Shown: in pieces, positions 1 through 64,000 of the stretch | Layout of the letters: the number at the start of each line of letters is the position of its first letter | Position numbering within the stretch: position 1 is the first letter of the stretch | Source of the DNA: Fibrobacter sp. UWR3 | GTDB lineage: Bacteria; Fibrobacterota; Fibrobacteria; Fibrobacterales; Fibrobacteraceae | Direction of reading: 5' to 3' | Assembly (NCBI RefSeq): GCF_900143055.1 | Contig: NZ_FRCW01000003.1 | Coordinates: 310,001 to 374,000, forward strand | Length of the DNA stretch: 64,000 nucleotides | Translations under genes and position numbers: made by a program | The notes under the pieces: model-generated | Told to the model about the DNA's origin: nothing | Seen by the model: the letters and a program-made list of their open reading frames with translations, nothing else | Database searches by the model: none

Positions 1-699
1 CACCTGGTCCACGAAAAGTTCAAAGCGACGCGCCCACGTGTGGCCGTCCTCGCCCACGTAGGTCTGCGCGAGAGCCGCCTGCGACTGCGGGTAATCCAGA
101 ATGAACTCCGGACCGTTTTTCGCGAGGGCAGGTTCCACCGCAAAGACCATCAGGTAATCCCACCAGTCCTCGCGGCTCATGCGTTCCGGACCCTCGGGAA
201 CGGGGATTGCGCGCTCATTGCAGGCACAGACAAAGTTGTCCATACTCTCGCAGAACGGGTCAACGCCCGCATACTCCCTGAAGGCATCTATCCAGCGGGT
301 GCGACGCGCGTGAATCGGCTGCCCGATAATTTCAGACACGAGCGCTTCCACCTCGTCCATCAACTTTTCTTGCGGCATGCCCACGCGGTACCATTCCACC
401 ATGCTGAACTCGCAGTTGTGATGGCTGCCGGATTCATCTTTCCGGAAGGATTTCGTTATCTGGAAGATATCCCCGAAGCCCGATGCCAGAAGGCGCTTCA
501 TGTGGAATTCCGGGCTCGTCATCATGTAATGGCCGCCTTCCACCTCAAAGTAATCCAGCTGGGGGTCGGTCCCTCCCGCATTGGAAAGCACGGGCGTTTC
601 CACCTCAAGCACTCCGCGGGCTTCAAAGAACGCGCGCACCTTGTTCATCAAAGCTTGGCGCTTTATCCAGGTATCACGATTGCAAGTAGGAGCAAACAT
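1..699 (-). CDS. epmA: EF-P beta-lysylation protein EpmA (3' truncated by window edge)
   Basis: Class II aminoacyl-tRNA-synthetase-like enzyme that attaches (R)-beta-lysine to elongation factor P. The ATG is at 697-699 and 233 codons are visible; the frame is still open at base 1. The protein begins directly with the catalytic core (NRDTWIKRQALMNKVRAFF), without the N-terminal OB-fold anticodon domain of LysS; this favours EpmA. Motif 2 is clear near residues 104-124 (TKSFRKDESGSHHNCEFSMV). The last visible residues, RRFELFVDQV, match the region that precedes the ELANG substrate motif in the family. No epmB or efp gene is in view. The start is separated from the next gene by a short AT-rich heptad repeat. 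Confidence 0.88.
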   Translation of the reverse strand, partial: MFAPTCNRDTWIKRQALMNKVRAFFEARGVLEVETPVLSNAGGTDPQLDYFEVEGGHYMMTSPEFHMKRLLASGFGDIFQITKSFRKDESGSHHNCEFSMVEWYRVGMPQEKLMDEVEALVSEIIGQPIHARRTRWIDAFREYAGVDPFCESMDNFVCACNERAIPVPEGPERMSREDWWDYLMVFAVEPALAKNGPEFILDYPQSQAALAQTYVGEDGHTWARRFELFVDQV

Positions 700-715
700 A
701 GTGTGAGCTAAATCA

Positions 716-743
716 TCAATTATCAATTATCAATTATCAATTA
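716..743. repeat. Heptanucleotide tandem repeat (TCAATTA)x4
   Basis: Four perfect copies of TCAATTA. The array supplies the last two Asn codons and the TGA stop of the neighbouring minus-strand FISUMP gene. It is one of six period-7 arrays in the window. Confidence 0.8.
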
Positions 744-2125
744 TTCACCACGCAGCGAACAGAGAGCCAGAAACCCTTATCGACCGGAATCGTGGAGACT
801 TCCTTGTCGGTACTGAACATGGACCTTGCCACACCGCGACCGTCACCTACGTCATTGCCGGTCCAGAAATAGGCGCCCTCGCCCTGGATTACGGAAATGC
901 CGTTCTTGTTCGCGTAACCGCCGAACATCGCCGTAAATGCGTAATCGTCGGAGCCGTTGCTGCGGAGTTTTTCGGCGGCAGCATTCGCCCCGCCCGCATA
1001 AATCTCGAGCATCTTCCAGTCGTCATCGGTCGCGAGATGCGTGCCTTCGGGGCAAGCGGCGAGTGCGGCCTCGTGCGTGTACAGGCGACCGTAGGTCTTG
1101 CAGTTGTCATCTTCGCGATCATAGCACATGGACTTTTCTTCTACGGCAAAATTCAGGTTCTGCACAAACCAGCGGGTGCCATTGATTTCCTTGACCTTGT
1201 ACTTCTGGCCATCACGACCATCCTCAAAAATTTCAAACACCGGGCAGCGCGTCGCAAATTCCTTCTCGGCCAGGATTGAATCCACCGCAGGCTGCCACGA
1301 CGTGCAGAACCGGAAAAGTTCCCCGCCCGGAAGCGCCGTAGAATCCGCCTTGTGCTTATCTGCCCAGCGGGCCACGTATGCGATATCCACAATTTCGGAA
1401 TCCGGGATGGAGAGCGCCTTGGCGTTCAACTTCATGAGCTTCGAGTATTTTTCGGCAGTCGTCTTCTGCGTTTTCCAGTAGCCTTCCAACAAGCCCGTGC
1501 GAAGTTTTTCGTACAAAGGAGAAGGAACGGTCACCCCGATTGTCGTATCGATGAAATGTTCAGGCTCGGATTCGCATGTCGCCTCGCGAACGGAATCCTT
1601 CGTGTTGAGCGCGTACTGGAGACAGTCCTCGATACAGGCCTCGCGAGCCTTGCCTTTCTTGGGGCACGGAACCCAGATGCTGGTATCGACCGCCATCCTG
1701 AACGGCTTTGCAAAGGCCTTCGTTTTCAGCGCAGCCTTCGAGACGCCTTCAAGAGCATCGAGTGCTTTGGCGTTGCCGTTCTCGCCTTCCATAAGCAGGT
1801 AAGAAATCACTTCCGTGCAGGCGTTCATCGCCTTCGCGTTCGAGCACACCTTGGTGCCGTAGCCATACGAGAACTGGGACGGGCACAGGTTAAAGGACTG
1901 GTCCGGCATCGCCTTGAATATTTTTTCGTAGACCTTGACCGCATCTTCGGGAGAAAGCTTACCGCAGTAGATTTCTTCGGCGGCACCCTTCTTCACGATT
2001 TTCTTTGCAGTCGCGATATCGCCCGCATCGATTGCCTCGCGGAGTTCCGGCTGTGCAAACGCCGTTGTCGCCAAGCCAAACGAAATCGCGCCAATTACGG
2101 CAAAAATCTTTCTTGAAATTCTCAT
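737..2125 (-). CDS. Secreted FISUMP-domain protein
   Basis: Exported protein of 462 residues with a C-terminal Fibrobacter major paralogous domain (TIGR02145 type). The ATG at 2123-2125 is chosen because it starts a clean signal peptide (MRISRKIFAVIGAISFGLA, cleavage after AFA) and is preceded by AAGAAGG; a longer frame from 2173 would bury the signal. The middle part is Cys-rich and unassigned. The FISUMP domain covers roughly the last 150 residues: INGTRWFVQNLNF, then YTHEAALAACPEGTHLATDDDW, FWTGNDVG and a final SVRCVV. The domain is abundant in Fibrobacter exported proteins and its molecular role is not known. Gene stands alone with its own promoter-like element. Confidence 0.85.
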   Translation of the reverse strand: MRISRKIFAVIGAISFGLATTAFAQPELREAIDAGDIATAKKIVKKGAAEEIYCGKLSPEDAVKVYEKIFKAMPDQSFNLCPSQFSYGYGTKVCSNAKAMNACTEVISYLLMEGENGNAKALDALEGVSKAALKTKAFAKPFRMAVDTSIWVPCPKKGKAREACIEDCLQYALNTKDSVREATCESEPEHFIDTTIGVTVPSPLYEKLRTGLLEGYWKTQKTTAEKYSKLMKLNAKALSIPDSEIVDIAYVARWADKHKADSTALPGGELFRFCTSWQPAVDSILAEKEFATRCPVFEIFEDGRDGQKYKVKEINGTRWFVQNLNFAVEEKSMCYDREDDNCKTYGRLYTHEAALAACPEGTHLATDDDWKMLEIYAGGANAAAEKLRSNGSDDYAFTAMFGGYANKNGISVIQGEGAYFWTGNDVGDGRGVARSMFSTDKEVSTIPVDKGFWLSVRCVVNN

Positions 2126-2151
2126 AGTAACCCTTCTTTGTTTTTTCGCGA

Positions 2152-2159
2152 CAAATATA
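2152..2159 (-). promoter_or_regulatory. TATATTTG -7 type promoter element
   Basis: Perfect match to the Bacteroidota TAnnTTTG -7 element, reading toward the FISUMP gene 26 nt upstream of its ATG. That leaves room for the AAGAAGG ribosome binding site. Confidence 0.6.
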
Positions 2160-2166
2160 GGTTTTT

Positions 2167-2197
2167 TAGTCATTGGTCATTAGTCATCGGCCATTAG
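2167..2197. repeat. Degenerate period-7 repeat (TAGTCAT/TGGTCAT)
   Basis: Units TAGTCAT, TGGTCAT, TAGTCAT and CGGCCAT followed by TAG, located between two divergent genes. Same period and similar unit as arrays at 33710, 36894 and 52235. Confidence 0.7.
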
Positions 2198-2212
2198 TTG
2201 TCAAGCATTTTC

Positions 2213-2220
2213 TACATTTG
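2213..2220 (+). promoter_or_regulatory. TACATTTG -7 element, near-leaderless start of sufS
   Basis: TACATTTG ends 5 nt before the sufS ATG and no Shine-Dalgarno sequence lies between them. If transcription starts a few bases after this element, as in Bacteroidota, the mRNA would be leaderless or nearly so. Confidence 0.5.
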
Positions 2221-2225
2221 TATTC

Positions 2226-3476
2226 ATGAAAGATTCTGATGCAGAAACAGCTTACGATGCAGAAAAAATCCGTAGCGAATTTCCGATGCTTGTCGCAGGC
2301 GATAAGGATGCAAAGCCCCTCGCCTTCTTGGACAGCACGGCCACCACGCAAAAGCCCGCATGCGTCATCGACGCGATGGACGACTTTTACCGCGAACACT
2401 ACAGTTCCGTAAAGCGCGGCGTGTACCGCCTGAGCGCCCGCACCACCGAAGCATTCGAAGCCACTCGCAAGAATGTCGCAAAATTCATTAACGCGAAGAC
2501 CGAAGACGAAATCGTGTTCACCCGCGGCACCACCGAAAGCATCAATCTGGTGGCGTGGAGTTTCGGCCGCAAGTTCTTCGAGGCGGGCGACGAGATTCTG
2601 ATTAGCGGGCTCGAACACCATGCAAACATCGTGAGCTGGCAGCTCGTTGCCGAAATGAAAGGCGCGAAAATCAAGGTGATTCCCGTTTTGGACAACGGCG
2701 ATCTGGATTTGGCAGCACTACCCGGATTACTCACTCCACGCACCAAGATGGTGGCCGTCGCCCACGTGAGCAATTCCGTGGGCACCGTAAATCCGATTGC
2801 AGAAATTATCGCGACCGTTCGCGCCGCCGCACCCCAAGCGAAAGTTTTAATTGACGCCGCCCAGAGTTCGAGCCACATCAAGATTGACGTGCAAAAACTC
2901 GACTGCGACTTTCTCGCCTTCAGCGGACACAAGATGTACGGCCCCACGGGCGTGGGCGTACTCTACGGCAAGTACGAAGTTCTGGATTCCATGCCCCCCT
3001 GGCACGGCGGCGGCGAGATGATCAAGAACGTGACTTTCGAAAAGACGACTTATGCCGACGTTCCCGCACGTTTCGAGGCAGGCACGCCCATGATTGCCGA
3101 AGTTATCGGGCTCGGCAAGGCCATCGAATGGATTAATGAAGTCGGCATCGAGAACATTCGCAAGCACGAAGAAGAAATTACGAACTACGCATTGGAACAG
3201 CTTGCGCAAATTCCGCAGGTAAAAATCTTCGGGAACCCGAAGGAACGCGGCGCCCTCATCAGCATCACGCTGGACGGCATTGCTGTAAGCGACGCCGCCA
3301 TGATTCTCGACGAAGAAAACGTTGCGGTGCGTAGCGGACACCACTGTGCCCAACCCGTGATGGACCGTTTCGGCGTCGACGCCACGCTTCGACTCAGTTT
3401 CGGTGCGTACACCCTGAAGCGCGACATCGACCGCTTTGTCGCTGGCATCAAGCGCGTTCTCCGACTCTTCGGTTAA
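2226..3476 (+). CDS. sufS: Cysteine desulfurase, SufS/CsdA type
   Basis: PLP-dependent group II cysteine desulfurase, 416 residues, the usual size of SufS. It removes sulfur from cysteine as an enzyme-bound persulfide for Fe-S cluster or tRNA sulfur pathways. Visible landmarks: YLDSTATTQKP-like N terminus (FLDSTATTQKP), HHANIVSWQ, the PLP lysine in FSGHKMYGPTGVGVLYG, and the active-site cysteine in RSGHHCAQPVMDRFG near residue 372. No sufBCD or sufE lies in the window. The next gene, 11 nt downstream, is a TcdA/CsdL homologue, so a CsdA-like role feeding that pathway is possible (the E. coli csdA-csdE-csdL cluster is the precedent). Confidence 0.9.
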   Translation: MKDSDAETAYDAEKIRSEFPMLVAGDKDAKPLAFLDSTATTQKPACVIDAMDDFYREHYSSVKRGVYRLSARTTEAFEATRKNVAKFINAKTEDEIVFTRGTTESINLVAWSFGRKFFEAGDEILISGLEHHANIVSWQLVAEMKGAKIKVIPVLDNGDLDLAALPGLLTPRTKMVAVAHVSNSVGTVNPIAEIIATVRAAAPQAKVLIDAAQSSSHIKIDVQKLDCDFLAFSGHKMYGPTGVGVLYGKYEVLDSMPPWHGGGEMIKNVTFEKTTYADVPARFEAGTPMIAEVIGLGKAIEWINEVGIENIRKHEEEITNYALEQLAQIPQVKIFGNPKERGALISITLDGIAVSDAAMILDEENVAVRSGHHCAQPVMDRFGVDATLRLSFGAYTLKRDIDRFVAGIKRVLRLFG

Positions 3477-3487
3477 CCGGGACTCGT

Positions 3488-4321
3488 ATGGGAATCGAGA
3501 AAGGCATCTTTAACCGCACATCGCTCCTGCTCGGGGACGACGTGATGGGCGACATCTACCAGAAGCGCGTCATCATCTTCGGTCTCGGCGGAGTCGGCAG
3601 CTGGTGCGCAGAAAGCCTGGTGCGTTCCGGCATCAAGGAACTCGTGCTCGTCGATTCTGACCGCGTGTGCGTCACCAACGTAAACCGCCAACTGATGGCC
3701 ACCACAAAGACCGTGGGGCAAGTCAAGGTTGACGTGCTGAAAAATCGCCTACTCGAAATCAACCCGCACGCCAACATTGTCGCATTGCAGGACATCTACG
3801 AAGAAGCGAATACAGACAAATTCCAACTGGACACATTCGACTACATCATCGATGCCATCGACAGCCTCGAAAACAAGATGCAGCTGTTGTGGCACGCCAC
3901 GCGCACAAAGGCCACGGTATTTTCTTCAATGGGCGCAGCCCTCAAGATGGACCCCACACGAATCAAGGTCGCCGAATTCTGGAAAGTCGCCGGTTGCCCG
4001 CTCGCCCGCGCCCTGCGCGACAAGTTCAAGAAAAAGAAAATGGCGCTCAAGAAAAAAGTGCTGTGCGTCTACAGCGACGAACTCCTGAAAAACCGCGGCA
4101 AGAATTCTTCTTGCGGAACGGACGCCTGCATGTGCCCCAAGGTGCGCCACGAAAGGAGCGAAGCCGAACTCCAGAATGCAAACCTGGTCGATCACGAATG
4201 GTGCAGCAGCAAGGCGCAAATCAACGGCACCATGGCACACTCCACCGCTATTTTTGGATTCATGATTGCAGGCCTCGTGATGCAGGACATCTACAAGAAG
4301 GCATTGGCCAGCGCGGAGTAA
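3488..4321 (+). CDS. tcdA: tRNA threonylcarbamoyladenosine dehydratase TcdA (CsdL)
   Basis: E1-like ThiF/MoeB-superfamily enzyme that uses ATP to cyclise the t6A37 modification of tRNA to ct6A. The nucleotide-binding loop [17 protein letters not shown] lies at residues 25-41, followed by [16 protein letters not shown] and the DAIDS motif, all typical of the family. The C-terminal part has several cysteines ([12 protein letters not shown]), a feature of the CsdL branch. Length (277) fits. It sits between sufS and dtd in a compact co-directional cluster, which links sulfur transfer and tRNA quality genes. Confidence 0.88.
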
Positions 4322-4322
4322 T

Positions 4323-4757
4323 ATGAAATTCCTAATTCAGCGGGTATTGAACGCCCAGGTGGATATCGAAGGGCAGACCGTCGGCAAGATCGGCAAGGGC
4401 TACATGATTCTCATCGGCGTAGGCGAAGACGACACCCGCGAAATCGCCGACAGGCTCATCCACAAGATGCTTGCGCTGCGCATCTTCGCTGACGAAAACG
4501 GCAAGACGAACCTTTCCATCAAGGATGTCGGCGGAGAGCTCCTGCTTGTCTCGCAATTCACGCTGTACGCGAACTGCAACAAGGGAAACCGCCCCACGTT
4601 CAACGGCGCCGGCAACCCGGCACTTGCAAACGAGCTCTACGAATACATTATCGCAGAATGCAAAAAAGAAATCCCCGTCGTGCAGACAGGGAAATTCGGC
4701 GCCGATATGCAGGTGAGCCTCACGAACGACGGCCCCTTCACGATTATGCTGGAATAG
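4323..4757 (+). CDS. dtd: D-aminoacyl-tRNA deacylase
   Basis: Hydrolyses D-amino acids (and misloaded glycine) from tRNA. At 144 residues it has the family length, and both signature motifs are intact: [15 protein letters not shown] near residues 78-92 and the C-terminal NDGPFTIML, corresponding to the NxGPxT motif that shapes the chiral-proofreading pocket. The ATG overlaps nothing but starts 1 nt after the tcdA stop codon, so translational coupling with tcdA is likely. Confidence 0.93.
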
Positions 4758-4785
4758 GCATCCCGGAACTAGAATTCCGGCATGC
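4758..4785. terminator. Hairpin between convergent genes
   Basis: GCATcCCGGAA - CTAGAA - TTCCGGcATGC forms a stem of about 11 bp between dtd and the convergent AlgX-like gene. It overlaps that gene's last codons and lacks a T run, so a bidirectional end signal is likely but not certain. Confidence 0.45.
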
Positions 4786-5722
4786 TGAAATCGCCGTAAA
4801 GTTCACGGCCGTCAAACACCCAGACCACCATCTTTTTGCCATCCAGGAATTCCGAACGGTCCTTGAACAAGGTCGGGCCCAAGTTTCCCCCGCCGATACG
4901 GCTGCGGGTAAAAGTCTTTATCCCCGTCGCCTGCGCAATGTATGCGCCGATATTGGAAGAACTGTTCCAGCCAAAATCGGCATTGCTGTCGCCAATCACC
5001 ACAATGGGAGCGTCCTTGGAACCGTGATAGCGCTTCCCTTCCGCATCTACGGTCTTTAGCACGCGCACAGCGTAATCAGGGTAAGAATTGTACTTCAGGT
5101 GATAAAGATTTCCGGTACCGGGAACAACCGTATCGCGCAGGAACCATTCTCCCCTCGGGACATCCAAATCCATCTCGTTGATGGTATCGGCAATCATCTG
5201 TGCAAGAACCTGCCGACCTGCACTGGTATAGTGGCTTTCGTACGCCTCGAACATGGGCGTTTCCTCGTTCTTTTCAAGAAACTCCTCTACCGCATCGACA
5301 ACGACAACGCCTTCGTCTTGCAGAGCGTCCACCCATTCCTCATATTGCGGGGCAACGATACCACCCGACAATTCTTCCGAATAATGTTCCGCCTCGATTT
5401 GCAGTTTGTCCGGAACAGGCACCACAACCAGTTTGATACCACGCGCTTCCAGGGAATCATTAAAGGCGACAAAAGAATTCAAGTTTTCTTTCCAGTCCAC
5501 CACCAGATTGACAAGACTTTCCTGCAAGAAAATCCAGCCGTCTTCGCCACTTACCGCACAGCGGGCCTCTTTCAGTTCACCGCCGCATTTTTCAAGATCG
5601 TCTTCAATCTGTTCCTGAACTTCCGGCGGGATTTCGGGGCGCAAAGACCACCAAGCCGTGACAAGCATCGCCGCCACCGTCGCAATCCCCAAGAAAACTC
5701 CCAAACATTTCCTAATCAACAT
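4769..5722 (-). CDS. AlgX/AlgJ-like SGNH-family exported protein
   Basis: Single N-terminal membrane anchor (LGVFLGIATVAAMLVTAWW) followed by a periplasmic domain resembling AlgX/AlgJ, the SGNH-type polysaccharide O-acetyltransferase components. Landmarks: DGWIFL, a VVPVPDK segment, ESHYTSAG near the usual D-x-H-W-T-x-x-G position, and the nucleophile block VVIGDSNADFGW. ATG at 5720-5722 is preferred over an upstream TTG because it precedes the membrane anchor. Two oddities: the usual Asp of the DxH motif is Glu here and Trp is Tyr, and there is no MBOAT acyltransferase partner in the window. Acetyltransferase activity is therefore an inference. Confidence 0.65.
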   Translation of the reverse strand: MLIRKCLGVFLGIATVAAMLVTAWWSLRPEIPPEVQEQIEDDLEKCGGELKEARCAVSGEDGWIFLQESLVNLVVDWKENLNSFVAFNDSLEARGIKLVVVPVPDKLQIEAEHYSEELSGGIVAPQYEEWVDALQDEGVVVVDAVEEFLEKNEETPMFEAYESHYTSAGRQVLAQMIADTINEMDLDVPRGEWFLRDTVVPGTGNLYHLKYNSYPDYAVRVLKTVDAEGKRYHGSKDAPIVVIGDSNADFGWNSSSNIGAYIAQATGIKTFTRSRIGGGNLGPTLFKDRSEFLDGKKMVVWVFDGRELYGDFSMPEF

Positions 5723-5804
5723 GGCAGTGTCAAATCTAGAAAAATCCCTGCCCGAAGGCAGGGACAACAACTTGCGTTACTAATCAAAAGCGAGCAAGAC
5801 AAGG

Positions 5805-5870
5805 CGCCTTACCGGCCGAAGCGTATCAAGCATACGTGAGGCCGGGGCCAACATCGCATTGCGACGTTTT
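5805..5870. repeat. Double-hairpin palindromic element downstream of glnN
   Basis: Two adjacent dyads: CCGGCC(5812-5817)...GGCCGG(5840-5845) enclosing CGTAT/ATACG, and AACATCGCA/TGCGACGTT at 5850-5868. It sits 3' of glnN and 5' of the AlgX-like gene. It could be a REP-type element or a weak glnN end signal; no clean U run follows on the glnN strand. Confidence 0.5.
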
Positions 5871-5873
5871 TCA

Positions 5874-7991
5874 TTAGTAAATAAACAACATCTCGCGATA
5901 TTTAGGCAGAGGCCACATCTCGTCGGGCACAACCTTCTCGAGGCTGTCCACCACCTTGCGGAGGCCAGCGACGGCAGCGATGATTCCCTCGTGTTCGCCT
6001 TCGAGAGATGCTTCAAGCGCAGCAATCGATTCGGTGAGCGAGCGGCAGCCTTCCCCGATGGACTTCACGTAGGTATCGAGTCCCGGGAATCCCTGGTTCA
6101 GGGCCATTTCGTTTGTACGTAACGACTTCTCGTAGGCTTCCACCACCTTCGGGAGAATCACGTTCTTCGCGAGGTCGCGGGCGACTTCGCCCTCGATGTG
6201 GATTCTCTTGTGGAAGTCTTCCACGTTAATTTCGTAGCGCGAAAGCATCTCGCGGCGGTTCATCACGCCGTACTTTTCGAACAGTTCCACATTCTCGTCC
6301 TTCGTGAGCGCCTTGAGGGCCTCGAGAGACGTGCGGATGTTCGGGAGTCCGCGGCGTTCCGCTTCCTTCACCCATTCGTCGGTGTAGCCGTTGCCGTTGT
6401 AGAGCACGCGCTTGTGTTCCTTCACGATCTTCTGCAGAATCTTCTGCAGGCCCGTGTGGAAGTTCTTGTCGTCGAGCTTTTCGAGCTGTTCGGCAATCAT
6501 GTCGAACGCCTCGGCCACAATCGTGTTGAGCACCACGTTCGGTTCGGAGCAGCTCTGGCTACTTCCCGGTGCGCGGAACTCGAACTTGTTGCCGGTGAAC
6601 GCGAAAGGCGATGTACGGTTACGGTCGGTAGCGTCGCGCGGGAGCGGCGGCAGCATGTCGCTCCCGAGCTTCATCGCGCCCGCCTGCTTGCTGGATTTCG
6701 CGGAGCCCTGCTCGATCTGGTCGATAACGTCCATCAGCTGGTCGCCCAGGTAGATGGAGATGATTGCCGGAGGAGCCTCGTGCGCACCGAGACGATGGTC
6801 GTTGCCCGCACCCGCGCAGGTCATGCGGAGCAGGTCGGCGTGCGTATCCACTGCATAGATAATGGCACAGATCGCGGTGAGGAACACGGCGTTCTGGTGC
6901 GGGTCCTTGCCCGGGTTCAGGAGGTTCCCCTTGCCGTAAGAAAGGCTCCAGTTGTTGTGCTTGCCCGAACCGTTCACGCCGGCGAACGGCTTCTCGTGCA
7001 ACAGACAAACTAACCCGTAGCGGTCGGCCACATTGCGGAGCGTTTCCATGATGAGCATGTTGTGGTCGCACGCAAGGTTCACCTCCTCGAAAATCGGGGC
7101 AAGTTCAAACTGCGCGGGAGCCACCTCGTTGTGGCGAGTCTTCGCCGGAATGCCGAGCCTCCAGAGTTCCTTCTCCACATCGTTCATGAAGTTCAGGATA
7201 CGGCTCGGGATGCTCCCGAAGTAGTGGTCGTTCATCTGCTGGTGCTTCGCGGGAGTGGCACCGAAGATAGTGCGGCCGGACTGGTAGAGGTCGGGGCGCT
7301 GCAGGTAAAAGCGCTTGTCGATGAGGAAGTATTCCTGTTCGGCGCCGAGCGTGACGGTCGTCTTCTTGGGGCCCGCCTTGAAGCAGGTCATGAGGCGGCG
7401 GGTGGACTTGGAAAGCGCCTGGAGGCTACGGAGAAGCGGGGTCTTCTTGTCGAGCGCCTCGCCGGTGTAGCTACAGAACGCAGTCGGGATGCAGAGCGTG
7501 GCACCGTTGCCGTGGCGCTTGATGAATGCGGGGCTGGTCGGGTCCCAGGCCGTGTAGCCGCGGGCCTCGAACGTAGAACGAAGGCCGCCGCTCGGGAAAC
7601 TCGATGCATCCGGTTCGCCGACGATGAGGTTCTTGCCGCTCAGTACCATGATGGCCTTGCAGCCGCTCGGTTCCAGGAAGGAATCGTGTTTTTCGGCGGT
7701 GGAGCCGGTGAGCGGCTGGAACCAGTGCGTGAAGTGCGTGGCACCGCGGTCCATCGCCCACTTCTTCATGGCGTGCGCGACATCGCCCGCGATATTCGGG
7801 TCGAGAGGGGCACCCTCGTCGATAGTCGCCAGGAGTTTTTCGCAGATATCCTTCGGGAGGTAGCTGCGCATGGCTTCGGCATTGAACACGTCCTCGCCGT
7901 AAAAATCGACATTGACGGGTTCGGCGGGTTTCGCGGAGGCCGGGATGGCGGTTGCGATATCGTAGATGGTTTTTGTACGCGTAGTGGACAT
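5874..7991 (-). CDS. glnN: Glutamine synthetase, type III
   Basis: Forms glutamine from glutamate, ammonia and ATP. At 705 residues it matches the large GSIII class (GlnN) found in Bacteroidota and relatives rather than the ~470-residue GSI. Features: N-terminal GSIII-specific region, GAEQEYFLIDKR (metal-binding EQE), TRHNEVAPAQFELAPIFEE, NGSGKHNNWSLSYG (substrate loop) and GNKFEFRAPGSS. The ATG at 7989-7991 is preceded by AAGGAA; an in-frame GTG two codons upstream is less likely. A TAATTTTG -7 element and a pair of operator-like direct repeats lie upstream, shared with a divergent sigma-54 activator; this suggests nitrogen-responsive control. Confidence 0.95.
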   Translation of the reverse strand: MSTTRTKTIYDIATAIPASAKPAEPVNVDFYGEDVFNAEAMRSYLPKDICEKLLATIDEGAPLDPNIAGDVAHAMKKWAMDRGATHFTHWFQPLTGSTAEKHDSFLEPSGCKAIMVLSGKNLIVGEPDASSFPSGGLRSTFEARGYTAWDPTSPAFIKRHGNGATLCIPTAFCSYTGEALDKKTPLLRSLQALSKSTRRLMTCFKAGPKKTTVTLGAEQEYFLIDKRFYLQRPDLYQSGRTIFGATPAKHQQMNDHYFGSIPSRILNFMNDVEKELWRLGIPAKTRHNEVAPAQFELAPIFEEVNLACDHNMLIMETLRNVADRYGLVCLLHEKPFAGVNGSGKHNNWSLSYGKGNLLNPGKDPHQNAVFLTAICAIIYAVDTHADLLRMTCAGAGNDHRLGAHEAPPAIISIYLGDQLMDVIDQIEQGSAKSSKQAGAMKLGSDMLPPLPRDATDRNRTSPFAFTGNKFEFRAPGSSQSCSEPNVVLNTIVAEAFDMIAEQLEKLDDKNFHTGLQKILQKIVKEHKRVLYNGNGYTDEWVKEAERRGLPNIRTSLEALKALTKDENVELFEKYGVMNRREMLSRYEINVEDFHKRIHIEGEVARDLAKNVILPKVVEAYEKSLRTNEMALNQGFPGLDTYVKSIGEGCRSLTESIAALEASLEGEHEGIIAAVAGLRKVVDSLEKVVPDEMWPLPKYREMLFIY

Positions 7992-8019
7992 TTTCACGTT
8001 CCTTTTCTTTATTACGCGG

Positions 8020-8027
8020 CAAAATTA
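8020..8027 (-). promoter_or_regulatory. TAATTTTG -7 type promoter of glnN
   Basis: TAnnTTTG match about 28 nt upstream of the glnN ATG, reading toward glnN. Confidence 0.5.
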
Positions 8028-8073
8028 GAAAGAGCGTACACGCATTGCACGGAATTTTTCGCCTTTTTCAGCC

Positions 8074-8125
8074 CCATTTTATTACACTTTTGTAAAATTA
8101 GACCATTTTATTACGTTTTTGTAAA
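8074..8125. promoter_or_regulatory. Paired 23-bp direct repeats with TTAC-N6-GTAA dyads
   Basis: Copies at 8074-8096 and 8103-8125 differ at two positions, are spaced 29 bp start to start and each holds TTAC-N6-GTAA. They lie 83-134 bp upstream of glnN, in the region shared with the sigma-54 activator gene. The layout suits an operator or enhancer for a dimeric regulator; the regulator is unknown. Confidence 0.5.
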
Positions 8126-8166
8126 GCGCAAACAAGAAAACCGGCGACAAACCCGTGGAAACAACG

Positions 8167-8175
8167 TATATTTTG
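8167..8175 (+). promoter_or_regulatory. TATATTTTG -7 type element, 3 nt before ATG
   Basis: TATATTTTG is followed by GGC and then the ATG of the sigma-54 activator. There is no Shine-Dalgarno sequence, so a leaderless transcript is plausible. Confidence 0.45.
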
Positions 8176-8178
8176 GGC

Positions 8179-9315
8179 ATGGAAACCGAACGCATCGAAA
8201 AGGAAGCCCTCGAAAAAATCAAGCGTGAACTGCACGGACGCTCCGCGCGGGCCCTTTCCGCGCACATCCACGACGTTCTCGACAAGGCATTCGCCGACCT
8301 GCGCGCCGCACACGAGGCGGAATGCGAAAAGATCCGCGGCATCGTGGAAGGCCGCGCGGGTGACATCATCGGCAACACCCGCGAAATGCAGGAGGTCGCG
8401 CGGCAGGCAAGGCACATCGCCCCCACCGAGGGCGTCGTTCTCGTCCGCGGCGGCGCGGGCACCGGCAAGGAACACGTGGCCCGCTACATCCACGAACTTT
8501 CCGACCGCAAGGCAAGGCCGTTCACCATCCTCAATTGCGACACGCTCGAAGGCAACACCACCAGCGCGTTCGAGGCGGAACTGTTCGGCTACGAGCGCGG
8601 CGCGTTCACGGGCGCCACCAGCAGGCACATCGGCAAGGCAGAGCAGGCGAGCAGCGGCACGCTGTTCCTAGATGAAGTCGCGGAACTCTCCCCCGCAAGC
8701 CAGGCGCGGCTCCTGGAGTTCATGCAGGGGCGCACCTTCAAGAGGCTCGGGAGCAACATCGAGCAGCGCTCCGACATCCGCATTGTCGCAAGCACCGGCA
8801 AGAACCTCGAGGCCCTCGTGCAGCAGGGGCTTTTCCGCGAAGACCTCTACTACCGCCTCAACATATTCCAGATAAACTTGCCCGACCTCTCGCAGCGCAA
8901 GACCGACATTCTCCTGCTCGCCGACCACTTTATCGAGAAGATGAACCTCAAGTACGGCAAGAACATCGCGCGACTCAGCACCCCCGCCATCGACATGCTC
9001 ATGAGCTACCACTGGCCGGGCAACGTGCGCGAACTCGAGAACTGCATCGAGCACGCCTGCCTCGCCACGACCGACGTCGCCATCAACGCCTACGACCTGC
9101 CGCCCACGCTCCAGACCGACATCACGAGCGGCACGGCGCTTATCCCCGAAGGCACCGCGTCGCTTACGGCACTCCTCGAAAGCTACGAGAAGGAAATCCT
9201 CACCGAGGCGCTCCGCCGCAACAACGGGAACCTGAGCGCCGCCGGCCGCGACATATCCGTAAGCCCCCGCATGATGCACTACAAGGTGAAGAAGTTCGGA
9301 CTGGCGACGGATTAA
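8179..9315 (+). CDS. Sigma-54-dependent transcriptional activator (NifA/NtrC-like, no receiver domain)
   Basis: 378-residue activator that would remodel the sigma-54 RNA polymerase closed complex. Order: short helical N-terminal region (1-60) with no receiver or PAS domain, AAA+ module with Walker A GGAGTGKE (91-98), GAFTGA sigma-54 contact loop (141-146), Walker B TLFLDEVAEL (161-170) and an HWPGNVRELEN segment, then a C-terminal Fis-type helix-turn-helix (NNGNLSAAGRDISVSPRMMHY). ATG at 8179 is preferred to an upstream GTG at 8155. Divergent from glnN, so glnN is the first candidate target, although no canonical -24/-12 sequence was seen between them. How activity is sensed is not visible. 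Confidence 0.85.
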   Translation: METERIEKEALEKIKRELHGRSARALSAHIHDVLDKAFADLRAAHEAECEKIRGIVEGRAGDIIGNTREMQEVARQARHIAPTEGVVLVRGGAGTGKEHVARYIHELSDRKARPFTILNCDTLEGNTTSAFEAELFGYERGAFTGATSRHIGKAEQASSGTLFLDEVAELSPASQARLLEFMQGRTFKRLGSNIEQRSDIRIVASTGKNLEALVQQGLFREDLYYRLNIFQINLPDLSQRKTDILLLADHFIEKMNLKYGKNIARLSTPAIDMLMSYHWPGNVRELENCIEHACLATTDVAINAYDLPPTLQTDITSGTALIPEGTASLTALLESYEKEILTEALRRNNGNLSAAGRDISVSPRMMHYKVKKFGLATD

Positions 9316-9504
9316 ACCGATAGTGGATACTCTTGTCGCTTCGCGACTGCGGTATGACGAAGGGAAAAACCGCGATTTTTTGGGAAAAACGACAATTCCG
9401 GGCCTGCGACGCAGTTTATCACAACCTTCGTTGAACATTATGCAACGGAAACTTTACCGGGCAGGCCCTCCCCCGGGACGCTCAGCCCTGTATTTAGGTA
9501 AATT

Positions 9505-10377
9505 ATGGGCATGGTTGACGTACTCGAATACCTTGAATACCGCGACTTCCTGAAGGACTGGTTTGCCGAGAGCAAGAAGGACAACCCGTTCACCAGCTAT
9601 CGTTACCTGAGCCAAAAGACCGGCGTGGACCCGGCCTGGCTCGTACGCGTATTCCAGAAGGGCGGGCACCTGAACGAGGACTCGCTCCCAGTATTCATTC
9701 GCCTCTGCAAGCTCGACGACCGCAGGGCCGAGTACTTCAAGACGCTCTACCGCTTCAACAAGACGAAGGCGAAGCAGGCGCTCAGCGAACTTTACTACAA
9801 GTTAATGGAACTGCGCGAGATGGAAACGCGCGTGCTCACCGAGCCCGAACTCGCCTATTTCGGGAGCTGGAGCTGTGCGGCACTCCGCGCGCTCATCGGA
9901 ATCACGAAGGACACGAGCGACATTCCGGAACTTGCAGGCCACCTGAACCCGCCCATCTCGCACGACGAGGCACGCAGCGCACTCGAGATCCTCAAAAAAC
10001 TCGGGCTTGTCGCACCGGACGGCAACGGCGGCTGGAACATCACCGACCAGATTCTTTCTACCGGCGGCGAGGTCAAGAGCCGCGCGGTCCGCGACTTCCA
10101 CAGGCACACGATAGAACTTGCGCAGGAATCCATCGACCGCCACCAGCCCGAAGAACGCGACATCTCGAGCGTCGTGTTTACCGCGGCTGAAGAGGACCTG
10201 CCCGAAATCAAGCACCGCATCGAGGAATTCCGCAGGGGGCTTTTGCAGTTTGCCCGCAAGAGCGAGCGCGCCGACCGCGTTTACGCCCTGAATATTGCGA
10301 TGTTCCCCCTCTCCGACAGGGTCGATGACCCCGCAACGGCGGAAGATAGCCCGGCTACCCCGAAAAAGGAGGGCTAG
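9505..10377 (+). CDS. TIGR02147 family protein (DUF4423-like putative regulator)
   Basis: 290-residue protein of the TIGR02147 family, a paralogous family expanded in Fibrobacter and predatory Deltaproteobacteria. Typical start VLEYLEYRDFLKDWF, then YRYLSQKTGVDPAWLVRVF, which resembles a helix-turn-helix, and PISHDEARSALEILKKLGLV, a winged-helix-like segment. Function is not established; a DNA-binding role is inferred. ATGs at 9505 and 9511 are both possible; AGG at 9493-9495 favours the first. The stop is 3 nt before the next ATG, so it is probably co-transcribed with the following lipoprotein and trmB. The C-terminal tail (after about residue 275) is Asp/Ala/Pro-rich and probably disordered. 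Confidence 0.8.
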   Translation: MGMVDVLEYLEYRDFLKDWFAESKKDNPFTSYRYLSQKTGVDPAWLVRVFQKGGHLNEDSLPVFIRLCKLDDRRAEYFKTLYRFNKTKAKQALSELYYKLMELREMETRVLTEPELAYFGSWSCAALRALIGITKDTSDIPELAGHLNPPISHDEARSALEILKKLGLVAPDGNGGWNITDQILSTGGEVKSRAVRDFHRHTIELAQESIDRHQPEERDISSVVFTAAEEDLPEIKHRIEEFRRGLLQFARKSERADRVYALNIAMFPLSDRVDDPATAEDSPATPKKEG

Positions 10378-10380
10378 GCG

Positions 10381-11625
10381 ATGCGCGGACTTTTCAAAAA
10401 TATGTATCTTTCGAATGTGCAGAAAGATTTTTCCACATTCGGCCTGGGACTCATCGCGCTAACAACAGCGGCGATGCTTTCTGCATGTTCCGATAGCGAC
10501 AAAACCGCAGGCGGAGGCCCGAGCGGCACCGAGGCAGGTAACGCCATCACAGCGCAGATTACCGTTGCGGGCCAGCCGGCCGCATTCGCACGCGTAAAAC
10601 TCAGCGAAAGCGAAAGCCTTGACGCAAGCGAGAGCGAATTCGCCGAAGCGGATTCCAACGGCAAGATCGTCTTCGAGAACGTGGCCGAAGGCACATACAC
10701 GCTGGAAGCGAAACTCGACAACAAGGCTCTCCAGAAGGAAGTTTCCGTCGAGGGCGACGACGTGGACCTGGGCAAGGAATCCCTCGAAGAGACGGTTTCC
10801 ATCGAAGGTTCCGTGGGCAAGGGCATGGAAGGCACGGTGAAGGTCCGCGGCATGTCGCATTCGGCAAAAGTTACGGACGGCAAGTTCTCCATGGACTCCC
10901 TGCCCGCAGGGCCCATCAGCCTGGTGTTCATCCCGAACGAGAAGGGCGCCGACACGAGCAGCACCTACATGAAGGTTGTCGCGGGCGAAAGTTCCACCGC
11001 GAGCACGTTCGCCGAAGAAAGTCGCGCACTACTGCTTGACGACTTCCAGGATTCCAACTACCAGAACCGATTCATGCCCGCACGCACCTACGATGGCGGC
11101 TGGTGGTATTTCGCCTATTCCAAAGAAAACGTGACCCCAGAATTCATCACCGACACAGTCCAGCACAGGTTCGAACTCGCGGTCGAAGAAGACGGGAACA
11201 TCGCGGCCCACGTGGCGGCGACATTCGGCGAGACCATCAAGGATTCTACCGGCGAAGCCATCTGGCCCTGGGCAACGGTCGGCATTGAGCTCGGCAAGAG
11301 CAACAAGGCTCTGTGCAACGACATTTCTTCCGTGGATTCCATCGCGTTCCGAGTGAAAGGCGAAGGCGCCATCGTTTTCGGCCTCGTAGACGAGACGCAG
11401 AAGAAAGAGGACCAGCTCATCGCGCAGTACGAAATCACGCTCGGCGAGGACTGGGCCCGCTTCAGCGTGCCCCTGGCAGAAATCATCGACCCGCGTTTCT
11501 CGTACACCTGCGTGAACCAGCTCGTGTGGAGATTCAAGCCCAACAACGAAGAAAAGACCGTCATCTTCTGGCTTGACGACATCGAGCTTACCGGCGGCAA
11601 GCGTCTGAGCATCTGGAAGCGGTAA
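10381..11625 (+). CDS. Lipoprotein with carboxypeptidase-regulatory-like and CBM11/CIA30-like domains
   Basis: 414-residue exported lipoprotein with lipobox LSAC and Cys at position 36. A strong GGAGG about 9 nt upstream supports ATG 10381 despite the long n-region; an ATG at 10402 is the alternative. Residues about 55-115 form a carboxypeptidase-regulatory-like beta-sandwich (AGQPAAFARVKLSES...YTLEAKLD) and a second, shorter sandwich follows. Residues about 215-410 look like a galactose-binding/CIA30-type domain (LLLDDFQDSNYQN, GGWWYF, FRVKGEG, VIFWLDDIEL), as in CBM11. A surface sugar-binding role is inferred. Its stop overlaps the trmB start. Confidence 0.75.
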   Translation: MRGLFKNMYLSNVQKDFSTFGLGLIALTTAAMLSACSDSDKTAGGGPSGTEAGNAITAQITVAGQPAAFARVKLSESESLDASESEFAEADSNGKIVFENVAEGTYTLEAKLDNKALQKEVSVEGDDVDLGKESLEETVSIEGSVGKGMEGTVKVRGMSHSAKVTDGKFSMDSLPAGPISLVFIPNEKGADTSSTYMKVVAGESSTASTFAEESRALLLDDFQDSNYQNRFMPARTYDGGWWYFAYSKENVTPEFITDTVQHRFELAVEEDGNIAAHVAATFGETIKDSTGEAIWPWATVGIELGKSNKALCNDISSVDSIAFRVKGEGAIVFGLVDETQKKEDQLIAQYEITLGEDWARFSVPLAEIIDPRFSYTCVNQLVWRFKPNNEEKTVIFWLDDIELTGGKRLSIWKR

Positions 11626-12455
11626 TGTCCGGGGCTCGCGCAGTCACCACAAACCAACCCGATATATACGACAAACTCGAAGAGGTCGTGCGCAAGTACG
11701 CATCGACCGAATACCTGCGCCCTATCGCGGACCATACGCGCATTGCGTTTGCGGAAGCGGAAAAGTTTGTTTTAAACTTTTATGAGCAAAAGATCCCCAC
11801 CTTGGTGGCCATGCGCACTAAACAACAAGTTGTTAAGTGCTGTCCGCCCGCCTGCGCGGGGATGACAAATCAGGGTACAGGGGGCAACGAAGGCGGTGCC
11901 GTCCGCGGCACATACAAAGTAATTCTAGATTCGGGATGCGGCACAGGCGAAAGCACGCTAAACATCGCGATAGCAAACCCGGACGTTCCCGTAATCGGCA
12001 TCGACAAGTCGGCAGCACGCCTCACGAAGGCGGGAGGCGCGGGTTTAAACGGCGCTGCAGGTTTAAACTGCGCCGCCCCGCGAAACGCATTCCTCGTGCG
12101 CGCGGAACTGCTCGACTTCTGGCGTCTCGCCCTCGGGAAGGTCAAGGCGGGACAGTGGCACATTCCCTACCACGCGCTCTACTACCCGAACCCCTGGCCC
12201 AAGCAGAGCGAAGCCACCCGCAGGTTCCACCTGCACCCGATTTTCCCGACGCTCCTGCAACTCGGAGATACGCTCGAACTGCGCACCAACTGGGAATTAT
12301 ACGCGAGGGAATTCGCGGAGGCGGCACGCGTTGCCACGCCCGATTGTTCAATCGCCCGCGAGCCTTTTGACCCCGAGCGACCCATCACCGCATTCGAGCG
12401 CAAATACAAGGAAGCCCGCCAGCAACTGTGGCGGGTTACCATCAATCACGTGTAG
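11625..12455 (+). CDS. trmB: tRNA (guanine-N7-)-methyltransferase TrmB, with an in-frame repeat insertion
   Basis: SAM-dependent methyltransferase for m7G46 of tRNA. Motif I is VILDSGCGTGES (99-110), followed by IGIDKSAARL, and the catalytic region is YYPNPWPKQSEATRRFHLHP (187-206), then ELRTNWELYA and ITAFERKY near the end. The start codon overlaps the stop of the preceding gene (TAATG). Oddity: residues 57-81 (IPTLVAMRTKQQVVKCCPP...) are encoded by two dispersed palindromic repeats inserted in frame between the N-terminal helices and motif I. A second small palindrome (GTTTAAAC twice, flanked by GGCGC/GCGCC) encodes the Gly/Ala-rich stretch at 138-152. The core motifs remain intact, so activity is plausible. 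Confidence 0.8.
   Translation: MSGARAVTTNQPDIYDKLEEVVRKYASTEYLRPIADHTRIAFAEAEKFVLNFYEQKIPTLVAMRTKQQVVKCCPPACAGMTNQGTGGNEGGAVRGTYKVILDSGCGTGESTLNIAIANPDVPVIGIDKSAARLTKAGGAGLNGAAGLNCAAPRNAFLVRAELLDFWRLALGKVKAGQWHIPYHALYYPNPWPKQSEATRRFHLHPIFPTLLQLGDTLELRTNWELYAREFAEAARVATPDCSIAREPFDPERPITAFERKYKEARQQLWRVTINHV
11794..11866. repeat. Composite dispersed repeat (56-bp element plus 24-bp palindrome) inside trmB
   Basis: Bases 11794-11849 match 13774-13829 at 55 of 56 positions. The unit holds two dyads, CCACCTTGGTGG and CACTaAACAAC/GTTGTTaAGTG. It is joined to a reverse copy of the GTCATCCCCGCG-type palindrome (11846-11866). The whole block is translated as part of TrmB. Confidence 0.85.
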
Positions 12456-12461
12456 ATTGAA

Positions 12462-13661
12462 TTACCGGCGGTCGCCCATCCACCGCACGAACGCCTTCAG
12501 GTCCTTCGTCGTCTGGACAGTTACCTGCGATTCCTCGCGTACCAGGAATTCCGAAAGCCCGTACTTGTCGCCACTGGAGCCCCAGTCATACGTGTAGCCC
12601 AGGCGAGTCCACGGGTAACCGCCCTCAGACTTGTAACTCGCGCTCCAGGTATTGTCGAACCAGTTGCGCAGCCACATCCCGAGGCTATCCAGCTGGGAAT
12701 CGTCTTCCTCGTTAAAGCGGCAGGTCATCTCGGAACTCGTGACATCCGGGATATACGCCGGGCGGATCATGTCCTTCGGGGAAACCCAGAACATGGTGAA
12801 GTGCGTGATGTTCTCCTCGCGCGGGAGCCCGAGCAGCTGGCGCAGGCGAAGCGGCCAGTTGCGCACGCCCTTGCTGTTCATCTTGTACCATTCAAGGAAT
12901 TCCCTGTCAGAGAACACGCGCATGTCCTTCGTGACCGTATAGGGGGCGCCGTTCTCGAACTGGTCCGGAGTGGAATGCGCCGCAATCATCAGGACCTTGT
13001 CCTTTTCGGCATTCCATGTTACCTTGTCTGAATTTGTATCCAGCGAGACGAGCGGGCGGATATCTTCGCAGGAACCGTTCTTCGCCGCCTCGACCGCAGC
13101 CTTGTAGTTTTCGGCCAGCAGGGAATCGCGGTTCGCGAAACTCACCTTGCTGCCGTCGGTCTTGAGCACCTCGCAATACGGAATCTTGGACGGGTCGAGC
13201 GCGATTTCCGCCTTCTTGAACTCTTCCTCAATCAGGACGTCATTGTGGTCGAACAACCTGTCGCCCTGCACGAACGAAATCACAATCTTGCAGAGGCCGC
13301 TTTCAGGAATCACGATGCCCGAGGCACCCTTGTTCTCGGATGTGGTATCGAGCACGAACTTGTTCTCGTTCTCGCCACAGTTGTAGCTGTAACTGTAGAG
13401 CGTCGCAGGGCCGGACTTGAGTTCCGCAAAGAAGAAGTTATCCTGTTCCTCGCTCCACGTGGGCTTCACGACAATGGTGGAATCGCCAATCTTTGCGTAG
13501 TGCGGAGTCGCCTCGCTGCAGTAGAAGGCCGCCTGCCGGAATATGCCAACAACACCGGTCTTGCCCTTGAACGCAGCCTCATTCTTGTACTTGTAACTAT
13601 GGGCGCACGCCAAAAGCAATAGCACGGCACCCAGCAAGGCCAACGGAACGATTCTTTTCAT
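12462..13661 (-). CDS. Lipoprotein of unknown function
   Basis: 399 residues with a clear lipoprotein signal (MKRIVPLALLGAVLLLLAC, Cys 19). AAGGAAG lies 8 nt before the ATG, and a TATATTTATG promoter-like element about 30 nt upstream. No domain was recognised. The mature part has scattered cysteines, a beta-rich N-terminal half (FFFAELKSGPATLYSYSYNCG) and a C-terminal half containing LRQLLGLPREENITHFTMFWV and ending in LKAFVRWMGDRR. It converges with trmB with only 6 nt between stops. Probably envelope-localised; nothing more can be said. Confidence 0.75.
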   Translation of the reverse strand: MKRIVPLALLGAVLLLLACAHSYKYKNEAAFKGKTGVVGIFRQAAFYCSEATPHYAKIGDSTIVVKPTWSEEQDNFFFAELKSGPATLYSYSYNCGENENKFVLDTTSENKGASGIVIPESGLCKIVISFVQGDRLFDHNDVLIEEEFKKAEIALDPSKIPYCEVLKTDGSKVSFANRDSLLAENYKAAVEAAKNGSCEDIRPLVSLDTNSDKVTWNAEKDKVLMIAAHSTPDQFENGAPYTVTKDMRVFSDREFLEWYKMNSKGVRNWPLRLRQLLGLPREENITHFTMFWVSPKDMIRPAYIPDVTSSEMTCRFNEEDDSQLDSLGMWLRNWFDNTWSASYKSEGGYPWTRLGYTYDWGSSGDKYGLSEFLVREESQVTVQTTKDLKAFVRWMGDRR

Positions 13662-13773
13662 TGCGACACTTCCTTTTTACGCGTTTGTCATAAATATATA
13701 AGTTTTTCGAGAATCACGCCCGTAAAAATTTGGGAATCCCGGCCCTTTTCGGGGCCACCTTGTATTTGGGCGT

Positions 13774-13829
13774 TCCCCACCTTGGTGGCCATGCGCACTA
13801 AACAACAAGTTGTTACGTGCTGTCCGCCC
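13774..13829. repeat. 56-bp dispersed repeat, intergenic copy
   Basis: Second copy of the element found inside trmB (11794-11849); one mismatch (acgtgc instead of aagtgc). Followed by a degenerate GTCCGCCC...GGCGTGGG dyad. Confidence 0.85.
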
Positions 13830-13843
13830 ACTGGCGTGGGTCG

Positions 13844-13955
13844 GGCTATATTTTATGGGTTGCCCGGTTCTCCACAAAGTGGATAACAGCGACTAAGAAC
13901 TAAAGTTCTAAGTCTTGTATAACTCCGTTCCCGCCCAACCTCATAAAACGGAGCC
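13844..13955. other. Structured 112-bp inverted-repeat element (MITE-like or ncRNA)
   Basis: Outer arms pair GGCT (13844-13847) with AGCC (13952-13955), TTTTATG (13851-13857) with CATAAAA (13942-13948), and GGTTG with CAACC with a single bulged T. Inside are TCCAC-AAA-GTGGA and GACTAAGAACT-aa-AGTTCTAAGTC (one mismatch). This lies in the 396-bp gap 13662-14057, which holds no gene; the rest of the gap is repeats. Confidence 0.5.
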
Positions 13956-13963
13956 TTACACTT

Positions 13964-13987
13964 GTCATCCCCGCGAAGGCGGGGATC
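13964..13987. repeat. 24-bp palindromic repeat GTCATCCCCGCG...GGGGATC
   Basis: Copy of the dispersed palindrome with an 8-bp arm, at the border of the AT-rich island. Related copies lie at 11846, 33795, 49681, 58706 and 59115. Confidence 0.8.
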
Positions 13988-14057
13988 TCCATTGCAAGTC
14001 TCCGCCCCAAGGGGTCACTATCCCTAACGCGAATGAATTCAAAAAAGACCGCTCCTG

Positions 14058-15608
14058 TCAAGTATCCAGCAACCCATAACTCGCAAAGTCAAACGACCCA
14101 TCAGTATTTGGGTTATTGTTTGAAAAGTCCCACGGAAAACCATCTATTTCAGAAAAATATGGATGAGCCAGCCGTTCCGCAATAATGAACCGATTACTGG
14201 GGATTTCTTTTATATTGTTTTCAACATGTTCTCTATGCAAAGGAGGAATATTCGTCCCTTGTGTTGGACCTTGCAGATCCTTGTTTGCATGCTCTATTGT
14301 TGAATGGTAAAAATTGAAATCCGCACCACCGCCGAATGCATAATACATGATTTTCCCTCGATTTTTACGTTGTTCAGCCATTAGTTTTTTGTCCGTATTA
14401 TCAGCAGCAGTTATTCCACGAACGAAGCCACTTCTAAAATCAAGCGATTTCTGTTCTATTTTTGTCAGTGGAGGAAACCCTGAACCATATTTTGGGAGTT
14501 TCACATCCATCTTCTTTAGTTTATCCACACATTCCAAGCGATTTCTTCTATACTCCATAGGATAAAAATCTCTCAAAAGAACTTCTACTCCTAAAGGCAT
14601 AACAGTTTGTGAATATATGCGGGTTTTCTTTTCTCCATTTTCCTGCTTTATTGCTATTGTTGCACAATCAACAGTTCCGCCACCTACATCAAGAATCGTA
14701 TAAATTCCATCATCAGTAGAATGCTTTTCAATAAACCACAAAGCTTCAGCATAGAGTTCAGGAATTGTATCTAAAGACGAATCAGAAAAATTTTCATTAT
14801 CATCTATAAATCCATCTATCGCGTCCACAGATAAAAGTTCAAAATCAGATTGTTGGCTCAATGCAAACCCTATATTCAAAGCTCTATCATAAATACCCTT
14901 ATGTCCATCGCAGAAATTATCTATAGGGCAACCCATATTGAAGAAAAATTTTATATCATCAGTTTTACATTCTCGGCAAATAGAGTCTTTCACAAGTTTG
15001 ATTACTTTCGCTAAATAAAATGCAGAACAAATCAAGCTTATGCTATTCTTGATTTTCGGATTTTTCTCACAAATTTTACTAGCCGCCAAAAAATCATTGT
15101 TTATTAGCCCATACTTGAAATACTCTATTTTTTGAAGATTTTCATCGTTTTTCAATGACAAAGTGTTGTTTTGGGCGGAATAGAATAATACTGAAGGCAG
15201 ATAATATCTTTCGGGATTATTCGTTTCAAATTGAATGGCGAATTTCCCGTAATCTGAGACACTACAGAACACCTTGGTAAAACTCGTTCCAAAGTCAATT
15301 CCAACAATAGCTCTTTTCGATTTGCTTTTTTGGGGAAAAACTATATTTTTTCGTTCAGCATGATGCCGTGTTTTTTTTGTTGTTGAATCTATCACCTTTG
15401 ACGGCCGAATAATTTCGCTTTTATAACGCTCTTGCACTTTAGGAGGCTCGCGCTTTTCGAGAACATCAAACGGTCTTTCTTCCGCTACGGTTTTTACTCC
15501 TGAGGATTTTATTGTCTCTCGTCTATATTTCTCCTGAACTTGTGGAGATTCATGCGTTTTCTCATTTGATGAAAGAAATAAATTCTTAATCAGGTCAAAT
15601 AATTTCAT
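14058..15608 (-). CDS. Hsp70/actin-fold ATPase, partner of a SNF2 helicase
   Basis: 516-residue protein with the sugar kinase/Hsp70/actin fold. Phosphate-1 loop VGIDFGTSFTKVF (102-114), phosphate-2 loop TILDVGGGTVDCATI and adenosine motif YYAFGGGADFNF are all present. No DnaK-type substrate-binding domain or lid is obvious. Residues 1-100 are polar and contain a duplicated motif, VQEKYRRETIKSSGV (24-38) and VQERYKSEIIRPSKV (58-72). It begins 16 nt after the helicase C-terminal segment (15625), so the two were one transcription unit before the transposon inserted. The low GC and location suggest horizontal acquisition. A defence or DNA-remodelling role is inferred from the partner, not from a known family. 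Confidence 0.7.
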   Translation of the reverse strand: MKLFDLIKNLFLSSNEKTHESPQVQEKYRRETIKSSGVKTVAEERPFDVLEKREPPKVQERYKSEIIRPSKVIDSTTKKTRHHAERKNIVFPQKSKSKRAIVGIDFGTSFTKVFCSVSDYGKFAIQFETNNPERYYLPSVLFYSAQNNTLSLKNDENLQKIEYFKYGLINNDFLAASKICEKNPKIKNSISLICSAFYLAKVIKLVKDSICRECKTDDIKFFFNMGCPIDNFCDGHKGIYDRALNIGFALSQQSDFELLSVDAIDGFIDDNENFSDSSLDTIPELYAEALWFIEKHSTDDGIYTILDVGGGTVDCATIAIKQENGEKKTRIYSQTVMPLGVEVLLRDFYPMEYRRNRLECVDKLKKMDVKLPKYGSGFPPLTKIEQKSLDFRSGFVRGITAADNTDKKLMAEQRKNRGKIMYYAFGGGADFNFYHSTIEHANKDLQGPTQGTNIPPLHREHVENNIKEIPSNRFIIAERLAHPYFSEIDGFPWDFSNNNPNTDGSFDFASYGLLDT

Positions 15609-15624
15609 TGCGTCCTATTCTCCA

Positions 15625-16665
15625 CTACTCAATATACAGCAATCCCAAGCATATTTCTGGATTTTCACATTGAACTGCCAGTTTTTGCTCGACATCATCA
15701 ATCTGATTTTTTAATCTCTCTTGAATAGACTTGATTATACTTTCCTGCAATTTGATGTAACGTTCTTTTTCTTGTGAAGTTTGTCCCGCATTGCTTTTTA
15801 TGGTTTCGATACTTTGTTCTGCCTGTTCTATTTTCCTAGCGGCCGTTGTAATTAGGGAAATTTTTTGTTGCTCGCAAACACCTCTGTTATCATCCTCAAA
15901 TTTTTTTTCATAATTCTGATATTCTTCATTAGCATTATTTCTAATCAAGTCAAGAGCATCATAGGCATCTCTTAAATCACAATACTCGTTCCATCGTTGA
16001 TTATTCTCACCAAACATATATGCATCAGAAACAATTTTTTCCGCTATTGCAGGTTCTAAACATTCTTGAGAGTCAACATTACACACGTAATATTTTAGCT
16101 GATTCTCTTTTTTAAAACCTTTTGCTTTCCATTGCTGAATGTAGTAAACATACATTCCTAGCGGAGCTTCTACATTGTCAGGATGATATTTTATAGATGA
16201 GCAACCATAAGGGACTGAGGGTTCGTTTAAACGCTCTTCAGTAATCCATTTTATTAATGGATGAGAATAAGAAATGACTTCTTTAGAACGTTTCACATCA
16301 TCCTTGATAGAGGCGTCAAAGAGACACAGCGTTTCTTGATTATCAAATTGCAACGATGAGCGCGATCCATCTTTTTTCAGATAATCACTAAACCGTATAG
16401 CAGCCTTATGCGACAACTTGATTATTAAAGCATCCTTGTAAATTGCATCATTTTTTATAATACAACCTTGCCATTTTTCAGTTAAATAATCCTCTACATA
16501 AAATCGCAAATCAATGGGCCTTATGTACCGTTGCGTTTTATTTGCATTTATAATATTATTTGTAATCAATTCCTGGAAAGCAATGCTATTAGCTGCATTT
16601 TTTTCGATATTTTCTTGATCCATCTTTTTCTTGCATATGGTGTCTATAATCTTTTCGTATTGTTC
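15625..16665 (-). pseudogene. C-terminal segment of a transposon-split SNF2/RapA-like helicase
   Basis: The open frame from ATG 16623 (332 residues, MDQENIEKNAANS...) continues upstream without a stop through 14 codons to the target duplication at 16666-16673. Across the transposon it joins in frame to the helicase at 21140. Joining gives 696 + 14 + 332 = 1,042 residues. The segment has an alpha/beta N-terminal part (KYYVCNVDSQECLEPAIAEK), then a long coiled coil (about 200-315) and ends LGLLYIE. No Shine-Dalgarno precedes the internal ATG, so it is probably untranslated or poorly translated as a separate protein. Confidence 0.85.
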
Positions 16666-16673
16666 TTTTTTTT
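16666..16673. repeat. Left target-site duplication (8 T)
   Basis: TTTTTTTT immediately left of the transposon; an identical octamer sits at 21140-21147. An 8-bp duplication is what the IS1595 family makes. Because the target is homopolymeric the duplication is less diagnostic alone, but it restores the helicase frame exactly. Confidence 0.8.
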
Positions 16674-16699
16674 GGGAATTATATACAATGTTCCACCCG
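16674..16699. repeat. Left terminal inverted repeat of the transposon
   Basis: 26 bp, GGG at the outer edge; pairs perfectly with 21114-21139. The match stops right after CCCG. Confidence 0.95.
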
Positions 16700-16831
16700 C
16701 CACAGTTCTGTAAATTTTCTTAAACACATTAGAATGGCAAAATATCTGCCTTGCGGTCTTGTCGCCTAGTCACTATATTGTAGTATGGATAGTATGGTGC
16801 TATAGAGTAAATAGCATAAGGAGTTAGAATT

Positions 16832-17224
16832 ATGGCTTTGAAGATTAAAGTCCACGAAAGAACACAAGGTTCAAATGAGCATATTCAAGAATCGGATATG
16901 TTTGAAATGGCTTGTTTGCGTAAAAAGCGGACAGGATTGCCTGTAAATATCTATGTGGATGATAGTGGTCAATGGAAGGAATCGGGACACGCCAACAGGA
17001 TTAAATTTCAAAACAACAAAGGCGACCATCCCGTTACACGGGGAATGATACCTATGTCTATAGACGATGACCCTGTTGTATTGGTGGATAACCCTAGAAT
17101 GGAGTTATCACAGGCTGACGTTAATGCCGTTAAGAAATTTGTTACTGCAAATAAGGATTTGTTAAACAGGTTGGGCGAAGATTTGGACATTGACGATTTT
17201 ATTAAAGCGATGGTTACAGTATAA
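16832..17224 (+). CDS. Small transposon passenger protein, unknown
   Basis: 130 residues starting MALKIKVHERTQG, with AAGGAGT 8 nt before the ATG. No domain recognised by name; the pattern RTGLPVNIYVDDSG, a basic RIKFQNNKGD and an Asp-rich C terminus is reminiscent of uncharacterised proteins of phages and mobile elements. It is the first cargo gene and is followed 23 nt later by a paralogue whose Shine-Dalgarno, start and first 18 coding bases are identical. A link to the downstream restriction enzyme or to transposition control is possible but untested. Confidence 0.7.
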   Translation: MALKIKVHERTQGSNEHIQESDMFEMACLRKKRTGLPVNIYVDDSGQWKESGHANRIKFQNNKGDHPVTRGMIPMSIDDDPVVLVDNPRMELSQADVNAVKKFVTANKDLLNRLGEDLDIDDFIKAMVTV

Positions 17225-17247
17225 TACTAGCACAAGGAGTTAGAATT

Positions 17248-17697
17248 ATGGCTTTGAAGATTAAACTGCACGAAAACCGTTCCATTGTTGAACAAGATAT
17301 ATCCGAAATGGCACGGGTCGGATTTGCCGACAAGTTGGAAGTGTCCGTATGGACGGATGATGGCGGTGAAGTTCCACACGTCCATATAACCAATAAGGAA
17401 CCTCCTAGTAAATCTACAAGTATAAACTTGTGCGTTCAGTTAGAAAAATCCGAATACTTCACACACGGGAAATATGACGGAACTCTAAATGCTTCGCAGC
17501 GTAAGGAGTTCAACAAGTTTATGCACCAACCTCACAAGCAGGGAAAGTTTGCGTCTAACTATGAGTATGCGGTATTTCTTTGGAATGACAACAACTCCAC
17601 ACACGAAATCAAACTACGGACTGACGAAAACGGGAATATAGTTATACCCGATTATACCAACATTGCGGATTATAAATCCAACAAAGATAAAGGTTAA
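17248..17697 (+). CDS. Small transposon passenger protein, paralogue of the preceding gene
   Basis: 149 residues, MALKIKLHENRSIVEQDISEM. The AAGGAGTTAGAATT leader and first six codons repeat those of the gene before it, so one arose by duplication or by recruitment of a shared expression signal. Central VWTDDGGEVPHVHITNK resembles the matching VDDSGQW segment of its neighbour, while the C-terminal half (YEYAVFLWNDNNSTHEIKL) is different. Function unknown. Confidence 0.7.
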   Translation: MALKIKLHENRSIVEQDISEMARVGFADKLEVSVWTDDGGEVPHVHITNKEPPSKSTSINLCVQLEKSEYFTHGKYDGTLNASQRKEFNKFMHQPHKQGKFASNYEYAVFLWNDNNSTHEIKLRTDENGNIVIPDYTNIADYKSNKDKG

Positions 17698-17767
17698 TTT
17701 AATAATCCAAACTACTGACACTTTCTGTCATAAATTTTGTATATATTTTATAGTGGAGGCATCCACT

Positions 17768-18700
17768 ATGAACGACCACGTAACCATCTCGCTCTACAAG
17801 ATTCTCAAGAAGTTCCCCGACAACGAAACCGCCCGAAAGTTCCTTGAACGGAAGCGTTGGGGTGACACGCCCACCTGCCCGTATTGCAGTTACACACATT
17901 CCGTAGCAAGGACAGACAAGAAACTAGGCTTTTACCGTTGCAACCATTGTCGCAAGGAATACTCCGTAAGAACCAATTCCATATTCGCAAACTCCAAGGT
18001 AGGGCTAGACAAGTGGGTTATCGCTATGTACTTGATGGTCACGGCTCGCAAGGGTGTATCTAGTATGCAACTCTCCAAGGAACTTGATATAACGCAGAAG
18101 ACCGCCTGGTTCCTGTGCCACCGCATCCGCTCCGCTATGGGCAACGGGAAATACAGCGGTCTGCTGCAAGGCATCGTGGAAATGGACGAAACATATGTGG
18201 GCGGTAAGGAAGCGAACAAGCACAACTCCAAGAAACTGCACGAAGGACGTGGCTCCGTGGGCAAGACTCCCGTGGTGGGCATCGTGGAGCGGGGCGGTCG
18301 TGTCCGTTCGTTCGTCACCGCAGACACCACCCAACTCACCTTGCAGGGTTTGGTCGCCTTGAACGTCCAAAAGGGTGCTGTCGTCAATACAGATGAATTT
18401 AGGGGATATGGCGACCTGTCCGAAAAGGGGTATGTCCACAACAGGGTGAACCACTCCGCTAAACTCTACGTGGACGGCAAGGCATATACGAACGGCATAG
18501 AGAGCGTGTGGAGCCTTGTCAAGCGTGGGTTCTACGGCACGTTCCACAAGTTCACCTTGGAGCACCTGCAACGCTATGTGGACGAGTTTGACTTCCGATG
18601 GAACAAGGGGAACTGCAAGGTGCCCACGGACGAGCGCATAGACTCACTTGTGTGTGGTTGTTGGGGCAAGACTTTGAACTATAGGACACTTGTTGCGTAG
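17768..18700 (+). CDS. IS1595 family transposase
   Basis: 310-residue DDE transposase. ATG 17768 is chosen because the protein then begins at the conserved domain (MNDHVTISLYKILKKFPDNE); the upstream extension has no family features. An N-terminal zinc ribbon has Cys 37, 40, 58 and 61 (CPYC...CNHC), followed by a helix-turn-helix-like SSMQLSKELDITQKTAWFL. Catalytic acids: D140 in VEMDETYVGG, D209 in VNTDEFRGY and E245 in NGIESVWSLVKRG. The frame is intact and the inverted repeats match perfectly, so the element may be recent or active. Confidence 0.93.
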   Translation: MNDHVTISLYKILKKFPDNETARKFLERKRWGDTPTCPYCSYTHSVARTDKKLGFYRCNHCRKEYSVRTNSIFANSKVGLDKWVIAMYLMVTARKGVSSMQLSKELDITQKTAWFLCHRIRSAMGNGKYSGLLQGIVEMDETYVGGKEANKHNSKKLHEGRGSVGKTPVVGIVERGGRVRSFVTADTTQLTLQGLVALNVQKGAVVNTDEFRGYGDLSEKGYVHNRVNHSAKLYVDGKAYTNGIESVWSLVKRGFYGTFHKFTLEHLQRYVDEFDFRWNKGNCKVPTDERIDSLVCGCWGKTLNYRTLVA

Positions 18701-18761
18701 TATCTTGTTATAAACTCTTGGAATATGTATATTTCTATGGAAACCATTGCAGGAGTTCCGA

Positions 18762-21065
18762 ATGACCGAGAAGTTCGCCACCGAAATAGAAGGGCAGACC
18801 GATTTCTATGACAGATTTCTGTCCCGAATCAATCCCAACAAGACTACCGAAGAAATTATCGCCAACAACAATGACGGAGTTCTTAACGGAAATCTGCTTG
18901 AGTTCAAACTCACCGTAAAGGACTTGAACGAAGTCCTGTTTCAGTGTGTGAAGTATTTGTCTGCTTTACGCTTAAAGGGTATTCCTGTTCCCGCCAATAT
19001 CGTGATTATAGACTTGAATGCCACTAGAGCGTATCTTTATAATTCAAATGACTATCTTGGATTTATAGAACAGATTTATATTGGTGGGGCATCAAAGAAC
19101 AATACGGGGTTTATTGGGAACGACCCTATCAAGATGTTGGACTATTCCAAGGCGTTATATGCGGAAACCTTGATTGCTACCCTAAAGGAAACCAACTTCA
19201 CTAAAATCCATATAGACGAGAACTGCATTGTCGGTTGGGCAGAACATTATTATAGGAAGAACCAAACTGCTAGGAAGGAGGACTTTCTAGGCGATGAAAA
19301 GGGCAAGCACAAGACAGTCGGTGAAATCCGCAACCCGACGATTTTCAAGGATTACATCTATCCGTACGAGGGTGAAACGAATGTCAAGTTCAATTACTTA
19401 ATGGATAAACTCAATGACACGCTCTTGAAGAAAAATCTTGGGGCTTTCTATACGCACCCGCTATATGCACAAAAGGCTGTTGAACTTGTGCGTATGGCTA
19501 TCAAGCGTGTCCCCGAAGGGAACGACTATATCATTCTTGACCGTTGTGCGGGAACGGGAAACCTTGAAACGGCTTTGAGCGATGAAGAACTGTCACATTG
19601 CATAGTATCTACAATAGAGTATTACGAATACAAGGTCTTGCAGGAACTTGTAGGCTCAAAGGTAAGGGCTATAATACCCCCGATAGAAACGAAAGAAACT
19701 TTCAATGCAGGATTAGTCTATGGGTCGGATGCCCTGTCCAAGGAATTTGTAGAAAACGAAGTTATCGCCCAATACGTGAACGACCCTAACTGCACGATAA
19801 TCCTCTTTGAAAATCCACCCTATTCCGAAACGACATCCATAGAACACCAAAAGAAGAAAAAGGGCAAGGAATCTACCGTGTGGAAGCAGTCCTATATCGT
19901 TAAGGAAATGAAGAAGGAAAAAATCAAAGGTACGGCTTCAAACGATTTAGGAAATGCCTTTATTTGGTCGGGATTCAAATACTATCTACGACAGCCTACG
20001 GATAGTTTTGTCGTGTTTTCTCCCGTAAAGTATTGGAAAGCCCACCACTTGATAAACAAGAAGATAATTGAAGGCTACGCATTCAACCGTAGGCATTTCC
20101 ATACGCAGATTGATGCTTGCATTATGTGTGCCTTGTGGAGCAACGAACCCTCGGATATTACGGAGTTCAACATAAAGGGCTACAACATTGATGCCAAGAC
20201 GGGCACGTTCTTGGACGAAGTGGTATTGCCCGTAAAGCGTTGCTATAGCCTTTACAGCGAAAAATTCTATGACAAGCGGGAATATGCTGACACAAAGGAT
20301 GGCGTATTGCTAGACTTTGACGGAACCGAAATCAAGAAAGACCGAAGTTCCGTTCGTCAAATTCCATTCTACAACGACAACATTATTGGCTATCTTGCGG
20401 TCAAGGGGGCAAACTTTGACAACCCCGATTCTAGTGTCCATCTGTTGAGAACGGCTGAATATGATGGGAACGGCTTTTATATAAGAACAACTAATTTCCT
20501 ACAATCTATGCCTATGTTTGCAGCAAGTCGCTACATAACATACAATAGAGGGTGGACGGAGCGTTCTAGGATAATGAAATCCGCTGACAAGGCAGACCGA
20601 TTCTTGGTGGATGCCCAAAGCGGTTGTTTGGACAATTTCTTGTTAAAATGTCTGTTATTTACCTGTATTGAAATGCAGAACCATTGCAGGTCGTTTACAG
20701 GTAGTGACGGCAGGTATTACAGGAACGAACTTTGCCTTGACGCAACCCACGGGGAAACCGTAGCATCCAAGGAATTGAAAAGGCTTGAACTGAATGAAAC
20801 CGAAAGCAGGATTTTCAAGTTATACGAATCCTTGATTGGACACGTAAAAGAAACAAAAGAATACGATAGTGAATTGACCTACGGGATTTATCAAATTGCA
20901 GAAGAAATAGATACATCCTATAAGGACACAACATCCAAGAAAGGGAAAACTGTTTATAACAACATACAGGTTCATTCCGATTTAAGGGCTATGAAAGAAC
21001 TTTGCAAGGAGTATTACAACCGAGAAATTGTCCCGATACTATTTGAATACGAGTTCTTGAAGTAG
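18762..21065 (+). CDS. Probable single-chain (type IIG-like) restriction-modification enzyme
   Basis: 767 residues; AGGAG lies 8 nt before ATG 18762. N-terminal segment has D38-G...LLE47-F-K49 followed by VKYLSALRLKGIPVPANIVIID, which fits a PD-(D/E)xK nuclease core. A class I N6-adenine methyltransferase follows: motif X region NLGAFYTHPLYAQKAVELV, motif I ILDRCAGTGNLE (about 258-268), and catalytic motif IV FENPPYSE (about 348-355). The C-terminal third, with no recognised family, would hold the target-recognition region. Nuclease, methyltransferase and recognition in one chain is the type IIG plan. It could instead be a methyltransferase only; the nuclease call is the weaker part. Confidence 0.75.
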   Translation: MTEKFATEIEGQTDFYDRFLSRINPNKTTEEIIANNNDGVLNGNLLEFKLTVKDLNEVLFQCVKYLSALRLKGIPVPANIVIIDLNATRAYLYNSNDYLGFIEQIYIGGASKNNTGFIGNDPIKMLDYSKALYAETLIATLKETNFTKIHIDENCIVGWAEHYYRKNQTARKEDFLGDEKGKHKTVGEIRNPTIFKDYIYPYEGETNVKFNYLMDKLNDTLLKKNLGAFYTHPLYAQKAVELVRMAIKRVPEGNDYIILDRCAGTGNLETALSDEELSHCIVSTIEYYEYKVLQELVGSKVRAIIPPIETKETFNAGLVYGSDALSKEFVENEVIAQYVNDPNCTIILFENPPYSETTSIEHQKKKKGKESTVWKQSYIVKEMKKEKIKGTASNDLGNAFIWSGFKYYLRQPTDSFVVFSPVKYWKAHHLINKKIIEGYAFNRRHFHTQIDACIMCALWSNEPSDITEFNIKGYNIDAKTGTFLDEVVLPVKRCYSLYSEKFYDKREYADTKDGVLLDFDGTEIKKDRSSVRQIPFYNDNIIGYLAVKGANFDNPDSSVHLLRTAEYDGNGFYIRTTNFLQSMPMFAASRYITYNRGWTERSRIMKSADKADRFLVDAQSGCLDNFLLKCLLFTCIEMQNHCRSFTGSDGRYYRNELCLDATHGETVASKELKRLELNETESRIFKLYESLIGHVKETKEYDSELTYGIYQIAEEIDTSYKDTTSKKGKTVYNNIQVHSDLRAMKELCKEYYNREIVPILFEYEFLK

Positions 21066-21100
21066 GGGAACACTACCCGTAGCGGTCTATACCACCAATA

Positions 21101-23227
21101 CTACACCACGTATCGGGTGGAACATTGTATATAATTCCCTTTTTTTTCGATTTCTGTCAAATTTTTGTTCATCAAAATAAGAGCAATATCTCTAATCGGT
21201 TCACCTAGAATCTCATCTAAATCTCCGATGGAACTTTCAAATATATCAATGCGTTCATATAGTTTTTGCAACACCCTATCTTCTACGCTGTCTTCGCAAT
21301 ACATATTAATGATATTTATTTTTTCGGACTTCTGCCCAATTCTATCAATACGGCCAATTCTTTGTTCCAATTTCATTGGATTCCATGGGAGATCGTAATT
21401 TATTTCCGTATCACAGAATTGCAAGTCAAGACCTTCCGCTCCAACTTCTGTTGAGAGAAGAATCGTTATAGACAAATCATTTTTAAATACATCAATCACC
21501 TCTGCTTTATTTTGAGTTATCCCGCCCATCATACTGATGCAATAAATTCCGTCTTCCTTAAATCGTTCCTCAAGATATTTTATCGTGCTCCTGTAAAAAG
21601 AGAAAAGAACTATTTTTGAACCGGGATACTTTTCCTGTTGATTTCGAATACATTCTAGTGTTGCTTTATATTTCGAATCTTCACATCTCAATCTTTCATA
21701 ATCAAATCCATTATTGATTATGATTTCATAAATATCTGGATGAGCATTAATTAAGTCGTCTTCCCCCTTTAACGAACGTTCACCATCTTCAAGCAGAATT
21801 TCTCCATTGGAATCATAGCTAAAAAAGCTATCAACCAACGATCTCCACGACGAAATCGTTGCCGGCAGGCAGCTTGCCATTTGTCTTTGGCGTCCAATAA
21901 TCCTAAAAGTGGTAAGACTTTCTTGTGCAAATGATGCCAATTCCTGCAAAGCCTCTGTCACTTTCGTATAAACAGAACGTTCATATTCACTAAGAGCAAA
22001 TGGATATTGAATGGGGTTACGTTTGCGAAGATTTTCAAACGCATCACATTTTCTAGTTCTTGTCACATAATTTGAATAAAATACCTTTTGCGCAAAGAGT
22101 TCATAATACCTCATGCGTTCTTGATTGTCAGCTATTATTCCCCTCAAATCCTTTTCAAACGCATCAACAAAAGAAGGATTACTTTTGTATGTAGGCCCAT
22201 CTTTTATCTTCAACAATAAATCTCGAATATTCGTCTCCGGAATTTTATTTCTTAATCCATTGGAGAGTTTTATATAATTCTGCCCTTCCTCCAATTGATA
22301 TTCAAATGTTCTTTTATCAAAGAAAACATCGGAATCTAGGATTTTTAAAAGGTTAAACAGGTTCGACGATTCTGTTTGTATAGGTGTTGCCGACAATAGC
22401 AAAACATGATTTGCATTTTTTCTAAGAGCCATTGTCGTATGATAATTAGCAGTCTCGCTGTTCCTTGCATTATGAGCTTCATCAAAAACAACCAAATCTA
22501 ATAAAGGATTAAACGAACTATCCATTCTCTTTAGTATATCATTTATTTTTTCTTTGGAATCTTTTCTACGAGATGGATTTTGGTCATCATCTTTTTCTTT
22601 AAAGCGAATTCCTTCAATACTTGTAATCAGTAAAAATCTTTTTTCGTTTGGAATTCGCTCTGTTTCTTCAAAATTTTCTAATAGCTCTTTTGCATCAACA
22701 ATTGTCGCTTCCTTTGAGAAGAATCTAGAAATGTCTTTTTTCCATTTTTCGCACAATGCTGCAGGACAAACAATTAATAATCGTCGGCTATTTTCACGAG
22801 CAATTAATTCCTCCCAAATATACATTGCTTCAATAGTTTTACCGAGACCAACCTCGTCTGCAATTAAGAGTTTTCCCGCTGTAGATTCAATAAACTTAAA
22901 AACAGGTTTGAACTGATGTGCTAGAAACTCAGTTGCTCTATTTCCCATAGAGTAGTAAATATTCGTCACATCACCCTTTATTCGAATGAATGATAAAATT
23001 CGCTTAAGTTCGGCAAGACCAAGAAAATCACCATTTTGAAATTTGTCATCCAAAGATTCTGTCGACTCAAGTTCAAGAAATTCTTCTTTAATAATTGGTT
23101 GTTCTTGCTGATTTACGAACACCTTCCATCTCACACTAGAGCCGACCATTCTTTTTTCTAGAATAGTTCCTCTTTTGTTGTCATTGACAATAACAACCAA
23201 GTCACCAGGTTTAAACTTGTCGGCCAT
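21101..23227 (-). pseudogene. N-terminal part of a SNF2/RapA-like helicase, truncated by the transposon
   Basis: Reads as 708 residues, of which the last 12 (GNYIQCSTRYVV) are encoded by the transposon end. N-terminal Tudor-like region (FKPGDLVVIVNDNKRGTILEK), Walker A ADEVGLGKTIEA (about 121-132), DEAH box VFDEAHNARN (about 246), LLLSATPIQT and motif VI EQRIGRIDRIGQKS (about 617-630) are intact, so both RecA lobes survive while the coiled-coil C terminus is lost. Start ATG 23227 has GAGG upstream. It may still yield a truncated ATPase, but the original gene is disrupted. Confidence 0.88.
21114..21139. repeat. Right terminal inverted repeat of the transposon
   Basis: Exact reverse complement of 16674-16699; followed by the right copy of the TTTTTTTT target duplication (21140-21147). 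Confidence 0.95.
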
Positions 23228-23447
23228 ACCAATCCTCAGATTTTTTCACTTTTTTCTTTAAAATTATATAAATATGGGCGGAAGGAGATTCCCACTTGCA
23301 CAGGGATAACACAAAAAAAAGAAAAGAACCTGATTTTAGAGCAAAAATGACATTTGCTAAAAAAATTTTTTGAACAATATTTTCCAAAAATCATGCAAAA
23401 TACCATATTCCGACTCACCGTTTTTGATTTTCACGTAAATCAGCATC

Positions 23448-25877
23448 TCACTCGCATTTTGTAGACGGCAAATTCACTTTCAACCTTTCCGTCACTTTCT
23501 TTATCAACTCTGTCTCAATTTTAGATTCGTTCGGTAAGCGCAACCGTAGTATGAATTCACGAACAAGTCGCCGAACAAAAAGTTCCTCGGAAATCGTCTC
23601 ATCGGTGAGATTTTCTAGGATTTCGGCGTAGTCATCATATTCTTTAGACGCCTCTGGAAGTGACATTACCCATTCGTAAATTTCTCGGAAGAATGCTTTT
23701 AACGATGTTTCATCCAAATCTGGTCTTTGTCTATCATAATAAAAGAAGACTGAATCGGCCAATTCCTCGAATGTGTCGTCTAAAAAGCCTTCTTCTGATT
23801 CGCACTCTACGCCATCGCAATAATAGGAAGAGCAAATTTCGTTCCCTTCGGAATCAAATTCTTGGCATAGACCGTTAAATTGGTCTCTAAATATATACAT
23901 CTGTCTTTTTATACAGCCACTTTCATGATAAAATTTGGCTATTCCGTTTTTGCAAATGAATGATTCTTGGAGAATTCCGTTTTCGTCAAAAATTTCGTAT
24001 TTGCCATCTACGATTTGTCCATTCTTATATTGTGTTTTAGATTGTAACGCTCCGTTTTCGTGATAGACGAACTCCATTCCATCAGGCAAGAAACCATTCA
24101 TGTCAACTTCACGACATATAGAGCCGTCATCGTAATATTGTGTAATATGAGAGCCACAAGCATCACCATCAATATACATCGTTGATCTTACGACAGCCCC
24201 GTTGGCAGAAAAAATCTTTTCAAAACCTTGTTTGACACCATTTTCATAAGGGGTCTCTTTTTCTAGAGTACCATCTTCTTTATATTCTTTCGCAATACCT
24301 TCTGGAACACCATTACGATAAGGAGTTTCGCTCATCATGGCTCCGGATTCAAAGAAATATTTTTCAATGCCATCCTTTTTTCCGTGAATATAAAAGGTCT
24401 CGCTTCGCATGGTTCCGCTTCTATAATAAGAATGTTCTGCGCCGTCCTCAAGACCATATTTGCCAAAGAAAGTTTCTTGTGCCAGCGATCCGTCTTCATA
24501 ATATGTTTTTGACGGGCCAAGAATGAGATCGTCTAAGAACAGGCTTTCTTCCTTAAGACCTCCATTTTCATAATAGACATGCAGCAGACCGTGTTTCTTG
24601 CCTTCCTTGAATGTGCATTCAAAGGCTAAATTCCCGTTTTCAAAATAGTCCTTCCGTTCTCCGTCAAGAGAGCCGCCCTTGAAGAAACACTCACGAGCAA
24701 TCTGTCCATTTTCAAAGTATCCTTTGAATACTCCCGCATAAGCACCGTTTTTTAGGCCGAATATTTTTTTGATGTTCCCGTTTTCAAAAAAGACCGAGCA
24801 AAGACCATTTTCCCAATGTTCCTGTTCTAGGACGTTTCCATTCTCGCTATAAACCTCGACAATTCCATCAGCAACGACACCGTAGTTGTATGGACGGCAT
24901 GTCCGGAGTTGCCCGTTTTCATAAAACTGCTTTTCGTCTCCAATTAACGCACCTGCATAATAAGTACAATCGAGAATAGTGGTCCCACTTTCTGTATAGG
25001 TGTATTCGTGGCCATACATTAAACCGTTTTTGAAAAAACGACTCCGTTTTAAGGCTCCACTTTCATAAAACTCGTTTTGTAATCCATCTCTATGTCCGTA
25101 TTTGAAAGAGGAAGTCCAATTTAGTGCGCCACTTTCGTAGTATTCTCGTTCAAATCCTTCAGGCCTTCCGTTTTTTAGTTGTGTTTCAATCCGAATCCTT
25201 CCGTTATCATAGAAGAATTTTTCTGTACCATGTTTCTCGTTGTTCTTGTAAGGACATTCGTAAATAAGATGCCCGTTTCTGTTGTATTTCTTTTGTATTC
25301 CTTCGATTTTGTCGTTCGTATATGGCGTTTCAAACATTATATCGCCTGTGTCATAAAATCTCTTTTCTAAACCATCCCGCATACCGTTCCTAAAAAACAC
25401 TTCTTCTCGAACGCATCCATTTTCATAAAAAGACTTATATGAGCCTTCTATTTTGCCTTGGCTGTATTCGCAAGAAACCTTGATGTTGCCATTTGGGAAA
25501 TAACTTTTATATAAGCCTTCATAGCTAGTGCTGAAAAGCCCGTATTCAAGAATTAATCTATCTTGAGAATCAAACGCTTTGCATCGACAATTTGACCAAA
25601 ATTCAGTTAAAGCAGGTTTCCCTTTTTCATCAAAAACAACAACGTTTCCATTTACGGGGCGCCCTTGTTGAAATAAAATTTTGCAGCGCAACTTTCCATT
25701 GTCATGGTAAGTTTCTTCAACTCCATCAAGCAAATCGTCCTTAAACATCGCCTTGCGGCAAATATTTCCATTTTCATAGTAGAGAATGCATAGTCCGTTT
25801 CTTTTGCCATCTACTATTGGACATTCAAGTTTCGGATTTCCGTTAGGGTAGCTGGTTTTTAAGATGCCATTTTCCAT
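23448..25877 (-). CDS. Giant MORN-variant (YwqK-like) repeat protein
   Basis: 809 residues made almost entirely of ~23-residue repeats of the type YYENGxLxxExxYKNGxxDG, the MORN-variant repeat (PF07661) seen in YwqK-family proteins. The last ~110 residues are acidic and helical with no repeats (DETSLKAFFREIYEWVMSLPEAS). ATG 25877 is preferred (GGCGGGG upstream, and a TATATTTATG promoter-like element at about 25907-25916); an upstream extension would translate promoter DNA. There is no signal peptide. It precedes the helicase gene by 220 bp on the same strand. YwqK is annotated as an antitoxin in databases, but no toxin is seen here and that role should not be assumed. Confidence 0.8.
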   Translation of the reverse strand: MENGILKTSYPNGNPKLECPIVDGKRNGLCILYYENGNICRKAMFKDDLLDGVEETYHDNGKLRCKILFQQGRPVNGNVVVFDEKGKPALTEFWSNCRCKAFDSQDRLILEYGLFSTSYEGLYKSYFPNGNIKVSCEYSQGKIEGSYKSFYENGCVREEVFFRNGMRDGLEKRFYDTGDIMFETPYTNDKIEGIQKKYNRNGHLIYECPYKNNEKHGTEKFFYDNGRIRIETQLKNGRPEGFEREYYESGALNWTSSFKYGHRDGLQNEFYESGALKRSRFFKNGLMYGHEYTYTESGTTILDCTYYAGALIGDEKQFYENGQLRTCRPYNYGVVADGIVEVYSENGNVLEQEHWENGLCSVFFENGNIKKIFGLKNGAYAGVFKGYFENGQIARECFFKGGSLDGERKDYFENGNLAFECTFKEGKKHGLLHVYYENGGLKEESLFLDDLILGPSKTYYEDGSLAQETFFGKYGLEDGAEHSYYRSGTMRSETFYIHGKKDGIEKYFFESGAMMSETPYRNGVPEGIAKEYKEDGTLEKETPYENGVKQGFEKIFSANGAVVRSTMYIDGDACGSHITQYYDDGSICREVDMNGFLPDGMEFVYHENGALQSKTQYKNGQIVDGKYEIFDENGILQESFICKNGIAKFYHESGCIKRQMYIFRDQFNGLCQEFDSEGNEICSSYYCDGVECESEEGFLDDTFEELADSVFFYYDRQRPDLDETSLKAFFREIYEWVMSLPEASKEYDDYAEILENLTDETISEELFVRRLVREFILRLRLPNESKIETELIKKVTERLKVNLPSTKCE

Positions 25878-25957
25878 ATATGCCCCGCCTTTGATGTTTT
25901 CCGTATCGCCATAAATATACATCCATTGCAGCGACAAAATATGACATTTGTGGTATG

Positions 25958-25965
25958 TATATTTG
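25958..25965 (+). promoter_or_regulatory. TATATTTG -7 element of the small membrane-protein gene
   Basis: Perfect TAnnTTTG match 15 nt before ATG 25981, with AAGG-type ribosome binding sequence between. Confidence 0.55.
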
Positions 25966-25980
25966 TAAGGGCAAGGTTCT

Positions 25981-26133
25981 ATGCTGGTAACTTTCCTTAT
26001 CGTGCTTGGCATATTGGCCCTTTTCGGGGCTGGTGACGCAGGGGATGCCTGCGCCATTACCTTGCTATTGAAGGTTCTGCCGTTCCTGATTATCGTGGGG
26101 ATTGTGGCGTCGCTGGCGTTCTGCGGAGGGTGA
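25981..26133 (+). CDS. 50-residue two-helix membrane protein
   Basis: Begins MLVTFLIVLGILALFGAG and ends LPFLIIVGIVASLAFCGG: two hydrophobic helices joined by a short acidic turn (GDAGDAC) with no charged N terminus. GGGCAAGG upstream and a TATATTTG element give it complete expression signals. It lies divergent from the MORN-repeat gene. No family was recognised; small membrane proteins of this shape can be type I toxins, but there is no visible antisense RNA. Confidence 0.55.
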   Translation: MLVTFLIVLGILALFGAGDAGDACAITLLLKVLPFLIIVGIVASLAFCGG

Positions 26134-26161
26134 TTTTCCAGTAATCCTTTTTGTTCAATAA

Positions 26162-26352
26162 TTACGAGGTCAAAACGCCTTTTTTATGCAAATTTCGACA
26201 TTTTTGACACTAAAACCTCGTAAAATGCTCGTAATGAACTCGTAAAACGAGCGAAATTTACGAGATTTCTCAGAAAAATAATCTATATTCAAAATATCAA
26301 GATAAACCGCTACGAGAAGCAAAAATATTGTTTCGTAGCGAATTATACGAGG
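26162..26352. promoter_or_regulatory. Cluster of TACGAG/CTCGTA half-sites upstream of an ATPase gene
   Basis: TTACGAGG (26162), CCTCGTAA (26216), GCTCGTAA (26227), CTCGTAA (26239), TTACGAG (26258), TACGAG (26311) and TACGAGG (26346, which also serves as the ribosome binding site). A separate 8-bp dyad, CGCTACGA/TCGTAGCG, is at 26308-26315/26333-26340. Operator array is inferred. Confidence 0.5.
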
Positions 26353-26357
26353 TCTTT

Positions 26358-27803
26358 ATGGCGATTCTTGGTCGAAAAAAGGAAATTGGCGAACTGAAGC
26401 AACTGTATTCCAGCGACAAGGCCGAATTTGTCGCCGTTTATGGTCGCCGTCGCGTAGGCAAGACATTCCTTATAGACGAAGCTCTAAAAGGATCGATTAC
26501 ATTCCGCCACGCCGGACTCAGCCCGGTAGACGAAACAGGAGCATCAAACAATTCCAAGCAACAGCTTCAGCATTTCTACCAGTCGCTCCAGTTGCAGGGG
26601 ATGAAAAAAAGCCATTGTCCCAAGAACTGGCTTGAAGCATTCTTTATGCTGGAACAGTTTCTCCAACAAAGGGATGATGGTAAAAGACAGGTCATCTTTT
26701 TAGACGAACTCCCCTGGATGGACACTCCCAAAAGCGGTTTCATAACCGCTTTGGAAAGTTTCTGGAACACTTGGGCATGCCATAGACAAAACCTGATGCT
26801 TATTGTTTGTGGCAGCGCCAATTCATGGATGCTAGACAATCTCGTCAATAACCATGGTGGTTTATATGGCAGAACCACTTACGAAATCAAGTTGATGCCG
26901 TTCACTCTATCCGAATGTGAGGCTTTCTATAAAAGTCAGGGTATTCAGATGTCGAGATACGATATAGCCCAGGCGAACATGATCCTTGGCGGCATTCCCT
27001 ACTACATGACCTACTTGGCAAAAGGCAAAAGCCTCGCCCAGAATATCGATACGTTATTTTTTGATTCCAACGCCAAACTGAAAAACGAGTTTTCTCGTCT
27101 ATTCGCATCCGTCTTCACTAGACCAGAAGATATGATTCGTATTGTCCGATTCCTATCGTCTCGTCGAAACGGTTTCACACGTGATGACATTGCTCAAAAT
27201 ACACAATTGTCCAACAATGGAGACTTATCCAAACAACTCAACGCCCTTACCGCTAGCGACTTTATCGAGAAATACTTTCCCTTTGGCGAAAGCAAACGAA
27301 AGCCTCATTACAAACTAATCGATCCTTTCTGCCTATTCTACCTGCGTTTCGTAGAAGGTCAAAAAAACATAGACCCGCAATTTTGGATGAATAACGTCGA
27401 CTCTGCCAAGATAAACGCCTGGCGAGGCTACGCCTTTGAAGATTTGTGCTTTAGACACATAAGTCAAATAAAGCATGCTTTGCAGATTGCAGGGGTTACA
27501 ACGACACAATCCGCATGGTCGTTACAGGGCGACGACAAACAGGTCGGAGCACAAATAGACCTTATCATATCTCGCAAGGACAACGTAATAAACCTGTGCG
27601 AAATGAAATTCTACAGCGAAGAATTCACCATATCTAGCGACTATCACAAGACTCTTGTCCACAGAACCAATCTCTTGCAGCAACAGGTATCTCGCAAAAC
27701 AGCCGTCCACAATACACTCGTGACAACTTACGGACTCACCTATAATGCCTATTCTAGCGATTTCATGAATACTATCACGCTCGATGATTTGTTCAACACC
27801 TAA
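26358..27803 (+). CDS. AAA ATPase with DUF234-type nuclease-like C terminus
   Basis: 481 residues. GAGG overlaps the upstream half-site and supports ATG 26358 over an ATTATACGA-adjacent earlier start. Walker A YGRRRVGKT (28-36), Walker B QVIFLDELPWMD, a sensor-like VCGSANSWML, a winged-helix segment (NGFTRDDIAQNTQLSNNGDLSKQLNALT), and a C-terminal DUF234-like domain with GAQIDLIISRKDNVINLCEMKFY: D, then E-x-K, a PD-(D/E)xK pattern. The ATPase_2/DUF234 family is widespread in Archaea and anaerobes, usually in many copies; its function is unknown, with mobile-element or defence links suspected. Adjacent to the accessory island. Confidence 0.8.
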   Translation: MAILGRKKEIGELKQLYSSDKAEFVAVYGRRRVGKTFLIDEALKGSITFRHAGLSPVDETGASNNSKQQLQHFYQSLQLQGMKKSHCPKNWLEAFFMLEQFLQQRDDGKRQVIFLDELPWMDTPKSGFITALESFWNTWACHRQNLMLIVCGSANSWMLDNLVNNHGGLYGRTTYEIKLMPFTLSECEAFYKSQGIQMSRYDIAQANMILGGIPYYMTYLAKGKSLAQNIDTLFFDSNAKLKNEFSRLFASVFTRPEDMIRIVRFLSSRRNGFTRDDIAQNTQLSNNGDLSKQLNALTASDFIEKYFPFGESKRKPHYKLIDPFCLFYLRFVEGQKNIDPQFWMNNVDSAKINAWRGYAFEDLCFRHISQIKHALQIAGVTTTQSAWSLQGDDKQVGAQIDLIISRKDNVINLCEMKFYSEEFTISSDYHKTLVHRTNLLQQQVSRKTAVHNTLVTTYGLTYNAYSSDFMNTITLDDLFNT

Positions 27804-27909
27804 CAACGTCAGCTAAATAAAAAGAGTCCTGCATCAACCACTATTCGGGGTTTTAGGGACGGAGCCACTAGGCGAAGGGGTAGCGGAAGACCCGACTGGG
27901 GCGGGTTAT

Positions 27910-27940
27910 ATAAAAGACGCCCACTCATTTGAGTGGGCGT
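27910..27940 (-). terminator. Intrinsic terminator of leuS
   Basis: ACGCCCACTC-ATTT-GAGTGGGCGT, a perfect 10-bp stem at 27917-27940; on the minus strand it is followed by CTTTTATAT. Confidence 0.8.
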
Positions 27941-27989
27941 GATTATAAGGGCGGGGTCGGGGCTGAAGCGAGGGGGACACTTCCCCCCT

Positions 27990-30677
27990 TTACTTAACGA
28001 CGATGTTCACGAGCTTGCCCGGGACCACAATGGATTTCACAACAGTCTTACCAGCAGTAAACTCCTTCACTCTTTCGTTTTCAAGAGCGAGCTTTTCCAA
28101 AGCGGCCTTGTCCATGTCCTTGGCGACGGAGGCCTTCGCGCGGACCTTGCCGTTCACCTGGAACACGACTTCCACGGTGTTTTCCACGGCCTTGGAGTGG
28201 TCGGCTTCCGGCCAAGCGACGTTCGTGAGCGATTCGTTGTGACCGAGGATGCTCCACATTTCTTCGGCGATGTGCGGGGCAAACGGGTGCAGCAACTTCA
28301 CGAAGGTTTCACACGGTTCGCGGTAGCGCTTGTCCATCTTCATCATTTCGTTGTTGAAGATCATCAGCTGGCTAATCGCGGTGTTGAAGCTCATGTTTTC
28401 GATGTCGCTCGTGACCTTGATGACGGTCTGGTGCATCACCTTCTCGATTGCTTCCGGAGCGGTTTCATCCACAAAGACCGGGGCTTCGTCAGAATCGCCG
28501 ACAACGGAACGCCAGGCGCGGCCGAGGAAGCGGTTCATGCCTTCGATGCCCTTGGTCTGCCACGGCTTCACGGCATCCAGCGGGCCCATGAACATTTCGT
28601 ACAAACGAAGGCTATCGGCACCGTAATCGCGCACGACGTCATCGGGGTTCACCACGTTCTTCAAAGACTTACTCATCTTCGCCACAATCTGCTTGAGCTC
28701 GATGTCGGTTCCCTTCTTGAAGAACTTTCCGTTCTTTTCTTCGACTTCGTCGGTCGGGACCTTGGAGCCCGCGGCATCTTCGTAAGCGAAGGCGAGAATC
28801 ATGCCCTGGTTGAAGAGTTTCTGGAACGGTTCGTCGGTAGAGACGAGGCCAAGGTCGAAGAGCACCTTGTGCCAGAAGCGGCTGTAGAGCAGATGGAGCA
28901 CGGCGTGTTCGGCACCGCCCACGTAGAGGTCCACGGGCATCCAGTACTTTTCGAGTTCCTTCGCGACGAAGGCGTCGCCATTGCAAGCGTCGATGTAACG
29001 CAGGTAATACCAGCAGGAACCTGCCCACTGCGGCATGGTGTTCGTCTCGCGGATACCCTTGCGGCCGTTCTTGTCCGTGACCTGGAGCCATTCGGTGGCG
29101 TTTGCGAGCGGAGACTGTCCGCCGTCACCCGGCTTGTAGTCCTTGAGTTCCGGCAACAGCACCGGAAGTTCGGAATCATCGACGGTAGAGATTTCGCCGT
29201 CTTCCCAGTGGATAATCGGGAACGGTTCACCCCAGTAGCGCTGGCGGCTGAAGAGCCAGTCGCGGAGCTTGTAGTTCACGGTAGCCTTGCCGATCTTGTT
29301 CGCTTCGAGCCATTCGATGACCTTCGCGATGCCCTGCTTCTTGTTGAGGCCGTTCAGGCAAAGCGTGTCGTTCTGGCTGTTGATGTAGGTGCCGTCGGCA
29401 GCCCAGCAAGCTTCGCCAGCGAGAACCTTCGGGCGAACGTCCTCGGGGCAGCTTGCATCGGGTTCCATGATGCAGATGACGGGCAGGTTAAACTTCTTCG
29501 CGAAATCGAAGTCGCGGGTATCGTGAGCGGGCACGGCCATGATGGCACCGGTGCCGTAGCCAGTCAAAACGTAGTCGGCGACCCACACCGGAATCTTCGT
29601 GCCGGTGAGCGGGTTCACGGCGTAGCTACCGGTAAACACGCCGGTCTTTTCCTTCGCAAGTTCGGTACGGTCGAGGTCGCTCTTCAAGGCAGCGGCGTGC
29701 ACGTATTCTTCCACGGCGGCCTTCTGTTCGGCAGTCGTGAGTTCCGGCACCATCGCGTGTTCCGGAGCGACGACCATGTAGGTGGCACCGAACAGCGTAT
29801 CGCAACGGGTCGTGTAGACGCGGAGCTTCTTTTCGGTCGGCTTGCCGTTAGCGTCGGCGATGGCAAAGTCCACTTCGGCACCGTAGCTCTTGCCAATCCA
29901 GTTCTTCTGCATGTCCTTGACGCCCTGCGGCCAGTCGAGCTTGTCGAGGCCCTTCAGCAGGCGGTCGCCATACAGCGGGATACGCATGAGCCACTGCTTG
30001 AGGTTACGGCGTTCCACTTCCTTGGTGCCGCACTTTTCGTGGCTGCCGTCGTTCAAGACTTCTTCGTTGGCGCACACAATCTTGCAGTGCTTGCACCACC
30101 ACACCTGTGCGTCGGCGTAGTAAGCGAGGCGCTTAGAATCCTTGTACTTGCGGACTTCTTCCTTGCCCTTGGCTTCGACATCGGCAGGAATCGGGAGTTC
30201 TTCAATCGGGCGGCCCTTCTGCTGGTCTTCATCGAACCAGGTGCCGTAAAGGCGCTTGAAAATCCACTGCGTCCACTTGTAATACTTCGGGTCGGTGGTG
30301 TTGACTTCCTTGTTCCAGTCATAAGAGAGGCCGAGGCGCTTGATTTGGCGGCGGAAATTGTCGCAGTTCTTCTTGGTGGTAATGGCCGGATGCGTACCGG
30401 TCTGAATGGCGTACTGTTCAGCGGGGAGGCCGAATGCGTCCCAACCCATGGGGTGGAGCACGTTGAAACCGCGGCTGCGCTTGTAGCGGCAGATGATGTC
30501 GGTGGCGGTGTAACCTTCGGGGTGGCCCACATGGAGGCCCGCGCCACTCGGGTACGGGAACATGTCCAGGCAGTAATACTTGGGCTTGGACTTATCGGTG
30601 CCCGTCTTGAAAGTCTGATGTTCTTCCCAGTAGGCTTGCCACTTGGTTTCGATCTCTTGCGGATTGTACTTTGCCAT
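27990..30677 (-). CDS. leuS: Leucyl-tRNA synthetase
   Basis: Class I synthetase of 895 residues, charging tRNA-Leu. The HIGH signature is in [20 protein letters not shown] (HVGH, about residues 41-56); a CP1 editing domain with [19 protein letters not shown] lies in the first half, and KMSKS is at about 664-668 ([17 protein letters not shown]), followed by an anticodon-binding domain and a C-terminal ubiquitin-like tail with [13 protein letters not shown]. Zinc-type cysteines are visible ([14 protein letters not shown]). Stand-alone gene with its own terminator. A 1,025-codon open frame on the other strand is an artefact of codon bias. Confidence 0.98.
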
Positions 30678-30704
30678 TGCTTTATACCTCAGGTTGGTTC
30701 TGCC

Positions 30705-30732
30705 AGACGAAAGACGAAAGACGAAAGACGAA
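30705..30732. repeat. Heptanucleotide tandem repeat (AGACGAA)x4
   Basis: Four perfect copies between leuS and the preceding lipoprotein gene, followed by AGAT. About 28 bp upstream of leuS, so copy-number change could alter its leader. Another period-7 array. Confidence 0.8.
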
Positions 30733-30804
30733 AGATTTCGTCAGCAGGTCAATCAGCAGCCGTCAGCAAAGCCTCTTTAAATTTTTCGGGGTTAAATTTA
30801 GCAA

Positions 30805-30831
30805 GAAAAAGGGACGGCGGTCAGCCATCCC
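30805..30831 (-). terminator. Intrinsic terminator of the lipoprotein gene at 30859
   Basis: On the minus strand GGGATGGC-TGACC-GCCGTCCC (8 bp, one G-U) is followed by TTTTTCTTGC. Confidence 0.7.
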
Positions 30832-30858
30832 GATGTTCAAAGCCCTTAAATGAGAGCG

Positions 30859-31551
30859 TTAATCTTCAATTAATTCTCCATCTTCATCGATTATTTCTTC
30901 CTCTATTACTTCTTCAAAGCAATCCGGGGCTGAATAATATGCCTGAGGCAACCACTGATCACGTTCATACTCATAGAGGGCGCTTCCATACCAAGGAAAC
31001 TTCTCGGTAACCTCCGCAGGCGGCGTAAAACAGCACTGATTGTCCTTTTCTGGGTCTGGCTCGCCACATTGTTCTTGCAGAGCAGCATCAAAACGATTCT
31101 GTTTTGCAATCAGCGAATCAATCTGTGCCTGATTAGTCCGTTCCCAGACGCCATCGCCCTTATACACAAAGGATATTTCACCAGCCTGAGGATTCATTCC
31201 TGCCTGGAATATGTTCGACGAACCTTGCTTAACACAAGTGTCACCCACCTGCACGCCGGCAGTATCGCAAGTCAACGAAATATCGCCTTCCACCCAGGAA
31301 CCGTTTTTACACCTTTTGTATGTATCGTACCCATACTTGGGATTTCCGACCCATTCAACTTTAACTTCACCCTCGTTCTCGGCATTGCAACCATCACCCA
31401 TAACCGATGAGGAAGAAGCAATTTCATCACTCGAAGAGCCCGGCTGTTCCTCATTGCTTGCAGACGAGGAATCGTCGCCGCAGGCGACAAGTGCCATGGA
31501 AGCGGCAAACGCAAACGAAAACGCGCAAAACAAAGTCGTTATTTTATTCAT
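30859..31551 (-). CDS. Ser-rich-linker lipoprotein, unknown
   Basis: 230 residues. Lipobox ALVAC with Cys 24, then the Fibrobacter-style GDDSSSASNEEQPGSSSDEIASSSS tether split by acidic residues. The folded part has several cysteines (CKNGSWVEGDISLTCDTAG, QCCFTPP), probably disulfide-bonded, and a very acidic C terminus (EEVIEEEIIDEDGELIED pattern). AAAGGAG precedes the ATG. No domain recognised; likely anchored in the outer membrane. Confidence 0.7.
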   Translation of the reverse strand: MNKITTLFCAFSFAFAASMALVACGDDSSSASNEEQPGSSSDEIASSSSVMGDGCNAENEGEVKVEWVGNPKYGYDTYKRCKNGSWVEGDISLTCDTAGVQVGDTCVKQGSSNIFQAGMNPQAGEISFVYKGDGVWERTNQAQIDSLIAKQNRFDAALQEQCGEPDPEKDNQCCFTPPAEVTEKFPWYGSALYEYERDQWLPQAYYSAPDCFEEVIEEEIIDEDGELIED

Positions 31552-31694
31552 AGTTTTTCTCCTTTATCCCACCAACGTGTAATATACATACAATTATGCA
31601 TTTCTATAGTCTATTTTCTTTGTAAAGTTTCGTTTACAACATAAATTTATAAGCAGTTCTCCTTGCTGGCCAAGACCGCCACCGCCACAAAAAC

Positions 31695-31702
31695 TATATT
31701 TG
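31695..31702 (+). promoter_or_regulatory. TATATTTG -7 element 4 nt before ATG
   Basis: TATATTTG-GCGC-ATG: no space for a Shine-Dalgarno sequence, so the barrel-protein mRNA should be leaderless if this is the promoter. Confidence 0.5.
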
Positions 31703-31706
31703 GCGC

Positions 31707-32720
31707 ATGAATTTCTTCAAGTCCATACTGGCCTTTGCCGCATTCTCGGCTACGGTAGCCCTCGCGCAGGGCGAATACCCTGCCGAAACCGATTCCGCAT
31801 GGATTGCCTCGCAGAACGGGGGCAGCACCGAACTGAATGACGGTTCCGAAGAACCCAACCCCGAATGCATCGGGGACGGCTGCGGAGAACAGGCAGCACC
31901 CGAGCCGGAAAAAGCGGCCGACGCAACCCGCAAGTCTTGGGAAAAGGAAGACGCCAAGGGCCCGGCCGACGAAGACGAATGCACCCCGGCAGATTCCCTG
32001 CTCCCCGAATGCCAGGAAGACAACGTCGCAACCTACGATGACGACGCAGACGATGACACCTACGACCGCTATATAAACGACAACTCCGATATTTCCCGTG
32101 CAAGCCGCGAAGGGTTCTCCAGCGGATTCTCGCTCGGTTTCAGGGTGGCAGGCGGCCTGAACAAGATTTTCCTGGGCGACGAAATCGATGACTGGGGAAT
32201 CGGGTACGAGGCCAATGGCGGCATCATCACGTTGACAAAGCTTGGAAACTCCGGGCTGTACGCCTCGGCAGAACTTTCTGTAGGCTACTACCGTTACCGC
32301 TACGAAGCAAAACTCGACGAAGAAGACTACAACGAACAGGACGAAGCCACCCTCAACGTGGTGCTGTTCGAGGTTCCCGTAGTGCTCAAGTACGCCATCG
32401 GTGGCGGAAACCTCACCCTCGGGCTCGGCGTGGATATCGGCCTCAAGCTCACGGGTTCTTCCAAGTTCAAGCAGACCATCGAGACCAGCACGCTCACCGA
32501 GACGGACGAATCCGACGACGACCTTATCCCCTCCGCGTTCGTGGAAGTCGGCGGCATCTTCGAAATCGGCTACACCATCAACAGGAACTTCTCCGTTGAC
32601 CTGCGATTCAACCAGCGTGTGCTGAACCTCCTGAACCAGGACGTGGTCGCCGTGACCTCGATGACCGGCATGAAGTTGCTCGCATCGCACGTTACCCTCG
32701 GTTTTTCGCTGTACCTCTAG
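31707..32720 (+). CDS. Outer-membrane beta-barrel protein
   Basis: 337 residues with signal peptide MNFFKSILAFAAFSATVALA. Residues about 20-130 are acidic and low in structure (Cys pairs CIGDGC and CTPADSLLPEC), then alternating beta strands from about 140 (FSLGFRVAGGLNKIF ... LTLGLGVDIGLKLTGSSKF) to the C-terminal HVTLGFSLYL. The pattern fits an outer-membrane barrel of the OmpA/PF13568 type. The next gene is a paralogue; both share LGLKLTGSS. No partner identifies the function. Confidence 0.75.
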   Translation: MNFFKSILAFAAFSATVALAQGEYPAETDSAWIASQNGGSTELNDGSEEPNPECIGDGCGEQAAPEPEKAADATRKSWEKEDAKGPADEDECTPADSLLPECQEDNVATYDDDADDDTYDRYINDNSDISRASREGFSSGFSLGFRVAGGLNKIFLGDEIDDWGIGYEANGGIITLTKLGNSGLYASAELSVGYYRYRYEAKLDEEDYNEQDEATLNVVLFEVPVVLKYAIGGGNLTLGLGVDIGLKLTGSSKFKQTIETSTLTETDESDDDLIPSAFVEVGGIFEIGYTINRNFSVDLRFNQRVLNLLNQDVVAVTSMTGMKLLASHVTLGFSLYL

Positions 32721-32831
32721 CCTAAAAGCCTTAAAATCGGTATAAAATGCCCCGGATAGCCCCGGCGGCAGGTAAAAAAAAATTTGCCACACTCCCTTTG
32801 GACAAAATAAATTTATAATAAGGTGGGTGTT

Positions 32832-32839
32832 TAACTTTG
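32832..32839 (+). promoter_or_regulatory. TAACTTTG -7 type element
   Basis: TAnnTTTG match 19 nt before ATG 32859. Confidence 0.5.
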
Positions 32840-32858
32840 CTTTTATTATAATTCTAGC

Positions 32859-33701
32859 ATGAAATCGAGAATTGCTCCATTCCTGGCAGCGACATTCCTT
32901 GCTGTTTTCACGCCATCCTTCGCGGATGAGTTCGACGAGTTTGACAATGATAACAGTGCGGTTTCTGCCGGCAGCAGTGGCTCCGCGGAAGGGACCAGCT
33001 ACGACGGTTCGCAGGAAAGCGAGTTCGCTGACGACGAGGAGTACGCGGCCGAATACGCACAGTACAAGAAAGAAAAGACTTCCAAGGCGGAAATCAACCG
33101 CCAGCGTACCGAGGGCTTTGCGAGGTCCATCCTCCTGGGCGTGCATGCGAACCTCGGCGTAAACACGCTTATCGGGCAGGATACCGACGGCTGGGGACTT
33201 GGTTTCCAGGGATCGGCGGGCGTCCTTGTCACCCTGCCGCTCGGCGTGAAGAACCTGAACATGGTTCCCGAGCTGGTATTCTCGTACCGCCATTATTCCT
33301 ACGCAGCAGAAACCGACTTCGGCGACGACGAGGCGAGCATCGACGTCATGATGTTCGAAATTCCGCTCATCGTTCGCTACACGTTTGCAGACTACAACTT
33401 TTTCGTCGGCCTCGGCCTGAACCTGGGCCTGAAGCTCACCGGTTCTTCTGAATTTACCCAGAACCTGGACATGGGCGACGACGAGACCCGAACGAACACC
33501 ATCCCGACGACAGGATTTGAACTGGGAGCGGCGCTCGACATCGGCTACATGTTGACACGCTGGGTGCAGGTGAACATCCGCGCCGTGCAGGGATTCACGA
33601 ACCTGCTGAACCCGACCCTGGCCTCCGGTGGCGAGAAGAAATTCGCAGATGCGAACTTCCTGACATCTTACGTGCAGCTCGGCGTGAGCATGCTGTTCTA
33701 G
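32859..33701 (+). CDS. Outer-membrane beta-barrel protein, paralogue of 31707
   Basis: 280 residues; signal peptide MKSRIAPFLAATFLAVFTPSFA, then a short acidic region (DEFDEFDNDNSA) and a barrel with strands such as LLGVHANLGVNTLIG, FFVGLGLNLGLKLTGSSEF and the C-terminal YVQLGVSMLF, whose terminal Phe is the usual outer-membrane assembly signal. Has its own promoter element and terminator. Function unknown. Confidence 0.75.
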   Translation: MKSRIAPFLAATFLAVFTPSFADEFDEFDNDNSAVSAGSSGSAEGTSYDGSQESEFADDEEYAAEYAQYKKEKTSKAEINRQRTEGFARSILLGVHANLGVNTLIGQDTDGWGLGFQGSAGVLVTLPLGVKNLNMVPELVFSYRHYSYAAETDFGDDEASIDVMMFEIPLIVRYTFADYNFFVGLGLNLGLKLTGSSEFTQNLDMGDDETRTNTIPTTGFELGAALDIGYMLTRWVQVNIRAVQGFTNLLNPTLASGGEKKFADANFLTSYVQLGVSMLF

Positions 33702-33709
33702 CTAGTTAT

Positions 33710-33733
33710 TAGTCATTGGTCAATGGTCATTAG
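33710..33733. repeat. Degenerate period-7 repeat (TAGTCAT/TGGTCAA/TGGTCAT)
   Basis: Three heptads then TAG, just after the stop codon of the barrel gene. Confidence 0.65.
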
Positions 33734-33735
33734 AA

Positions 33736-33764
33736 AAAGCGGGTATCAAGCCCGCTTATTTCTT
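33736..33764 (+). terminator. Intrinsic terminator of the barrel gene
   Basis: AAGCGGG-TATCAAG-CCCGCTT followed by ATTTCTTT on the plus strand. Confidence 0.65.
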
Positions 33765-33794
33765 TGATAGGTATGCGTCATCCTCGCGAGAAAC

Positions 33795-33819
33795 GTCATC
33801 CTCGCGTAGGCGAGGATCC
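33795..33819. repeat. 24-bp palindromic repeat GTCATCCTCGCG...CGAGGATCC
   Basis: Full copy; a partial copy (GTCATCCTCGCGAG) precedes it at 33777-33790. Confidence 0.8.
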
Positions 33820-33835
33820 ATACAGTTATGGATAG

Positions 33836-33860
33836 AAAAGCGCCCATGCAAGCATGGGCG
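33836..33860 (-). terminator. Intrinsic terminator of the MFS-spermidine synthase gene
   Basis: CGCCCATGC-tt-GCATGGGCG on the minus strand, followed by CTTTTCTATC. Confidence 0.75.
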
Positions 33861-33878
33861 ACTGCAGGTTTTAATCGC

Positions 33879-36800
33879 TTATTTTCGGATAGAACTGCGG
33901 CGGAGCTTCACGATCTCGCGCTCGATAAGGAACTTCTCCACCGGGAAGAAACTTTCGTGCTCCTTGATGGCATCGAGGTAGATAGCGTTAGCAAGTTCAG
34001 GTTCACCCGCGAGCATCGCGATAAGCAGCACGTTGCGGAGGAAGAACTCGTCCATCGCCTTCATCTCGTACTTCTCGTAGAAACCCGCAACGAGGCGGGC
34101 GGCCGTATGGTAGTCCTTGGTGCGGGCGCATTCCATGATGTTGAACTCGTCCACGAACGATGCCGGGAAGGCCCCCTCGTCCACAAGCCTGCGGACCTTC
34201 ACATAGACCTCGTTCGTATCGCGGGCTTCCAGCGGGACACCGCGAATCCACTCGATATAGTCTATGCGGAACTTGGTCCACAGGGGCGAACCTTCCGCGG
34301 CGGCAGGCAATGCGGGCATCGCAGAAAGTTCCGAAACGGAATCGGGTTCCTTGACCGTGAAGCCCCTCGCGGAATCGAGTTTCGCCTGCACGTCGTCGAG
34401 GTAGGCGTTCAGCGCGAGCTGCTTGTACGGGTCAGCCGCATTCTGCATCATCTGCTTCACGCGGGCAGGGCGGCGCAGCGCGTTCTCCGCGGAATCGAGG
34501 TACTCGGGCCAGCACACTTCGCAGCTGTCGAACACCTGCACGATATGCGCCTGCGAATGCACGAAGCGCGCCTCTTCGGCCTTGTTGTCAACCATCGGGG
34601 TGAATATGCTGTTCGGGGCCACACCATCCATGAGCGACTGCACCATCTTGGAGGTGAACAGGAAGTTCTGCTCGCCGAAGAATTCCGGGTCGCGGTGGAT
34701 GCGCTTGAATTCCTTCACGAGCGTGGAGTCGGTGCTGAAGCGAGATATCGCCTTCTGGTAAACGGGCTCGTCGCTTGCGATAATGATGATGTCGGGTTCT
34801 TCCGGCGCCTTGTACAGGCTCACGTACGGGAACGCGACATCAAGCGCCTTCAAGATGTTGAGGAACAGTTGGTCGTTAAACTCGTAAGTCTGGATCCACT
34901 GCACCCACAGGCCACCCGGCTTGATGTAGCGGCGCATCTTGGTATAGAACTCGTGACTGAAGAGGCTTGCCACGCCGGAGACCCACGGGTTAGAGGGCAC
35001 GCTGATCATCAGGTCGTACTTGCGGCGGTTCGTGAGGAAGAACGTCTGCGCGTCGTCGATGTAGATGTGTATGCGCGGGTCATCGTAACCGCGGGAATTC
35101 CACGGGTAGAACCCCTTCGCGAGGTCCATCATCTCCTGCTCAATTTCCACGCAGTCGAAATCCTTCAAGAGCGGGTCAGCAAGCAGGTAGTGCGCGCCCA
35201 TGCCGCTCCCGAAGCCGACCATCGCGGCATCGTAGGGCTTATCCTTCACGGCCATGGGCATGAAGGCGGTCGCGGCCTGCGTGAGTTCGTCTCCCTCGAT
35301 GGGGCGCGAGCGGTCCTTGCCGAGACTCGCATCCGCCTTGCCATTCGTCTTGATGTAGTAATGCACGTTGGATTCGTGGAAACTGATGGTAGCCGTCTTG
35401 CCATCGCGCACAATGATTTTCTCGTCCGGGTGGAGGTTCTTGTAGGCACGGAACGCGCCCGAGGTAATCAGGTGCGGGTCAAAGTTCACGAAGATGGAGG
35501 GCAACACCATGAAGGAGCAAATCACGTAGAACGCGACGCTGTAGCGGAAGCGCTTGCGATAAACGACAAGCAACGCGAAGCCTATCGCGAAGTCGAGAAC
35601 CGCGGCAAGCACGAGGGCGCCCTTGAGCTGCAGCAGCGGAAGCAGCAGGAGGCCACCACCCGCAGAACCGAGAATCGAGCCGACCGTATTCCAGCCGTAG
35701 ACCTTCCCGATGGGGGCTTCACTCTTGAAGGCGCGCGTGAGGATAATCGTAATGAGCGGGAGCGTCATGCCCGCAAAGAAGCTCGTGGGAACCATCCACA
35801 GCACGGAGAGCGCATACTTGAAGAGGCTCCAGCAAACGTAACCGTCGTTCGTCGGGTTGAATATCTGGTTCGCCTCGTTCATCATCTCCCAGAACGGCTT
35901 GTGGAAGTAGAGCGTGCAGAGCGCGAAGAAGGCCATCAGGATTTGCGCCATCGAGAGCACGACAAGGGAATCCTTCTTCAATAGCTTGCCCGAGACGGCA
36001 CTGCCTATGGCCAGCCCGAGGATGAACGCCGAAAGCATCTGGTCAAAACTGTGGCTCGACGACCCCATCAGGAGGCTCAGCAGGCGAATCCACACGATTT
36101 CATAGACAAACGAAGTGAGGCCGGTGATGCCCGCAATCCAGAACCACGTGGATTTCGGGGGCATCGCAAGGTGATGTTCCGCCGCGTAGTCCTCGTTCAG
36201 GGGCTCGCGGGCAGCAGTTGCCCCCTCGGCGGCATCGCCTGGAAGTTCATCCTCGTCATCCTCGTGGTTCGGCGACGTGGTAAACCCGATATACCCGAAA
36301 ATAGCGGCAAGCAGGAAGTTTATGGACGCGGCTACACACAAGGTAACGTGGTTCCCGAGAACCGGAATGAGCATGTAGCTCGTAAAAAGGATGCCAATAG
36401 CGGAACCGAAACTGTTCGTGAAGTAGAGCATCGGGAGCGAGAGCTCGGCGCCGCTCTTGCGCATGAGACCCGCCGCAATGAACGGGAAGGTCATGCCCAC
36501 CGCAATCGCAATCGGGAGGGTCGAACCCGTAGCAAGCACAATCTTTGCAATTTCCGCGCCCGTAAACCCGAGACCAGCCACCCATTCGCTATCAAAGAAG
36601 AACCCTGTGAGCGCATTATACAGCGGATGATACGCCACACCGCCAATCCCGATGGCAAGTTCCACCGCGGCGTACCCGAGCAGCGGGCGCCTCACCTTCT
36701 CGACCATCTTGCCCGCGACAAAGCTGCCGATGGCAAGCCCGCCCATGTAGATGCAGAGCGTGAGCACCTGGCCGTAGCTGGAATGCCCGAGAAAGAGTTT

Positions 36801-36881
36801 GAGGTACCGCGCCCACGAACCTTCGTAAATGAGGCCAGCGAACCCGGAAAGGGCAAACAGAAAATAAATGAGAACGTTCAT
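33879..36881 (-). CDS. Fused MFS-type membrane protein/spermidine synthase-like protein
   Basis: 1,000 residues. The first ~510 form about a dozen hydrophobic helices of MFS character (GFAGLIYEGSWARYLKLFLG, SYGQVLTLCIYMGGLAIGSF) interrupted by an acidic cytoplasmic loop (HEDDEDELPGDAAEGA). Residues about 540-740 are a class I methyltransferase-like spermidine-synthase fold (GFGSGMGAHYLLADPLLKDF, CVEIEQEMMDLAKGF, DDAQTFFLTNRRKYDLMISV). The final ~250 residues are helical and TPR-like. Such fusions are common but their substrate is unknown; without visible polyamine residues, aminopropyl transfer should not be assumed. Single gene with its own terminator. Confidence 0.82.
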   Translation of the reverse strand: MNVLIYFLFALSGFAGLIYEGSWARYLKLFLGHSSYGQVLTLCIYMGGLAIGSFVAGKMVEKVRRPLLGYAAVELAIGIGGVAYHPLYNALTGFFFDSEWVAGLGFTGAEIAKIVLATGSTLPIAIAVGMTFPFIAAGLMRKSGAELSLPMLYFTNSFGSAIGILFTSYMLIPVLGNHVTLCVAASINFLLAAIFGYIGFTTSPNHEDDEDELPGDAAEGATAAREPLNEDYAAEHHLAMPPKSTWFWIAGITGLTSFVYEIVWIRLLSLLMGSSSHSFDQMLSAFILGLAIGSAVSGKLLKKDSLVVLSMAQILMAFFALCTLYFHKPFWEMMNEANQIFNPTNDGYVCWSLFKYALSVLWMVPTSFFAGMTLPLITIILTRAFKSEAPIGKVYGWNTVGSILGSAGGGLLLLPLLQLKGALVLAAVLDFAIGFALLVVYRKRFRYSVAFYVICSFMVLPSIFVNFDPHLITSGAFRAYKNLHPDEKIIVRDGKTATISFHESNVHYYIKTNGKADASLGKDRSRPIEGDELTQAATAFMPMAVKDKPYDAAMVGFGSGMGAHYLLADPLLKDFDCVEIEQEMMDLAKGFYPWNSRGYDDPRIHIYIDDAQTFFLTNRRKYDLMISVPSNPWVSGVASLFSHEFYTKMRRYIKPGGLWVQWIQTYEFNDQLFLNILKALDVAFPYVSLYKAPEEPDIIIIASDEPVYQKAISRFSTDSTLVKEFKRIHRDPEFFGEQNFLFTSKMVQSLMDGVAPNSIFTPMVDNKAEEARFVHSQAHIVQVFDSCEVCWPEYLDSAENALRRPARVKQMMQNAADPYKQLALNAYLDDVQAKLDSARGFTVKEPDSVSELSAMPALPAAAEGSPLWTKFRIDYIEWIRGVPLEARDTNEVYVKVRRLVDEGAFPASFVDEFNIMECARTKDYHTAARLVAGFYEKYEMKAMDEFFLRNVLLIAMLAGEPELANAIYLDAIKEHESFFPVEKFLIEREIVKLRRSSIRK

Positions 36882-36893
36882 GTTGAGTAATTA

Positions 36894-36931
36894 TAGTAAG
36901 TAGTTACTGGTTGCTAGTTACCAGTTACTAG
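36894..36931. repeat. Degenerate period-7 repeat (TAGTTAC/TGGTTGC)
   Basis: Units TAGTAAG, TAGTTAC, TGGTTGC, TAGTTAC, CAGTTAC, then TAG, in the promoter region of the MFS-spermidine synthase gene. Confidence 0.7.
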
Positions 36932-36977
36932 AATTGCCGGCCTCAAGATGTTTATTGCCGGTACGCGGGCAATTACT

Positions 36978-37373
36978 TTACTTTGTTTCTTCGGTAGTTT
37001 CGCTGGGCTTCTTGAATATGGGCATCTTGATGGTCTTGCCGTCCTTGTCGACCGCCTTCCACGGGGTAAGCCCGACCACGTCTTCCACGGGGAGCGAGAA
37101 CGCGATTCCCTGCCCCATCGTGTCGAGGCCCGCCTTCTGGTAAAGCGCATGCAGCACCGCGTCCTTGATTTTCGAGTCCACGAGAATCATCACGATTTCT
37201 TTTTCGGGCTGTATCGCAATGTGGAAGAACGATTCGGCCTCCTTGTTCGCCGTACCGCGGGCATTCAGGATAGTGCCTCCGCGGGCGCCGGCATCCTTCG
37301 CCGCTTCCATCACGGTTTCCGAGAATCCGGTATTCACAATGCAGAAGATGACTTCGTGGTTGAATGCGCTCAT
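36978..37373 (-). CDS. P-II family signalling protein (second of a pair)
   Basis: 131 residues with the PII ferredoxin-like fold: EVIFCIVNTGFSETVMEAAKDAGARGGTILNARG, where GARGGTILNARG corresponds to the ligand-binding T-loop edge, and EKEIVMILVDSKIKDAVLHAL. The canonical T-loop Tyr uridylylation context is not seen. A Lys/Thr-rich tail follows. The start overlaps the stop of the upstream PII-like gene by four bases (ATGA). Together with DUF1538 it probably forms a PII-gated membrane system. Confidence 0.8.
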   Translation of the reverse strand: MSAFNHEVIFCIVNTGFSETVMEAAKDAGARGGTILNARGTANKEAESFFHIAIQPEKEIVMILVDSKIKDAVLHALYQKAGLDTMGQGIAFSLPVEDVVGLTPWKAVDKDGKTIKMPIFKKPSETTEETK

Positions 37374-37795
37374 GCTTCGTTCCTCCGTACCGCATCGCGG
37401 TTATCGCTCAGGAAGTTGAAAATGGACTTGCCGATAATGCTCGACATCGGGATAGTGTAGGCAATTCCCTTGCCTCCCGCAATGGTATTGAACTTCTCGC
37501 CGAGGCTATCGAGGGCGGTGCGCAGGTTGTTCTCGCCAATGACGCTGAAGATGACCGCGCGTTCAGAATTCGCAAGGCCCATCGCAGTCGCAATCTCGCG
37601 CGGGGCGGTCCCGTGCCCGAACACGAGCATCTGCATGTTCACGCCGAAGGACTGGATGTGGTCCATGTAGAAATCCGCCTTTGCGCGGTTCACGACGGTC
37701 ACGAGAATCTTGAGGCGGTTCATGGACACGCGCGAACGCCCGTTCGCCCGCCCGTAAAGCCTTCTCGCAATGCTTGACTTCTTAACCTCTGCCAT
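37370..37795 (-). CDS. P-II-like signalling protein (first of a pair)
   Basis: 141 residues. A basic N-terminal extension (MAEVKKSSIARRLYGRANGRS) precedes a PII-like domain: RLKILVTVVNRAKADFYMDHIQSF, MQMLVFGHGTAPREIATAMG, and a second half with VIFSVIGENNLRTALDSLGEKF. It diverges more from GlnB than its neighbour. It starts 7 nt after the DUF1538 stop and overlaps the next gene, so the three are co-translated. Confidence 0.75.
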   Translation of the reverse strand: MAEVKKSSIARRLYGRANGRSRVSMNRLKILVTVVNRAKADFYMDHIQSFGVNMQMLVFGHGTAPREIATAMGLANSERAVIFSVIGENNLRTALDSLGEKFNTIAGGKGIAYTIPMSSIIGKSIFNFLSDNRDAVRRNEA

Positions 37796-37802
37796 GACCT
37801 AC

Positions 37803-39335
37803 CTACACAAAATCGATAATCTGTTCGTCGTCGGCATCCTGGATGCGGCGCATCATCAGGCGGTTCTTGATTTTCTTGGATGCAATCGCCCTGAAGCCCA
37901 TCACCTGGATGGTAATGAGCGGGGTCATCGCGACCATCGCGACAATCCCGAAGGCGTAACTCAGTATGGAATCGCCTCCATCGTGAATCACAGAACACGC
38001 GCCGATAGAGAGCGGGAGAATAAAGCTCGAAGTAAGCGGGCCGCTCGCGACACCGCCCGAGTCAAACGCGATGGCGGTATAGAGCTTGGGCACAAAGAAC
38101 GATAGCGCAAGCGAGATGAAGTAGCCGGGAATGAGGTAGTAGATAATCGGGAAACCCACGATAATCCGGATCATCGACAGCCCGATGGAAAGCCCGACAC
38201 CCACCGAGAGGGCGATGAGCATGGAACGCTTGCTCACGAGGCCGCCGGTGATGTCTTCGACCTGCTTGTTGAGCACGTGGACCGCGGGTTCCGCGAGCAC
38301 GACCACCATGCCGATGACAAAGCCAGAAACAACAAGCGCGCGCGGCATCTTCGCGAGGTTGCACCCGAGCTCGAAACCCACGGGCATGAACCCGACCGTC
38401 ACCGCCGTAAGGAACACGACAAGCCCCACGAAGGTGTAGCAGATGCCGAACGACATCTGCACGAGCTTGGAGCGCGAAAGCCTGAGCGCCACGAACTGGA
38501 GGGCGAGGAAAAATACCACAATGAGCCCGAGGGCCACAAGCACCTCGTGGGCGACCGCGGCGACCGTCGGGATAAAGTTCTCGCCGAGGCTTGCGTCAAT
38601 GGAATAGCTCTCGGGCGAAAGTTTGTAGGTAAGGTCGCCCTTCGAGAAAATCACGAGACCCATGAGCGCAATGATAGGCCCGATGGAGCACAGCGCGATA
38701 AGCCCGAAGCTGTTCTCGTTCGCGTTCTTGCCGCCGATGGCGCCGGCGACACCTACGCCGAGCGCCATAATGAACGGCACCGTGATGGGGCCGGTCGTCA
38801 CGCCGCCGGAATCGAAGGCGAGCGGCACGAGCTGCTCCTTGCCGAAGGTGAGCATGAGCATGCCCAGCATGAACAGCGCCATGTAGAAGAAAATGATGAT
38901 GGTCGAGAGGTCCTTCTTCCAGACCACCTTCACGATGGCAAGGAGCAGGAAGAACCCGACTCCGATACCCACGGTAACGATAAGCAACATCGGTTCGACC
39001 GCATTCTTCACCTGCTCGGCAAGCACGGAGAGGTCGGGTTCCGCGACCGTAATGAGCACGCCCATCACGAAGCACACCGAAAGGAGCAAAAGGAGTTTGC
39101 GCGACTTGGTAAGGCCCGAACCCACGTGTTCGCCCATCGGCGTCATGGCAAGGTCCGCCCCCAGGTTAAACAATCCGATTCCCACCACAAGGAACACCGC
39201 GCACACCGCAAACACGAGCAGTTCCTTCGTAGAGAAACTCACCAGCGGGGTGAACGAAAGCACGAGTACTATGAGCGTAACGGGAAGTACCGACGCGAAG
39301 GATTCCTTCAGCTTTTCGGACAGGATTTTAAGCAT
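37803..39335 (-). CDS. DUF1538 tandem membrane protein (PII-associated putative transporter)
   Basis: 510 residues, two homologous halves each with about six helices. Repeat 1 carries GIGLFNLGADLAMTPMGEHVGSGLTKS and ITVAEPDLSVLAEQV; repeat 2 carries PVGFELGCNLAKMP and VVLAEPAVHVLNKQVEDITGG. FDSGGVTTGPITVPFIMALG and FDSGGVASGPLTSSFILPL are the matching second signatures. DUF1538 (PF07556) proteins are often next to PII genes and are thought to be regulated transporters; the solute is unknown. The ATG overlaps the stop of the FKBP gene by one base (TAATG). Confidence 0.85.
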   Translation of the reverse strand: MLKILSEKLKESFASVLPVTLIVLVLSFTPLVSFSTKELLVFAVCAVFLVVGIGLFNLGADLAMTPMGEHVGSGLTKSRKLLLLLSVCFVMGVLITVAEPDLSVLAEQVKNAVEPMLLIVTVGIGVGFFLLLAIVKVVWKKDLSTIIIFFYMALFMLGMLMLTFGKEQLVPLAFDSGGVTTGPITVPFIMALGVGVAGAIGGKNANENSFGLIALCSIGPIIALMGLVIFSKGDLTYKLSPESYSIDASLGENFIPTVAAVAHEVLVALGLIVVFFLALQFVALRLSRSKLVQMSFGICYTFVGLVVFLTAVTVGFMPVGFELGCNLAKMPRALVVSGFVIGMVVVLAEPAVHVLNKQVEDITGGLVSKRSMLIALSVGVGLSIGLSMIRIIVGFPIIYYLIPGYFISLALSFFVPKLYTAIAFDSGGVASGPLTSSFILPLSIGACSVIHDGGDSILSYAFGIVAMVAMTPLITIQVMGFRAIASKKIKNRLMMRRIQDADDEQIIDFV

Positions 39336-40687
39336 TACTCGCCCAGGTACTCCACAGCGAAGATAAGCGTCGCGCCGCCCGGAATGGGGCCCGCGCCGCG
39401 ACTGCCGTAGCCGAGTCCCGGAGGAATCACGAGGATGCGCTTTTCACCCGGAAGCATGCCCGCGACACCCAGATCCCAACCGCGAATCACGCGGCCCTGC
39501 CCGAGCGGGAACACGAAGGGCTGCCCGCGGTCGCGGGAACTGTCGAACTTGTAGCCGTTGGTCATCCAGCCGGTGTAATGCACCTTCACCGCGGCCCCCA
39601 CCTTAGCGGGTTCGCCTTCGCCCTGCTGGATTACCGCATAGCGCAGGCCCTCGGAACCGTTCTCGAACGTGAGCGACGCCGTATCGGGGAAGAAATCCAT
39701 ATTGGCCGCCACCTCGGGGTCCACCATGGATTCCACGAGCTCGACGCGGAACACAAGCGTAGAGTTCGGCGGGATCATCGTGAACGCGCTCGCGCCGTAT
39801 CCCATGGAAGGGGGAACGCGAAGCCAGCGGACACCGCCCTCGCGCATGCCGTCAAGGCCTGCTTCCCAGCCCTTGATCATCTTGCCCACGCCGAGCACCA
39901 CCTCGAAAGGCTTGCCCAAATCCTTGGAACTGCCGAACTTGCGGCCCGACACGAGCCATCCCGTGTAATGCACCTTCAGGGTAGAACCCGCCATCGCAGG
40001 CTTGCCCGTACCCGCCTTCTCGTCATAAATCTTGAGGCCCTTGTCCTTCGCCTTCCACGCGAGCTTGTTCACATCCTTCGGGAACACGTCGGGTTCCATC
40101 GGCTTTTCGGCAGAGACAAGTTCCACCTCGAAATACAGGTCGGAATACGGGGGAATGCCCTCGAGAGAATTCTCGCCATATGCCAGCACGTAAGGGATTG
40201 TAAGCTTGCGGACCTCGCCCACCTTCATTCCCACAATACCCTTGTCCCAGCCGGCAATCACCTGGCCCACGCCAATCGTGAACTCGAGTGGTTCGCCGCT
40301 TGCATACGTATCGGCAAAGGGAGTAAGCGTATCTGCCGAGGCCTCGTCCACGAGCGCGCTATCTACCGCGGCACTGTCCGCGACTGCAACCGTATCGACC
40401 GGAGCCTTTGCCTTCTTGTCCTTCGCCTTCGATTTCGAGTCCTTCTTCGCCGTAGCGGCAGCGACGGAATCCGCCTGCGCCTTCGCGATAGAATCCTGGG
40501 CCGCAGCGACCTTCAGGCTGTCATAGTGAAGCATGTCGGCATACAGGTAGCCCCTGTAGTGCACCTTGATGAGCTGCCCTGCGCGAATCTCGTCGCCTTC
40601 ACCGGTTTTTACCACATCAATATTGAACGGAACCGCCCATACAACGCTAGAAAACAACAGAACAATAAAAATCTTGAATTTTGACAT
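39335..40687 (-). CDS. Triple-domain FKBP-type peptidyl-prolyl isomerase, exported
   Basis: 450 residues with signal peptide MSKFKIFIVLLFSSVVWA. Three FKBP domains catalyse prolyl isomerisation in the envelope: domain 1 (about 25-190), domain 2 (about 205-315; VHYTGWLVSGRKFGSS ... LRVPPSMGYGAS) and domain 3 (about 340-450; VHYTGWMTNGYKFDSSRDRG ... LVIPPGLGYGSRGAGPIPGG). Domain 1 is interrupted after YLYADMLHYDSL by about 65 residues rich in Ala, Lys, Asp and Ser, replacing the usual short loop before EFTIGVGQVIAGWD. First gene of the DUF1538-PII-PII operon; a folding role for that system or simple read-through are both possible. Confidence 0.9.
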   Translation of the reverse strand: MSKFKIFIVLLFSSVVWAVPFNIDVVKTGEGDEIRAGQLIKVHYRGYLYADMLHYDSLKVAAAQDSIAKAQADSVAAATAKKDSKSKAKDKKAKAPVDTVAVADSAAVDSALVDEASADTLTPFADTYASGEPLEFTIGVGQVIAGWDKGIVGMKVGEVRKLTIPYVLAYGENSLEGIPPYSDLYFEVELVSAEKPMEPDVFPKDVNKLAWKAKDKGLKIYDEKAGTGKPAMAGSTLKVHYTGWLVSGRKFGSSKDLGKPFEVVLGVGKMIKGWEAGLDGMREGGVRWLRVPPSMGYGASAFTMIPPNSTLVFRVELVESMVDPEVAANMDFFPDTASLTFENGSEGLRYAVIQQGEGEPAKVGAAVKVHYTGWMTNGYKFDSSRDRGQPFVFPLGQGRVIRGWDLGVAGMLPGEKRILVIPPGLGYGSRGAGPIPGGATLIFAVEYLGE

Positions 40688-40764
40688 AAAAACTCCTACT
40701 CCACAAGATAGAAAAATGCTAGTTTTTGAAAAAAGAGGAATTGCAATATAGAACGGGAAAGATT

Positions 40765-41331
40765 ATGCTCTCTGTCGTCATTGTCATTGTTATCGTACTC
40801 CTGTCCATAATCCTCGCAGGGATCGGCGCCTACGTGGTCATCCACAGTGCCGACGAAAAAGAGGAAATCAAGCCGGTCATTGACGTATCCGGCAAGTACG
40901 CCGTGGTGGTCCGCCCGGCAAGGGAATCCATTACCGCAGTAAAGCCCTCCGAAAATTCCATACGCGCCTGGCTCGAGACACAGATAAACCTCACGCCCGA
41001 ACAGAGGAAGGAATACCTCGACAAGTGGAACGAGAGCATCGAGGAAACCATCAGGACCATCGACGAGGGCGACCAGAACGGCACCGTCACCTACCGCATA
41101 GAACTTGGCCCCAAGGGCAAGGAATACGTGAAGTTCGTCCACGAGGAAAACTTCATTACCCGCGAACAGATTAGAAACCACGCCGAAATCCTGCCACCCT
41201 ACGTACTCGGATGCGACTGCAAGCTCTTGCCCAAGCAGCCCTGGGAAAACCCGAGCAAGTCCGGCTGGAAAGCGGTACTCCCCACGCACGGAAGCAGCTA
41301 CGACGTTCCGGACTGGAGGCAACTTGTTTAA
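40765..41331 (+). CDS. Membrane-anchored protein of unknown function
   Basis: 188 residues. One N-terminal transmembrane helix (MLSVVIVIVIVLLSIILAGI) then a periplasmic domain with an amphipathic helix (LTPEQRKEYLDKWNESIEETI) and a beta segment. ATG 40765 is preferred; a TTG at 40726 is also open but lacks a better signal. Its last eight bases overlap the following PorV-like gene, so the two are coupled. A phenylalanine/proline/tryptophan-rich C terminus with Cys-x-Cys (GCDCKLLPKQPW) is notable. No family recognised. Confidence 0.65.
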   Translation: MLSVVIVIVIVLLSIILAGIGAYVVIHSADEKEEIKPVIDVSGKYAVVVRPARESITAVKPSENSIRAWLETQINLTPEQRKEYLDKWNESIEETIRTIDEGDQNGTVTYRIELGPKGKEYVKFVHEENFITREQIRNHAEILPPYVLGCDCKLLPKQPWENPSKSGWKAVLPTHGSSYDVPDWRQLV

Positions 41332-43519
41332 CACGCCACGCAACCTACTTTCCGCGCTCCTTTTTGCACCAGCACTCTCGCTTGCCGCAGGTTCGGCAAT
41401 CATCACGCTCGAAATGCCCGTTGGCGCACGCCAGCTCGGTATGGGCGAAGTGGGTGCAGCGCTGGCCGACGACGCAACCGCCATGTACTACAACCCCGCA
41501 GGCCTCGCCTTCGGGCCGCTTGCCGACGAATGGAAGGTTTCGTTCCCCGCCGACGCAAAGACAACCCCGCACTTTACCAACATGGCAAGCCGTGCCAAGA
41601 ACGGGTTCTTTTCCAAGAGCGAACTCTGGGCAGGTACCGTCAACGGCATCCTCAAGTTTGACAGCGAGCAGTGGGTAGACTACCACACCGTAACACTGCA
41701 GGGCAACGCGAAGGTGAAAGACGCCGTGCGCGTTTTCGCGGGTACCGAACGCGGGCTCGACGAATACACCCGCCAGGTCAAGAAGTTCAACGACATCAAG
41801 AACGCCGACGACGAATCGCACGTGGTGGAAGTGAAAATCCCGTGGAACCTCATCGTGAAGGACACTATCACGGCGCTCCTCTACGAGAGCCGCACCGAAA
41901 AACTCTGGGTAGGTACCCCGAAGACGCTCTACCGCTTTGACGGCAAGGCATGGAAGAACTACGAAGACGAAATCGGGAGCCACCGCATCACGGCACTCGT
42001 GAACCAGGGCGCATCGCTCTGGATAGGCACCGACAACGGGCTGTTCCTCTACCGCAACGGCCAGTTCGAGCAGAAGGGCAAGGTGCTCCCGAGCCAAAAG
42101 ATTAACGCGCTCGTGTGGTCCGAAAGCCGCAAGGAACTGTTTGTCGCCGTCGATGGCGCAGGCATCGCAAGGCTCGTGCCCAAGAAGAGCGTGAACGACA
42201 AGGACCGCTGGAGCCTCTTCAACGAAGAGGACGGCATCATGGACCTGCACCCGACCGCACTCGCCGTCGACAGTTCCGCACACGTATGGGCGGCACACAA
42301 GGGCGGCCTCAGCCATTTCAACCTGCGCAAGTGGGAACAGGTGCAGTTCGACGGCAACGTGGTGAACGACATCTCGGTGGACCAGAAGGGCCACATCTGG
42401 ATTGCGACCGACAAGGGCGTGTGGCGCCACCTGCCGGACTACGCGACCGCAAGCGGGCGCAAGGCGGAACTTGAACGAGGCGTCGCCGAACAGGAAGGCA
42501 GCGTCAAGAAGGAAGACGAATGGCTCCACTTCCACTCGGGCAACGGACTTTCCACGAACAAGGTATGGAAGGTTCTACCGCAGGGCAACGACGTGTGGTT
42601 CAGCACCGCAAGCGGCATGGAAATCTACAAGGACGCCGACTACCAGCTGAGCGCCTTCTACGAAAAGCTCCTGCCTGTCCTGAACATTCCCGACCTCTAC
42701 CACCTCTTCGGCGGCATGACCGTCCCCGTTGCGGAATGGGGAACGCTCGGGTTCTTCGTGAACTTCGTGAGCTTCGGTTCCACGGTCGTCTCGGGCGACG
42801 TGGACGCCGATGACCTGGTGGCCTACAACAGTTCCGAAATCGTGGGCGGCGTAAGCTACGGTACCCGCTTCCCGAACAACTGGGGTCTGGGCCTCAGCAT
42901 CAAGCTATTCTATTCCGACCTGAGTTCCGGTGCAGGTGCCGGCGAAGAGGAAGCGACCACCTTCGGTTACGCGTTCGACATCGGCGTGCTCAAGAAGGAC
43001 CTGTTTATAGACAAACTAAACTTCGCCCTCGTGCTCGCGAACATCGGCCCGAGCGTGTACTACGTGGACAAGACCATCGAAGACCCGATTCCGCTCACCT
43101 GGCGCGTCGGGCTCTCTTACGAAATCCTTTCGCTCGCCGACTACAGGCTCACCATCGCCGCCGACTACAACCGTGAAGTCGTGTACGACGACGACAAGGG
43201 CGACCCGGAACCGTTCTACATCGCCTGCTGGAAATCCATTGGGCATCCGGAACGCGGCGGACACGGGTTTACCGCATTCAAGAACTCCCTCCTGCAGGGC
43301 GTATTCAATACGGGCCTAGAATTCATCTACGCGAATACGGTGGCGCTCCGTCTCGGTTACCTCTACGACCAGACCGGCAAGCGCAACGAGGCCGACTTCG
43401 GTATCGGATTCATGATTTCGGACATGCTCCAGTTCGACCTCGCGACCATCATGGACGTGGGCGACAACGACGGCGTGCGCGACGGACAGATGCGCTTCGG
43501 CGCCCTGTTCAAGTTCTAG
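41324..43519 (+). CDS. PorV-like outer-membrane barrel with an inserted beta-propeller
   Basis: 731 residues, TTG start with GGAGG 5 nt upstream. Signal peptide (LLSALLFAPALSLA), then the PorV/UPF0164 hallmark GARQLGMGEVGAALADDATAMYYNPAGLAFG. Residues about 95-410 are a propeller of the two-component-regulator type (LWVGTPKTLYRFDGKAWKN, LWIGTDNGLFLYRNGQF, HIWIATDKGVWRHLPD), after which barrel strands resume (NNWGLGLSIKLFYSDL) to a terminal FKF. PorV is a type IX secretion shuttle protein; here the propeller lies where a loop between early strands is expected. Surface exposure of the propeller is inferred. Confidence 0.75.
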   Translation: MFNTPRNLLSALLFAPALSLAAGSAIITLEMPVGARQLGMGEVGAALADDATAMYYNPAGLAFGPLADEWKVSFPADAKTTPHFTNMASRAKNGFFSKSELWAGTVNGILKFDSEQWVDYHTVTLQGNAKVKDAVRVFAGTERGLDEYTRQVKKFNDIKNADDESHVVEVKIPWNLIVKDTITALLYESRTEKLWVGTPKTLYRFDGKAWKNYEDEIGSHRITALVNQGASLWIGTDNGLFLYRNGQFEQKGKVLPSQKINALVWSESRKELFVAVDGAGIARLVPKKSVNDKDRWSLFNEEDGIMDLHPTALAVDSSAHVWAAHKGGLSHFNLRKWEQVQFDGNVVNDISVDQKGHIWIATDKGVWRHLPDYATASGRKAELERGVAEQEGSVKKEDEWLHFHSGNGLSTNKVWKVLPQGNDVWFSTASGMEIYKDADYQLSAFYEKLLPVLNIPDLYHLFGGMTVPVAEWGTLGFFVNFVSFGSTVVSGDVDADDLVAYNSSEIVGGVSYGTRFPNNWGLGLSIKLFYSDLSSGAGAGEEEATTFGYAFDIGVLKKDLFIDKLNFALVLANIGPSVYYVDKTIEDPIPLTWRVGLSYEILSLADYRLTIAADYNREVVYDDDKGDPEPFYIACWKSIGHPERGGHGFTAFKNSLLQGVFNTGLEFIYANTVALRLGYLYDQTGKRNEADFGIGFMISDMLQFDLATIMDVGDNDGVRDGQMRFGALFKF

Positions 43520-43537
43520 CAGACTCCCAATCCTGCA

Positions 43538-43574
43538 AAAGCAAAACGCGGGCAACCGACCCGCGTTTCTTTTT
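43538..43574 (+). terminator. Terminator after the PorV-like gene
   Basis: AAACGCGGG-CAACCGA-CCCGCGTTT then CTTTTTT; may also serve the convergent prmA. Confidence 0.8.
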
Positions 43575-43590
43575 TAGACACATATTGATT

Positions 43591-44433
43591 TTAGGACTGT
43601 GCAAGCACACTCCACCACTCTGTACTTATGCGTTCTTCCTTTACCTTGAAGCCGGCTTCTTCAAACCACTTGAGAATGTAGTCCTTCTCGGTCAGGAGCT
43701 GGCCGCTGATAATCAACTCGCCACCCGGCGCGAGCAGGTCCTCGATATCGTCACGCAGGGGCCAGAGTTCGCTCCGGATCATGTTGCACAGGATAACGTC
43801 AAACTTCGCGCCATCCCGGAAGGCATCCAGGAATCCGAGCACGCAGTCGCTCTCGCCAAAACCGTTGCGCTCGAAGTTTTCCGCGATGCAGGGAACCGTG
43901 AGCGGGTCAATCTCGGTACCTACTGCAAGTTTCGCTCCCAGACGGCGCGCGAACATCGCGAGGATTCCCGTACCCGTACCGATGTCGAGCACCGACTTGC
44001 CGTCAAAATCCACCGACTCCATCAGGGCGGCGCAACTGCTCGTGGTATCGTGCTCGCCCGTCCCGAACGCGGTCTTCGCCTCGAGTTCGAGCACTACGGC
44101 CTTCGGGTCGTCGGGAGTGAATTCCACCCAGGGCGGGCGCACCCACAGACGTTCCGACACATGGACCGGCTGCGCACGGTCGCGCCACCACTTGTCCCAA
44201 TCCTTCGCGGGCTCCTCGCTCAGCGTAAAATGGTACTGCGGGAACTCCGCCACAATGCGGTCACGCTCGGCCTTGTCGCCGGTATAAAAACAGAAGTCCG
44301 TGCGGCCTTCCGCCTTGGGGTCCAGTTCCTCGAGCGTCGCCACTCCCGCCTCAAAGAGCAGGTAGCTTGCGAGTTCAAAATCTTCGATAGGGCAATAGCC
44401 CTCCGCCTTGTACCATGTATCGACTTTCTGCAT
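43591..44433 (-). CDS. prmA: Ribosomal protein L11 methyltransferase
   Basis: 280 residues. N-terminal L11-recognition domain, linker, then SAM-binding motif SVLDIGTGTGILAMFARRLG, acidic EIDPL and DVILCNMIRSELWPL; FGTGEHDTTSSCAALM is the PrmA-typical segment ahead of motif I. Trimethylates ribosomal protein L11. ATG 44431-44433. Convergent with the PorV-like gene and separated from the cobalamin-uptake operon by that operon's terminator. Confidence 0.9.
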   Translation of the reverse strand: MQKVDTWYKAEGYCPIEDFELASYLLFEAGVATLEELDPKAEGRTDFCFYTGDKAERDRIVAEFPQYHFTLSEEPAKDWDKWWRDRAQPVHVSERLWVRPPWVEFTPDDPKAVVLELEAKTAFGTGEHDTTSSCAALMESVDFDGKSVLDIGTGTGILAMFARRLGAKLAVGTEIDPLTVPCIAENFERNGFGESDCVLGFLDAFRDGAKFDVILCNMIRSELWPLRDDIEDLLAPGGELIISGQLLTEKDYILKWFEEAGFKVKEERISTEWWSVLAQS

Positions 44434-44445
44434 ATGGTGAAATTT

Positions 44446-44477
44446 AATAAAAGACGCGCCGGGAAAACCGACGCGCC
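44446..44477 (-). terminator. Terminator of the cobalamin-uptake operon
   Basis: Minus-strand GGCGCGTCGG-TTTTC-CCGGCGCGTC pairs over 10 bp with two G-U wobbles and is followed by TTTTATT. On the plus strand the same stem has two mismatches, so it acts best on the minus strand. Confidence 0.75.
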
Positions 44478-44505
44478 TTTTTTTGGAAGTAAAACTTCTA
44501 ACTAA

Positions 44506-46032
44506 TTATTCCACAGGTTCGTATTTCTTGGCGCAGAATTCCTTTGTGTCGATGCTCGAAATGGTGGAGCCGTCGCCAAGGGAAATCTTGCGGATTTCGC
44601 CTACGTCATACAAGGCAACCCATGCATTGCTGCCATCGATAGCAACGATGTCCCAGGGATTGACCCTGTCTTCAAAGGCCTGCTGCCAAGCAACTGTCTT
44701 GGCGGTTGTATTTACCTTCGCGATGCTGCCCTTGCCCTTGCGGTCCATTACATACAGGCCGCCATTGACCGTCACAATCTTCGTGTCGGTGGAGAACTGG
44801 ATGTTTTCGTCGCTAATATAATAGCCTTCATCTTCATCGTAATCAATCCAGTAAAGCTTACCGGCGTTAGCAAAGTCGCTAATGTAGACGAACACTTCGC
44901 CATTGATAACGGAAATACCGGCGGGCTGGTAACCCATTTCGTCGTCATAAAGGGCGGTGAGTTTCAAGCCATTATAAGAATACGCCACCATGGGTGTCAT
45001 TTCATACGTATCGAAATCTATGGAGCCACGGTCGCCGATATAGAAGAGTTCTCCCTTGCGATCAAAGTAAATGGAACCACTAGCATCGACAACACCATCA
45101 ATTTTCCTTACCGACTTATCATTCAAATCGACTTCGACAGCGGGAACATTCTGGTAAGCCTTGTAAACGGCAACAACAGCCTTGCCAGAAACCGGATCAG
45201 CATCCATCATGTACACGCCACCGCCAAGCAGCGTACCGCTCACCCAAAGTTCAGACTTCTTTTTCTTCAGGTCAATCTTTTCGATACCACGGGTTTCATC
45301 GGCATCAATACCCCATGTATCAGGATTGTATTCGCCCTGAGTACCCACATAAAGCGATCCCTTCACCATCTTGATGACCTGAGGGTTCTTGGTCACAAGC
45401 GGAATCGTATCAAGAAGGGTGCCATCACTCAACTTGTACAGGGCCACGAGACCATTCTCGTACTTCAGCAAGGACGAACCATCCGAATAGGAGCGCTGGA
45501 ACACAGCGAACAGCGTGTCTCCGGAAACTTCGAGGTCGGCGGCGTTCGGCGTTTCGGACAGGTAGGTTACCTTCAGTTCGACGGAACTGCTGGACTCGGG
45601 TTCTTCAGAGGAACTAGATACCGGAGGTTCGGAACTGCTGGATTCAACCTTTTCGCTAGAACTGGACTTTTCGTCCTTCTTTTCGCTAGAGCTAGACTCA
45701 TCGTCCTTCTTCTCGGAACTGCTGGACTTGTCATCCTTTGCAGAAGAACTCGAGTTAACGGAACTGCTAGAGTCGTCCTTCACGCTAGAACTAGATTCGT
45801 CCTTCGTGCTGGAGCTAGACTTTTCATCTTTCTTGGACGAACTGGACTTGTCATCTTTTTTGACCGAGCTGGAACTCTTGGCGTCGTCGGAATCACTGCT
45901 GATATCATCATCCAGGCAGTTTTCGTTATCGAGGCAATCCACGCCTGCGCTCGAGCTGTTGTCATCACCGCAAGCGCTCATGAAGAACGCAAGCGATGCC
46001 GAAGCAAGTAGTGTGAGTATTTTCTTGTTCAT
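44506..46032 (-). CDS. Beta-propeller surface lipoprotein, candidate cobalamin-binding BtuG-like partner of BtuB
   Basis: 508 residues. Lipobox MSAC with Cys 21, then a Ser/Asp/Lys-rich tether to about residue 150. The rest is a YncE/DUF5074-like propeller with repeats such as PNAADLEVSGDTLFAVFQ, GGGVYMMDADPVSGKAVVAV and NPWDIVAIDGSNAWVALYD. It lies 67 bp downstream of a BtuB-like receptor in an operon headed by a cobalamin riboswitch. In Bacteroides, BtuG is a surface propeller lipoprotein that passes cobalamin to BtuB; same fold class, same position and same control argue for the same job here. The long Ser tether is unlike Bacteroides and typical of Fibrobacter. Confidence 0.72.
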   Translation of the reverse strand: MNKKILTLLASASLAFFMSACGDDNSSSAGVDCLDNENCLDDDISSDSDDAKSSSSVKKDDKSSSSKKDEKSSSSTKDESSSSVKDDSSSSVNSSSSAKDDKSSSSEKKDDESSSSEKKDEKSSSSEKVESSSSEPPVSSSSEEPESSSSVELKVTYLSETPNAADLEVSGDTLFAVFQRSYSDGSSLLKYENGLVALYKLSDGTLLDTIPLVTKNPQVIKMVKGSLYVGTQGEYNPDTWGIDADETRGIEKIDLKKKKSELWVSGTLLGGGVYMMDADPVSGKAVVAVYKAYQNVPAVEVDLNDKSVRKIDGVVDASGSIYFDRKGELFYIGDRGSIDFDTYEMTPMVAYSYNGLKLTALYDDEMGYQPAGISVINGEVFVYISDFANAGKLYWIDYDEDEGYYISDENIQFSTDTKIVTVNGGLYVMDRKGKGSIAKVNTTAKTVAWQQAFEDRVNPWDIVAIDGSNAWVALYDVGEIRKISLGDGSTISSIDTKEFCAKKYEPVE

Positions 46033-46099
46033 GGTTTATCCTTTCTGGCTTTACGCAATTACCTTGTCATAACCCTATGCACTCGGTAATGCGCGGGGG

Positions 46100-48154
46100 C
46101 TAGAACCCCTGTATGATTGTGAAACGGTATTCCCGACCGGGAGCCGGATAGGGCGTATATATGTTGCGGTAGGTCTCGTCCGAAATATTGTCCACCGCAA
46201 ACATAACCTGCGTCTTTTCCCAAGGCTGCCATGCGAGCGAAGCGTTGTAACGGGCAACCGGGGGCTGCCTCGTAAAATTCATGCGGTCACTGAAGATACG
46301 CGTCCTGTACGTAGCCTGGAAAATGGCCCTCAGGTCAAACGGCAAGAAGAACGTGCCCTCGACAAAATAACTGTGCACAGGTTCACCCGGCAGCAAGTTC
46401 CCGTTATAGGCCTTGTTCGCGCCATCGTCACGCGGATCCTGGATGGTCCCGCGCAGCACGGCCTGGAAGAACTTCACCGGACGGCTTTCCAATTCGAGTT
46501 CCACCCCGCGAATAACCGACTTGTCGATATTGAATGCCTTCATCAGGTTGGTACTTATAATCCAGTATATCCCATTCTCGATGTGGTTTTCGAAATAGGT
46601 AGCGCGCAATACCGAACGGTTTTTCGGGGTGGCAAGCGAAAGCCCCGCGGCAAAGCGCAAGGCAGATTCATCCTTGAGCGTTGGGCTCGAGAGCGTTCCC
46701 GGATACACGCCATAAAGTTCCATCAGCTGCGGCTGCCTATAAAAGCGCCCAAACGAAATGTTGCCGCCAATCCAGGAGTTCTTCTTCCCGAGTTTCGCCT
46801 GCACCATTCCCGCAAGGCTCAGGTCACGATCCGTCGCCTCGTTCACCACCGCGGCACCCGTAGTCATCAGCACCTGACCGCCACCGATATCGTCGTACGT
46901 CTTCAGGATGTTACCTTCGGCAAAAAGCGAGAACCAATCCGTAAAATTGTATTCCGCATTGCCCGCAATGGAGCCCGCAAGGCGTTCCAGTTCAAAACTC
47001 TCCAGCGTTCCGCGCGATTTCCAGAGTTCCGCGCTACCCGCGAGGCGCAGGTAAGCCTCGAACTTATCCAGCAACAGGTTCGCCGACATCTCGGGAATGG
47101 CCCTGTAACCCGCAAGCCCGTACTCCCTGAAATCCTTCGAGAGGTAGCCTATCTTGTCAAGCGGGTAATACGACGAAGACATGTTCTTCTCGAACTTGCC
47201 GGTAATACCCGCCGTCAGGAGCAAGATGTCGAAATAAGTCGGGAATTCCATCCGGTACGCGACCTGCGCCATGTCGCCCACAAATTCCGCCACATAAGTC
47301 TGCAGGTCTTCCATGCCGGGGTTCCCTGCCTGCGTGTGCAGCGCGCTTGCAGACAAAATAGAGAAGGCTCCGTTCCCGTGGAGCATGCGGTACTGGAAAC
47401 TGCCGGAATATTCCGTGAACTCCGCGTTCCTGCGCCTGTCCTTAAAATCGTCCTCGTCGTTATAGAGCGTGCCGTTACGATTATCGAACTCGTAGTCGTT
47501 GTCGCTGTGGCGCATGGATGCTGTCGCAGAGAACTGCACGCTGTCCTTGACTCTTGCGGAAACCTGCACGGAGCCCTCGAACGTGTTGTGCGAACCGTAG
47601 CTCGCAATGACGCGCCCCTTCGGGGTCTTGCCGCTATGCAGCGCATCCTTAGTCACGAAGTTTATCGCACCGCCAAGGCCCGCGCCACCGAACTTCGCCG
47701 GAACCCTGTCCTTGTAGACCTCTATCCTCTCGATATTGTTGAGGTCAATCACCCCCAAGTCAGCAGCACCGCCGCCCGCATCGTTCAGGGGTATGCCGTC
47801 AATGCAGATCAGCACATTACGCGCAGCAATCCCGCGGATAGACACCGTCTGGAAACTGCCCATGCCGCCCTGCTTGTAGCCCTGTATGCCCGAAAGCGAC
47901 GAAATAACTTCGGATGCCGAAAGGCCGAGCCCCTCCCATGCGGAAGGCGTAATTTCCATGTAGTCCGTTCCAGGATTTTCTGTCTCGGCAATAGCGTAAG
48001 ACTCAACCTCCGATACGCCCAGATCCTGCACAGGTGCAGACTCATCGACAGCGGTATCCTTGGATGACGAGGGAACTTGCGCGTAGGCACCAGCCCAAGC
48101 ACAGCACAAAAACACCGCATATACAGCGGCTTTGCAGAATGACGTCGTTCGCAT
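46100..48154 (-). CDS. btuB: TonB-dependent receptor, BtuB-like (cobalamin uptake)
   Basis: 684 residues with signal peptide ending AGAYA, plug domain (SASEVISSLSGIQGYKQGGMG, VSIRGIAARNVLICIDGIPL, IERIEVYKDRVPAKFGGAGLGGAINF) and a barrel ending in YRFTIIQGF. A TonB box is likely in the VSEVESYAI stretch after the signal. Substrate is inferred from control: a cobalamin riboswitch occupies its leader, ending at GAGGAACG just before the ATG, so B12 would hide the ribosome binding site. Followed by a propeller lipoprotein and terminator. No BtuCDF is in the window. Confidence 0.85.
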   Translation of the reverse strand: MRTTSFCKAAVYAVFLCCAWAGAYAQVPSSSKDTAVDESAPVQDLGVSEVESYAIAETENPGTDYMEITPSAWEGLGLSASEVISSLSGIQGYKQGGMGSFQTVSIRGIAARNVLICIDGIPLNDAGGGAADLGVIDLNNIERIEVYKDRVPAKFGGAGLGGAINFVTKDALHSGKTPKGRVIASYGSHNTFEGSVQVSARVKDSVQFSATASMRHSDNDYEFDNRNGTLYNDEDDFKDRRRNAEFTEYSGSFQYRMLHGNGAFSILSASALHTQAGNPGMEDLQTYVAEFVGDMAQVAYRMEFPTYFDILLLTAGITGKFEKNMSSSYYPLDKIGYLSKDFREYGLAGYRAIPEMSANLLLDKFEAYLRLAGSAELWKSRGTLESFELERLAGSIAGNAEYNFTDWFSLFAEGNILKTYDDIGGGQVLMTTGAAVVNEATDRDLSLAGMVQAKLGKKNSWIGGNISFGRFYRQPQLMELYGVYPGTLSSPTLKDESALRFAAGLSLATPKNRSVLRATYFENHIENGIYWIISTNLMKAFNIDKSVIRGVELELESRPVKFFQAVLRGTIQDPRDDGANKAYNGNLLPGEPVHSYFVEGTFFLPFDLRAIFQATYRTRIFSDRMNFTRQPPVARYNASLAWQPWEKTQVMFAVDNISDETYRNIYTPYPAPGREYRFTIIQGF

Positions 48155-48162
48155 CGTTCCTC

Positions 48163-48360
48163 AACACAGTTTCCCGCAGTTCTTCTGGCTCGGGGATCAA
48201 CCTACTCCCGGCTCCTTCACACGCGGGTCACGCGCATTGGTTCATGCCGGTTTCGTCCTCCCTTACAGCGGCGCGACCGCCCCCGGCTTTCACGGGGTTC
48301 TCTCCTTGCAAACTGCCCGGCTGGGCCACCTGCAAGAGCTTTTCAGGGCACAGGAAACTT
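48163..48360 (-). promoter_or_regulatory. Cobalamin (AdoCbl) riboswitch
   Basis: On the minus strand the leader has the core GTGAAAGCCGGGGGCGG...CGCCGCTGTAAGG (48261-48293), which corresponds to the conserved GGGAA...GCCACTG region. The B12-box-like GAGCCAGAAGAACTGCGG is at 48173-48191, close to AGCCAGGAGACCTGCC, and a GGAGTAGG stem lies between. The Shine-Dalgarno GAGGAA (48156-48161) sits directly 3'. Boundaries are approximate. Confidence 0.88.
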
Positions 48361-48364
48361 TTTG

Positions 48365-48373
48365 CAAAATATA
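48365..48373 (-). promoter_or_regulatory. TATATTTTG -7 type promoter of the btuB riboswitch transcript
   Basis: TATATTTTG preceded 19 nt upstream by TTG; it directs transcription into the riboswitch. Confidence 0.5.
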
Positions 48374-48421
48374 GCATCTTTTTCTACGCATACAATGCGT
48401 CAAAAAAATTATATTCTTACC

Positions 48422-49438
48422 ATGCTGTTCATCCACCAATTCCCCGACTGGACTCACTTCCGATTCGATTCAAAGAAAGTGCTCGACGCACTCGGCAGGG
48501 CTCGTTTTGCCGAAGGGAAACTCGCCGGCATCTACGACATCTGCGGCAAACGCGAACTCGAAAACAGGCTCCTCGCCGAAGACATCGTGGCAAACTTCGC
48601 AATTGATTCGCACCCGCTCGACACGGAACCGGTTCTCACAAACATACTGCTGAAGGCACAGGGGAACGAACCGCACGTCAAGAACTACCTGGGCGCCATC
48701 GCAAACTCCCAGAACCCGCTCACGCCCGAACGCCTCCAAAGCTGGCACCAGGCACTATCCCGCACAAGCAGTTCCGGCCTCCGCGACACAGGAAGCACCG
48801 TAACCGAAAACGCACAGGGCATCCAATTCAGCGGACCCGGTCCCGAAAGGTTGCAGGGCGAACTTGAAAACTTTCTGAACTGGTTCGAGACCACCCCGCA
48901 AGAAGGCATGATAAAGGCTGCGATTGCGCACTTCTGGTTCCTTACGCTAAGGCCGTTCCGTGAAGGGAACGGAAGGCTCGCCCGCACCATTACCGCGATG
49001 CAGCTCTGCAGGGCACGGAACTCCACGCACCTGATTTACGCACTGAACACGCAGATACTAAAGAACCGCGACGAGTACCTCAGCATAATAAACAAGACAC
49101 AGTGCGGGAACGGAGACATTACGGGGTGGATACTCTGGTTTTTGAACCAGGTCGAAAGCGCAGTACATACAAGCGAAAAAACGCTTGAACCCGGGCTAAA
49201 ACGTTTCCAATTCCAGGCAAGGCACTCGGGCACGCCCACGGGCGAACGCGAGCAGGCGCTTCTGAACGCCGTACTCTCAGGGAGTATTCCGCGGGATTTT
49301 ACGGCAAAGGATGCCGCCGCCCTTTTCGGGACAAGCCACGATACCGCACTGCGCGAAATCCAGAGCCTCATGGAAAAAGGGCTTGTCGCCGCAAGCAAGA
49401 AGGGCGGGCGCAGCAAGACCTACAGCGTGGTGGAATAA
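48422..49438 (+). CDS. Fic family protein with DUF4172-like N terminus, catalytic His replaced by Arg
   Basis: 338 residues; ATG 48422 preferred (HQFPDWTHFRFDSKKV is the usual N terminus of this group). DUF4172 region (1-95), Fic core (about 100-230) and a C-terminal winged helix (FTAKDAAALFGTSHDTALREIQSLMEKGLV). The Fic signature reads LRPFREGNGRLAR (176-188): canonical HPFxxGNGR has His where Arg 177 stands (codon AGG), so AMP transfer would be lost by the standard mechanism. Rest of the fold looks intact. May be an inactive binding homologue or use another activity. Divergent from the btuB operon. Confidence 0.85.
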   Translation: MLFIHQFPDWTHFRFDSKKVLDALGRARFAEGKLAGIYDICGKRELENRLLAEDIVANFAIDSHPLDTEPVLTNILLKAQGNEPHVKNYLGAIANSQNPLTPERLQSWHQALSRTSSSGLRDTGSTVTENAQGIQFSGPGPERLQGELENFLNWFETTPQEGMIKAAIAHFWFLTLRPFREGNGRLARTITAMQLCRARNSTHLIYALNTQILKNRDEYLSIINKTQCGNGDITGWILWFLNQVESAVHTSEKTLEPGLKRFQFQARHSGTPTGEREQALLNAVLSGSIPRDFTAKDAAALFGTSHDTALREIQSLMEKGLVAASKKGGRSKTYSVVE

Positions 49439-49491
49439 CCGCCCGCACGTTTATCGCAGTTATTAAGCCGCTCTCGCGTTTATTGCAGTTA

Positions 49492-51012
<1,521 letters not shown>

Positions 51013-51027
51013 AACGCGCCCAAAGAT

Positions 51028-51050
51028 AGAAAAGCACGCCCGCTTTTCCT
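51028..51050 (-). terminator. Probable terminator of the BatD-like gene
   Basis: GAAAAGC-GGGCGT-GCTTTTC then TATCTTT on the minus strand; an A/T-rich stem, moderately convincing. Confidence 0.5.
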
Positions 51051-51055
51051 AGAGT

Positions 51056-52036
51056 CTATTCCTCGATGCCCATGAGCCGCATCGCGGCCTTCCAGGTTTC
51101 CCTGTTCTCGAAACCGTCGCGCTTGCCACCGCCGTAGCGGGCGTGCGCGAATTCCTCTACAATCGTTTCCCAGCCTTCGAGCCTGCCTTCCTTCACGAGG
51201 GCATCCAGGTTCACAGCGGCGGCACTTTCAAAACCCGCGGAAGAACCGCCCGCGCCGTCCTTGCCCAAATTCAATCCCGAGCCGCCGTCCTTACCCGAAC
51301 CGGCATCTGCGCCGAACTTCTCGAAAACGAACTCCTTCGCTATACTTTCCAACTCCAGGAGCCATTCGCGGCTGTCCGCCACGTTCACGCGCTGCTTGAG
51401 CACCATCATACGTTCGCGCAGGGCCTCCTGGGCGGCATTTTTCGTGGCAACGGCCTCCCGTGCCGCCGCCCGCCTTTTCGCGCGCCACAGGCCCGCAAAA
51501 AGCACGCAGAGGGCCACCACTGCACCCACCGCAATCGGGAGCGGATTAAAGGGCTCCTCTACGCGAATATCCACGCTCTCGCTCCGCAGGTCAATCGGCT
51601 GCCCCATCTGGGCCGGAATCTCGAAGCGCATCGCCGGAATATGCAGGTTGCCCGTATCCTGCGCCGCAATCCTGTAGGTAAAGGTAATCGAGGCGATTTC
51701 CTTGCCGTCCTTGACGGACCGCGAAGATTCCTGCGACAGGCCCACCTGCGTGAGCCCCTTCGCGTTCGCGGAGCCTGCAGGCACCACCAGGAGGGCGCTG
51801 CCCTGCACGCTCCAGCTCACCGTCACCGGGAACTCGAACGTATCTCCCACGGTAATCGCGGGCATGCCGCCCGCCGGCCCCGCCGTAATCGAAATCCCGA
51901 GCTGTTCGGGCGTCGGCATCGCCGGCGCAACCGCCCCCGAATCCAAAGATGCACCCGAATCTGGCACGCTACCCGCACCAGCATTCAACGCGGAATCCGC
52001 CGCAACATTTTTCACATTCAAAGAATCATTTTCCAT
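51056..52036 (-). CDS. BatD-like protein with one central transmembrane helix
   Basis: 326 residues. N-terminal Ala/Ser-rich region, Ig-like beta domain (AITVGDTFEFPVTVSWSVQGS ... ITFTYRIAAQDTGNLHIPAMRFEIPAQ) resembling the BatD/oxygen-tolerance protein repeats, a transmembrane helix (VGAVVALCVLFAGLW) at about 175-190, then a cytoplasmic helical region with a Gly-rich break. No signal peptide is visible, so topology needs an internal signal or a missed upstream start. No other bat genes are near. BatD assignment is tentative. Confidence 0.5.
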   Translation of the reverse strand: MENDSLNVKNVAADSALNAGAGSVPDSGASLDSGAVAPAMPTPEQLGISITAGPAGGMPAITVGDTFEFPVTVSWSVQGSALLVVPAGSANAKGLTQVGLSQESSRSVKDGKEIASITFTYRIAAQDTGNLHIPAMRFEIPAQMGQPIDLRSESVDIRVEEPFNPLPIAVGAVVALCVLFAGLWRAKRRAAAREAVATKNAAQEALRERMMVLKQRVNVADSREWLLELESIAKEFVFEKFGADAGSGKDGGSGLNLGKDGAGGSSAGFESAAAVNLDALVKEGRLEGWETIVEEFAHARYGGGKRDGFENRETWKAAMRLMGIEE

Positions 52037-52071
52037 ACGCTATGAATATACAAAAAGCCAAGTGTCGCGTG

Positions 52072-52218
52072 CTAGCTCGCTTGCACATGACCGAGGCGCT
52101 CAATATGCATCTGCGAAGCAGATGCCATATACAAAAAGCCGAGAACCGCGCACATCCCCACTCCCGCCATAAACTTTCCTATACCCGAAACAATCATCGC
52201 CTTCCCAACAATAAACAT
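52072..52218 (-). CDS. Possible 48-residue membrane protein
   Basis: MFIVGKAMIVSGIGKFMAG followed by a hydrophobic stretch (VGMCAVLGFLYMASA) and a polar end. GGGG lies upstream of the ATG. It is 35 bp ahead of the BatD-like gene on the same strand. The frame can be extended to a TTG inside the preceding terminator, which is not credible. Low confidence that it is translated; an 8-bp dyad (GCATCTGC/GCAGATGC) falls within it. Confidence 0.3.
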   Translation of the reverse strand: MFIVGKAMIVSGIGKFMAGVGMCAVLGFLYMASASQMHIERLGHVQAS

Positions 52219-52234
52219 CCCATACCCCGCAATT

Positions 52235-52267
52235 CCAGTAACTAATAACCAGAGACTAATGACTAAT
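52235..52267. repeat. Degenerate period-7 repeat
   Basis: Plus-strand units CCAGTAA, CTAATAA, CCAGAGA, CTAATGA, CTAAT; complement of the TAGTCAT/TGGTTAT type. Confidence 0.65.
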
Positions 52268-52298
52268 AAAAAAAACGGCCCCCCGAAGGGCAGCCGTC
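52268..52298 (-). terminator. Terminator of the GH8 cellulase gene
   Basis: Minus-strand ACGGCTGCCC-TTCG-GGGGGGCCGT (one mismatch, one G-U, UUCG loop) followed by eight T. Confidence 0.8.
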
Positions 52299-52320
52299 TT
52301 TTCCACAATTTTCGTTTATC

Positions 52321-53712
52321 CTAAAGCGGGAGCGTCGCGGGCTTCACGAACAGGCCGTTCAGAAGTTCGCTGTACATCGTCATCAGGATATGCGGGAAGT
52401 AGTTGAACCCGCTGAAGGTCTTCGTGTTGAAGCTCGCCGTGCAGGCATCGAGCCATGCCTGGTTGCCGCCCATGCCGGTAAGGCACCAAGCACCGTGCCA
52501 GTTCGGCAGCAGCGAGTTCGTAGAACCGTCAGGCTGGCCAGCCACCGCAGAATACATCACCTTGCCGGTCGTCTCGAGGTTCGCCGGGTCGCCGCCCGAC
52601 TTGGTCGAGATGAAGGTGTTCAGGGTGTTCAGCACCTGCTGGGCGCGCGGATCCTGCGTCCAGTAGTAGTCCCACGCAATACGCCACGGAATGCGCACGG
52701 ATTCGTGGTAGAACATCCAGTAGGTCTTGTCGGCACTGCCGTTCTTCGGGTTCACCGCGACACCCGCCGTATTCGTCCAGTCGGGGAACACGCCCGTGCC
52801 CGCTGCCTGCACTCTCAGCATGTAGTCGTACATCGTGTTGAGCACGCCGGTCCAGTCGTGGTTCTTGTCCACCTGGGCAAAGAGCCTGATGGCAACCGGA
52901 GAGAAGTAGCTCAGGTTGAAAATCGGGTCCGCGGTCTTCCAGGTCGCCATGTTGCCGGAATAAATCATGAGCGACGGGCTGATTTCTTCGGTCCAGATAG
53001 AGTTCGCGATGGCAAGAGCATCTTCCAGGTACGGAGCCAGGCCCGTCTGGTAGTACGCAATGATAAGCGCAGTTGCAATATCCAGGTCGGCATCCGTCGC
53101 CGAAGAGGAATTCGCCGGAGCGCCGAGGGATTCGTACGAGAACGTACCCGTCTTCCACGGGGTCAGCTGCGGGCCTCCCTGGTAATCACGGTAGCCCTTG
53201 CTGTAGTACCACAGGGAATTGAACGCATCAAGGTCACCCGCGAACAGCGTAATGAGCATGCCGTAGCCGATACCTTCCGAAACGGTGCAGCCACGCTTCT
53301 TGTAGCTGTTGGTGCATTCGTCAATCACGCAGTAGGAGTCGCTACTCGTATCCCAGATGATTCGGGCAGGGAACATTCCCGCAGCCGTATAGGCACCGAA
53401 TACCACGCCCCAGTCCTGTGCAAGTATCGGGTATGCAGCCGCTTCCTCGATATAGGACTTGTAGTAGGTGCCCTTCCACGAGGCGTACCAGGTGAGCGAA
53501 GCCGCAGGATTCGCGGTCGTGGGCAAAATACCGTAGGTCTGCGTGGTAGGCGTGGTGGGCGTCGTACCAGGATCAGGCGTAGGAGTCGACGGGGTGGACG
53601 GGGTACCCGGAGTCACAACCGGCGTCGACGACGTAGAAGAATCGTCGCCACAGGCCGAAAACATCATAGCGGCGCTAACAGCGAGCGCCGGCAAGAACCA
53701 ATTGCGTTTCAT
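52321..53712 (-). CDS. Glycoside hydrolase family 8 lipoprotein (endoglucanase-type)
   Basis: 463 residues, lipobox FSAC with Cys 21, then a Pro/Thr linker (residues 25-60) and a GH8 catalytic domain. The general acid is E146 in VSEGIGYGML; the second acidic pair is D207-x-D209 in SATDADLDIA; FNLSYFSPVAIRLFAQ and SVRIPWRIAWDYYW line the cleft. Inverting endo-acting enzyme; cellulose, beta-glucan, xylan or chitosan are substrates across the family, and this sequence alone does not settle which. Anchoring by lipid plus a linker keeps it on the cell surface. GAGAGG ribosome binding site; own terminator. Confidence 0.88.
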   Translation of the reverse strand: MKRNWFLPALAVSAAMMFSACGDDSSTSSTPVVTPGTPSTPSTPTPDPGTTPTTPTTQTYGILPTTANPAASLTWYASWKGTYYKSYIEEAAAYPILAQDWGVVFGAYTAAGMFPARIIWDTSSDSYCVIDECTNSYKKRGCTVSEGIGYGMLITLFAGDLDAFNSLWYYSKGYRDYQGGPQLTPWKTGTFSYESLGAPANSSSATDADLDIATALIIAYYQTGLAPYLEDALAIANSIWTEEISPSLMIYSGNMATWKTADPIFNLSYFSPVAIRLFAQVDKNHDWTGVLNTMYDYMLRVQAAGTGVFPDWTNTAGVAVNPKNGSADKTYWMFYHESVRIPWRIAWDYYWTQDPRAQQVLNTLNTFISTKSGGDPANLETTGKVMYSAVAGQPDGSTNSLLPNWHGAWCLTGMGGNQAWLDACTASFNTKTFSGFNYFPHILMTMYSELLNGLFVKPATLPL

Positions 53713-53843
53713 TCAAAAAACCTCTCTGTTTTGCCTATAATATACTTTAGAATTTGCATTTTATCTACAAAATAAACAAAAAAACAGCCCGATGCCAGCA
53801 CTGCAGGCCGCTTTTGTGAATCTTATCACTTATTGCTGAAACG

Positions 53844-53873
53844 AAAGGCCCCGGACTTTCATCCGAGGCCTTT
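53844..53873 (-). terminator. Terminator of the first carbohydrate-binding-like gene
   Basis: AAAGGCCTCGGA-TGAAAG-TCCGGGGCCTTT on the minus strand, then CGTTTC; 12-bp stem with one G-U pair. Confidence 0.75.
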
Positions 53874-53892
53874 AGAGATTCTACACAAAAGA

Positions 53893-54804
53893 CTATTCGA
53901 GGATAATCTTCTGGGCGAACTTGACGTTCCTGCCTGCAACGCGGAGCATGTACACGCCCGCATCAAGGCCGGTGAGGTCCAGCGTGCTGCCCACGGTCGC
54001 GCTCTTCACCACCTGGCCCTGCAGGTTAATCACTTCGGCCTTGGCAGAAGAGATGCCCGAGAACGAGACGGTGCGGCCAGAGAGCATGGCCTTGGCAGAA
54101 CCGGCAGCGGCGATAGCCTTGATGCCGGAGCAGCAAGAGCACATGCCGTTAGAACCGACCTTCTGGATGAGGAAGTCGCCAGAGGTACCGGCGGTGCCTT
54201 CGAACTTCAGCTTGATGGCCGCAGTCTTGGCGAGGACGGTAGCCTGGTCAACAATCGTGCCCCAGCCGGTGCCCTGCTTGAACTTGCTCCACGGGAAGTC
54301 GGAAACAGTTATAGTGGCAGCCTTGGCAACGGTAGCCTTGTAGTTGTTGTATTTAGTCACGGTAGCTTCGTCTTCAACACCGAGTTCGATGCCGAAACCA
54401 ATCGTAGACTGGTACGCAAGGCAGATGCCTCCCCAAGCGGTAATGTCAACACCTTCCTGGCCTTCGCTCCAGATGTTGAAGCCGATACCGGCATACGGAT
54501 AGTCGTAGCCAGCGCCGAGGGTGACGGTGGCCTTGATGCCGCCGTAGGCTTCGACGAGCGGGCCGTAGAAGTTGTCGTAAGCGTTGGGTTCGACGTCGGC
54601 CGGGAACGTAAAGGCAGAAGAACCGCCATCGTTCGCGTCGTTGTAATCGTACCAGTAGCCGGACGTTTCTTCGTCGGAACCGGTTTCGACCTTACCTTCG
54701 GTATCGGTGGTGCCGTCCCAGAGGAAGGTCGGAGAGACTGCGCCCTGAGCAAAAGCCATAGCGGCAGCGCCAGCAACGGCTGCAAATGTTTTTACCTTGT
54801 TCAT
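53893..54804 (-). CDS. Secreted carbohydrate-binding-like protein with T9SS-like sorting domain (copy 1)
   Basis: 303 residues; GGAGG precedes ATG 54804. Signal peptide MNKVKTFAAVAGAAAMAFA. Residues about 25-220 have the CBM11/CIA30-like look (FLWDGTTDTEGKVETG, SGYWYDYNDANDGGSSAFTF, FNIWSEGQEGVDITAWGGI), as in many Fibrobacter polysaccharide-binding modules. The last ~70 residues (SAKAEVINLQGQVVKSATV, LDAGVYMLRVAGRNVKFAQK) match a type IX secretion sorting domain. The region between them has SCCS (Cys-rich). It is a recent duplicate of the gene at 55063. Binding to plant polymers is inferred. Confidence 0.75.
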   Translation of the reverse strand: MNKVKTFAAVAGAAAMAFAQGAVSPTFLWDGTTDTEGKVETGSDEETSGYWYDYNDANDGGSSAFTFPADVEPNAYDNFYGPLVEAYGGIKATVTLGAGYDYPYAGIGFNIWSEGQEGVDITAWGGICLAYQSTIGFGIELGVEDEATVTKYNNYKATVAKAATITVSDFPWSKFKQGTGWGTIVDQATVLAKTAAIKLKFEGTAGTSGDFLIQKVGSNGMCSCCSGIKAIAAAGSAKAMLSGRTVSFSGISSAKAEVINLQGQVVKSATVGSTLDLTGLDAGVYMLRVAGRNVKFAQKIILE

Positions 54805-55014
54805 AATAACCTCCTTGTGATTACCCACGTGCTTGTACCCCTTTAATCTATACAAAAATTCTCGCACGAGTAAAAAAAATGTGCACCCCCGTAAAAAAAA
54901 GCGCACCGTTTGTGACTCCGGTCAAGCAAGGCCCTGTAAAAGAGCATACAAATTATTCCAACTTGGAATACAGATAACTTAAAAATAATCTTTTGCAAGC
55001 ATTAAAAAACAGGA

Positions 55015-55038
55015 AACCCCGGACTCGCATCCGGGGTT
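55015..55038 (-). terminator. Terminator of the second carbohydrate-binding-like gene
   Basis: AACCCCGGA-TGCGAG-TCCGGGGTT followed on the minus strand by TCCTGTTTTTT. Confidence 0.8.
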
Positions 55039-55062
55039 CCCTTAGACATTCAATTCAGGAGA

Positions 55063-55977
55063 TTATTCGAGAACGATCTTCTGAGAGAGCTTGACGTTCT
55101 TGCCAGCAACGCGGAGCATGTAGACACCGGCGTCGAGGCTAGAGAGGTCCATAGCGGAGCTGACGGTAGCAGACTTCACAACCTGGCCCTGGAGGTTGAT
55201 CACTTCAGCCTTGGCGGAAGAGATGCCAGAGAAGGAGAGGGTGCGACCAGAGAGCATGGCCTTGGCAGAACCGGCAGCGGCGATAGACTTGACGCTGATC
55301 GGACTGGTGGAGCACATGCCGTTAGAACCGACCTTCTGGATGAGGAAGTCGCCAGAGGTACCGGCAGTGCCTTCGAACTTCAGCTTGATAGCAGCAGTCT
55401 TGGCGAGGACGGTAGCCTGGTCAACAATCGTGCCCCAGCCGGTGCCCTGCTTGAACTTGCTCCACGGGAAGTCGGAAGCGGTAATGGTAGCAGCCTTAGC
55501 GACAGTGGCCTTGTAGTTGTTGTATTTAGTCACGGTAGCTTCGTCTTCAACACCGAGTTCGATGCCGAAACCGAGCGTGGACTGGTAGGAAAGGCAAATG
55601 CCGCCCCAAGCGGTAATGTCAACACCTTCCTGGCCTTCGCTCCAGATGTTGAAGCCGATACCGGCATACGGATAGTCGTAACCAGCGCCGAGGGTGATGG
55701 TGGCCTTGATGCCGCCGTAGGCTTCAACGAGCGGGCCGTAGAAGTTGTCGTAAGCGTTGGCTTCGACGTCGGCCGGGAACGTAAAGGCAGAAGCACCGCC
55801 ATCGTTCGCGTCGTTGTAATCGTACCAGTAGCCGGACGTTTCTTCGTCGGAACCGGTTTCAACCTTACCTTCGGTATCGGTGGTGCCGTCCCAGAGGAAG
55901 GTAGAAGAAACTGCGCCCTGAGCGAAAGCCATAGCGGCTGCGCCAGCAACGGCTGCGAGTGTCATTTTCTTGTTCAT
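55063..55977 (-). CDS. Secreted carbohydrate-binding-like protein with T9SS-like sorting domain (copy 2)
   Basis: 304 residues. Signal peptide MNKKMTLAAVAGAAAMAFA; same two-domain plan as the neighbour. Fewer than ten substitutions separate the two over the first ~220 mature residues, while the junction before the sorting domain differs (MCSTSPISVKS here, MCSCCSGIKA there). Its leader is about 55 nt and begins near a TATATTTG element (56033-56040). Tandem duplication of a highly expressed surface protein is the simplest reading. Confidence 0.75.
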   Translation of the reverse strand: MNKKMTLAAVAGAAAMAFAQGAVSSTFLWDGTTDTEGKVETGSDEETSGYWYDYNDANDGGASAFTFPADVEANAYDNFYGPLVEAYGGIKATITLGAGYDYPYAGIGFNIWSEGQEGVDITAWGGICLSYQSTLGFGIELGVEDEATVTKYNNYKATVAKAATITASDFPWSKFKQGTGWGTIVDQATVLAKTAAIKLKFEGTAGTSGDFLIQKVGSNGMCSTSPISVKSIAAAGSAKAMLSGRTLSFSGISSAKAEVINLQGQVVKSATVSSAMDLSSLDAGVYMLRVAGKNVKLSQKIVLE

Positions 55978-56032
55978 AGTATCTCTCTCTTTTTTTTTTG
56001 TGAACGCCCCCCGAAGGGAGCAAGGTTTAACG

Positions 56033-56040
56033 CAAATATA
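56033..56040 (-). promoter_or_regulatory. TATATTTG -7 element of the carbohydrate-binding-like gene
   Basis: Perfect TAnnTTTG match; transcript would carry a ~50 nt leader. The rest of the 375-bp gap to the GH5 gene (55978-56352) holds no recognised element besides the GH5 promoter. Confidence 0.6.
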
Positions 56041-56326
56041 TCTTTTTTTTTTGAATGTGCAAGAACAAAAATCAAAAAATAAGCATTTTCCGAAAATGAG
56101 TTCATTTCGTCACACTTTTGCCCACAATCGTAGAAAATAGGAACTAACTACCCCGAACCGGCATACGCGGTCCGGCTTTGGTGCGACCTGCGTCACTGTA
56201 AAAAGAATTTTACTAGTAATTGCGGTTCTATTAAATATTTTTAAGGCGGGAAACGGGTGTAGTGTTTAGGACACGAAAGTAAACAAGGAAAACGACATTT
56301 TACATCAGAAATAAAGACATATAATT

Positions 56327-56334
56327 TATTTTTG
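56327..56334 (+). promoter_or_regulatory. TATTTTTG -7 element of the GH5 gene
   Basis: TAnnTTTG match 18 nt before ATG 56353; AAGGAG lies between. Confidence 0.5.
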
Positions 56335-56352
56335 ATGCAAAAGGAGTCTTTT

Positions 56353-58569
56353 ATGACGATGTTCAGTAAAACTGTCAAGGCGATTGCAGCAGGCGCTATC
56401 CTCCTCGGGGCGGTAGAAGCCAACGCAGCAGCCGCAAACGCAAAACCCCTCCGCATAGGTCCCGTGCAGGTGCATGGCGTCCTGGGAACCAGCGGCAACA
56501 AAATCGTCGGCCAGAAGAGCGGCAAAGAAGCCATGCTCCGCGGCATGAGCATGTTCTGGTCCGATGCTACCGGCATCCAGTACTACAACAAGGAAGTCAT
56601 CAAGTGGGCCGTCAACAATCTGAAAATCGACGTGTTCCGCTACGCCATGGGTGTCCAGTACTACGATAGCGATGGCGGCACAAGCAACAAGCTTGATGAC
56701 AACTATTCCTACATGAAGGCAGGGGACACGCAGAAGAGCAAGATCGACCAAATGGTCGAAGCCGCTATCGAGAACGACATCTATATCATCATCGACTGGC
56801 ACAGCCACCGCGCCGACAGCGAAAAAAGCCAGGCCGCTTCGTTCTTTAAGGAAATGGCCCAAAAATACAATAACGTCCCGAACATCATCTGGGAAGTGTT
56901 CAACGAGCCTGTCAACCAAGGCTCAGGCGCTATCGCAAGCTATGCGAACGACGTCATCAGCGGCATCCGTGGCACAGGCAACAACAACCTCGCCCTCGTA
57001 GGTACCCCGAACTGGTCCCAGATGCCAAATGGGTCCTGCGGTACCGTAAACCAAAAGAACGTCGGCTACGTGTTCCACTTCTACGCAGGCACGCACTCCG
57101 TGGGTCAATTCAGCGGCAACATCAATAGCTGCAGGAGCAACAACGCCGTGTTCATTACCGAATGGGGTACCACAACCGCCGACGGTAAGAGCGATGCCAA
57201 TACAAGTGCATCTTCCGAATGGACCAACTTCATGGAGCAGAACAAGATTAGCAACTGCAACTGGAGCTTGCGCCAGAAGGTGACCACGATCGGTAACGCA
57301 TCCGATGAAGGTTCCGCCATGTTCGCCGGCGACAAGGCCCTAATTACGCAGGCAGCCCTCTCCGCTGCAAGCTACACCAATTCCGGCACCTTCGTGAAGA
57401 ACTACCTCACCAAGAACGCTACCGACTGGGCTAGCCAATTCGCAGCGACACTCAAGAGTGGCAGCTGCTCCTTCACTGCAACCACCGTCAAGGAAACTGC
57501 GGGCAGCATCGCAAGCTCGCTGAAGTCGGGCTGCACCTATACTTCTAGCAACGAAGCCGTCGTAACGAACGCCGGTGCGATTGTCGGTCCGGGCTTTGTC
57601 ATCATGACCGGCAATGACGGTTCCCAGTCGGTCGTCACCGTGACCGAAGAACCCAAACAGACCATCGCCGGCTTCGAAGACTTCAACTGCTACATCAGCG
57701 GCTCCTGCACCAAGAGCCACACCATGGATGACATGGATGGCGACGGCAAGCAGGAAGTCGTCGTGAACGCCACCGGCAAGACCGACCAGGGCGCCACCTA
57801 CACCCTCAAGTCCCTGAACGAAAGCATCGTGAAGGTCAACAAGGCCACCTGCACCGGCAAGAAGTGCTACGGCAGCCTCAAGAACTCACAGGTGAACATG
57901 TTCGAATTCACGGGCACCATCGGTGAAGCCAAGATCGTGGCTACGGCACCCGCCGTCACGGGCTACATCGCCATGAACGACACCATTACCATTCAGTTCA
58001 CCAAGACCGGCGACAAGGTCGGCGGCGACTTCAAGAACATGAAGGTCGCGAAGGGCTCCACCACGGCAGTTACCTTCCCCACCGAAACCACCTACGGCAA
58101 GGCCCCCATCACCTACACCTTCGACGGCCAGGCTGCCTCGCCCTACATTGAATATATCCCCGGCGCCCCGGGCTACCTCATCGCGGGTAACGAAGACGCC
58201 ATCGTGACGGTGACGGCAACCGCTCCCGAAACCGCAGAACGCGCCGCAACCGACCTCTCGATTACCATCATCGTGGGCGACAGCGCCACTGCGGCAAGCA
58301 AGGGCAACGTGCCTATACCGTTCGTCGCGAAGGCTGCGGGCAAATTCTCCGCGCAGTTCGTCAACGGCGGCATGGTCCTGAAGGCGACCCGTAGCGGAAG
58401 CGCCTCCGTCGAGGTGATTACTAGCCTCGGCCAGGTGGCAAAGAGCATGCAGGTGAACCTCGCTGCGGGCCACAACTGGATTCCGGTTGCAGGCATCAGC
58501 ACGGGCAAGTACATCGTCCGCGTAAAGCAGGGAAGCAGCATCCAGAGCTTCATCCTCGAAAAGAAGTAA
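56353..58569 (+). CDS. Glycoside hydrolase family 5 endoglucanase, secreted
   Basis: 738 residues. AAGGAG supports ATG 56353; signal peptide TVKAIAAGAILLGAVEANA. GH5 catalytic domain about 35-330 with LRGMSMFWSD, IIIDWHSH, acid/base E185 in EVFNEPVNQ and nucleophile E270 in VFITEWGTT. The middle (about 370-640) is Thr/Cys-rich with Ig-like beta segments (GKAPITYTFDGQAASPYIEY). The last ~75 residues (SASVEVITSLGQVAKSMQVN, GKYIVRVKQGSSIQSFILEK) look like a type IX sorting domain. Cleaves internal beta-1,4-glucan bonds by a retaining mechanism; fits the cellulolytic lifestyle. Own promoter and terminator. Confidence 0.92.
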   Translation: MTMFSKTVKAIAAGAILLGAVEANAAAANAKPLRIGPVQVHGVLGTSGNKIVGQKSGKEAMLRGMSMFWSDATGIQYYNKEVIKWAVNNLKIDVFRYAMGVQYYDSDGGTSNKLDDNYSYMKAGDTQKSKIDQMVEAAIENDIYIIIDWHSHRADSEKSQAASFFKEMAQKYNNVPNIIWEVFNEPVNQGSGAIASYANDVISGIRGTGNNNLALVGTPNWSQMPNGSCGTVNQKNVGYVFHFYAGTHSVGQFSGNINSCRSNNAVFITEWGTTTADGKSDANTSASSEWTNFMEQNKISNCNWSLRQKVTTIGNASDEGSAMFAGDKALITQAALSAASYTNSGTFVKNYLTKNATDWASQFAATLKSGSCSFTATTVKETAGSIASSLKSGCTYTSSNEAVVTNAGAIVGPGFVIMTGNDGSQSVVTVTEEPKQTIAGFEDFNCYISGSCTKSHTMDDMDGDGKQEVVVNATGKTDQGATYTLKSLNESIVKVNKATCTGKKCYGSLKNSQVNMFEFTGTIGEAKIVATAPAVTGYIAMNDTITIQFTKTGDKVGGDFKNMKVAKGSTTAVTFPTETTYGKAPITYTFDGQAASPYIEYIPGAPGYLIAGNEDAIVTVTATAPETAERAATDLSITIIVGDSATAASKGNVPIPFVAKAAGKFSAQFVNGGMVLKATRSGSASVEVITSLGQVAKSMQVNLAAGHNWIPVAGISTGKYIVRVKQGSSIQSFILEKK

Positions 58570-58597
58570 GCCGGATTCCCTTACGCTAAGGCATTTA

Positions 58598-58627
58598 ATC
58601 CCCGGGCAACACGCCCGGGGATTTTTT
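58598..58627 (+). terminator. Terminator of the GH5 gene
   Basis: ATCCCCGGGC-AACAC-GCCCGGGGAT, perfect 10-bp stem, followed by TTTTTG. Confidence 0.88.
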
Positions 58628-58705
58628 GCATATGAGAACGAGCATCTCTGTCGAATCCACATGCCCTTTTCCATAAAATACGGGACGGGTTAATAGCCCA
58701 CATAC

Positions 58706-58730
58706 GTCACTCTCGCGAAGGCGAGAGTCT
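58706..58730. repeat. 24-bp palindromic repeat GTCACTCTCGCG...CGAGAGTCT
   Basis: Intergenic copy of the dispersed palindrome, upstream of a GIY-YIG gene. Confidence 0.75.
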
Positions 58731-58797
58731 ATCTAGGCATTAAAAAGAATGGATAATCTTCTGGTTATTATCTCTATGATTTTATAGATTACAGCCC

Positions 58798-59106
58798 ATG
58801 AACAGAACAAATGATTTAAAGCCATTCTCAACCTATATCTTGAGCAACTACAACAAGACTGTTCTCTACATAGGTATCACAAACGATTTAAAAAGAAGAA
58901 TATGCGAGCATAAATCCAAATTAGATCCCAATTCCTTTACCGCAAAATACAACGTCGATAGACTTGTCTATTTCGAGCAATTTCAATCAATAAACGATGC
59001 TATCGCCCGAGAAAAACAAATAAAACATTGGAACCGTGAATGGAAAGAAAATCTAATAAACAGAAGCAACCCTAACTGGGATGATTTGTTCGATTATTCT
59101 TTATAA
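58798..59106 (+). CDS. Small GIY-YIG nuclease family protein
   Basis: 102 residues, the size of the UPF0213/YhbQ-like group. The signature is divided as FSTYILSNYNK...VLYIGITNDLKRRICEHK, in which TYI and YIG are the namesake strands, followed by Arg/His (RRICEHK) and the metal-ligand Glu in AREKQIKHWNREWK. Ends in NPNWDDLFDY as is usual. A single-domain nuclease; role in DNA repair or mobile elements is not settled. Palindromic repeats flank it on both sides (58706 and 59115), and its GC is lower than its neighbours, so transfer as a small repeat-bounded unit is possible. Confidence 0.85.
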   Translation: MNRTNDLKPFSTYILSNYNKTVLYIGITNDLKRRICEHKSKLDPNSFTAKYNVDRLVYFEQFQSINDAIAREKQIKHWNREWKENLINRSNPNWDDLFDYSL

Positions 59107-59114
59107 TATTGATA

Positions 59115-59140
59115 GATGTCCGCCTACGCGGACATGACAA
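59115..59140. repeat. 24-bp palindromic repeat, divergent copy
   Basis: GATGTCCGCCTACGCGGACATGAC; reverse orientation, arms GTCCGC/GCGGAC; compare 11846-11866. Confidence 0.65.
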
Positions 59141-59204
59141 GAAACTTAGCAAGCACTATACATGCCATCACATAGGCGAAAATACCATTCCCCCATGCAA
59201 AATA

Positions 59205-59236
59205 CATAAAAAAAGAAGGCTCCCTGAAAAGGGAGC
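59205..59236 (-). terminator. Terminator of the barrel-lipoprotein-GH18 operon
   Basis: GCTCCCT-TTTC-AGGGAGC on the minus strand, then CTTCTTTTTTT. Confidence 0.85.
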
Positions 59237-59264
59237 TCTTAAACTTGCTGATAGAGAGCGAGAA

Positions 59265-60323
59265 TTACTTCTTCTTCGCGGGCTTGTAGTTCACGTCCGG
59301 GCGAAGTTCCAGGCCAATCGTCACCAGGATGGAAACGATGGGTTCGTGGTGGTCCTGCGAGAGGTCGTAAACGGCCACGCCGGCGTAGCCATTGTTCTTC
59401 ACGTTCTCGGCAACTGCCTTCACGGAAGGAATGCCCATGAACACGATGGCTTCTTCCTTGCTCACGGCGATTTCGGACTGGGAGTCGGAATCGTAAGAAA
59501 CCTTGTAGTCCGGAGTATCGAACTTGCCCATGAGTTCCTTGTACGGCAGGTAACCTTCGTTACCGCTACCCGTACCGTTGTGCGAAGAACCGAAGCCTGT
59601 CGCACCGAGGAAGGACTTTCCGTAGAAGTACACGACCGGGTTCAGGAGATCCTTCTGGATGCCCGCACCGGCGGCCTTCTCGAGTGTCTCTGCAATGAAC
59701 TTTCCGCCCTGGTTCGGAACGAGCGAGGAGTTGTCCTCGTTCATCTGGTCGGGCATGAACACGTTGATGTAGCTCAGCTTGTTCATCACTTCGGCGGTAT
59801 AGGGTTCCATCGCCACGTAGGGGTACATGGTAGATGCCACGATAGAGCCGGAGAAGGCATCCACGAGGGCGTTCACCATCTTGGCATACCCTTCGGCATC
59901 TTCTGCCGTGAGATTCTGCCAGTCGAGTTCCACACCCTTCGCGTTGTGGCTACCGACCCATTCCTTCACGTTCGAAACGAAGGTGGAGAGGAGTTCGTCG
60001 GAACCGGCGATAGTCTTCAGGGCGCCCTCGGCTTCCATGCCGCCCACAGAAACCACGAGGTTCACGTTGTTCGCCGCGCACATGACAGCGAGCGAATCGT
60101 AGTTGGGGGCATCGTTCTCATCGGGGAAGGCAAGCGAGCCGTCTTCACTCGGAGTAAGGGACGAATAGTGAATATGGGTCACCGTGTTGTAGCGGATATC
60201 CTTCGGGTAGAACTGGGAATACTGGCTCCAGTACGGGAAATAGCCAATCACCTTGTCGGCTGCGGCCTGGGACATTGCCACGCAAGCAACCGCGACTGTC
60301 GTTACAATAAGCTTGAGATTCAT
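59265..60323 (-). CDS. GH18 (chitinase-fold) protein with degenerate catalytic motif
   Basis: 352 residues; AAGGTGGG precedes ATG 60323. Signal peptide MNLKLIVTTVAVACVAMSQA. TIM-barrel landmarks of GH18: KVIGYFPYWSQYSQF (strand 1), THIHYSSL, LVVSVGG (SxGG, 89-95), and at the catalytic strand KGVELDWQNL, where canonical DGxDxDWE is expected. Thus the first Asp is Lys, the second is Glu and the acid/base Glu is Gln 136. Hydrolysis is unlikely; a binding (chi-lectin-like) role is inferred. Last gene of an operon with a lipoprotein and two barrels. The gene is intact, so it is not simply decaying. Confidence 0.75.
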   Translation of the reverse strand: MNLKLIVTTVAVACVAMSQAAADKVIGYFPYWSQYSQFYPKDIRYNTVTHIHYSSLTPSEDGSLAFPDENDAPNYDSLAVMCAANNVNLVVSVGGMEAEGALKTIAGSDELLSTFVSNVKEWVGSHNAKGVELDWQNLTAEDAEGYAKMVNALVDAFSGSIVASTMYPYVAMEPYTAEVMNKLSYINVFMPDQMNEDNSSLVPNQGGKFIAETLEKAAGAGIQKDLLNPVVYFYGKSFLGATGFGSSHNGTGSGNEGYLPYKELMGKFDTPDYKVSYDSDSQSEIAVSKEEAIVFMGIPSVKAVAENVKNNGYAGVAVYDLSQDHHEPIVSILVTIGLELRPDVNYKPAKKK

Positions 60324-60337
60324 GATATTTCCCACCT

Positions 60338-61126
60338 TTATTCAGCTGAACTTGAACTTTCTGCGGAGGCTTCTTCGCTGCTGGAACTGTCCGTAGCAGG
60401 CTCGCCGCCCTCGCTGCTGGAGCTATCGGCAGCGGGTTCGCCACCTTCGCTCGAACTGGATTCGTCACCTGCGGCATCGGAGGATTCCGGCTTAGCGGCA
60501 GAGCTCGAGCTTTCGGGCTCGTCGACAATCGCTTCGGGACAATCATCCTCGACCGGGTCGCAATCCATGCAGTAGGTCACGCCTTCGCTTGCGCAGTACA
60601 CGTGCTTGGAATAACCAATCGCGGAATTTTCGTCCTGCTGGCATTCACCCTTCTTCACGAGGTTTGCATCCGTCGTGGCGCAAGTGCGGTACGGACGGCC
60701 ACCAATGACACCATAAACAACGTACTGCCTTTCGATGGCGGCCGTATCGAGCGTAAGCGTATCAAAGATGGCGGCTTCGTTGTCGACACCATAGATGTTG
60801 TACGCCCTGACAACCTTCATCTTGTTCTTGTCGGTCCAGAAGTCCGTCTTGGTAAATCCCATATAGTTCGTTGCAAGCAATTCCACCGTCGGCGTATCCG
60901 CGAGGAAGGCAGCATCGTCGTTTTCGGCACCCGAAAGGGTGTTCATGATGAGCACCTGATCCTTGAGCTGCAGGCTACGCAGATCCGGGTTCACCTTGAT
61001 ATACTCGGCAGCCGACCAATCCTTCGGGAAGTTTTCCTCGATCGGGTTATCCACTTCCAAGGAGGAGCAAGCCAGGAGCACCAGGGTGGCGCCGGCTGCT
61101 AAAAGAGAAATCTTCACATTCTTCAT
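60338..61126 (-). CDS. Lipoprotein with C-terminal Ser/Glu repeat tail
   Basis: 262 residues; lipobox VLLAC with Cys 20 (LLACSSLEV). The body (about 25-185) has several Cys pairs (CASEGVTYCMDCDPVEDDCP) and no recognised domain. Unlike the usual Fibrobacter layout, the Ser-rich part is C-terminal: SSSSEGGEPAADSSSSEGGEPATDSSSSEE, three repeats of SSSSEGGEPA. It follows the barrel gene by 11 nt and precedes the GH18 gene by 14 nt. Confidence 0.72.
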   Translation of the reverse strand: MKNVKISLLAAGATLVLLACSSLEVDNPIEENFPKDWSAAEYIKVNPDLRSLQLKDQVLIMNTLSGAENDDAAFLADTPTVELLATNYMGFTKTDFWTDKNKMKVVRAYNIYGVDNEAAIFDTLTLDTAAIERQYVVYGVIGGRPYRTCATTDANLVKKGECQQDENSAIGYSKHVYCASEGVTYCMDCDPVEDDCPEAIVDEPESSSSAAKPESSDAAGDESSSSEGGEPAADSSSSEGGEPATDSSSSEEASAESSSSAE

Positions 61127-61137
61127 CTACGACCTCA

Positions 61138-63267
61138 CTAGAAATTGACCGTAACTTCGGCGGTGATAAGGTTCTTGTCGATAGAAAGTTCTTTCTTCTC
61201 GAATTCGCCAACGGCATTGATCGTCTGGTAGTCGACGCTGTTCTTGAGCATGCCGTAACGGACGGTAATGTAGGATTCGGGAGCGATGCGGACCTTGGGG
61301 CCCGCGAGCAGGAGCATCTCGTCGACAGCCTGCACGAAGGACATCCCGACCGGAAGGCCGGTCACGCCGACGCCGAACCCGTCGCCTTCGAACTTCTTGT
61401 TAAGCATCTGCACGCCTGCCTGCAAGGCAACCGGGCCCCAGATATCGGCGGTAAGGCCGGCAACGATTCTCTGGGCGGAGCGCTTGAAGTAGGAATCCTC
61501 GGTAGTCTTCTCGAAGGAGCCCTGAACCTCGAGCTTGCGGGCGAGCGAAGGAACGAGACGGCCCACGTTCACGCCGAGGCCTGCGCCGATGGTCGTGAAC
61601 TTGTTGTCGCCTTCCACTTCGCTGTACTGCGAGAAGCGGCCGTTCAGAGTGATGGCGTCGTTCCAGTCGGCATCGAGAGATACCGCGAAGCCCTTGCGGT
61701 TAGGAGTTGCACGGCCAAGCGGCATCGCGAGATTCACGGACGGGTCCATCATGAGGAGAGCCTGGGCCACTTCCATCTTCTTCATGGTGTTCGCGTCGTA
61801 ACCGTTGCGGTAGAAGTGCGCGAGCTTGAAGTTGTTGTAGAGGCGCCAGTACATGTTTTCCGAAACGGAGTTGCCCGAAAGCACGGTAGCCGTTCCCGAA
61901 CTCATGAGGGTCGAAGCCGTCAGGAGGTCGGTATTGTAGACCATGAAGTAGAGGTTCTCGAGGTTACCCGAGGCGAAGCTCGATACGAGAGCCTGGTCGA
62001 CATCGCCGTACAGCGCGTTTGCATTGAAGATTACGCCGTTGTTCGTGTAGTTGGGCGTGGAGGCGAGTTCGGACCAGAACTTTTCGTCGTTCTGGAGGTA
62101 AGAGGCATTCAGGTTGAAGCCGATGCCGGAGAAGTCACCCTTCGCGAAGAGTTCTGCGTAGAAGGCGGAACCCTTCTCGTCCATGACATCAACCGTACCG
62201 CGCTCGTTGTTGATCGCATCCACGATCGTCGCCACGTAGATGACGGAGTCCATCAGGTCGCCGTACGGAGCTTCCGTAATCTTGGTGCCGAACTTGGGGC
62301 TCGGCGACATGGTCTCGGCATCGATATCCCACCAGGACATTGCGTATTCGCCGTTAATCCCGAAGGTAATCGGCAGAGACGCAAGCATCTTCTTGGAATC
62401 GAAGCCCAGCTGGAACGAAAGCACGTGGTTGTCGTCGTACATGATCGTATCGTTCAGTTCCATTTCGCGGGAACGCGTGGAAAGACGGCGGTCAAACACG
62501 CTCACGTAGTTCGCACCGACATTCGCGCCGAACAGTTCAACACCACCACGGAGACCGTAGGCATAGCGGTCAGACCAGTCGAAGTCGAAAAACACCTGGT
62601 CGTTCTTCTTTGCGGTGTTGCGCATACGGGAACCGGTCACCTGCGCGTAGATGTTGTCGATGGAACCCACGGCACCGCTATGGTAGGCGGCGTTCAGGCC
62701 CTGCATCAGGCGGCGAGACGTAGTATCGAGGTTACGTGCCGCAAGAGCCTCCACGCGGTTCTGCGCGAAGATTTCGGGTTCCTGGAGGATTTCCATCTGC
62801 GGGGTGAAGATGGTGAGCGGGGAGTACGCAACACGCATGTAACCCAAGTTGAAATCCACGTGGTTGTTCAGGATATTGCCATCGTAGCTGAACCAGTGGC
62901 CAATCGCGGGGTTGTTGTTTTCGTCAACGCCGCTCTGCCAATCCTTGTGCAGGCGGAGCTGCACGTCGAGGCGGGTCTCGGAAGAAGGCTGGGCGAGGAA
63001 CCTGAGGTTCACGTCGGTATAGCCCTGGTTTTCCTGAGTCGCGGACTGGTCGAGGAACTGGTCAGAAGAAGCCATGGAAGTGAGAGCCCCCGCCTTGGCG
63101 GTTCCGCCCAAGCGGAGTCCGAGAATGGACTGGTTCAGAGAATCCAGCTTCTGCAAGAGGGACGTCTGCTTTTCGGCAACCGCGGCATCGCCTTCAGCGA
63201 ATGCGGCGACCGCAGAGAACATCAAGGCAGATGCAAAAATGATCGAGGTCTTTTTAGTATTCATCAT
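61138..63267 (-). CDS. Large outer-membrane beta-barrel protein
   Basis: 709 residues. GGAGG 8 nt before ATG 63267 (a second ATG follows directly). Signal peptide TSIIFASALMFSAVAAFA, a short coiled region (EKQTSLLQKLDSLNQSIL), then alternating strands (VNLRFLAQPSSETRLDVQLRLHKDW, NNHVDFNLGYMRVAYSPL) to the C-terminal ITAEVTVNF with terminal Phe. Probable porin-like or adhesin barrel; no named family. Part of a four-gene operon. Confidence 0.75.
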   Translation of the reverse strand: MMNTKKTSIIFASALMFSAVAAFAEGDAAVAEKQTSLLQKLDSLNQSILGLRLGGTAKAGALTSMASSDQFLDQSATQENQGYTDVNLRFLAQPSSETRLDVQLRLHKDWQSGVDENNNPAIGHWFSYDGNILNNHVDFNLGYMRVAYSPLTIFTPQMEILQEPEIFAQNRVEALAARNLDTTSRRLMQGLNAAYHSGAVGSIDNIYAQVTGSRMRNTAKKNDQVFFDFDWSDRYAYGLRGGVELFGANVGANYVSVFDRRLSTRSREMELNDTIMYDDNHVLSFQLGFDSKKMLASLPITFGINGEYAMSWWDIDAETMSPSPKFGTKITEAPYGDLMDSVIYVATIVDAINNERGTVDVMDEKGSAFYAELFAKGDFSGIGFNLNASYLQNDEKFWSELASTPNYTNNGVIFNANALYGDVDQALVSSFASGNLENLYFMVYNTDLLTASTLMSSGTATVLSGNSVSENMYWRLYNNFKLAHFYRNGYDANTMKKMEVAQALLMMDPSVNLAMPLGRATPNRKGFAVSLDADWNDAITLNGRFSQYSEVEGDNKFTTIGAGLGVNVGRLVPSLARKLEVQGSFEKTTEDSYFKRSAQRIVAGLTADIWGPVALQAGVQMLNKKFEGDGFGVGVTGLPVGMSFVQAVDEMLLLAGPKVRIAPESYITVRYGMLKNSVDYQTINAVGEFEKKELSIDKNLITAEVTVNF

Positions 63268-63282
63268 TTTTCATTCCTCCCA

Positions 63283-64000
63283 TTAAAATTCCACGTTAAT
63301 GGAGGCTTCAACAATAGTTTGTGAGAACTTGCTGGTGAACTCGGTCGGCCAACCGGCATCCCCCTTCACGTTCTCCGCATAAACAGGCAGGTTCACAGCA
63401 GCATCCGGGTCACCGAGGGCGGTATTGTAGGTATTCTCAACCGTAACCATACCGAAATTCAGGGAGAGCCAAGCGTTCTTGTCGAGCGTGTAGTCGAGAC
63501 CGACCATCCACTGCATCTGCTTGCCCTTGACCATCGGGGCCGTCATAGCGATAGGAGCGTATTCAACCTGGGACTGTTTCTGCTGGCCATCGTTCAGTTC
63601 CATGTTGATCATCTGGAAGCCGGCGGTAATGCCCAGGCGCGGCAGGTACTGCACGTAGATGCCGGCGTTGATGAAGTCCGTCTTCATTTCGGCAGTGCCG
63701 TCAAGCACGGCGGGCGTAATGCCATCGGCGGAGAGGTCCATGCGGCCGACCGTCGGGTCGAAATCCATCGTACGTTCGGTATGCTTGAAGGAGCCCGAGA
63801 TTTCGAGCGGCTTCGAGAAACCGAGAACCTTGAACACGTCCACCTTCAGGCCGCCACCGTATTCCGTATAAGAAACATCGGTAAACCCGAAGAGCGGGGA
63901 CACCTGCGTGTAGATGCCGAACAGGCCCTGGGCTTCGAGCCAGTCACCTGCGTTGGCAATCACGGTTGCACGGCCACCTTCACGGTTGGCGGTCGCCTTG
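63283..64000 (-). CDS. Outer-membrane beta-barrel protein (5' end beyond the window)
   Basis: The frame is open to base 64000, so the start is not visible; a GTG at 63961-63963 is internal. About 239 residues are seen, with barrel-type strands (FGFTDVSYTEYGGGLKVDVF, LEISGSFKHTERTMDF, MQWMVGLDYTLDKNAWLSLNFGMV) and a terminal ASINVEF. It ends 15 nt before the next barrel gene and shares style with it; the pair may be duplicates or partners. Confidence 0.75.
   Translation of the reverse strand, partial: KATANREGGRATVIANAGDWLEAQGLFGIYTQVSPLFGFTDVSYTEYGGGLKVDVFKVLGFSKPLEISGSFKHTERTMDFDPTVGRMDLSADGITPAVLDGTAEMKTDFINAGIYVQYLPRLGITAGFQMINMELNDGQQKQSQVEYAPIAMTAPMVKGKQMQWMVGLDYTLDKNAWLSLNFGMVTVENTYNTALGDPDAAVNLPVYAENVKGDAGWPTEFTSKFSQTIVEASINVEF

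Follow-up and report, generated by a model that had tools for sequence, protein, structure and literature searches.

The window, the whole 64,000-nucleotide stretch analyzed here (Fibrobacter sp. UWR3, contig NZ_FRCW01000003.1, positions 310,001 to 374,000 of the forward strand), contains a gene for a TrmB-like methyltransferase that carries a palindromic insert within its reading frame. The insert is built in two layers. The outer layer is a REP of about 25 nt, and the inner layer is a 51-bp hairpin cassette that lies just after the CCCC of the REP. The relevant features of the window are as follows.

11625..12455, + strand: TrmB-like methyltransferase paralogue of 276 amino acids, bearing the insert (open reading frame list, PF02390, AlphaFold fold)
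11792..11798, + strand: left arm of the host REP, GATCCCC (REP form GATCCCCGCCTNCGCGGGGATGACA)
11799..11849, + strand: 51-bp core cassette of 17 codons, TLVAMRTKQQVVKCCPP, after the CCCC of the REP (boundaries set by pairs of hosts without and with the cassette)
11850..11867, + strand: right arm of the host REP, GCCTGCGCGGGGATGACA (REP match)
12025..12085, + strand: second, local palindrome with two GTTTAAAC sites, lying in a variable loop, outside the dispersed family
13768..13778, + strand: left arm of a second host palindrome, GGGCGTTCCCC (aligned copies)
13779..13829, + strand: second copy of the 51-bp core cassette, intergenic (repeat match, aligned copies)
13830..13849, + strand: right arm of the second host palindrome, ACTGGCGTGGGTCGGGCTAT (same kind of host without cassette in L099)
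13963..13987, − strand: lone REP without cassette, intergenic (REP search)
33794..33818, − strand: REP variant with compensated stem changes, GATCCTC/GAGGAT (REP search)

The TrmB-like gene and its insert

A sequence-only reading of the window had named this gene trmB. The encoded protein matches PF02390 at about 44–45.5 bits (cut-off 24), and another gene of the genome reaches 120.7 bits with the same profile, which makes it a far stronger TrmB candidate. The gene in the window is therefore better described as a TrmB-like paralogue, and any reading in terms of m7G46 must take the other candidate into account. With TIGR00091 (cut-off 112.65 bits), the TrmB-like protein scores 32.5 bits, and the other candidate, at 111, also falls just under the threshold. 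The AlphaFold model of the TrmB-like protein has a pLDDT of 86 and a pTM of 0.82, and a fold search with it returned TrmB structures as the best PDB matches, with B. subtilis TrmB at the top. The cassette accounts for residues 59–75, in frame, adding 17 amino acids, and the blocks covering residues 61–90 form a low-confidence stretch with a pLDDT of 46–56. As judged from this model, the insert sits in a predicted disordered linker of a well-folded enzyme.

The same reading had proposed that a 56-bp repeat fused to a 24-bp palindrome is translated within this gene, between the N-terminal helices and motif I. The translation in frame within 11625–12455 was confirmed, as was the repeat itself (positions 11794–11860 and 13774–13840 match at 93% over 67 nt). 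The unit had to be redrawn, the true one being the 51-bp cassette inside a REP. A second palindrome further on, also described earlier as a dispersed repeat, is present, with GTTTAAAC at 12043 and 12061, and folds (z −2.4). Its dispersed nature is rejected: a whole-genome search with 11700–12150 gave no match over it, the loop that holds it had a repeat match in none of 56 orthologues, and relatives show a local, ATTAAAC-containing duplication at this place. It looks like a local duplication.

The TrmB-like gene is present in 76 of 80 genomes of the genus and in all 40 of the good ones. When other strains were aligned, as the sequence-only reading had suggested, the insert was found in this gene only and was absent from the other 55 of the 56 orthologues, so that its residues are not conserved across homologues. 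The close relatives L009/L133 and L013/L134 have short linkers with intact conserved blocks and no insert. At the same linker place, L135 carries AAGATCCCCGCC, which looks like the left half of a REP.

Sliding 60-nt windows of the 56 orthologues were compared with the collected loci, leaving out the loci of the window gene itself, L079 (which contains its 3' end), L100 and L279. Repeat matches (E 1e-4) fell in the linker in 12/56 orthologues and just before the FERKY motif in 17/56, both counts being lower bounds. The NPWPK block had a single match of 26 nt (1/56), and the other four segments had none (0/56 each). The site before the conserved AFERKY motif is a second landing place within the TrmB-like gene. 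Repeat-like inserts at this site are seen in L010, L015, L016, L021–L025, L029, L030, L033, L035–L037, L044, L045 and L051.

Architecture, spread and hairpin of the cassette

Across 145 distinct aligned rows from this genome and the genus, the cassette core is constant in starting with ACC and ending with CCC, and in nearly all copies it is preceded by CCCC or TCCC. The insert is 51 nt long in 123 of 138 distinct copies and 52–54 nt long in the remaining 15. Most copies read in this genome carry REP arms. The host palindromes differ and include GATCCCC...GGGGATGAC, GATTCCC...GGGAATGAC, GGGCGTTCCCC...GGGTCGGGCTAT, GGCGGAGCCCC...TAGGCG, GCGGGGTGTCCCC...GCTAGA and TATGGATCC...GGATGAC; more kinds exist. 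In the L185 gene, which has the Pfam domain DUF4329 and which we take from its motif to be of RHS type, no palindrome was seen around the cassette. To the right of the core in L081, L108 and L209, the right arm of the REP is extended by further sequence (CTCCCCAAAGAGGATAACTCTACTATGGCAAC...GTTGCCAAGT) that contains a variable palindrome of its own; the hairpin loop may hold another family of cassettes here. At L084:1500–1556 (CCCACTAA...AAGTGG) and L214:836–891 (TTCACTAA...AAGTGA), the cassette has diverged relatives whose arms are changed.

The 83-nt unit at 11788–11870 has 14 further matches of at least 44 nt in this genome. Two of these are 100% identical over 77–79 nt (E 2.6e-35 and 2.1e-34), which excludes chance as the source of the repeat, and the copies on C2, C9 and C10 are 98–100% identical. 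An additional 26 shorter matches correspond to REP arms alone. The REP GATCCCCGCCTNCGCGGGGATGACA itself has 108 genome matches with at most three mismatches, many of them in compensating pairs, and the reversed control has none; REPs without a cassette are far commoner than those with one (108 versus about 14). Copies end in GATGACA or, in many cases, GATGACG (TGTC or CGTC on the other strand). In one place (L309, C3:291096–291200), three REPs stand in tandem, 40 bp apart.

Cassette matches were found in 61 of 80 genomes of the genus (E 1e-5) and in 65 of 167 Fibrobacterota genomes, belonging to 3 of 40 genera (E 1e-6). Per-genome copy numbers are lower bounds, drawn from the part of the candidates that was scored (up to 11 in the genus and 5 in the phylum search). 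The cassette pattern had no match in viral contigs. Exact matches to the REP alone are found in 13 viral contigs (L383–L395), and in view of these copies this REP may spread beyond Fibrobacter.

The cassette retains its pairing while its stem sequence varies. In the central stem and base, 95.1% of cells are paired and 54 cells are changed on both sides, with a covariation score of 0.183; 500 shuffles gave 0.084 ± 0.007, and slid versions reached 0.064 at best. The alignment held 60 of 71 distinct cassettes at 55 nt each, the 11 of other length being excluded. An alternative left hairpin, CCACC/GGTGG, scores the same as GGTGG/CCGCC, so the outer pairing is compatible with either. The 83-nt unit folds at −30.3 kcal/mol (z −2.65), and an Rfam scan of 11500–14600 gave three sub-threshold matches, none at the cassette. 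The variation of the stem can be attributed to a constraint on RNA or on DNA.

We also considered whether the element is specially built to code, and rejected this, as its 79 nt have 3 open frames against a shuffle mean of 3.13. Since open frames are no more frequent than in shuffled sequence, the 17-codon length, a frame open by chance and selection against broken genes suffice.

Elements in other genes and paired sites

Copies of the element inside other open reading frames, for which the sequence-only reading had proposed a search, were found both as REPs and as cassettes, in this and in other genomes. This genome has 103 distinct REP instances, the majority outside genes; 33 lie in 27 open reading frames of at least 120 amino acids. 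A Pfam scan of 24 of these 27 (L319, L339 and L341 being excluded) placed 13 REPs in ten Pfam-bearing genes: a U32 peptidase family gene, HrpA (two REPs), a PD40 protein, GFO/IDH, UvrB (two), CobA-HemD, a THUMP-like methyltransferase, TilS, BirA and a family 2 glycosyltransferase (two). L307 and L348 also have Pfam hits and were excluded, their REPs probably lying before the real start. The U32 protein has TrhP as its best NCBIfam match, below the cut-off. Beside its two REPs, the glycosyltransferase gene (L094:1342–2259) contains a run of REP-like peptides (CHPREF repeats), and in the GFO/IDH gene (L317:2–1864) a part of the REP's peptide (SGAECAGMT) is repeated in tandem behind the REP. Long copies lie inside two genes of this genome, the TrmB-like gene and an RlmI/RlmK-like methyltransferase gene.

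For the cassette, 19 spanning open reading frames were picked by eye, of which 16 were scanned and 13 had a hit (for L187 a weak PD40 match only); 15 of the scanned frames came from other genomes, and 12 of these matched a Pfam family. L125, L239 and L240 had none, and L123, L177 and L204 fell outside the scan. Genes for RNA modification or RNA helicases make up 6 of the 12 domain-bearing element carriers here (U32, HrpA, THUMP-like, TilS, TrmB-like and RlmI-like), and RNA-modification genes 7 of 12 in other genomes (four TilS, RsmB, RlmL-like and an RNA pseudouridine synthase), a grouping that was made after the fact and whose counts stand without a matched background.

Three orthologous gene sites, two in tilS and one in the RlmI-like gene, show the host palindrome both without and with the cassette. 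At site 2 of tilS, G015 (L374) has 159 nt and G073 (L211) has 210 nt, a difference of 51. Site 1 measures 117 nt in G000 (L353), G015 and G073, where only the REP is present, and 171 nt (+54) in G044 (L379), where REP and cassette stand together with a different left hairpin. In the RlmI-like gene, a REP without cassette in G022 (L398) occupies the place at which this genome (L396) has both REP and cassette; the eight further orthologues compared have linkers of other kinds. Outside these genes, host b, the palindrome kind of the second copy in the window, measures 29 nt without the cassette (L099) and 80 nt with it (L166–L168).

TilS is essential in well-studied bacteria. Repeat-like inserts occur at two or more sites of tilS in L353–L382, where its open frame ranges from 101 to more than 1000 amino acids across the genus rows listed, most having about 350–600. 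Some tilS matches contain internal stops, for example L362, L372, L378 and L380.

Origin of the insert and relation to known systems

We consider it very likely that the insert is a mobile palindrome of two layers, which occupies a tolerant linker of the TrmB-like methyltransferase and is read in frame. The usual length of 17 codons, together with the frame that is open here, lengthens the protein and leaves the frame unbroken, and the insert is probably neutral. As to how it arrived, we infer a route in which the cassette would enter C-rich palindrome stems in the form of a single-stranded hairpin, moved by an HUH/Y1-type enzyme supplied in trans or else by template switching as the DNA is replicated. 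Insertions that break genes would then be purged by selection, and those in disordered linkers would remain. In IS200/IS605 and REP/RAYT systems, transposition is single-stranded and takes place next to a fixed short target; IS200/IS605 (HUH) elements have hairpin ends and insert 3' of this target without duplication. The positional precision of the cassette, its hairpins and the lack of a clear duplication resemble such transposition. No clear terminal inverted repeat of the cassette was seen by eye, and a 3-bp CCC duplication is indistinguishable from none at all. A RAYT as the mover in this genome is rejected, as a profile search for Y1_Tnp (PF01797) gave no match in it; nor does the family follow the cassette across the genus, occurring in 27 of 80 genomes and being absent from the cassette-rich G010, G063 and G040.

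Other origins can be weighed against this reading. The intact frame through the insert and the lack of a stop in the gene would be expected if the TrmB-like protein had possessed the insert ancestrally, with later copying of it to other places in the genome, or if the insert were a structural element under selection in the enzyme. Its restriction to one of 56 aligned orthologues, its absence from close relatives, its identical copies between genes and in an unrelated gene, and its disorder in the AlphaFold model make such an origin very improbable. An accidental match within fast-evolving, low-complexity linkers would accommodate those orthologues that have long linkers and no repeat match at all, but we find it scarcely credible against the 100% identity to two other loci over 77–79 nt and the near absence of matches, the one of 26 nt apart, from the five other segments of the gene.

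The remaining alternatives concern the element itself. REP and cassette could form one composite mobile unit, the sites without a cassette then being deletions and not ancestral empty sites; the REP arms on most copies read in this genome fit this, as do the three REP-plus-cassette copies that are 100% alike over 77–79 nt. It appears rather unlikely, however, given that the same cassette occurs in several unrelated host palindromes, and in the L185 gene without a visible one, and that REPs without it are so much commoner. Retention for a role as an mRNA hairpin, such as a binding or processing site that RNA-modifying enzymes might bind in their own message, would draw on the stem covariation and on the share of RNA-related carriers here and elsewhere (four of the seven elsewhere being tilS). 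We hold this role to be quite improbable: the gene grouping is post hoc and has no matched background, insert-free orthologues are common, and mobility as a DNA hairpin predicts covariation equally. In our preferred reading, the insert is a mobile palindrome nested in another, and such repeats have the appearance of small mobile DNA which can be taken up into proteins.

Our findings extend in-gene palindromes to Fibrobacterota, a phylum of important rumen cellulose degraders, and show palindromes of one family landing in those of others. With the paired sites in tilS and in the rRNA methyltransferase gene, it becomes possible to test how so small a mobile element works and how proteins accommodate insertions of this sort. 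We tentatively suggest that the 51-bp core could be the first member to be recognised of a class of minimal hairpin cassettes, in most cases neutral for the frame, which would enter specifically the stems of other palindromes after a C run and be moved by an enzyme other than a resident Y1 transposase. Such an enzyme could read the variable central stem as structure and not as sequence. We regard this as possible rather than probable.

Several known systems share some of these properties. The GC clusters and double-hairpin elements of fungal mitochondria are likewise short, GC-rich hairpins that spread, some of them into genes, but they are organellar. A derivation from IS200/IS605 (HUH) elements may fit the position of the cassette, which is almost always after CCCC or TCCC and compatible with no duplication, but no transposase was linked to it, PF01797 being absent here. 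Bacterial MITEs (RUP, Correia/NEMIS, ERIC/RU-1) are described in the available text of PMC2229807 as small, non-autonomous and structured, some being fused in frame to genes; the cassette is much shorter, and neither a clear terminal inverted repeat nor an unambiguous target duplication was seen in it.

Other likenesses are with palindromes found inside genes. Rickettsia palindromic elements, 105–146 bp long (PMC2229807), insert in frame and leave conserved genes functional, according to the available parts of PMC2229807 and PMC3733652. The parallel to Rickettsia drawn from the sequence alone holds for behaviour, namely in-frame insertion into conserved open reading frames that stay open, and is not based on sequence; here a 51-bp cassette is nested in a REP of about 25 bp, in the phylum Fibrobacterota. 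The parallel is also not unique, since intragenic REPs are known from several phyla (PMC3733652, in the text available). The CGTC/GTAG-tagged REPs of Di Nocera and colleagues are high-copy and mostly intergenic, and some lie within conserved genes, uvrB and tRNA-modification genes among them (PMC3733652). The REP described here is similarly short, high-copy and mostly outside genes; on the other strand its ends read TGTC or, in many copies, CGTC. CGTC repeats are assigned there to five phyla, Fibrobacterota not among them, and the word "fibrobacter" occurs 0 times in the main text (PMC3733652). That account, in the parts available, has no nested cassette, and the present genome has no Y1 transposase. 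Among the titles and abstracts listed by the literature searches, none dealt with Fibrobacter palindromes or nested cassettes. Intragenic REPs and the Rickettsia elements are therefore already known, whereas the nesting, the phylum and a 51-bp cassette in a genome with no Y1_Tnp are new.

Follow-up and report, generated by a model that had tools for sequence, protein, structure and literature searches.

In the gut-type Fibrobacter sp. UWR3, an IS1595-family transposon interrupts, after codon 696, what is otherwise one 1,042-codon gene for a RapA/DrmD-type SNF2 helicase. The explanation favored here, with a probability of about 85% as a whole, is that this transposon-split helicase is half of a conserved pair with an Hsp70-like ATPase, that the pair is a putative anti-invader module, and that the module is probably crippled at this locus. 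The insertion is ordinary transposon biology; what appears to be new is the pairing of a RapA-type helicase with an Hsp70-like protein, putatively a helicase-based form of defense. Automatic annotation would give two proteins here, hiding the broken gene.

The window, meaning the whole stretch of DNA analyzed, is 64,000 nt long and corresponds to positions 310,001–374,000 (forward) of NZ_FRCW01000003.1 in assembly GCF_900143055.1. All coordinates are window-based. The features of the locus, with the evidence for each in parentheses, are:

14058..15608, minus strand: gene for an Hsp70-like ATPase of 516 aa, second in the helicase unit (motifs, AlphaFold fold, 77 of 80 loci)
15625..16673, minus strand: 3′ part of the helicase gene, residues 697–1042 plus the target-duplication copy (PDLC02623 positions 704–1036, 79 homologs, RapA fold)
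16666..16673, no strand: target-site duplication copy 1, TTTTTTTT (sequence and frame of the join)
16674..21139, no strand: IS1595-family transposon, 4,466 bp, single copy in the genome (terminal inverted repeats, transposase, 8-bp target-site duplication)
16674..16699, plus strand: left terminal inverted repeat GGGAATTATATACAATGTTCCACCCG (perfect 26-bp repeat)
16832..17224, plus strand: passenger ORF, 130 aa, no known family (ORF listing, Pfam)
17248..17697, plus strand: passenger ORF, 149 aa, no known family (ORF listing, Pfam)
17768..18700, plus strand: IS1595-family transposase, 310 aa, zinc ribbon and DDE domain (Pfam, NCBIfam, catalytic blocks)
18747..21065, plus strand: passenger, 772 aa, predicted N6-adenine methyltransferase with a PD-(D/E)XK-like N terminus; alternative ATG at 18762
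21114..21139, minus strand: right terminal inverted repeat (perfect 26-bp repeat)
21140..21147, no strand: target-site duplication copy 2, TTTTTTTT (sequence and frame of the join)
21140..23227, minus strand: 5′ part of the helicase gene, residues 1–696, SNF2/RapA core (Pfam, PDLC02623)

Geometry of the Insertion

The ORF listing for the window has a 708-aa ORF at 21101–23227 and a 332-aa ORF at 15625–16623, both on the minus strand, with the 4,466-bp element (16674–21139) and its perfect 26-bp terminal inverted repeats (TIRs) between them. Directly outside the element on each side is TTTTTTTT, at 16666–16673 and 21140–21147. The flanks were joined in silico by script: once 16674–21139 and one 8-bp copy are removed, one 1,042-residue frame results (...LTEIEKK|EQYEKIID...), and if both copies are retained, the frame is broken soon past the junction. 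A sequence-only reading of this DNA had claimed such a join, in frame and without a stop, and the claim holds; its coordinates and ORF sizes (708 and 332 aa) are exact. One small correction is needed: the open frame of the C-terminal fragment begins at the target duplication, so that the homologous C-terminal part has 346 residues, and the 332-aa ORF starts only at the first internal ATG of that part, with a weak ribosome site. The target is a run of eight A residues; that the duplication is 8 bp long is taken from the known habit of the IS1595 family and from the frame rather than from sequence diversity.

The C-terminal fragment is open over 348 codons, a length reached by none of 2,000 first-order Markov simulations with the same nearest-neighbor composition. 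Third-position GC content (GC3) is 0.28 and 0.29 in the helicase halves, 0.29 in the next gene (Hsp70-like), and 0.69 in the transposase. A chance join is excluded by the simulations, by the shared GC3 of the halves, and by 79 homologs that are continuous across the join.

Helicase Family and Homologs

The N-terminal fragment has the Pfam domains SNF2-rel_dom (1.2e-26) and Helicase_C, and all of the helicase motifs (at residues 123, 249, 279, 596, and 622) are within it. Its residues 5–696 match positions 3–688 of the PADLOC profile PDLC02623 (DrmD) at 1e-165; the C-terminal fragment matches positions 704–1036 of the same 1,040-position profile. The helicase also matches PDB RapA by sequence. 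Structure prediction was run on the C-terminal fragment alone, not on the joined protein. The resulting AlphaFold model (mean pLDDT 89) has just two significant matches in the PDB, both to E. coli RapA (E 4e-6, probability 1.00). By its SNF2 and Helicase_C domains and its RapA-like C-terminal region, the helicase is classed as a member of the RapA/DrmD family, as the earlier SNF2/RapA-like assignment had it. The coiled-coil C terminus proposed at the same time is borne out in part: the model does end in a long helical hairpin (fragment residues 233–331), but the fragment has alpha/beta elements too.

A BLAST search with the joined protein yields near end-to-end matches to relatives of 1,033 aa (another genus of the same family), 1,048 aa (Shinella), 1,041 aa (Leptolyngbya), and 1,091 aa (Cyanobacterium), and a scan for the helicase across 84,980 species genomes gave 80 best loci. 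The 79 intact full-length relatives (1,004–1,101 aa, median 1,043) run gap-free through the join, where 42 residues correspond to 40–43 in the relatives and every alignment column is at least 97% occupied. This is the database search that had been proposed as a check on the reconstruction; the claim would have had to be dropped for relatives ending near residue 696, or for C-terminal homologs that are always separate genes. No helicase homolog among the 80 genome loci ends near residue 696, and C-terminal homologs are not regularly separate genes. With both halves on one profile, full-length homologs, and the fold of the C-terminal fragment, the two ORFs do represent one protein. Four of the 80 loci are without an ORF of ~1,000 aa: L063, at a contig end; L081, with two ORFs and the break elsewhere; and two with ORFs of 867 and 916 aa. 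Both the L081 helicase (1070–4252) and the Hsp70-like gene of locus L108 (7977–9213) are in two ORFs, possibly through frameshifts, sequencing errors, or further inactivations. The helicase gene is absent from all 79 other Fibrobacter species genomes searched; no empty allele is demonstrable there.

The Transposon and its Cargo

The transposase matches Pfam DDE_Tnp_IS1595 (PF12762, 3.8e-46), Zn_ribbon_IS1595 (PF12760), and NCBIfam NF033547 (5e-62), all above cut-off, and has the catalytic blocks DETY (140), NTDE (207), and NGIE (242). The TIRs begin GGGAATT and are flanked on both sides by the 8-bp duplication, in agreement with the TIRs and 8-bp target duplications that are the rule for the IS1595 family (PMC8101967, PMC12561309, PMC5704250); in one described member the 8-bp duplications are A/T-rich, consistent with this family (PMC8101967; PMC12561309). 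A second TIR copy was found neither in the UWR3 genome nor in the 79 genus genomes, and searches by inverted repeat, transposase, and cargo found no close further copies of the transposon in the genus or phylum. As a single copy absent from the 79 other genus genomes, the transposon looks like a recent arrival, and the insertion itself looks young because the TIRs and target duplication are perfect and both helicase halves are still open. In viral contigs the transposase has relatives at 39–55% identity only. Excision of IS1595-type elements has been suggested to be replicative (PMC5704250), for which reason precise reversion is not expected.

The start regions of the two small passenger ORFs are a 48-bp duplication, 94% identical (16812–16859 and 17228–17275), through which both have a common ribosome site and start with almost identical residues (MALKIKxHE). 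The second of them has no match in the plasmids searched. The 772-aa passenger is likely a type IIG-like methyltransferase, as predicted from the motifs NDG..LLEFK at residue 42, DRCAGTGN at 265, and ENPPY at 355; an N-terminal D...ExK pattern (NDGVLNGNLLEFK) is suggestive of a PD-(D/E)XK nuclease. It has a weak match to PADLOC MTase_II and nothing above cut-off in Pfam or NCBIfam. The nearest relatives found are on four Limosilactobacillus plasmids (~41% identity by tblastn, 45% in alignment), and the motifs are kept in one Limosilactobacillus homolog (L035). Relatives in the passenger's own genus are distant, at ~20–36% identity over part of the length, and it was not found in the phages or viral contigs searched. 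Nothing found in its own phylum is as close to the cargo as the Limosilactobacillus plasmid proteins, which points to transfer between distant bacteria.

The Hsp70-like Partner

The Hsp70-like gene (14058–15608, minus strand) begins 16 bp past the helicase stop and has a good ribosome site. Its 516-aa product contains phosphate-1 (GIDFGTSFTK, residue 103), phosphate-2 (DVGGGTVD, 307), and GGG (426) motifs, with G103, D105, G107, K112, D307, G309, T312, G426, and G427 invariant among 50 aligned sequences. There is no Pfam match for the protein, and the partner is absent from both Pfam and PADLOC. The best fold match for its AlphaFold model is DnaK/Hsp70 (E 3e-12, probability 1.00), at a query TM-score of only ~0.4. 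The three motifs and the Hsp70/actin fold are those of Hsp70-superfamily nucleotide-binding domains, and motifs and predicted fold together show the gene to encode a diverged Hsp70-like ATPase. A canonical DnaK chaperone was considered and rejected, there being no Pfam HSP70 match and the chain ending soon past the nucleotide-binding domain; for the latter reason no canonical substrate-binding domain is seen.

Of the 80 genome loci, 77 have the helicase next to an Hsp70-like gene; the three others sit on contigs of 3.0, 3.7, and 5.5 kb. Adding three plasmid loci brings the number of pairs to 80; in every one the two genes share a strand, the Hsp70-like gene being downstream in 64 and upstream in 16. 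The gap has a median of 6 bp and is no more than 50 bp in 69 pairs; in 28 the genes overlap. Going by the record titles, the pair is spread over about a dozen phyla, with members in Fibrobacterota, Spirochaetes, Cyanobacteria, Alpha-, Beta-, and Gammaproteobacteria, Smithella/Desulfosarcina, Acidobacteria, Planctomycetes, Myxococcales, Ignavibacteriales, Gemmatimonadetes, KSB1, Cloacimonas, Omnitrophota, and others. By this survey of gene order, helicase and Hsp70-like ATPase are shown to be a conserved two-gene unit in many phyla. In a set of cyanobacterial loci (L040–L042, L045, L050, L053, L055, L057, L058, L060, and L009) the Hsp70-like gene is upstream of the helicase, and its product has a long N-terminal extension, for a total of ~700–1,069 aa.

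As a control, 14 further helicases (from 13 plasmid loci and one same-family genome) were scored on the branch profile. The two at or above about 1,000 bits (L146 and L148) have an Hsp70-like neighbor, and the other 12, at 182–620 bits, do not; this split by score makes the Hsp70-like partner a property of this helicase branch and not one that SNF2 helicases share in general. At the three nearest sister loci, all on plasmids, the neighbor is instead a protein of 1,034–1,113 aa with a Sacsin (Hsp90-type) domain (L147, 9126–12467; L149, 8845–11949; L150, 8802–11927), possibly a second chaperone-ATPase-coupled branch, and more distant sister helicases adjoin DUF1156 proteins, DpdF/G/H, or HEPN genes. 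The Sacsin/Hsp90-like sister branch suggests that chaperone-type ATPases have been recruited to such helicases more than once.

No paper naming or describing an SNF2-Hsp70 pair was found in the open-access literature searched. Older defense-island surveys are said to have included chaperone-like genes.

Genomic Setting and Possible Function

The window copy is within a stretch of 35–45% GC at ~13.7–27.9 kb, and GC3 is 0.28 in the helicase vs. 0.78–0.80 in flanking host genes. Syntenic stretches of the relatives examined have no match to this island: the left conserved block stops near 13.6 kb and the right one starts at 28.0 kb, and the two are not adjacent in those relatives. This AT-rich island also contains, shortly upstream of the helicase, a gene for an 869-aa MORN-type-repeat protein (23448–26057, 40% GC), and at its right end, with intermediate GC, one for a 491-aa ATPase with the P-loop GRRRVGKT (26328–27803). 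Elsewhere in the window, tandem near-identical genes at 53893–54906 and 55063–55977 (337 and 304 aa) encode secreted-type proteins with the same C-terminal tail, apparently a recent duplication.

Neighbors of the helicase relatives include BREX PglZ (L044), DrmB (L103, L106), a NERD-UvrD helicase (L103), LmuB (L094), and an Argonaute-like gene (L112); there is no constant third gene or nuclease in the unit across these neighborhoods. The BREX, DrmB, Lamassu, and Argonaute genes make a defense role likely, and from neighborhood and homology we infer that the unit is a horizontally moving anti-invader module, directed at phage or plasmid DNA. Two betaproteobacterial loci (L103, 1093–9982; L113, 1141–9947) have a DrmB-like gene (shown in L103), a NERD-UvrD helicase, the RapA-like helicase, and the Hsp70-like ATPase, an order resembling a four-gene DISARM-like system.

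The helicase of such a module would use ATP to translocate along DNA and, much as RapA acts on RNA polymerase, strip or remodel complexes of protein and DNA; recognition and binding of the partner would fall to the RapA-like domains and the helical hairpin of its C-terminal part. The Hsp70-like protein, which has a complete nucleotide site and no recognized substrate-binding part, would be a nucleotide-driven switch acting on the helicase or on the helicase's target.

As a result of the insertion, the 708-aa ORF consists of helicase residues 1–696 plus 12 foreign residues read from the transposon; residues 697–1042, the C-terminal third, are cut off from the helicase core; and the Hsp70-like gene is a further 4.5 kb away from the helicase's own upstream region. 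Helicase function is likely lost or strongly reduced, with partial activity possible since the core survives; the "inactivation" spoken of in the sequence-only reading is no more than plausible, given that every helicase motif is still in the N-terminal fragment. The insertion probably also uncouples the downstream Hsp70-like gene, probably leaving the module at this locus dead or crippled. Beyond that earlier reading, the analysis adds the Hsp70-like partner, the family of the transposon, and the transposon's cargo.

A broader proposal is tentative, and we would put it at somewhat under even odds: RapA/DrmD helicases paired with chaperone-type ATPases (Hsp70-like, and Sacsin/Hsp90-like in the sister branch) may be an unrecognized, widely transferred anti-invader class whose DNA translocase is under the control of a chaperone-style ATP switch; this locus would then be a natural knock-out. 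Defense databases label the helicase DrmD, and in this branch it is nearly always found with an Hsp70-like ATPase. If the pair does defend cells, it would be a compact two-gene system shared by about a dozen phyla, and labeling helicases of this branch DrmD would be misleading.

Alternative Explanations

The split gene might still work as two polypeptides, either by assembly of the truncated helicase with a separately started C-terminal protein, or by TIR-driven transcription of the C-terminal part and the Hsp70-like gene. Neither half shows decay of its open frame, an outward-reading TATAAT is present inside the inverted repeat, and the ribosome site of the Hsp70-like gene would serve. A young insertion explains the open frames equally well, however; the 332-aa ORF is preceded by a poor ribosome site, no promoter-like pair was detected at that TIR end (the promoter and terminator scan yielded nothing usable), and in the 80 loci there is no natural separate-gene version save the one two-ORF case broken elsewhere. 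We consider this unlikely. That the two ORFs are unrelated neighboring genes whose frames join by accident has in its favor only that automatic annotation would list two ORFs; it is refuted by the continuous homologs, and with one profile over both parts, matching composition, and the RapA-like C-terminal fold its probability is vanishingly small.

Mobile elements commonly cause misjoins and the host assembly is in 20 contigs, so that the transposon might have been placed inside the helicase by assembly error; but a single-copy element offers no repeat to misjoin, both junctions have matching 8-bp duplications and perfect ends, and the site is inside a 418-kb contig, which makes such an error extremely improbable. 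The helicase could also be the leftover DrmD of a DISARM system, in which drmD would stand beside drmA, drmB, drmC, and a methylase gene: PADLOC and NCBIfam both give it that label, and betaproteobacterial relatives adjoin a DrmB gene. No DrmA, DrmB, DrmC, or DISARM methylase gene is recognized in the island, however, the NCBIfam DrmD score is 331 vs. a cut-off of 610 bits, and DrmB is found in 3 of 73 scanned neighbor proteins of relatives vs. an Hsp70-like gene beside nearly every helicase. On neighborhood and score DISARM membership was rejected, and descent from such a system is very unlikely. The preferred reading remains that of a helicase/Hsp70-like pair interrupted by a transposon.

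Comparison with Known Systems

DISARM DrmD (PADLOC PDLC02623, NCBIfam NF038317) is like the present helicase in family and length, and between them the two halves cover the PADLOC profile from end to end; it differs in that the present protein falls below the NCBIfam cut-off, lacks DISARM partners, and has as its constant partner an Hsp70-like ATPase, not DrmA/B/C. RapA, the RNA-polymerase-associated SNF2 ATPase, shares the SNF2 core and the C-terminal fold, but is encoded by a lone housekeeping gene that has no Hsp70-like partner. BREX BrxHII is reported to have the architecture of RapA (PMC12839542), but sits in BREX operons.

The sister helicases of Methanomethylovorans, Ensifer, and Rhizobium plasmids are also RapA-like and directly followed by a large chaperone-type ATPase gene, but this partner is of Sacsin/Hsp90 type, not Hsp70-like. 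The published proteins that come closest to the Hsp70-like partner are the CoCoNuT CnuD proteins, diverged Hsp70-like ATPases that belong to a restriction-type system (PMC11090510); they are linked with McrBC-type GTPases, and the helicase present in Types II and III is UPF1-like rather than RapA-type. Among transposons, MTnSag1 and tISCpe8 (PMC5704250) have in common with the present element the transposase family, inverted repeats of ~25 bp, 8-bp duplications, and the carriage of cargo, but their cargo is mobilization functions or lincomycin resistance, whereas here it is the predicted type IIG-like methyltransferase and two small ORFs.
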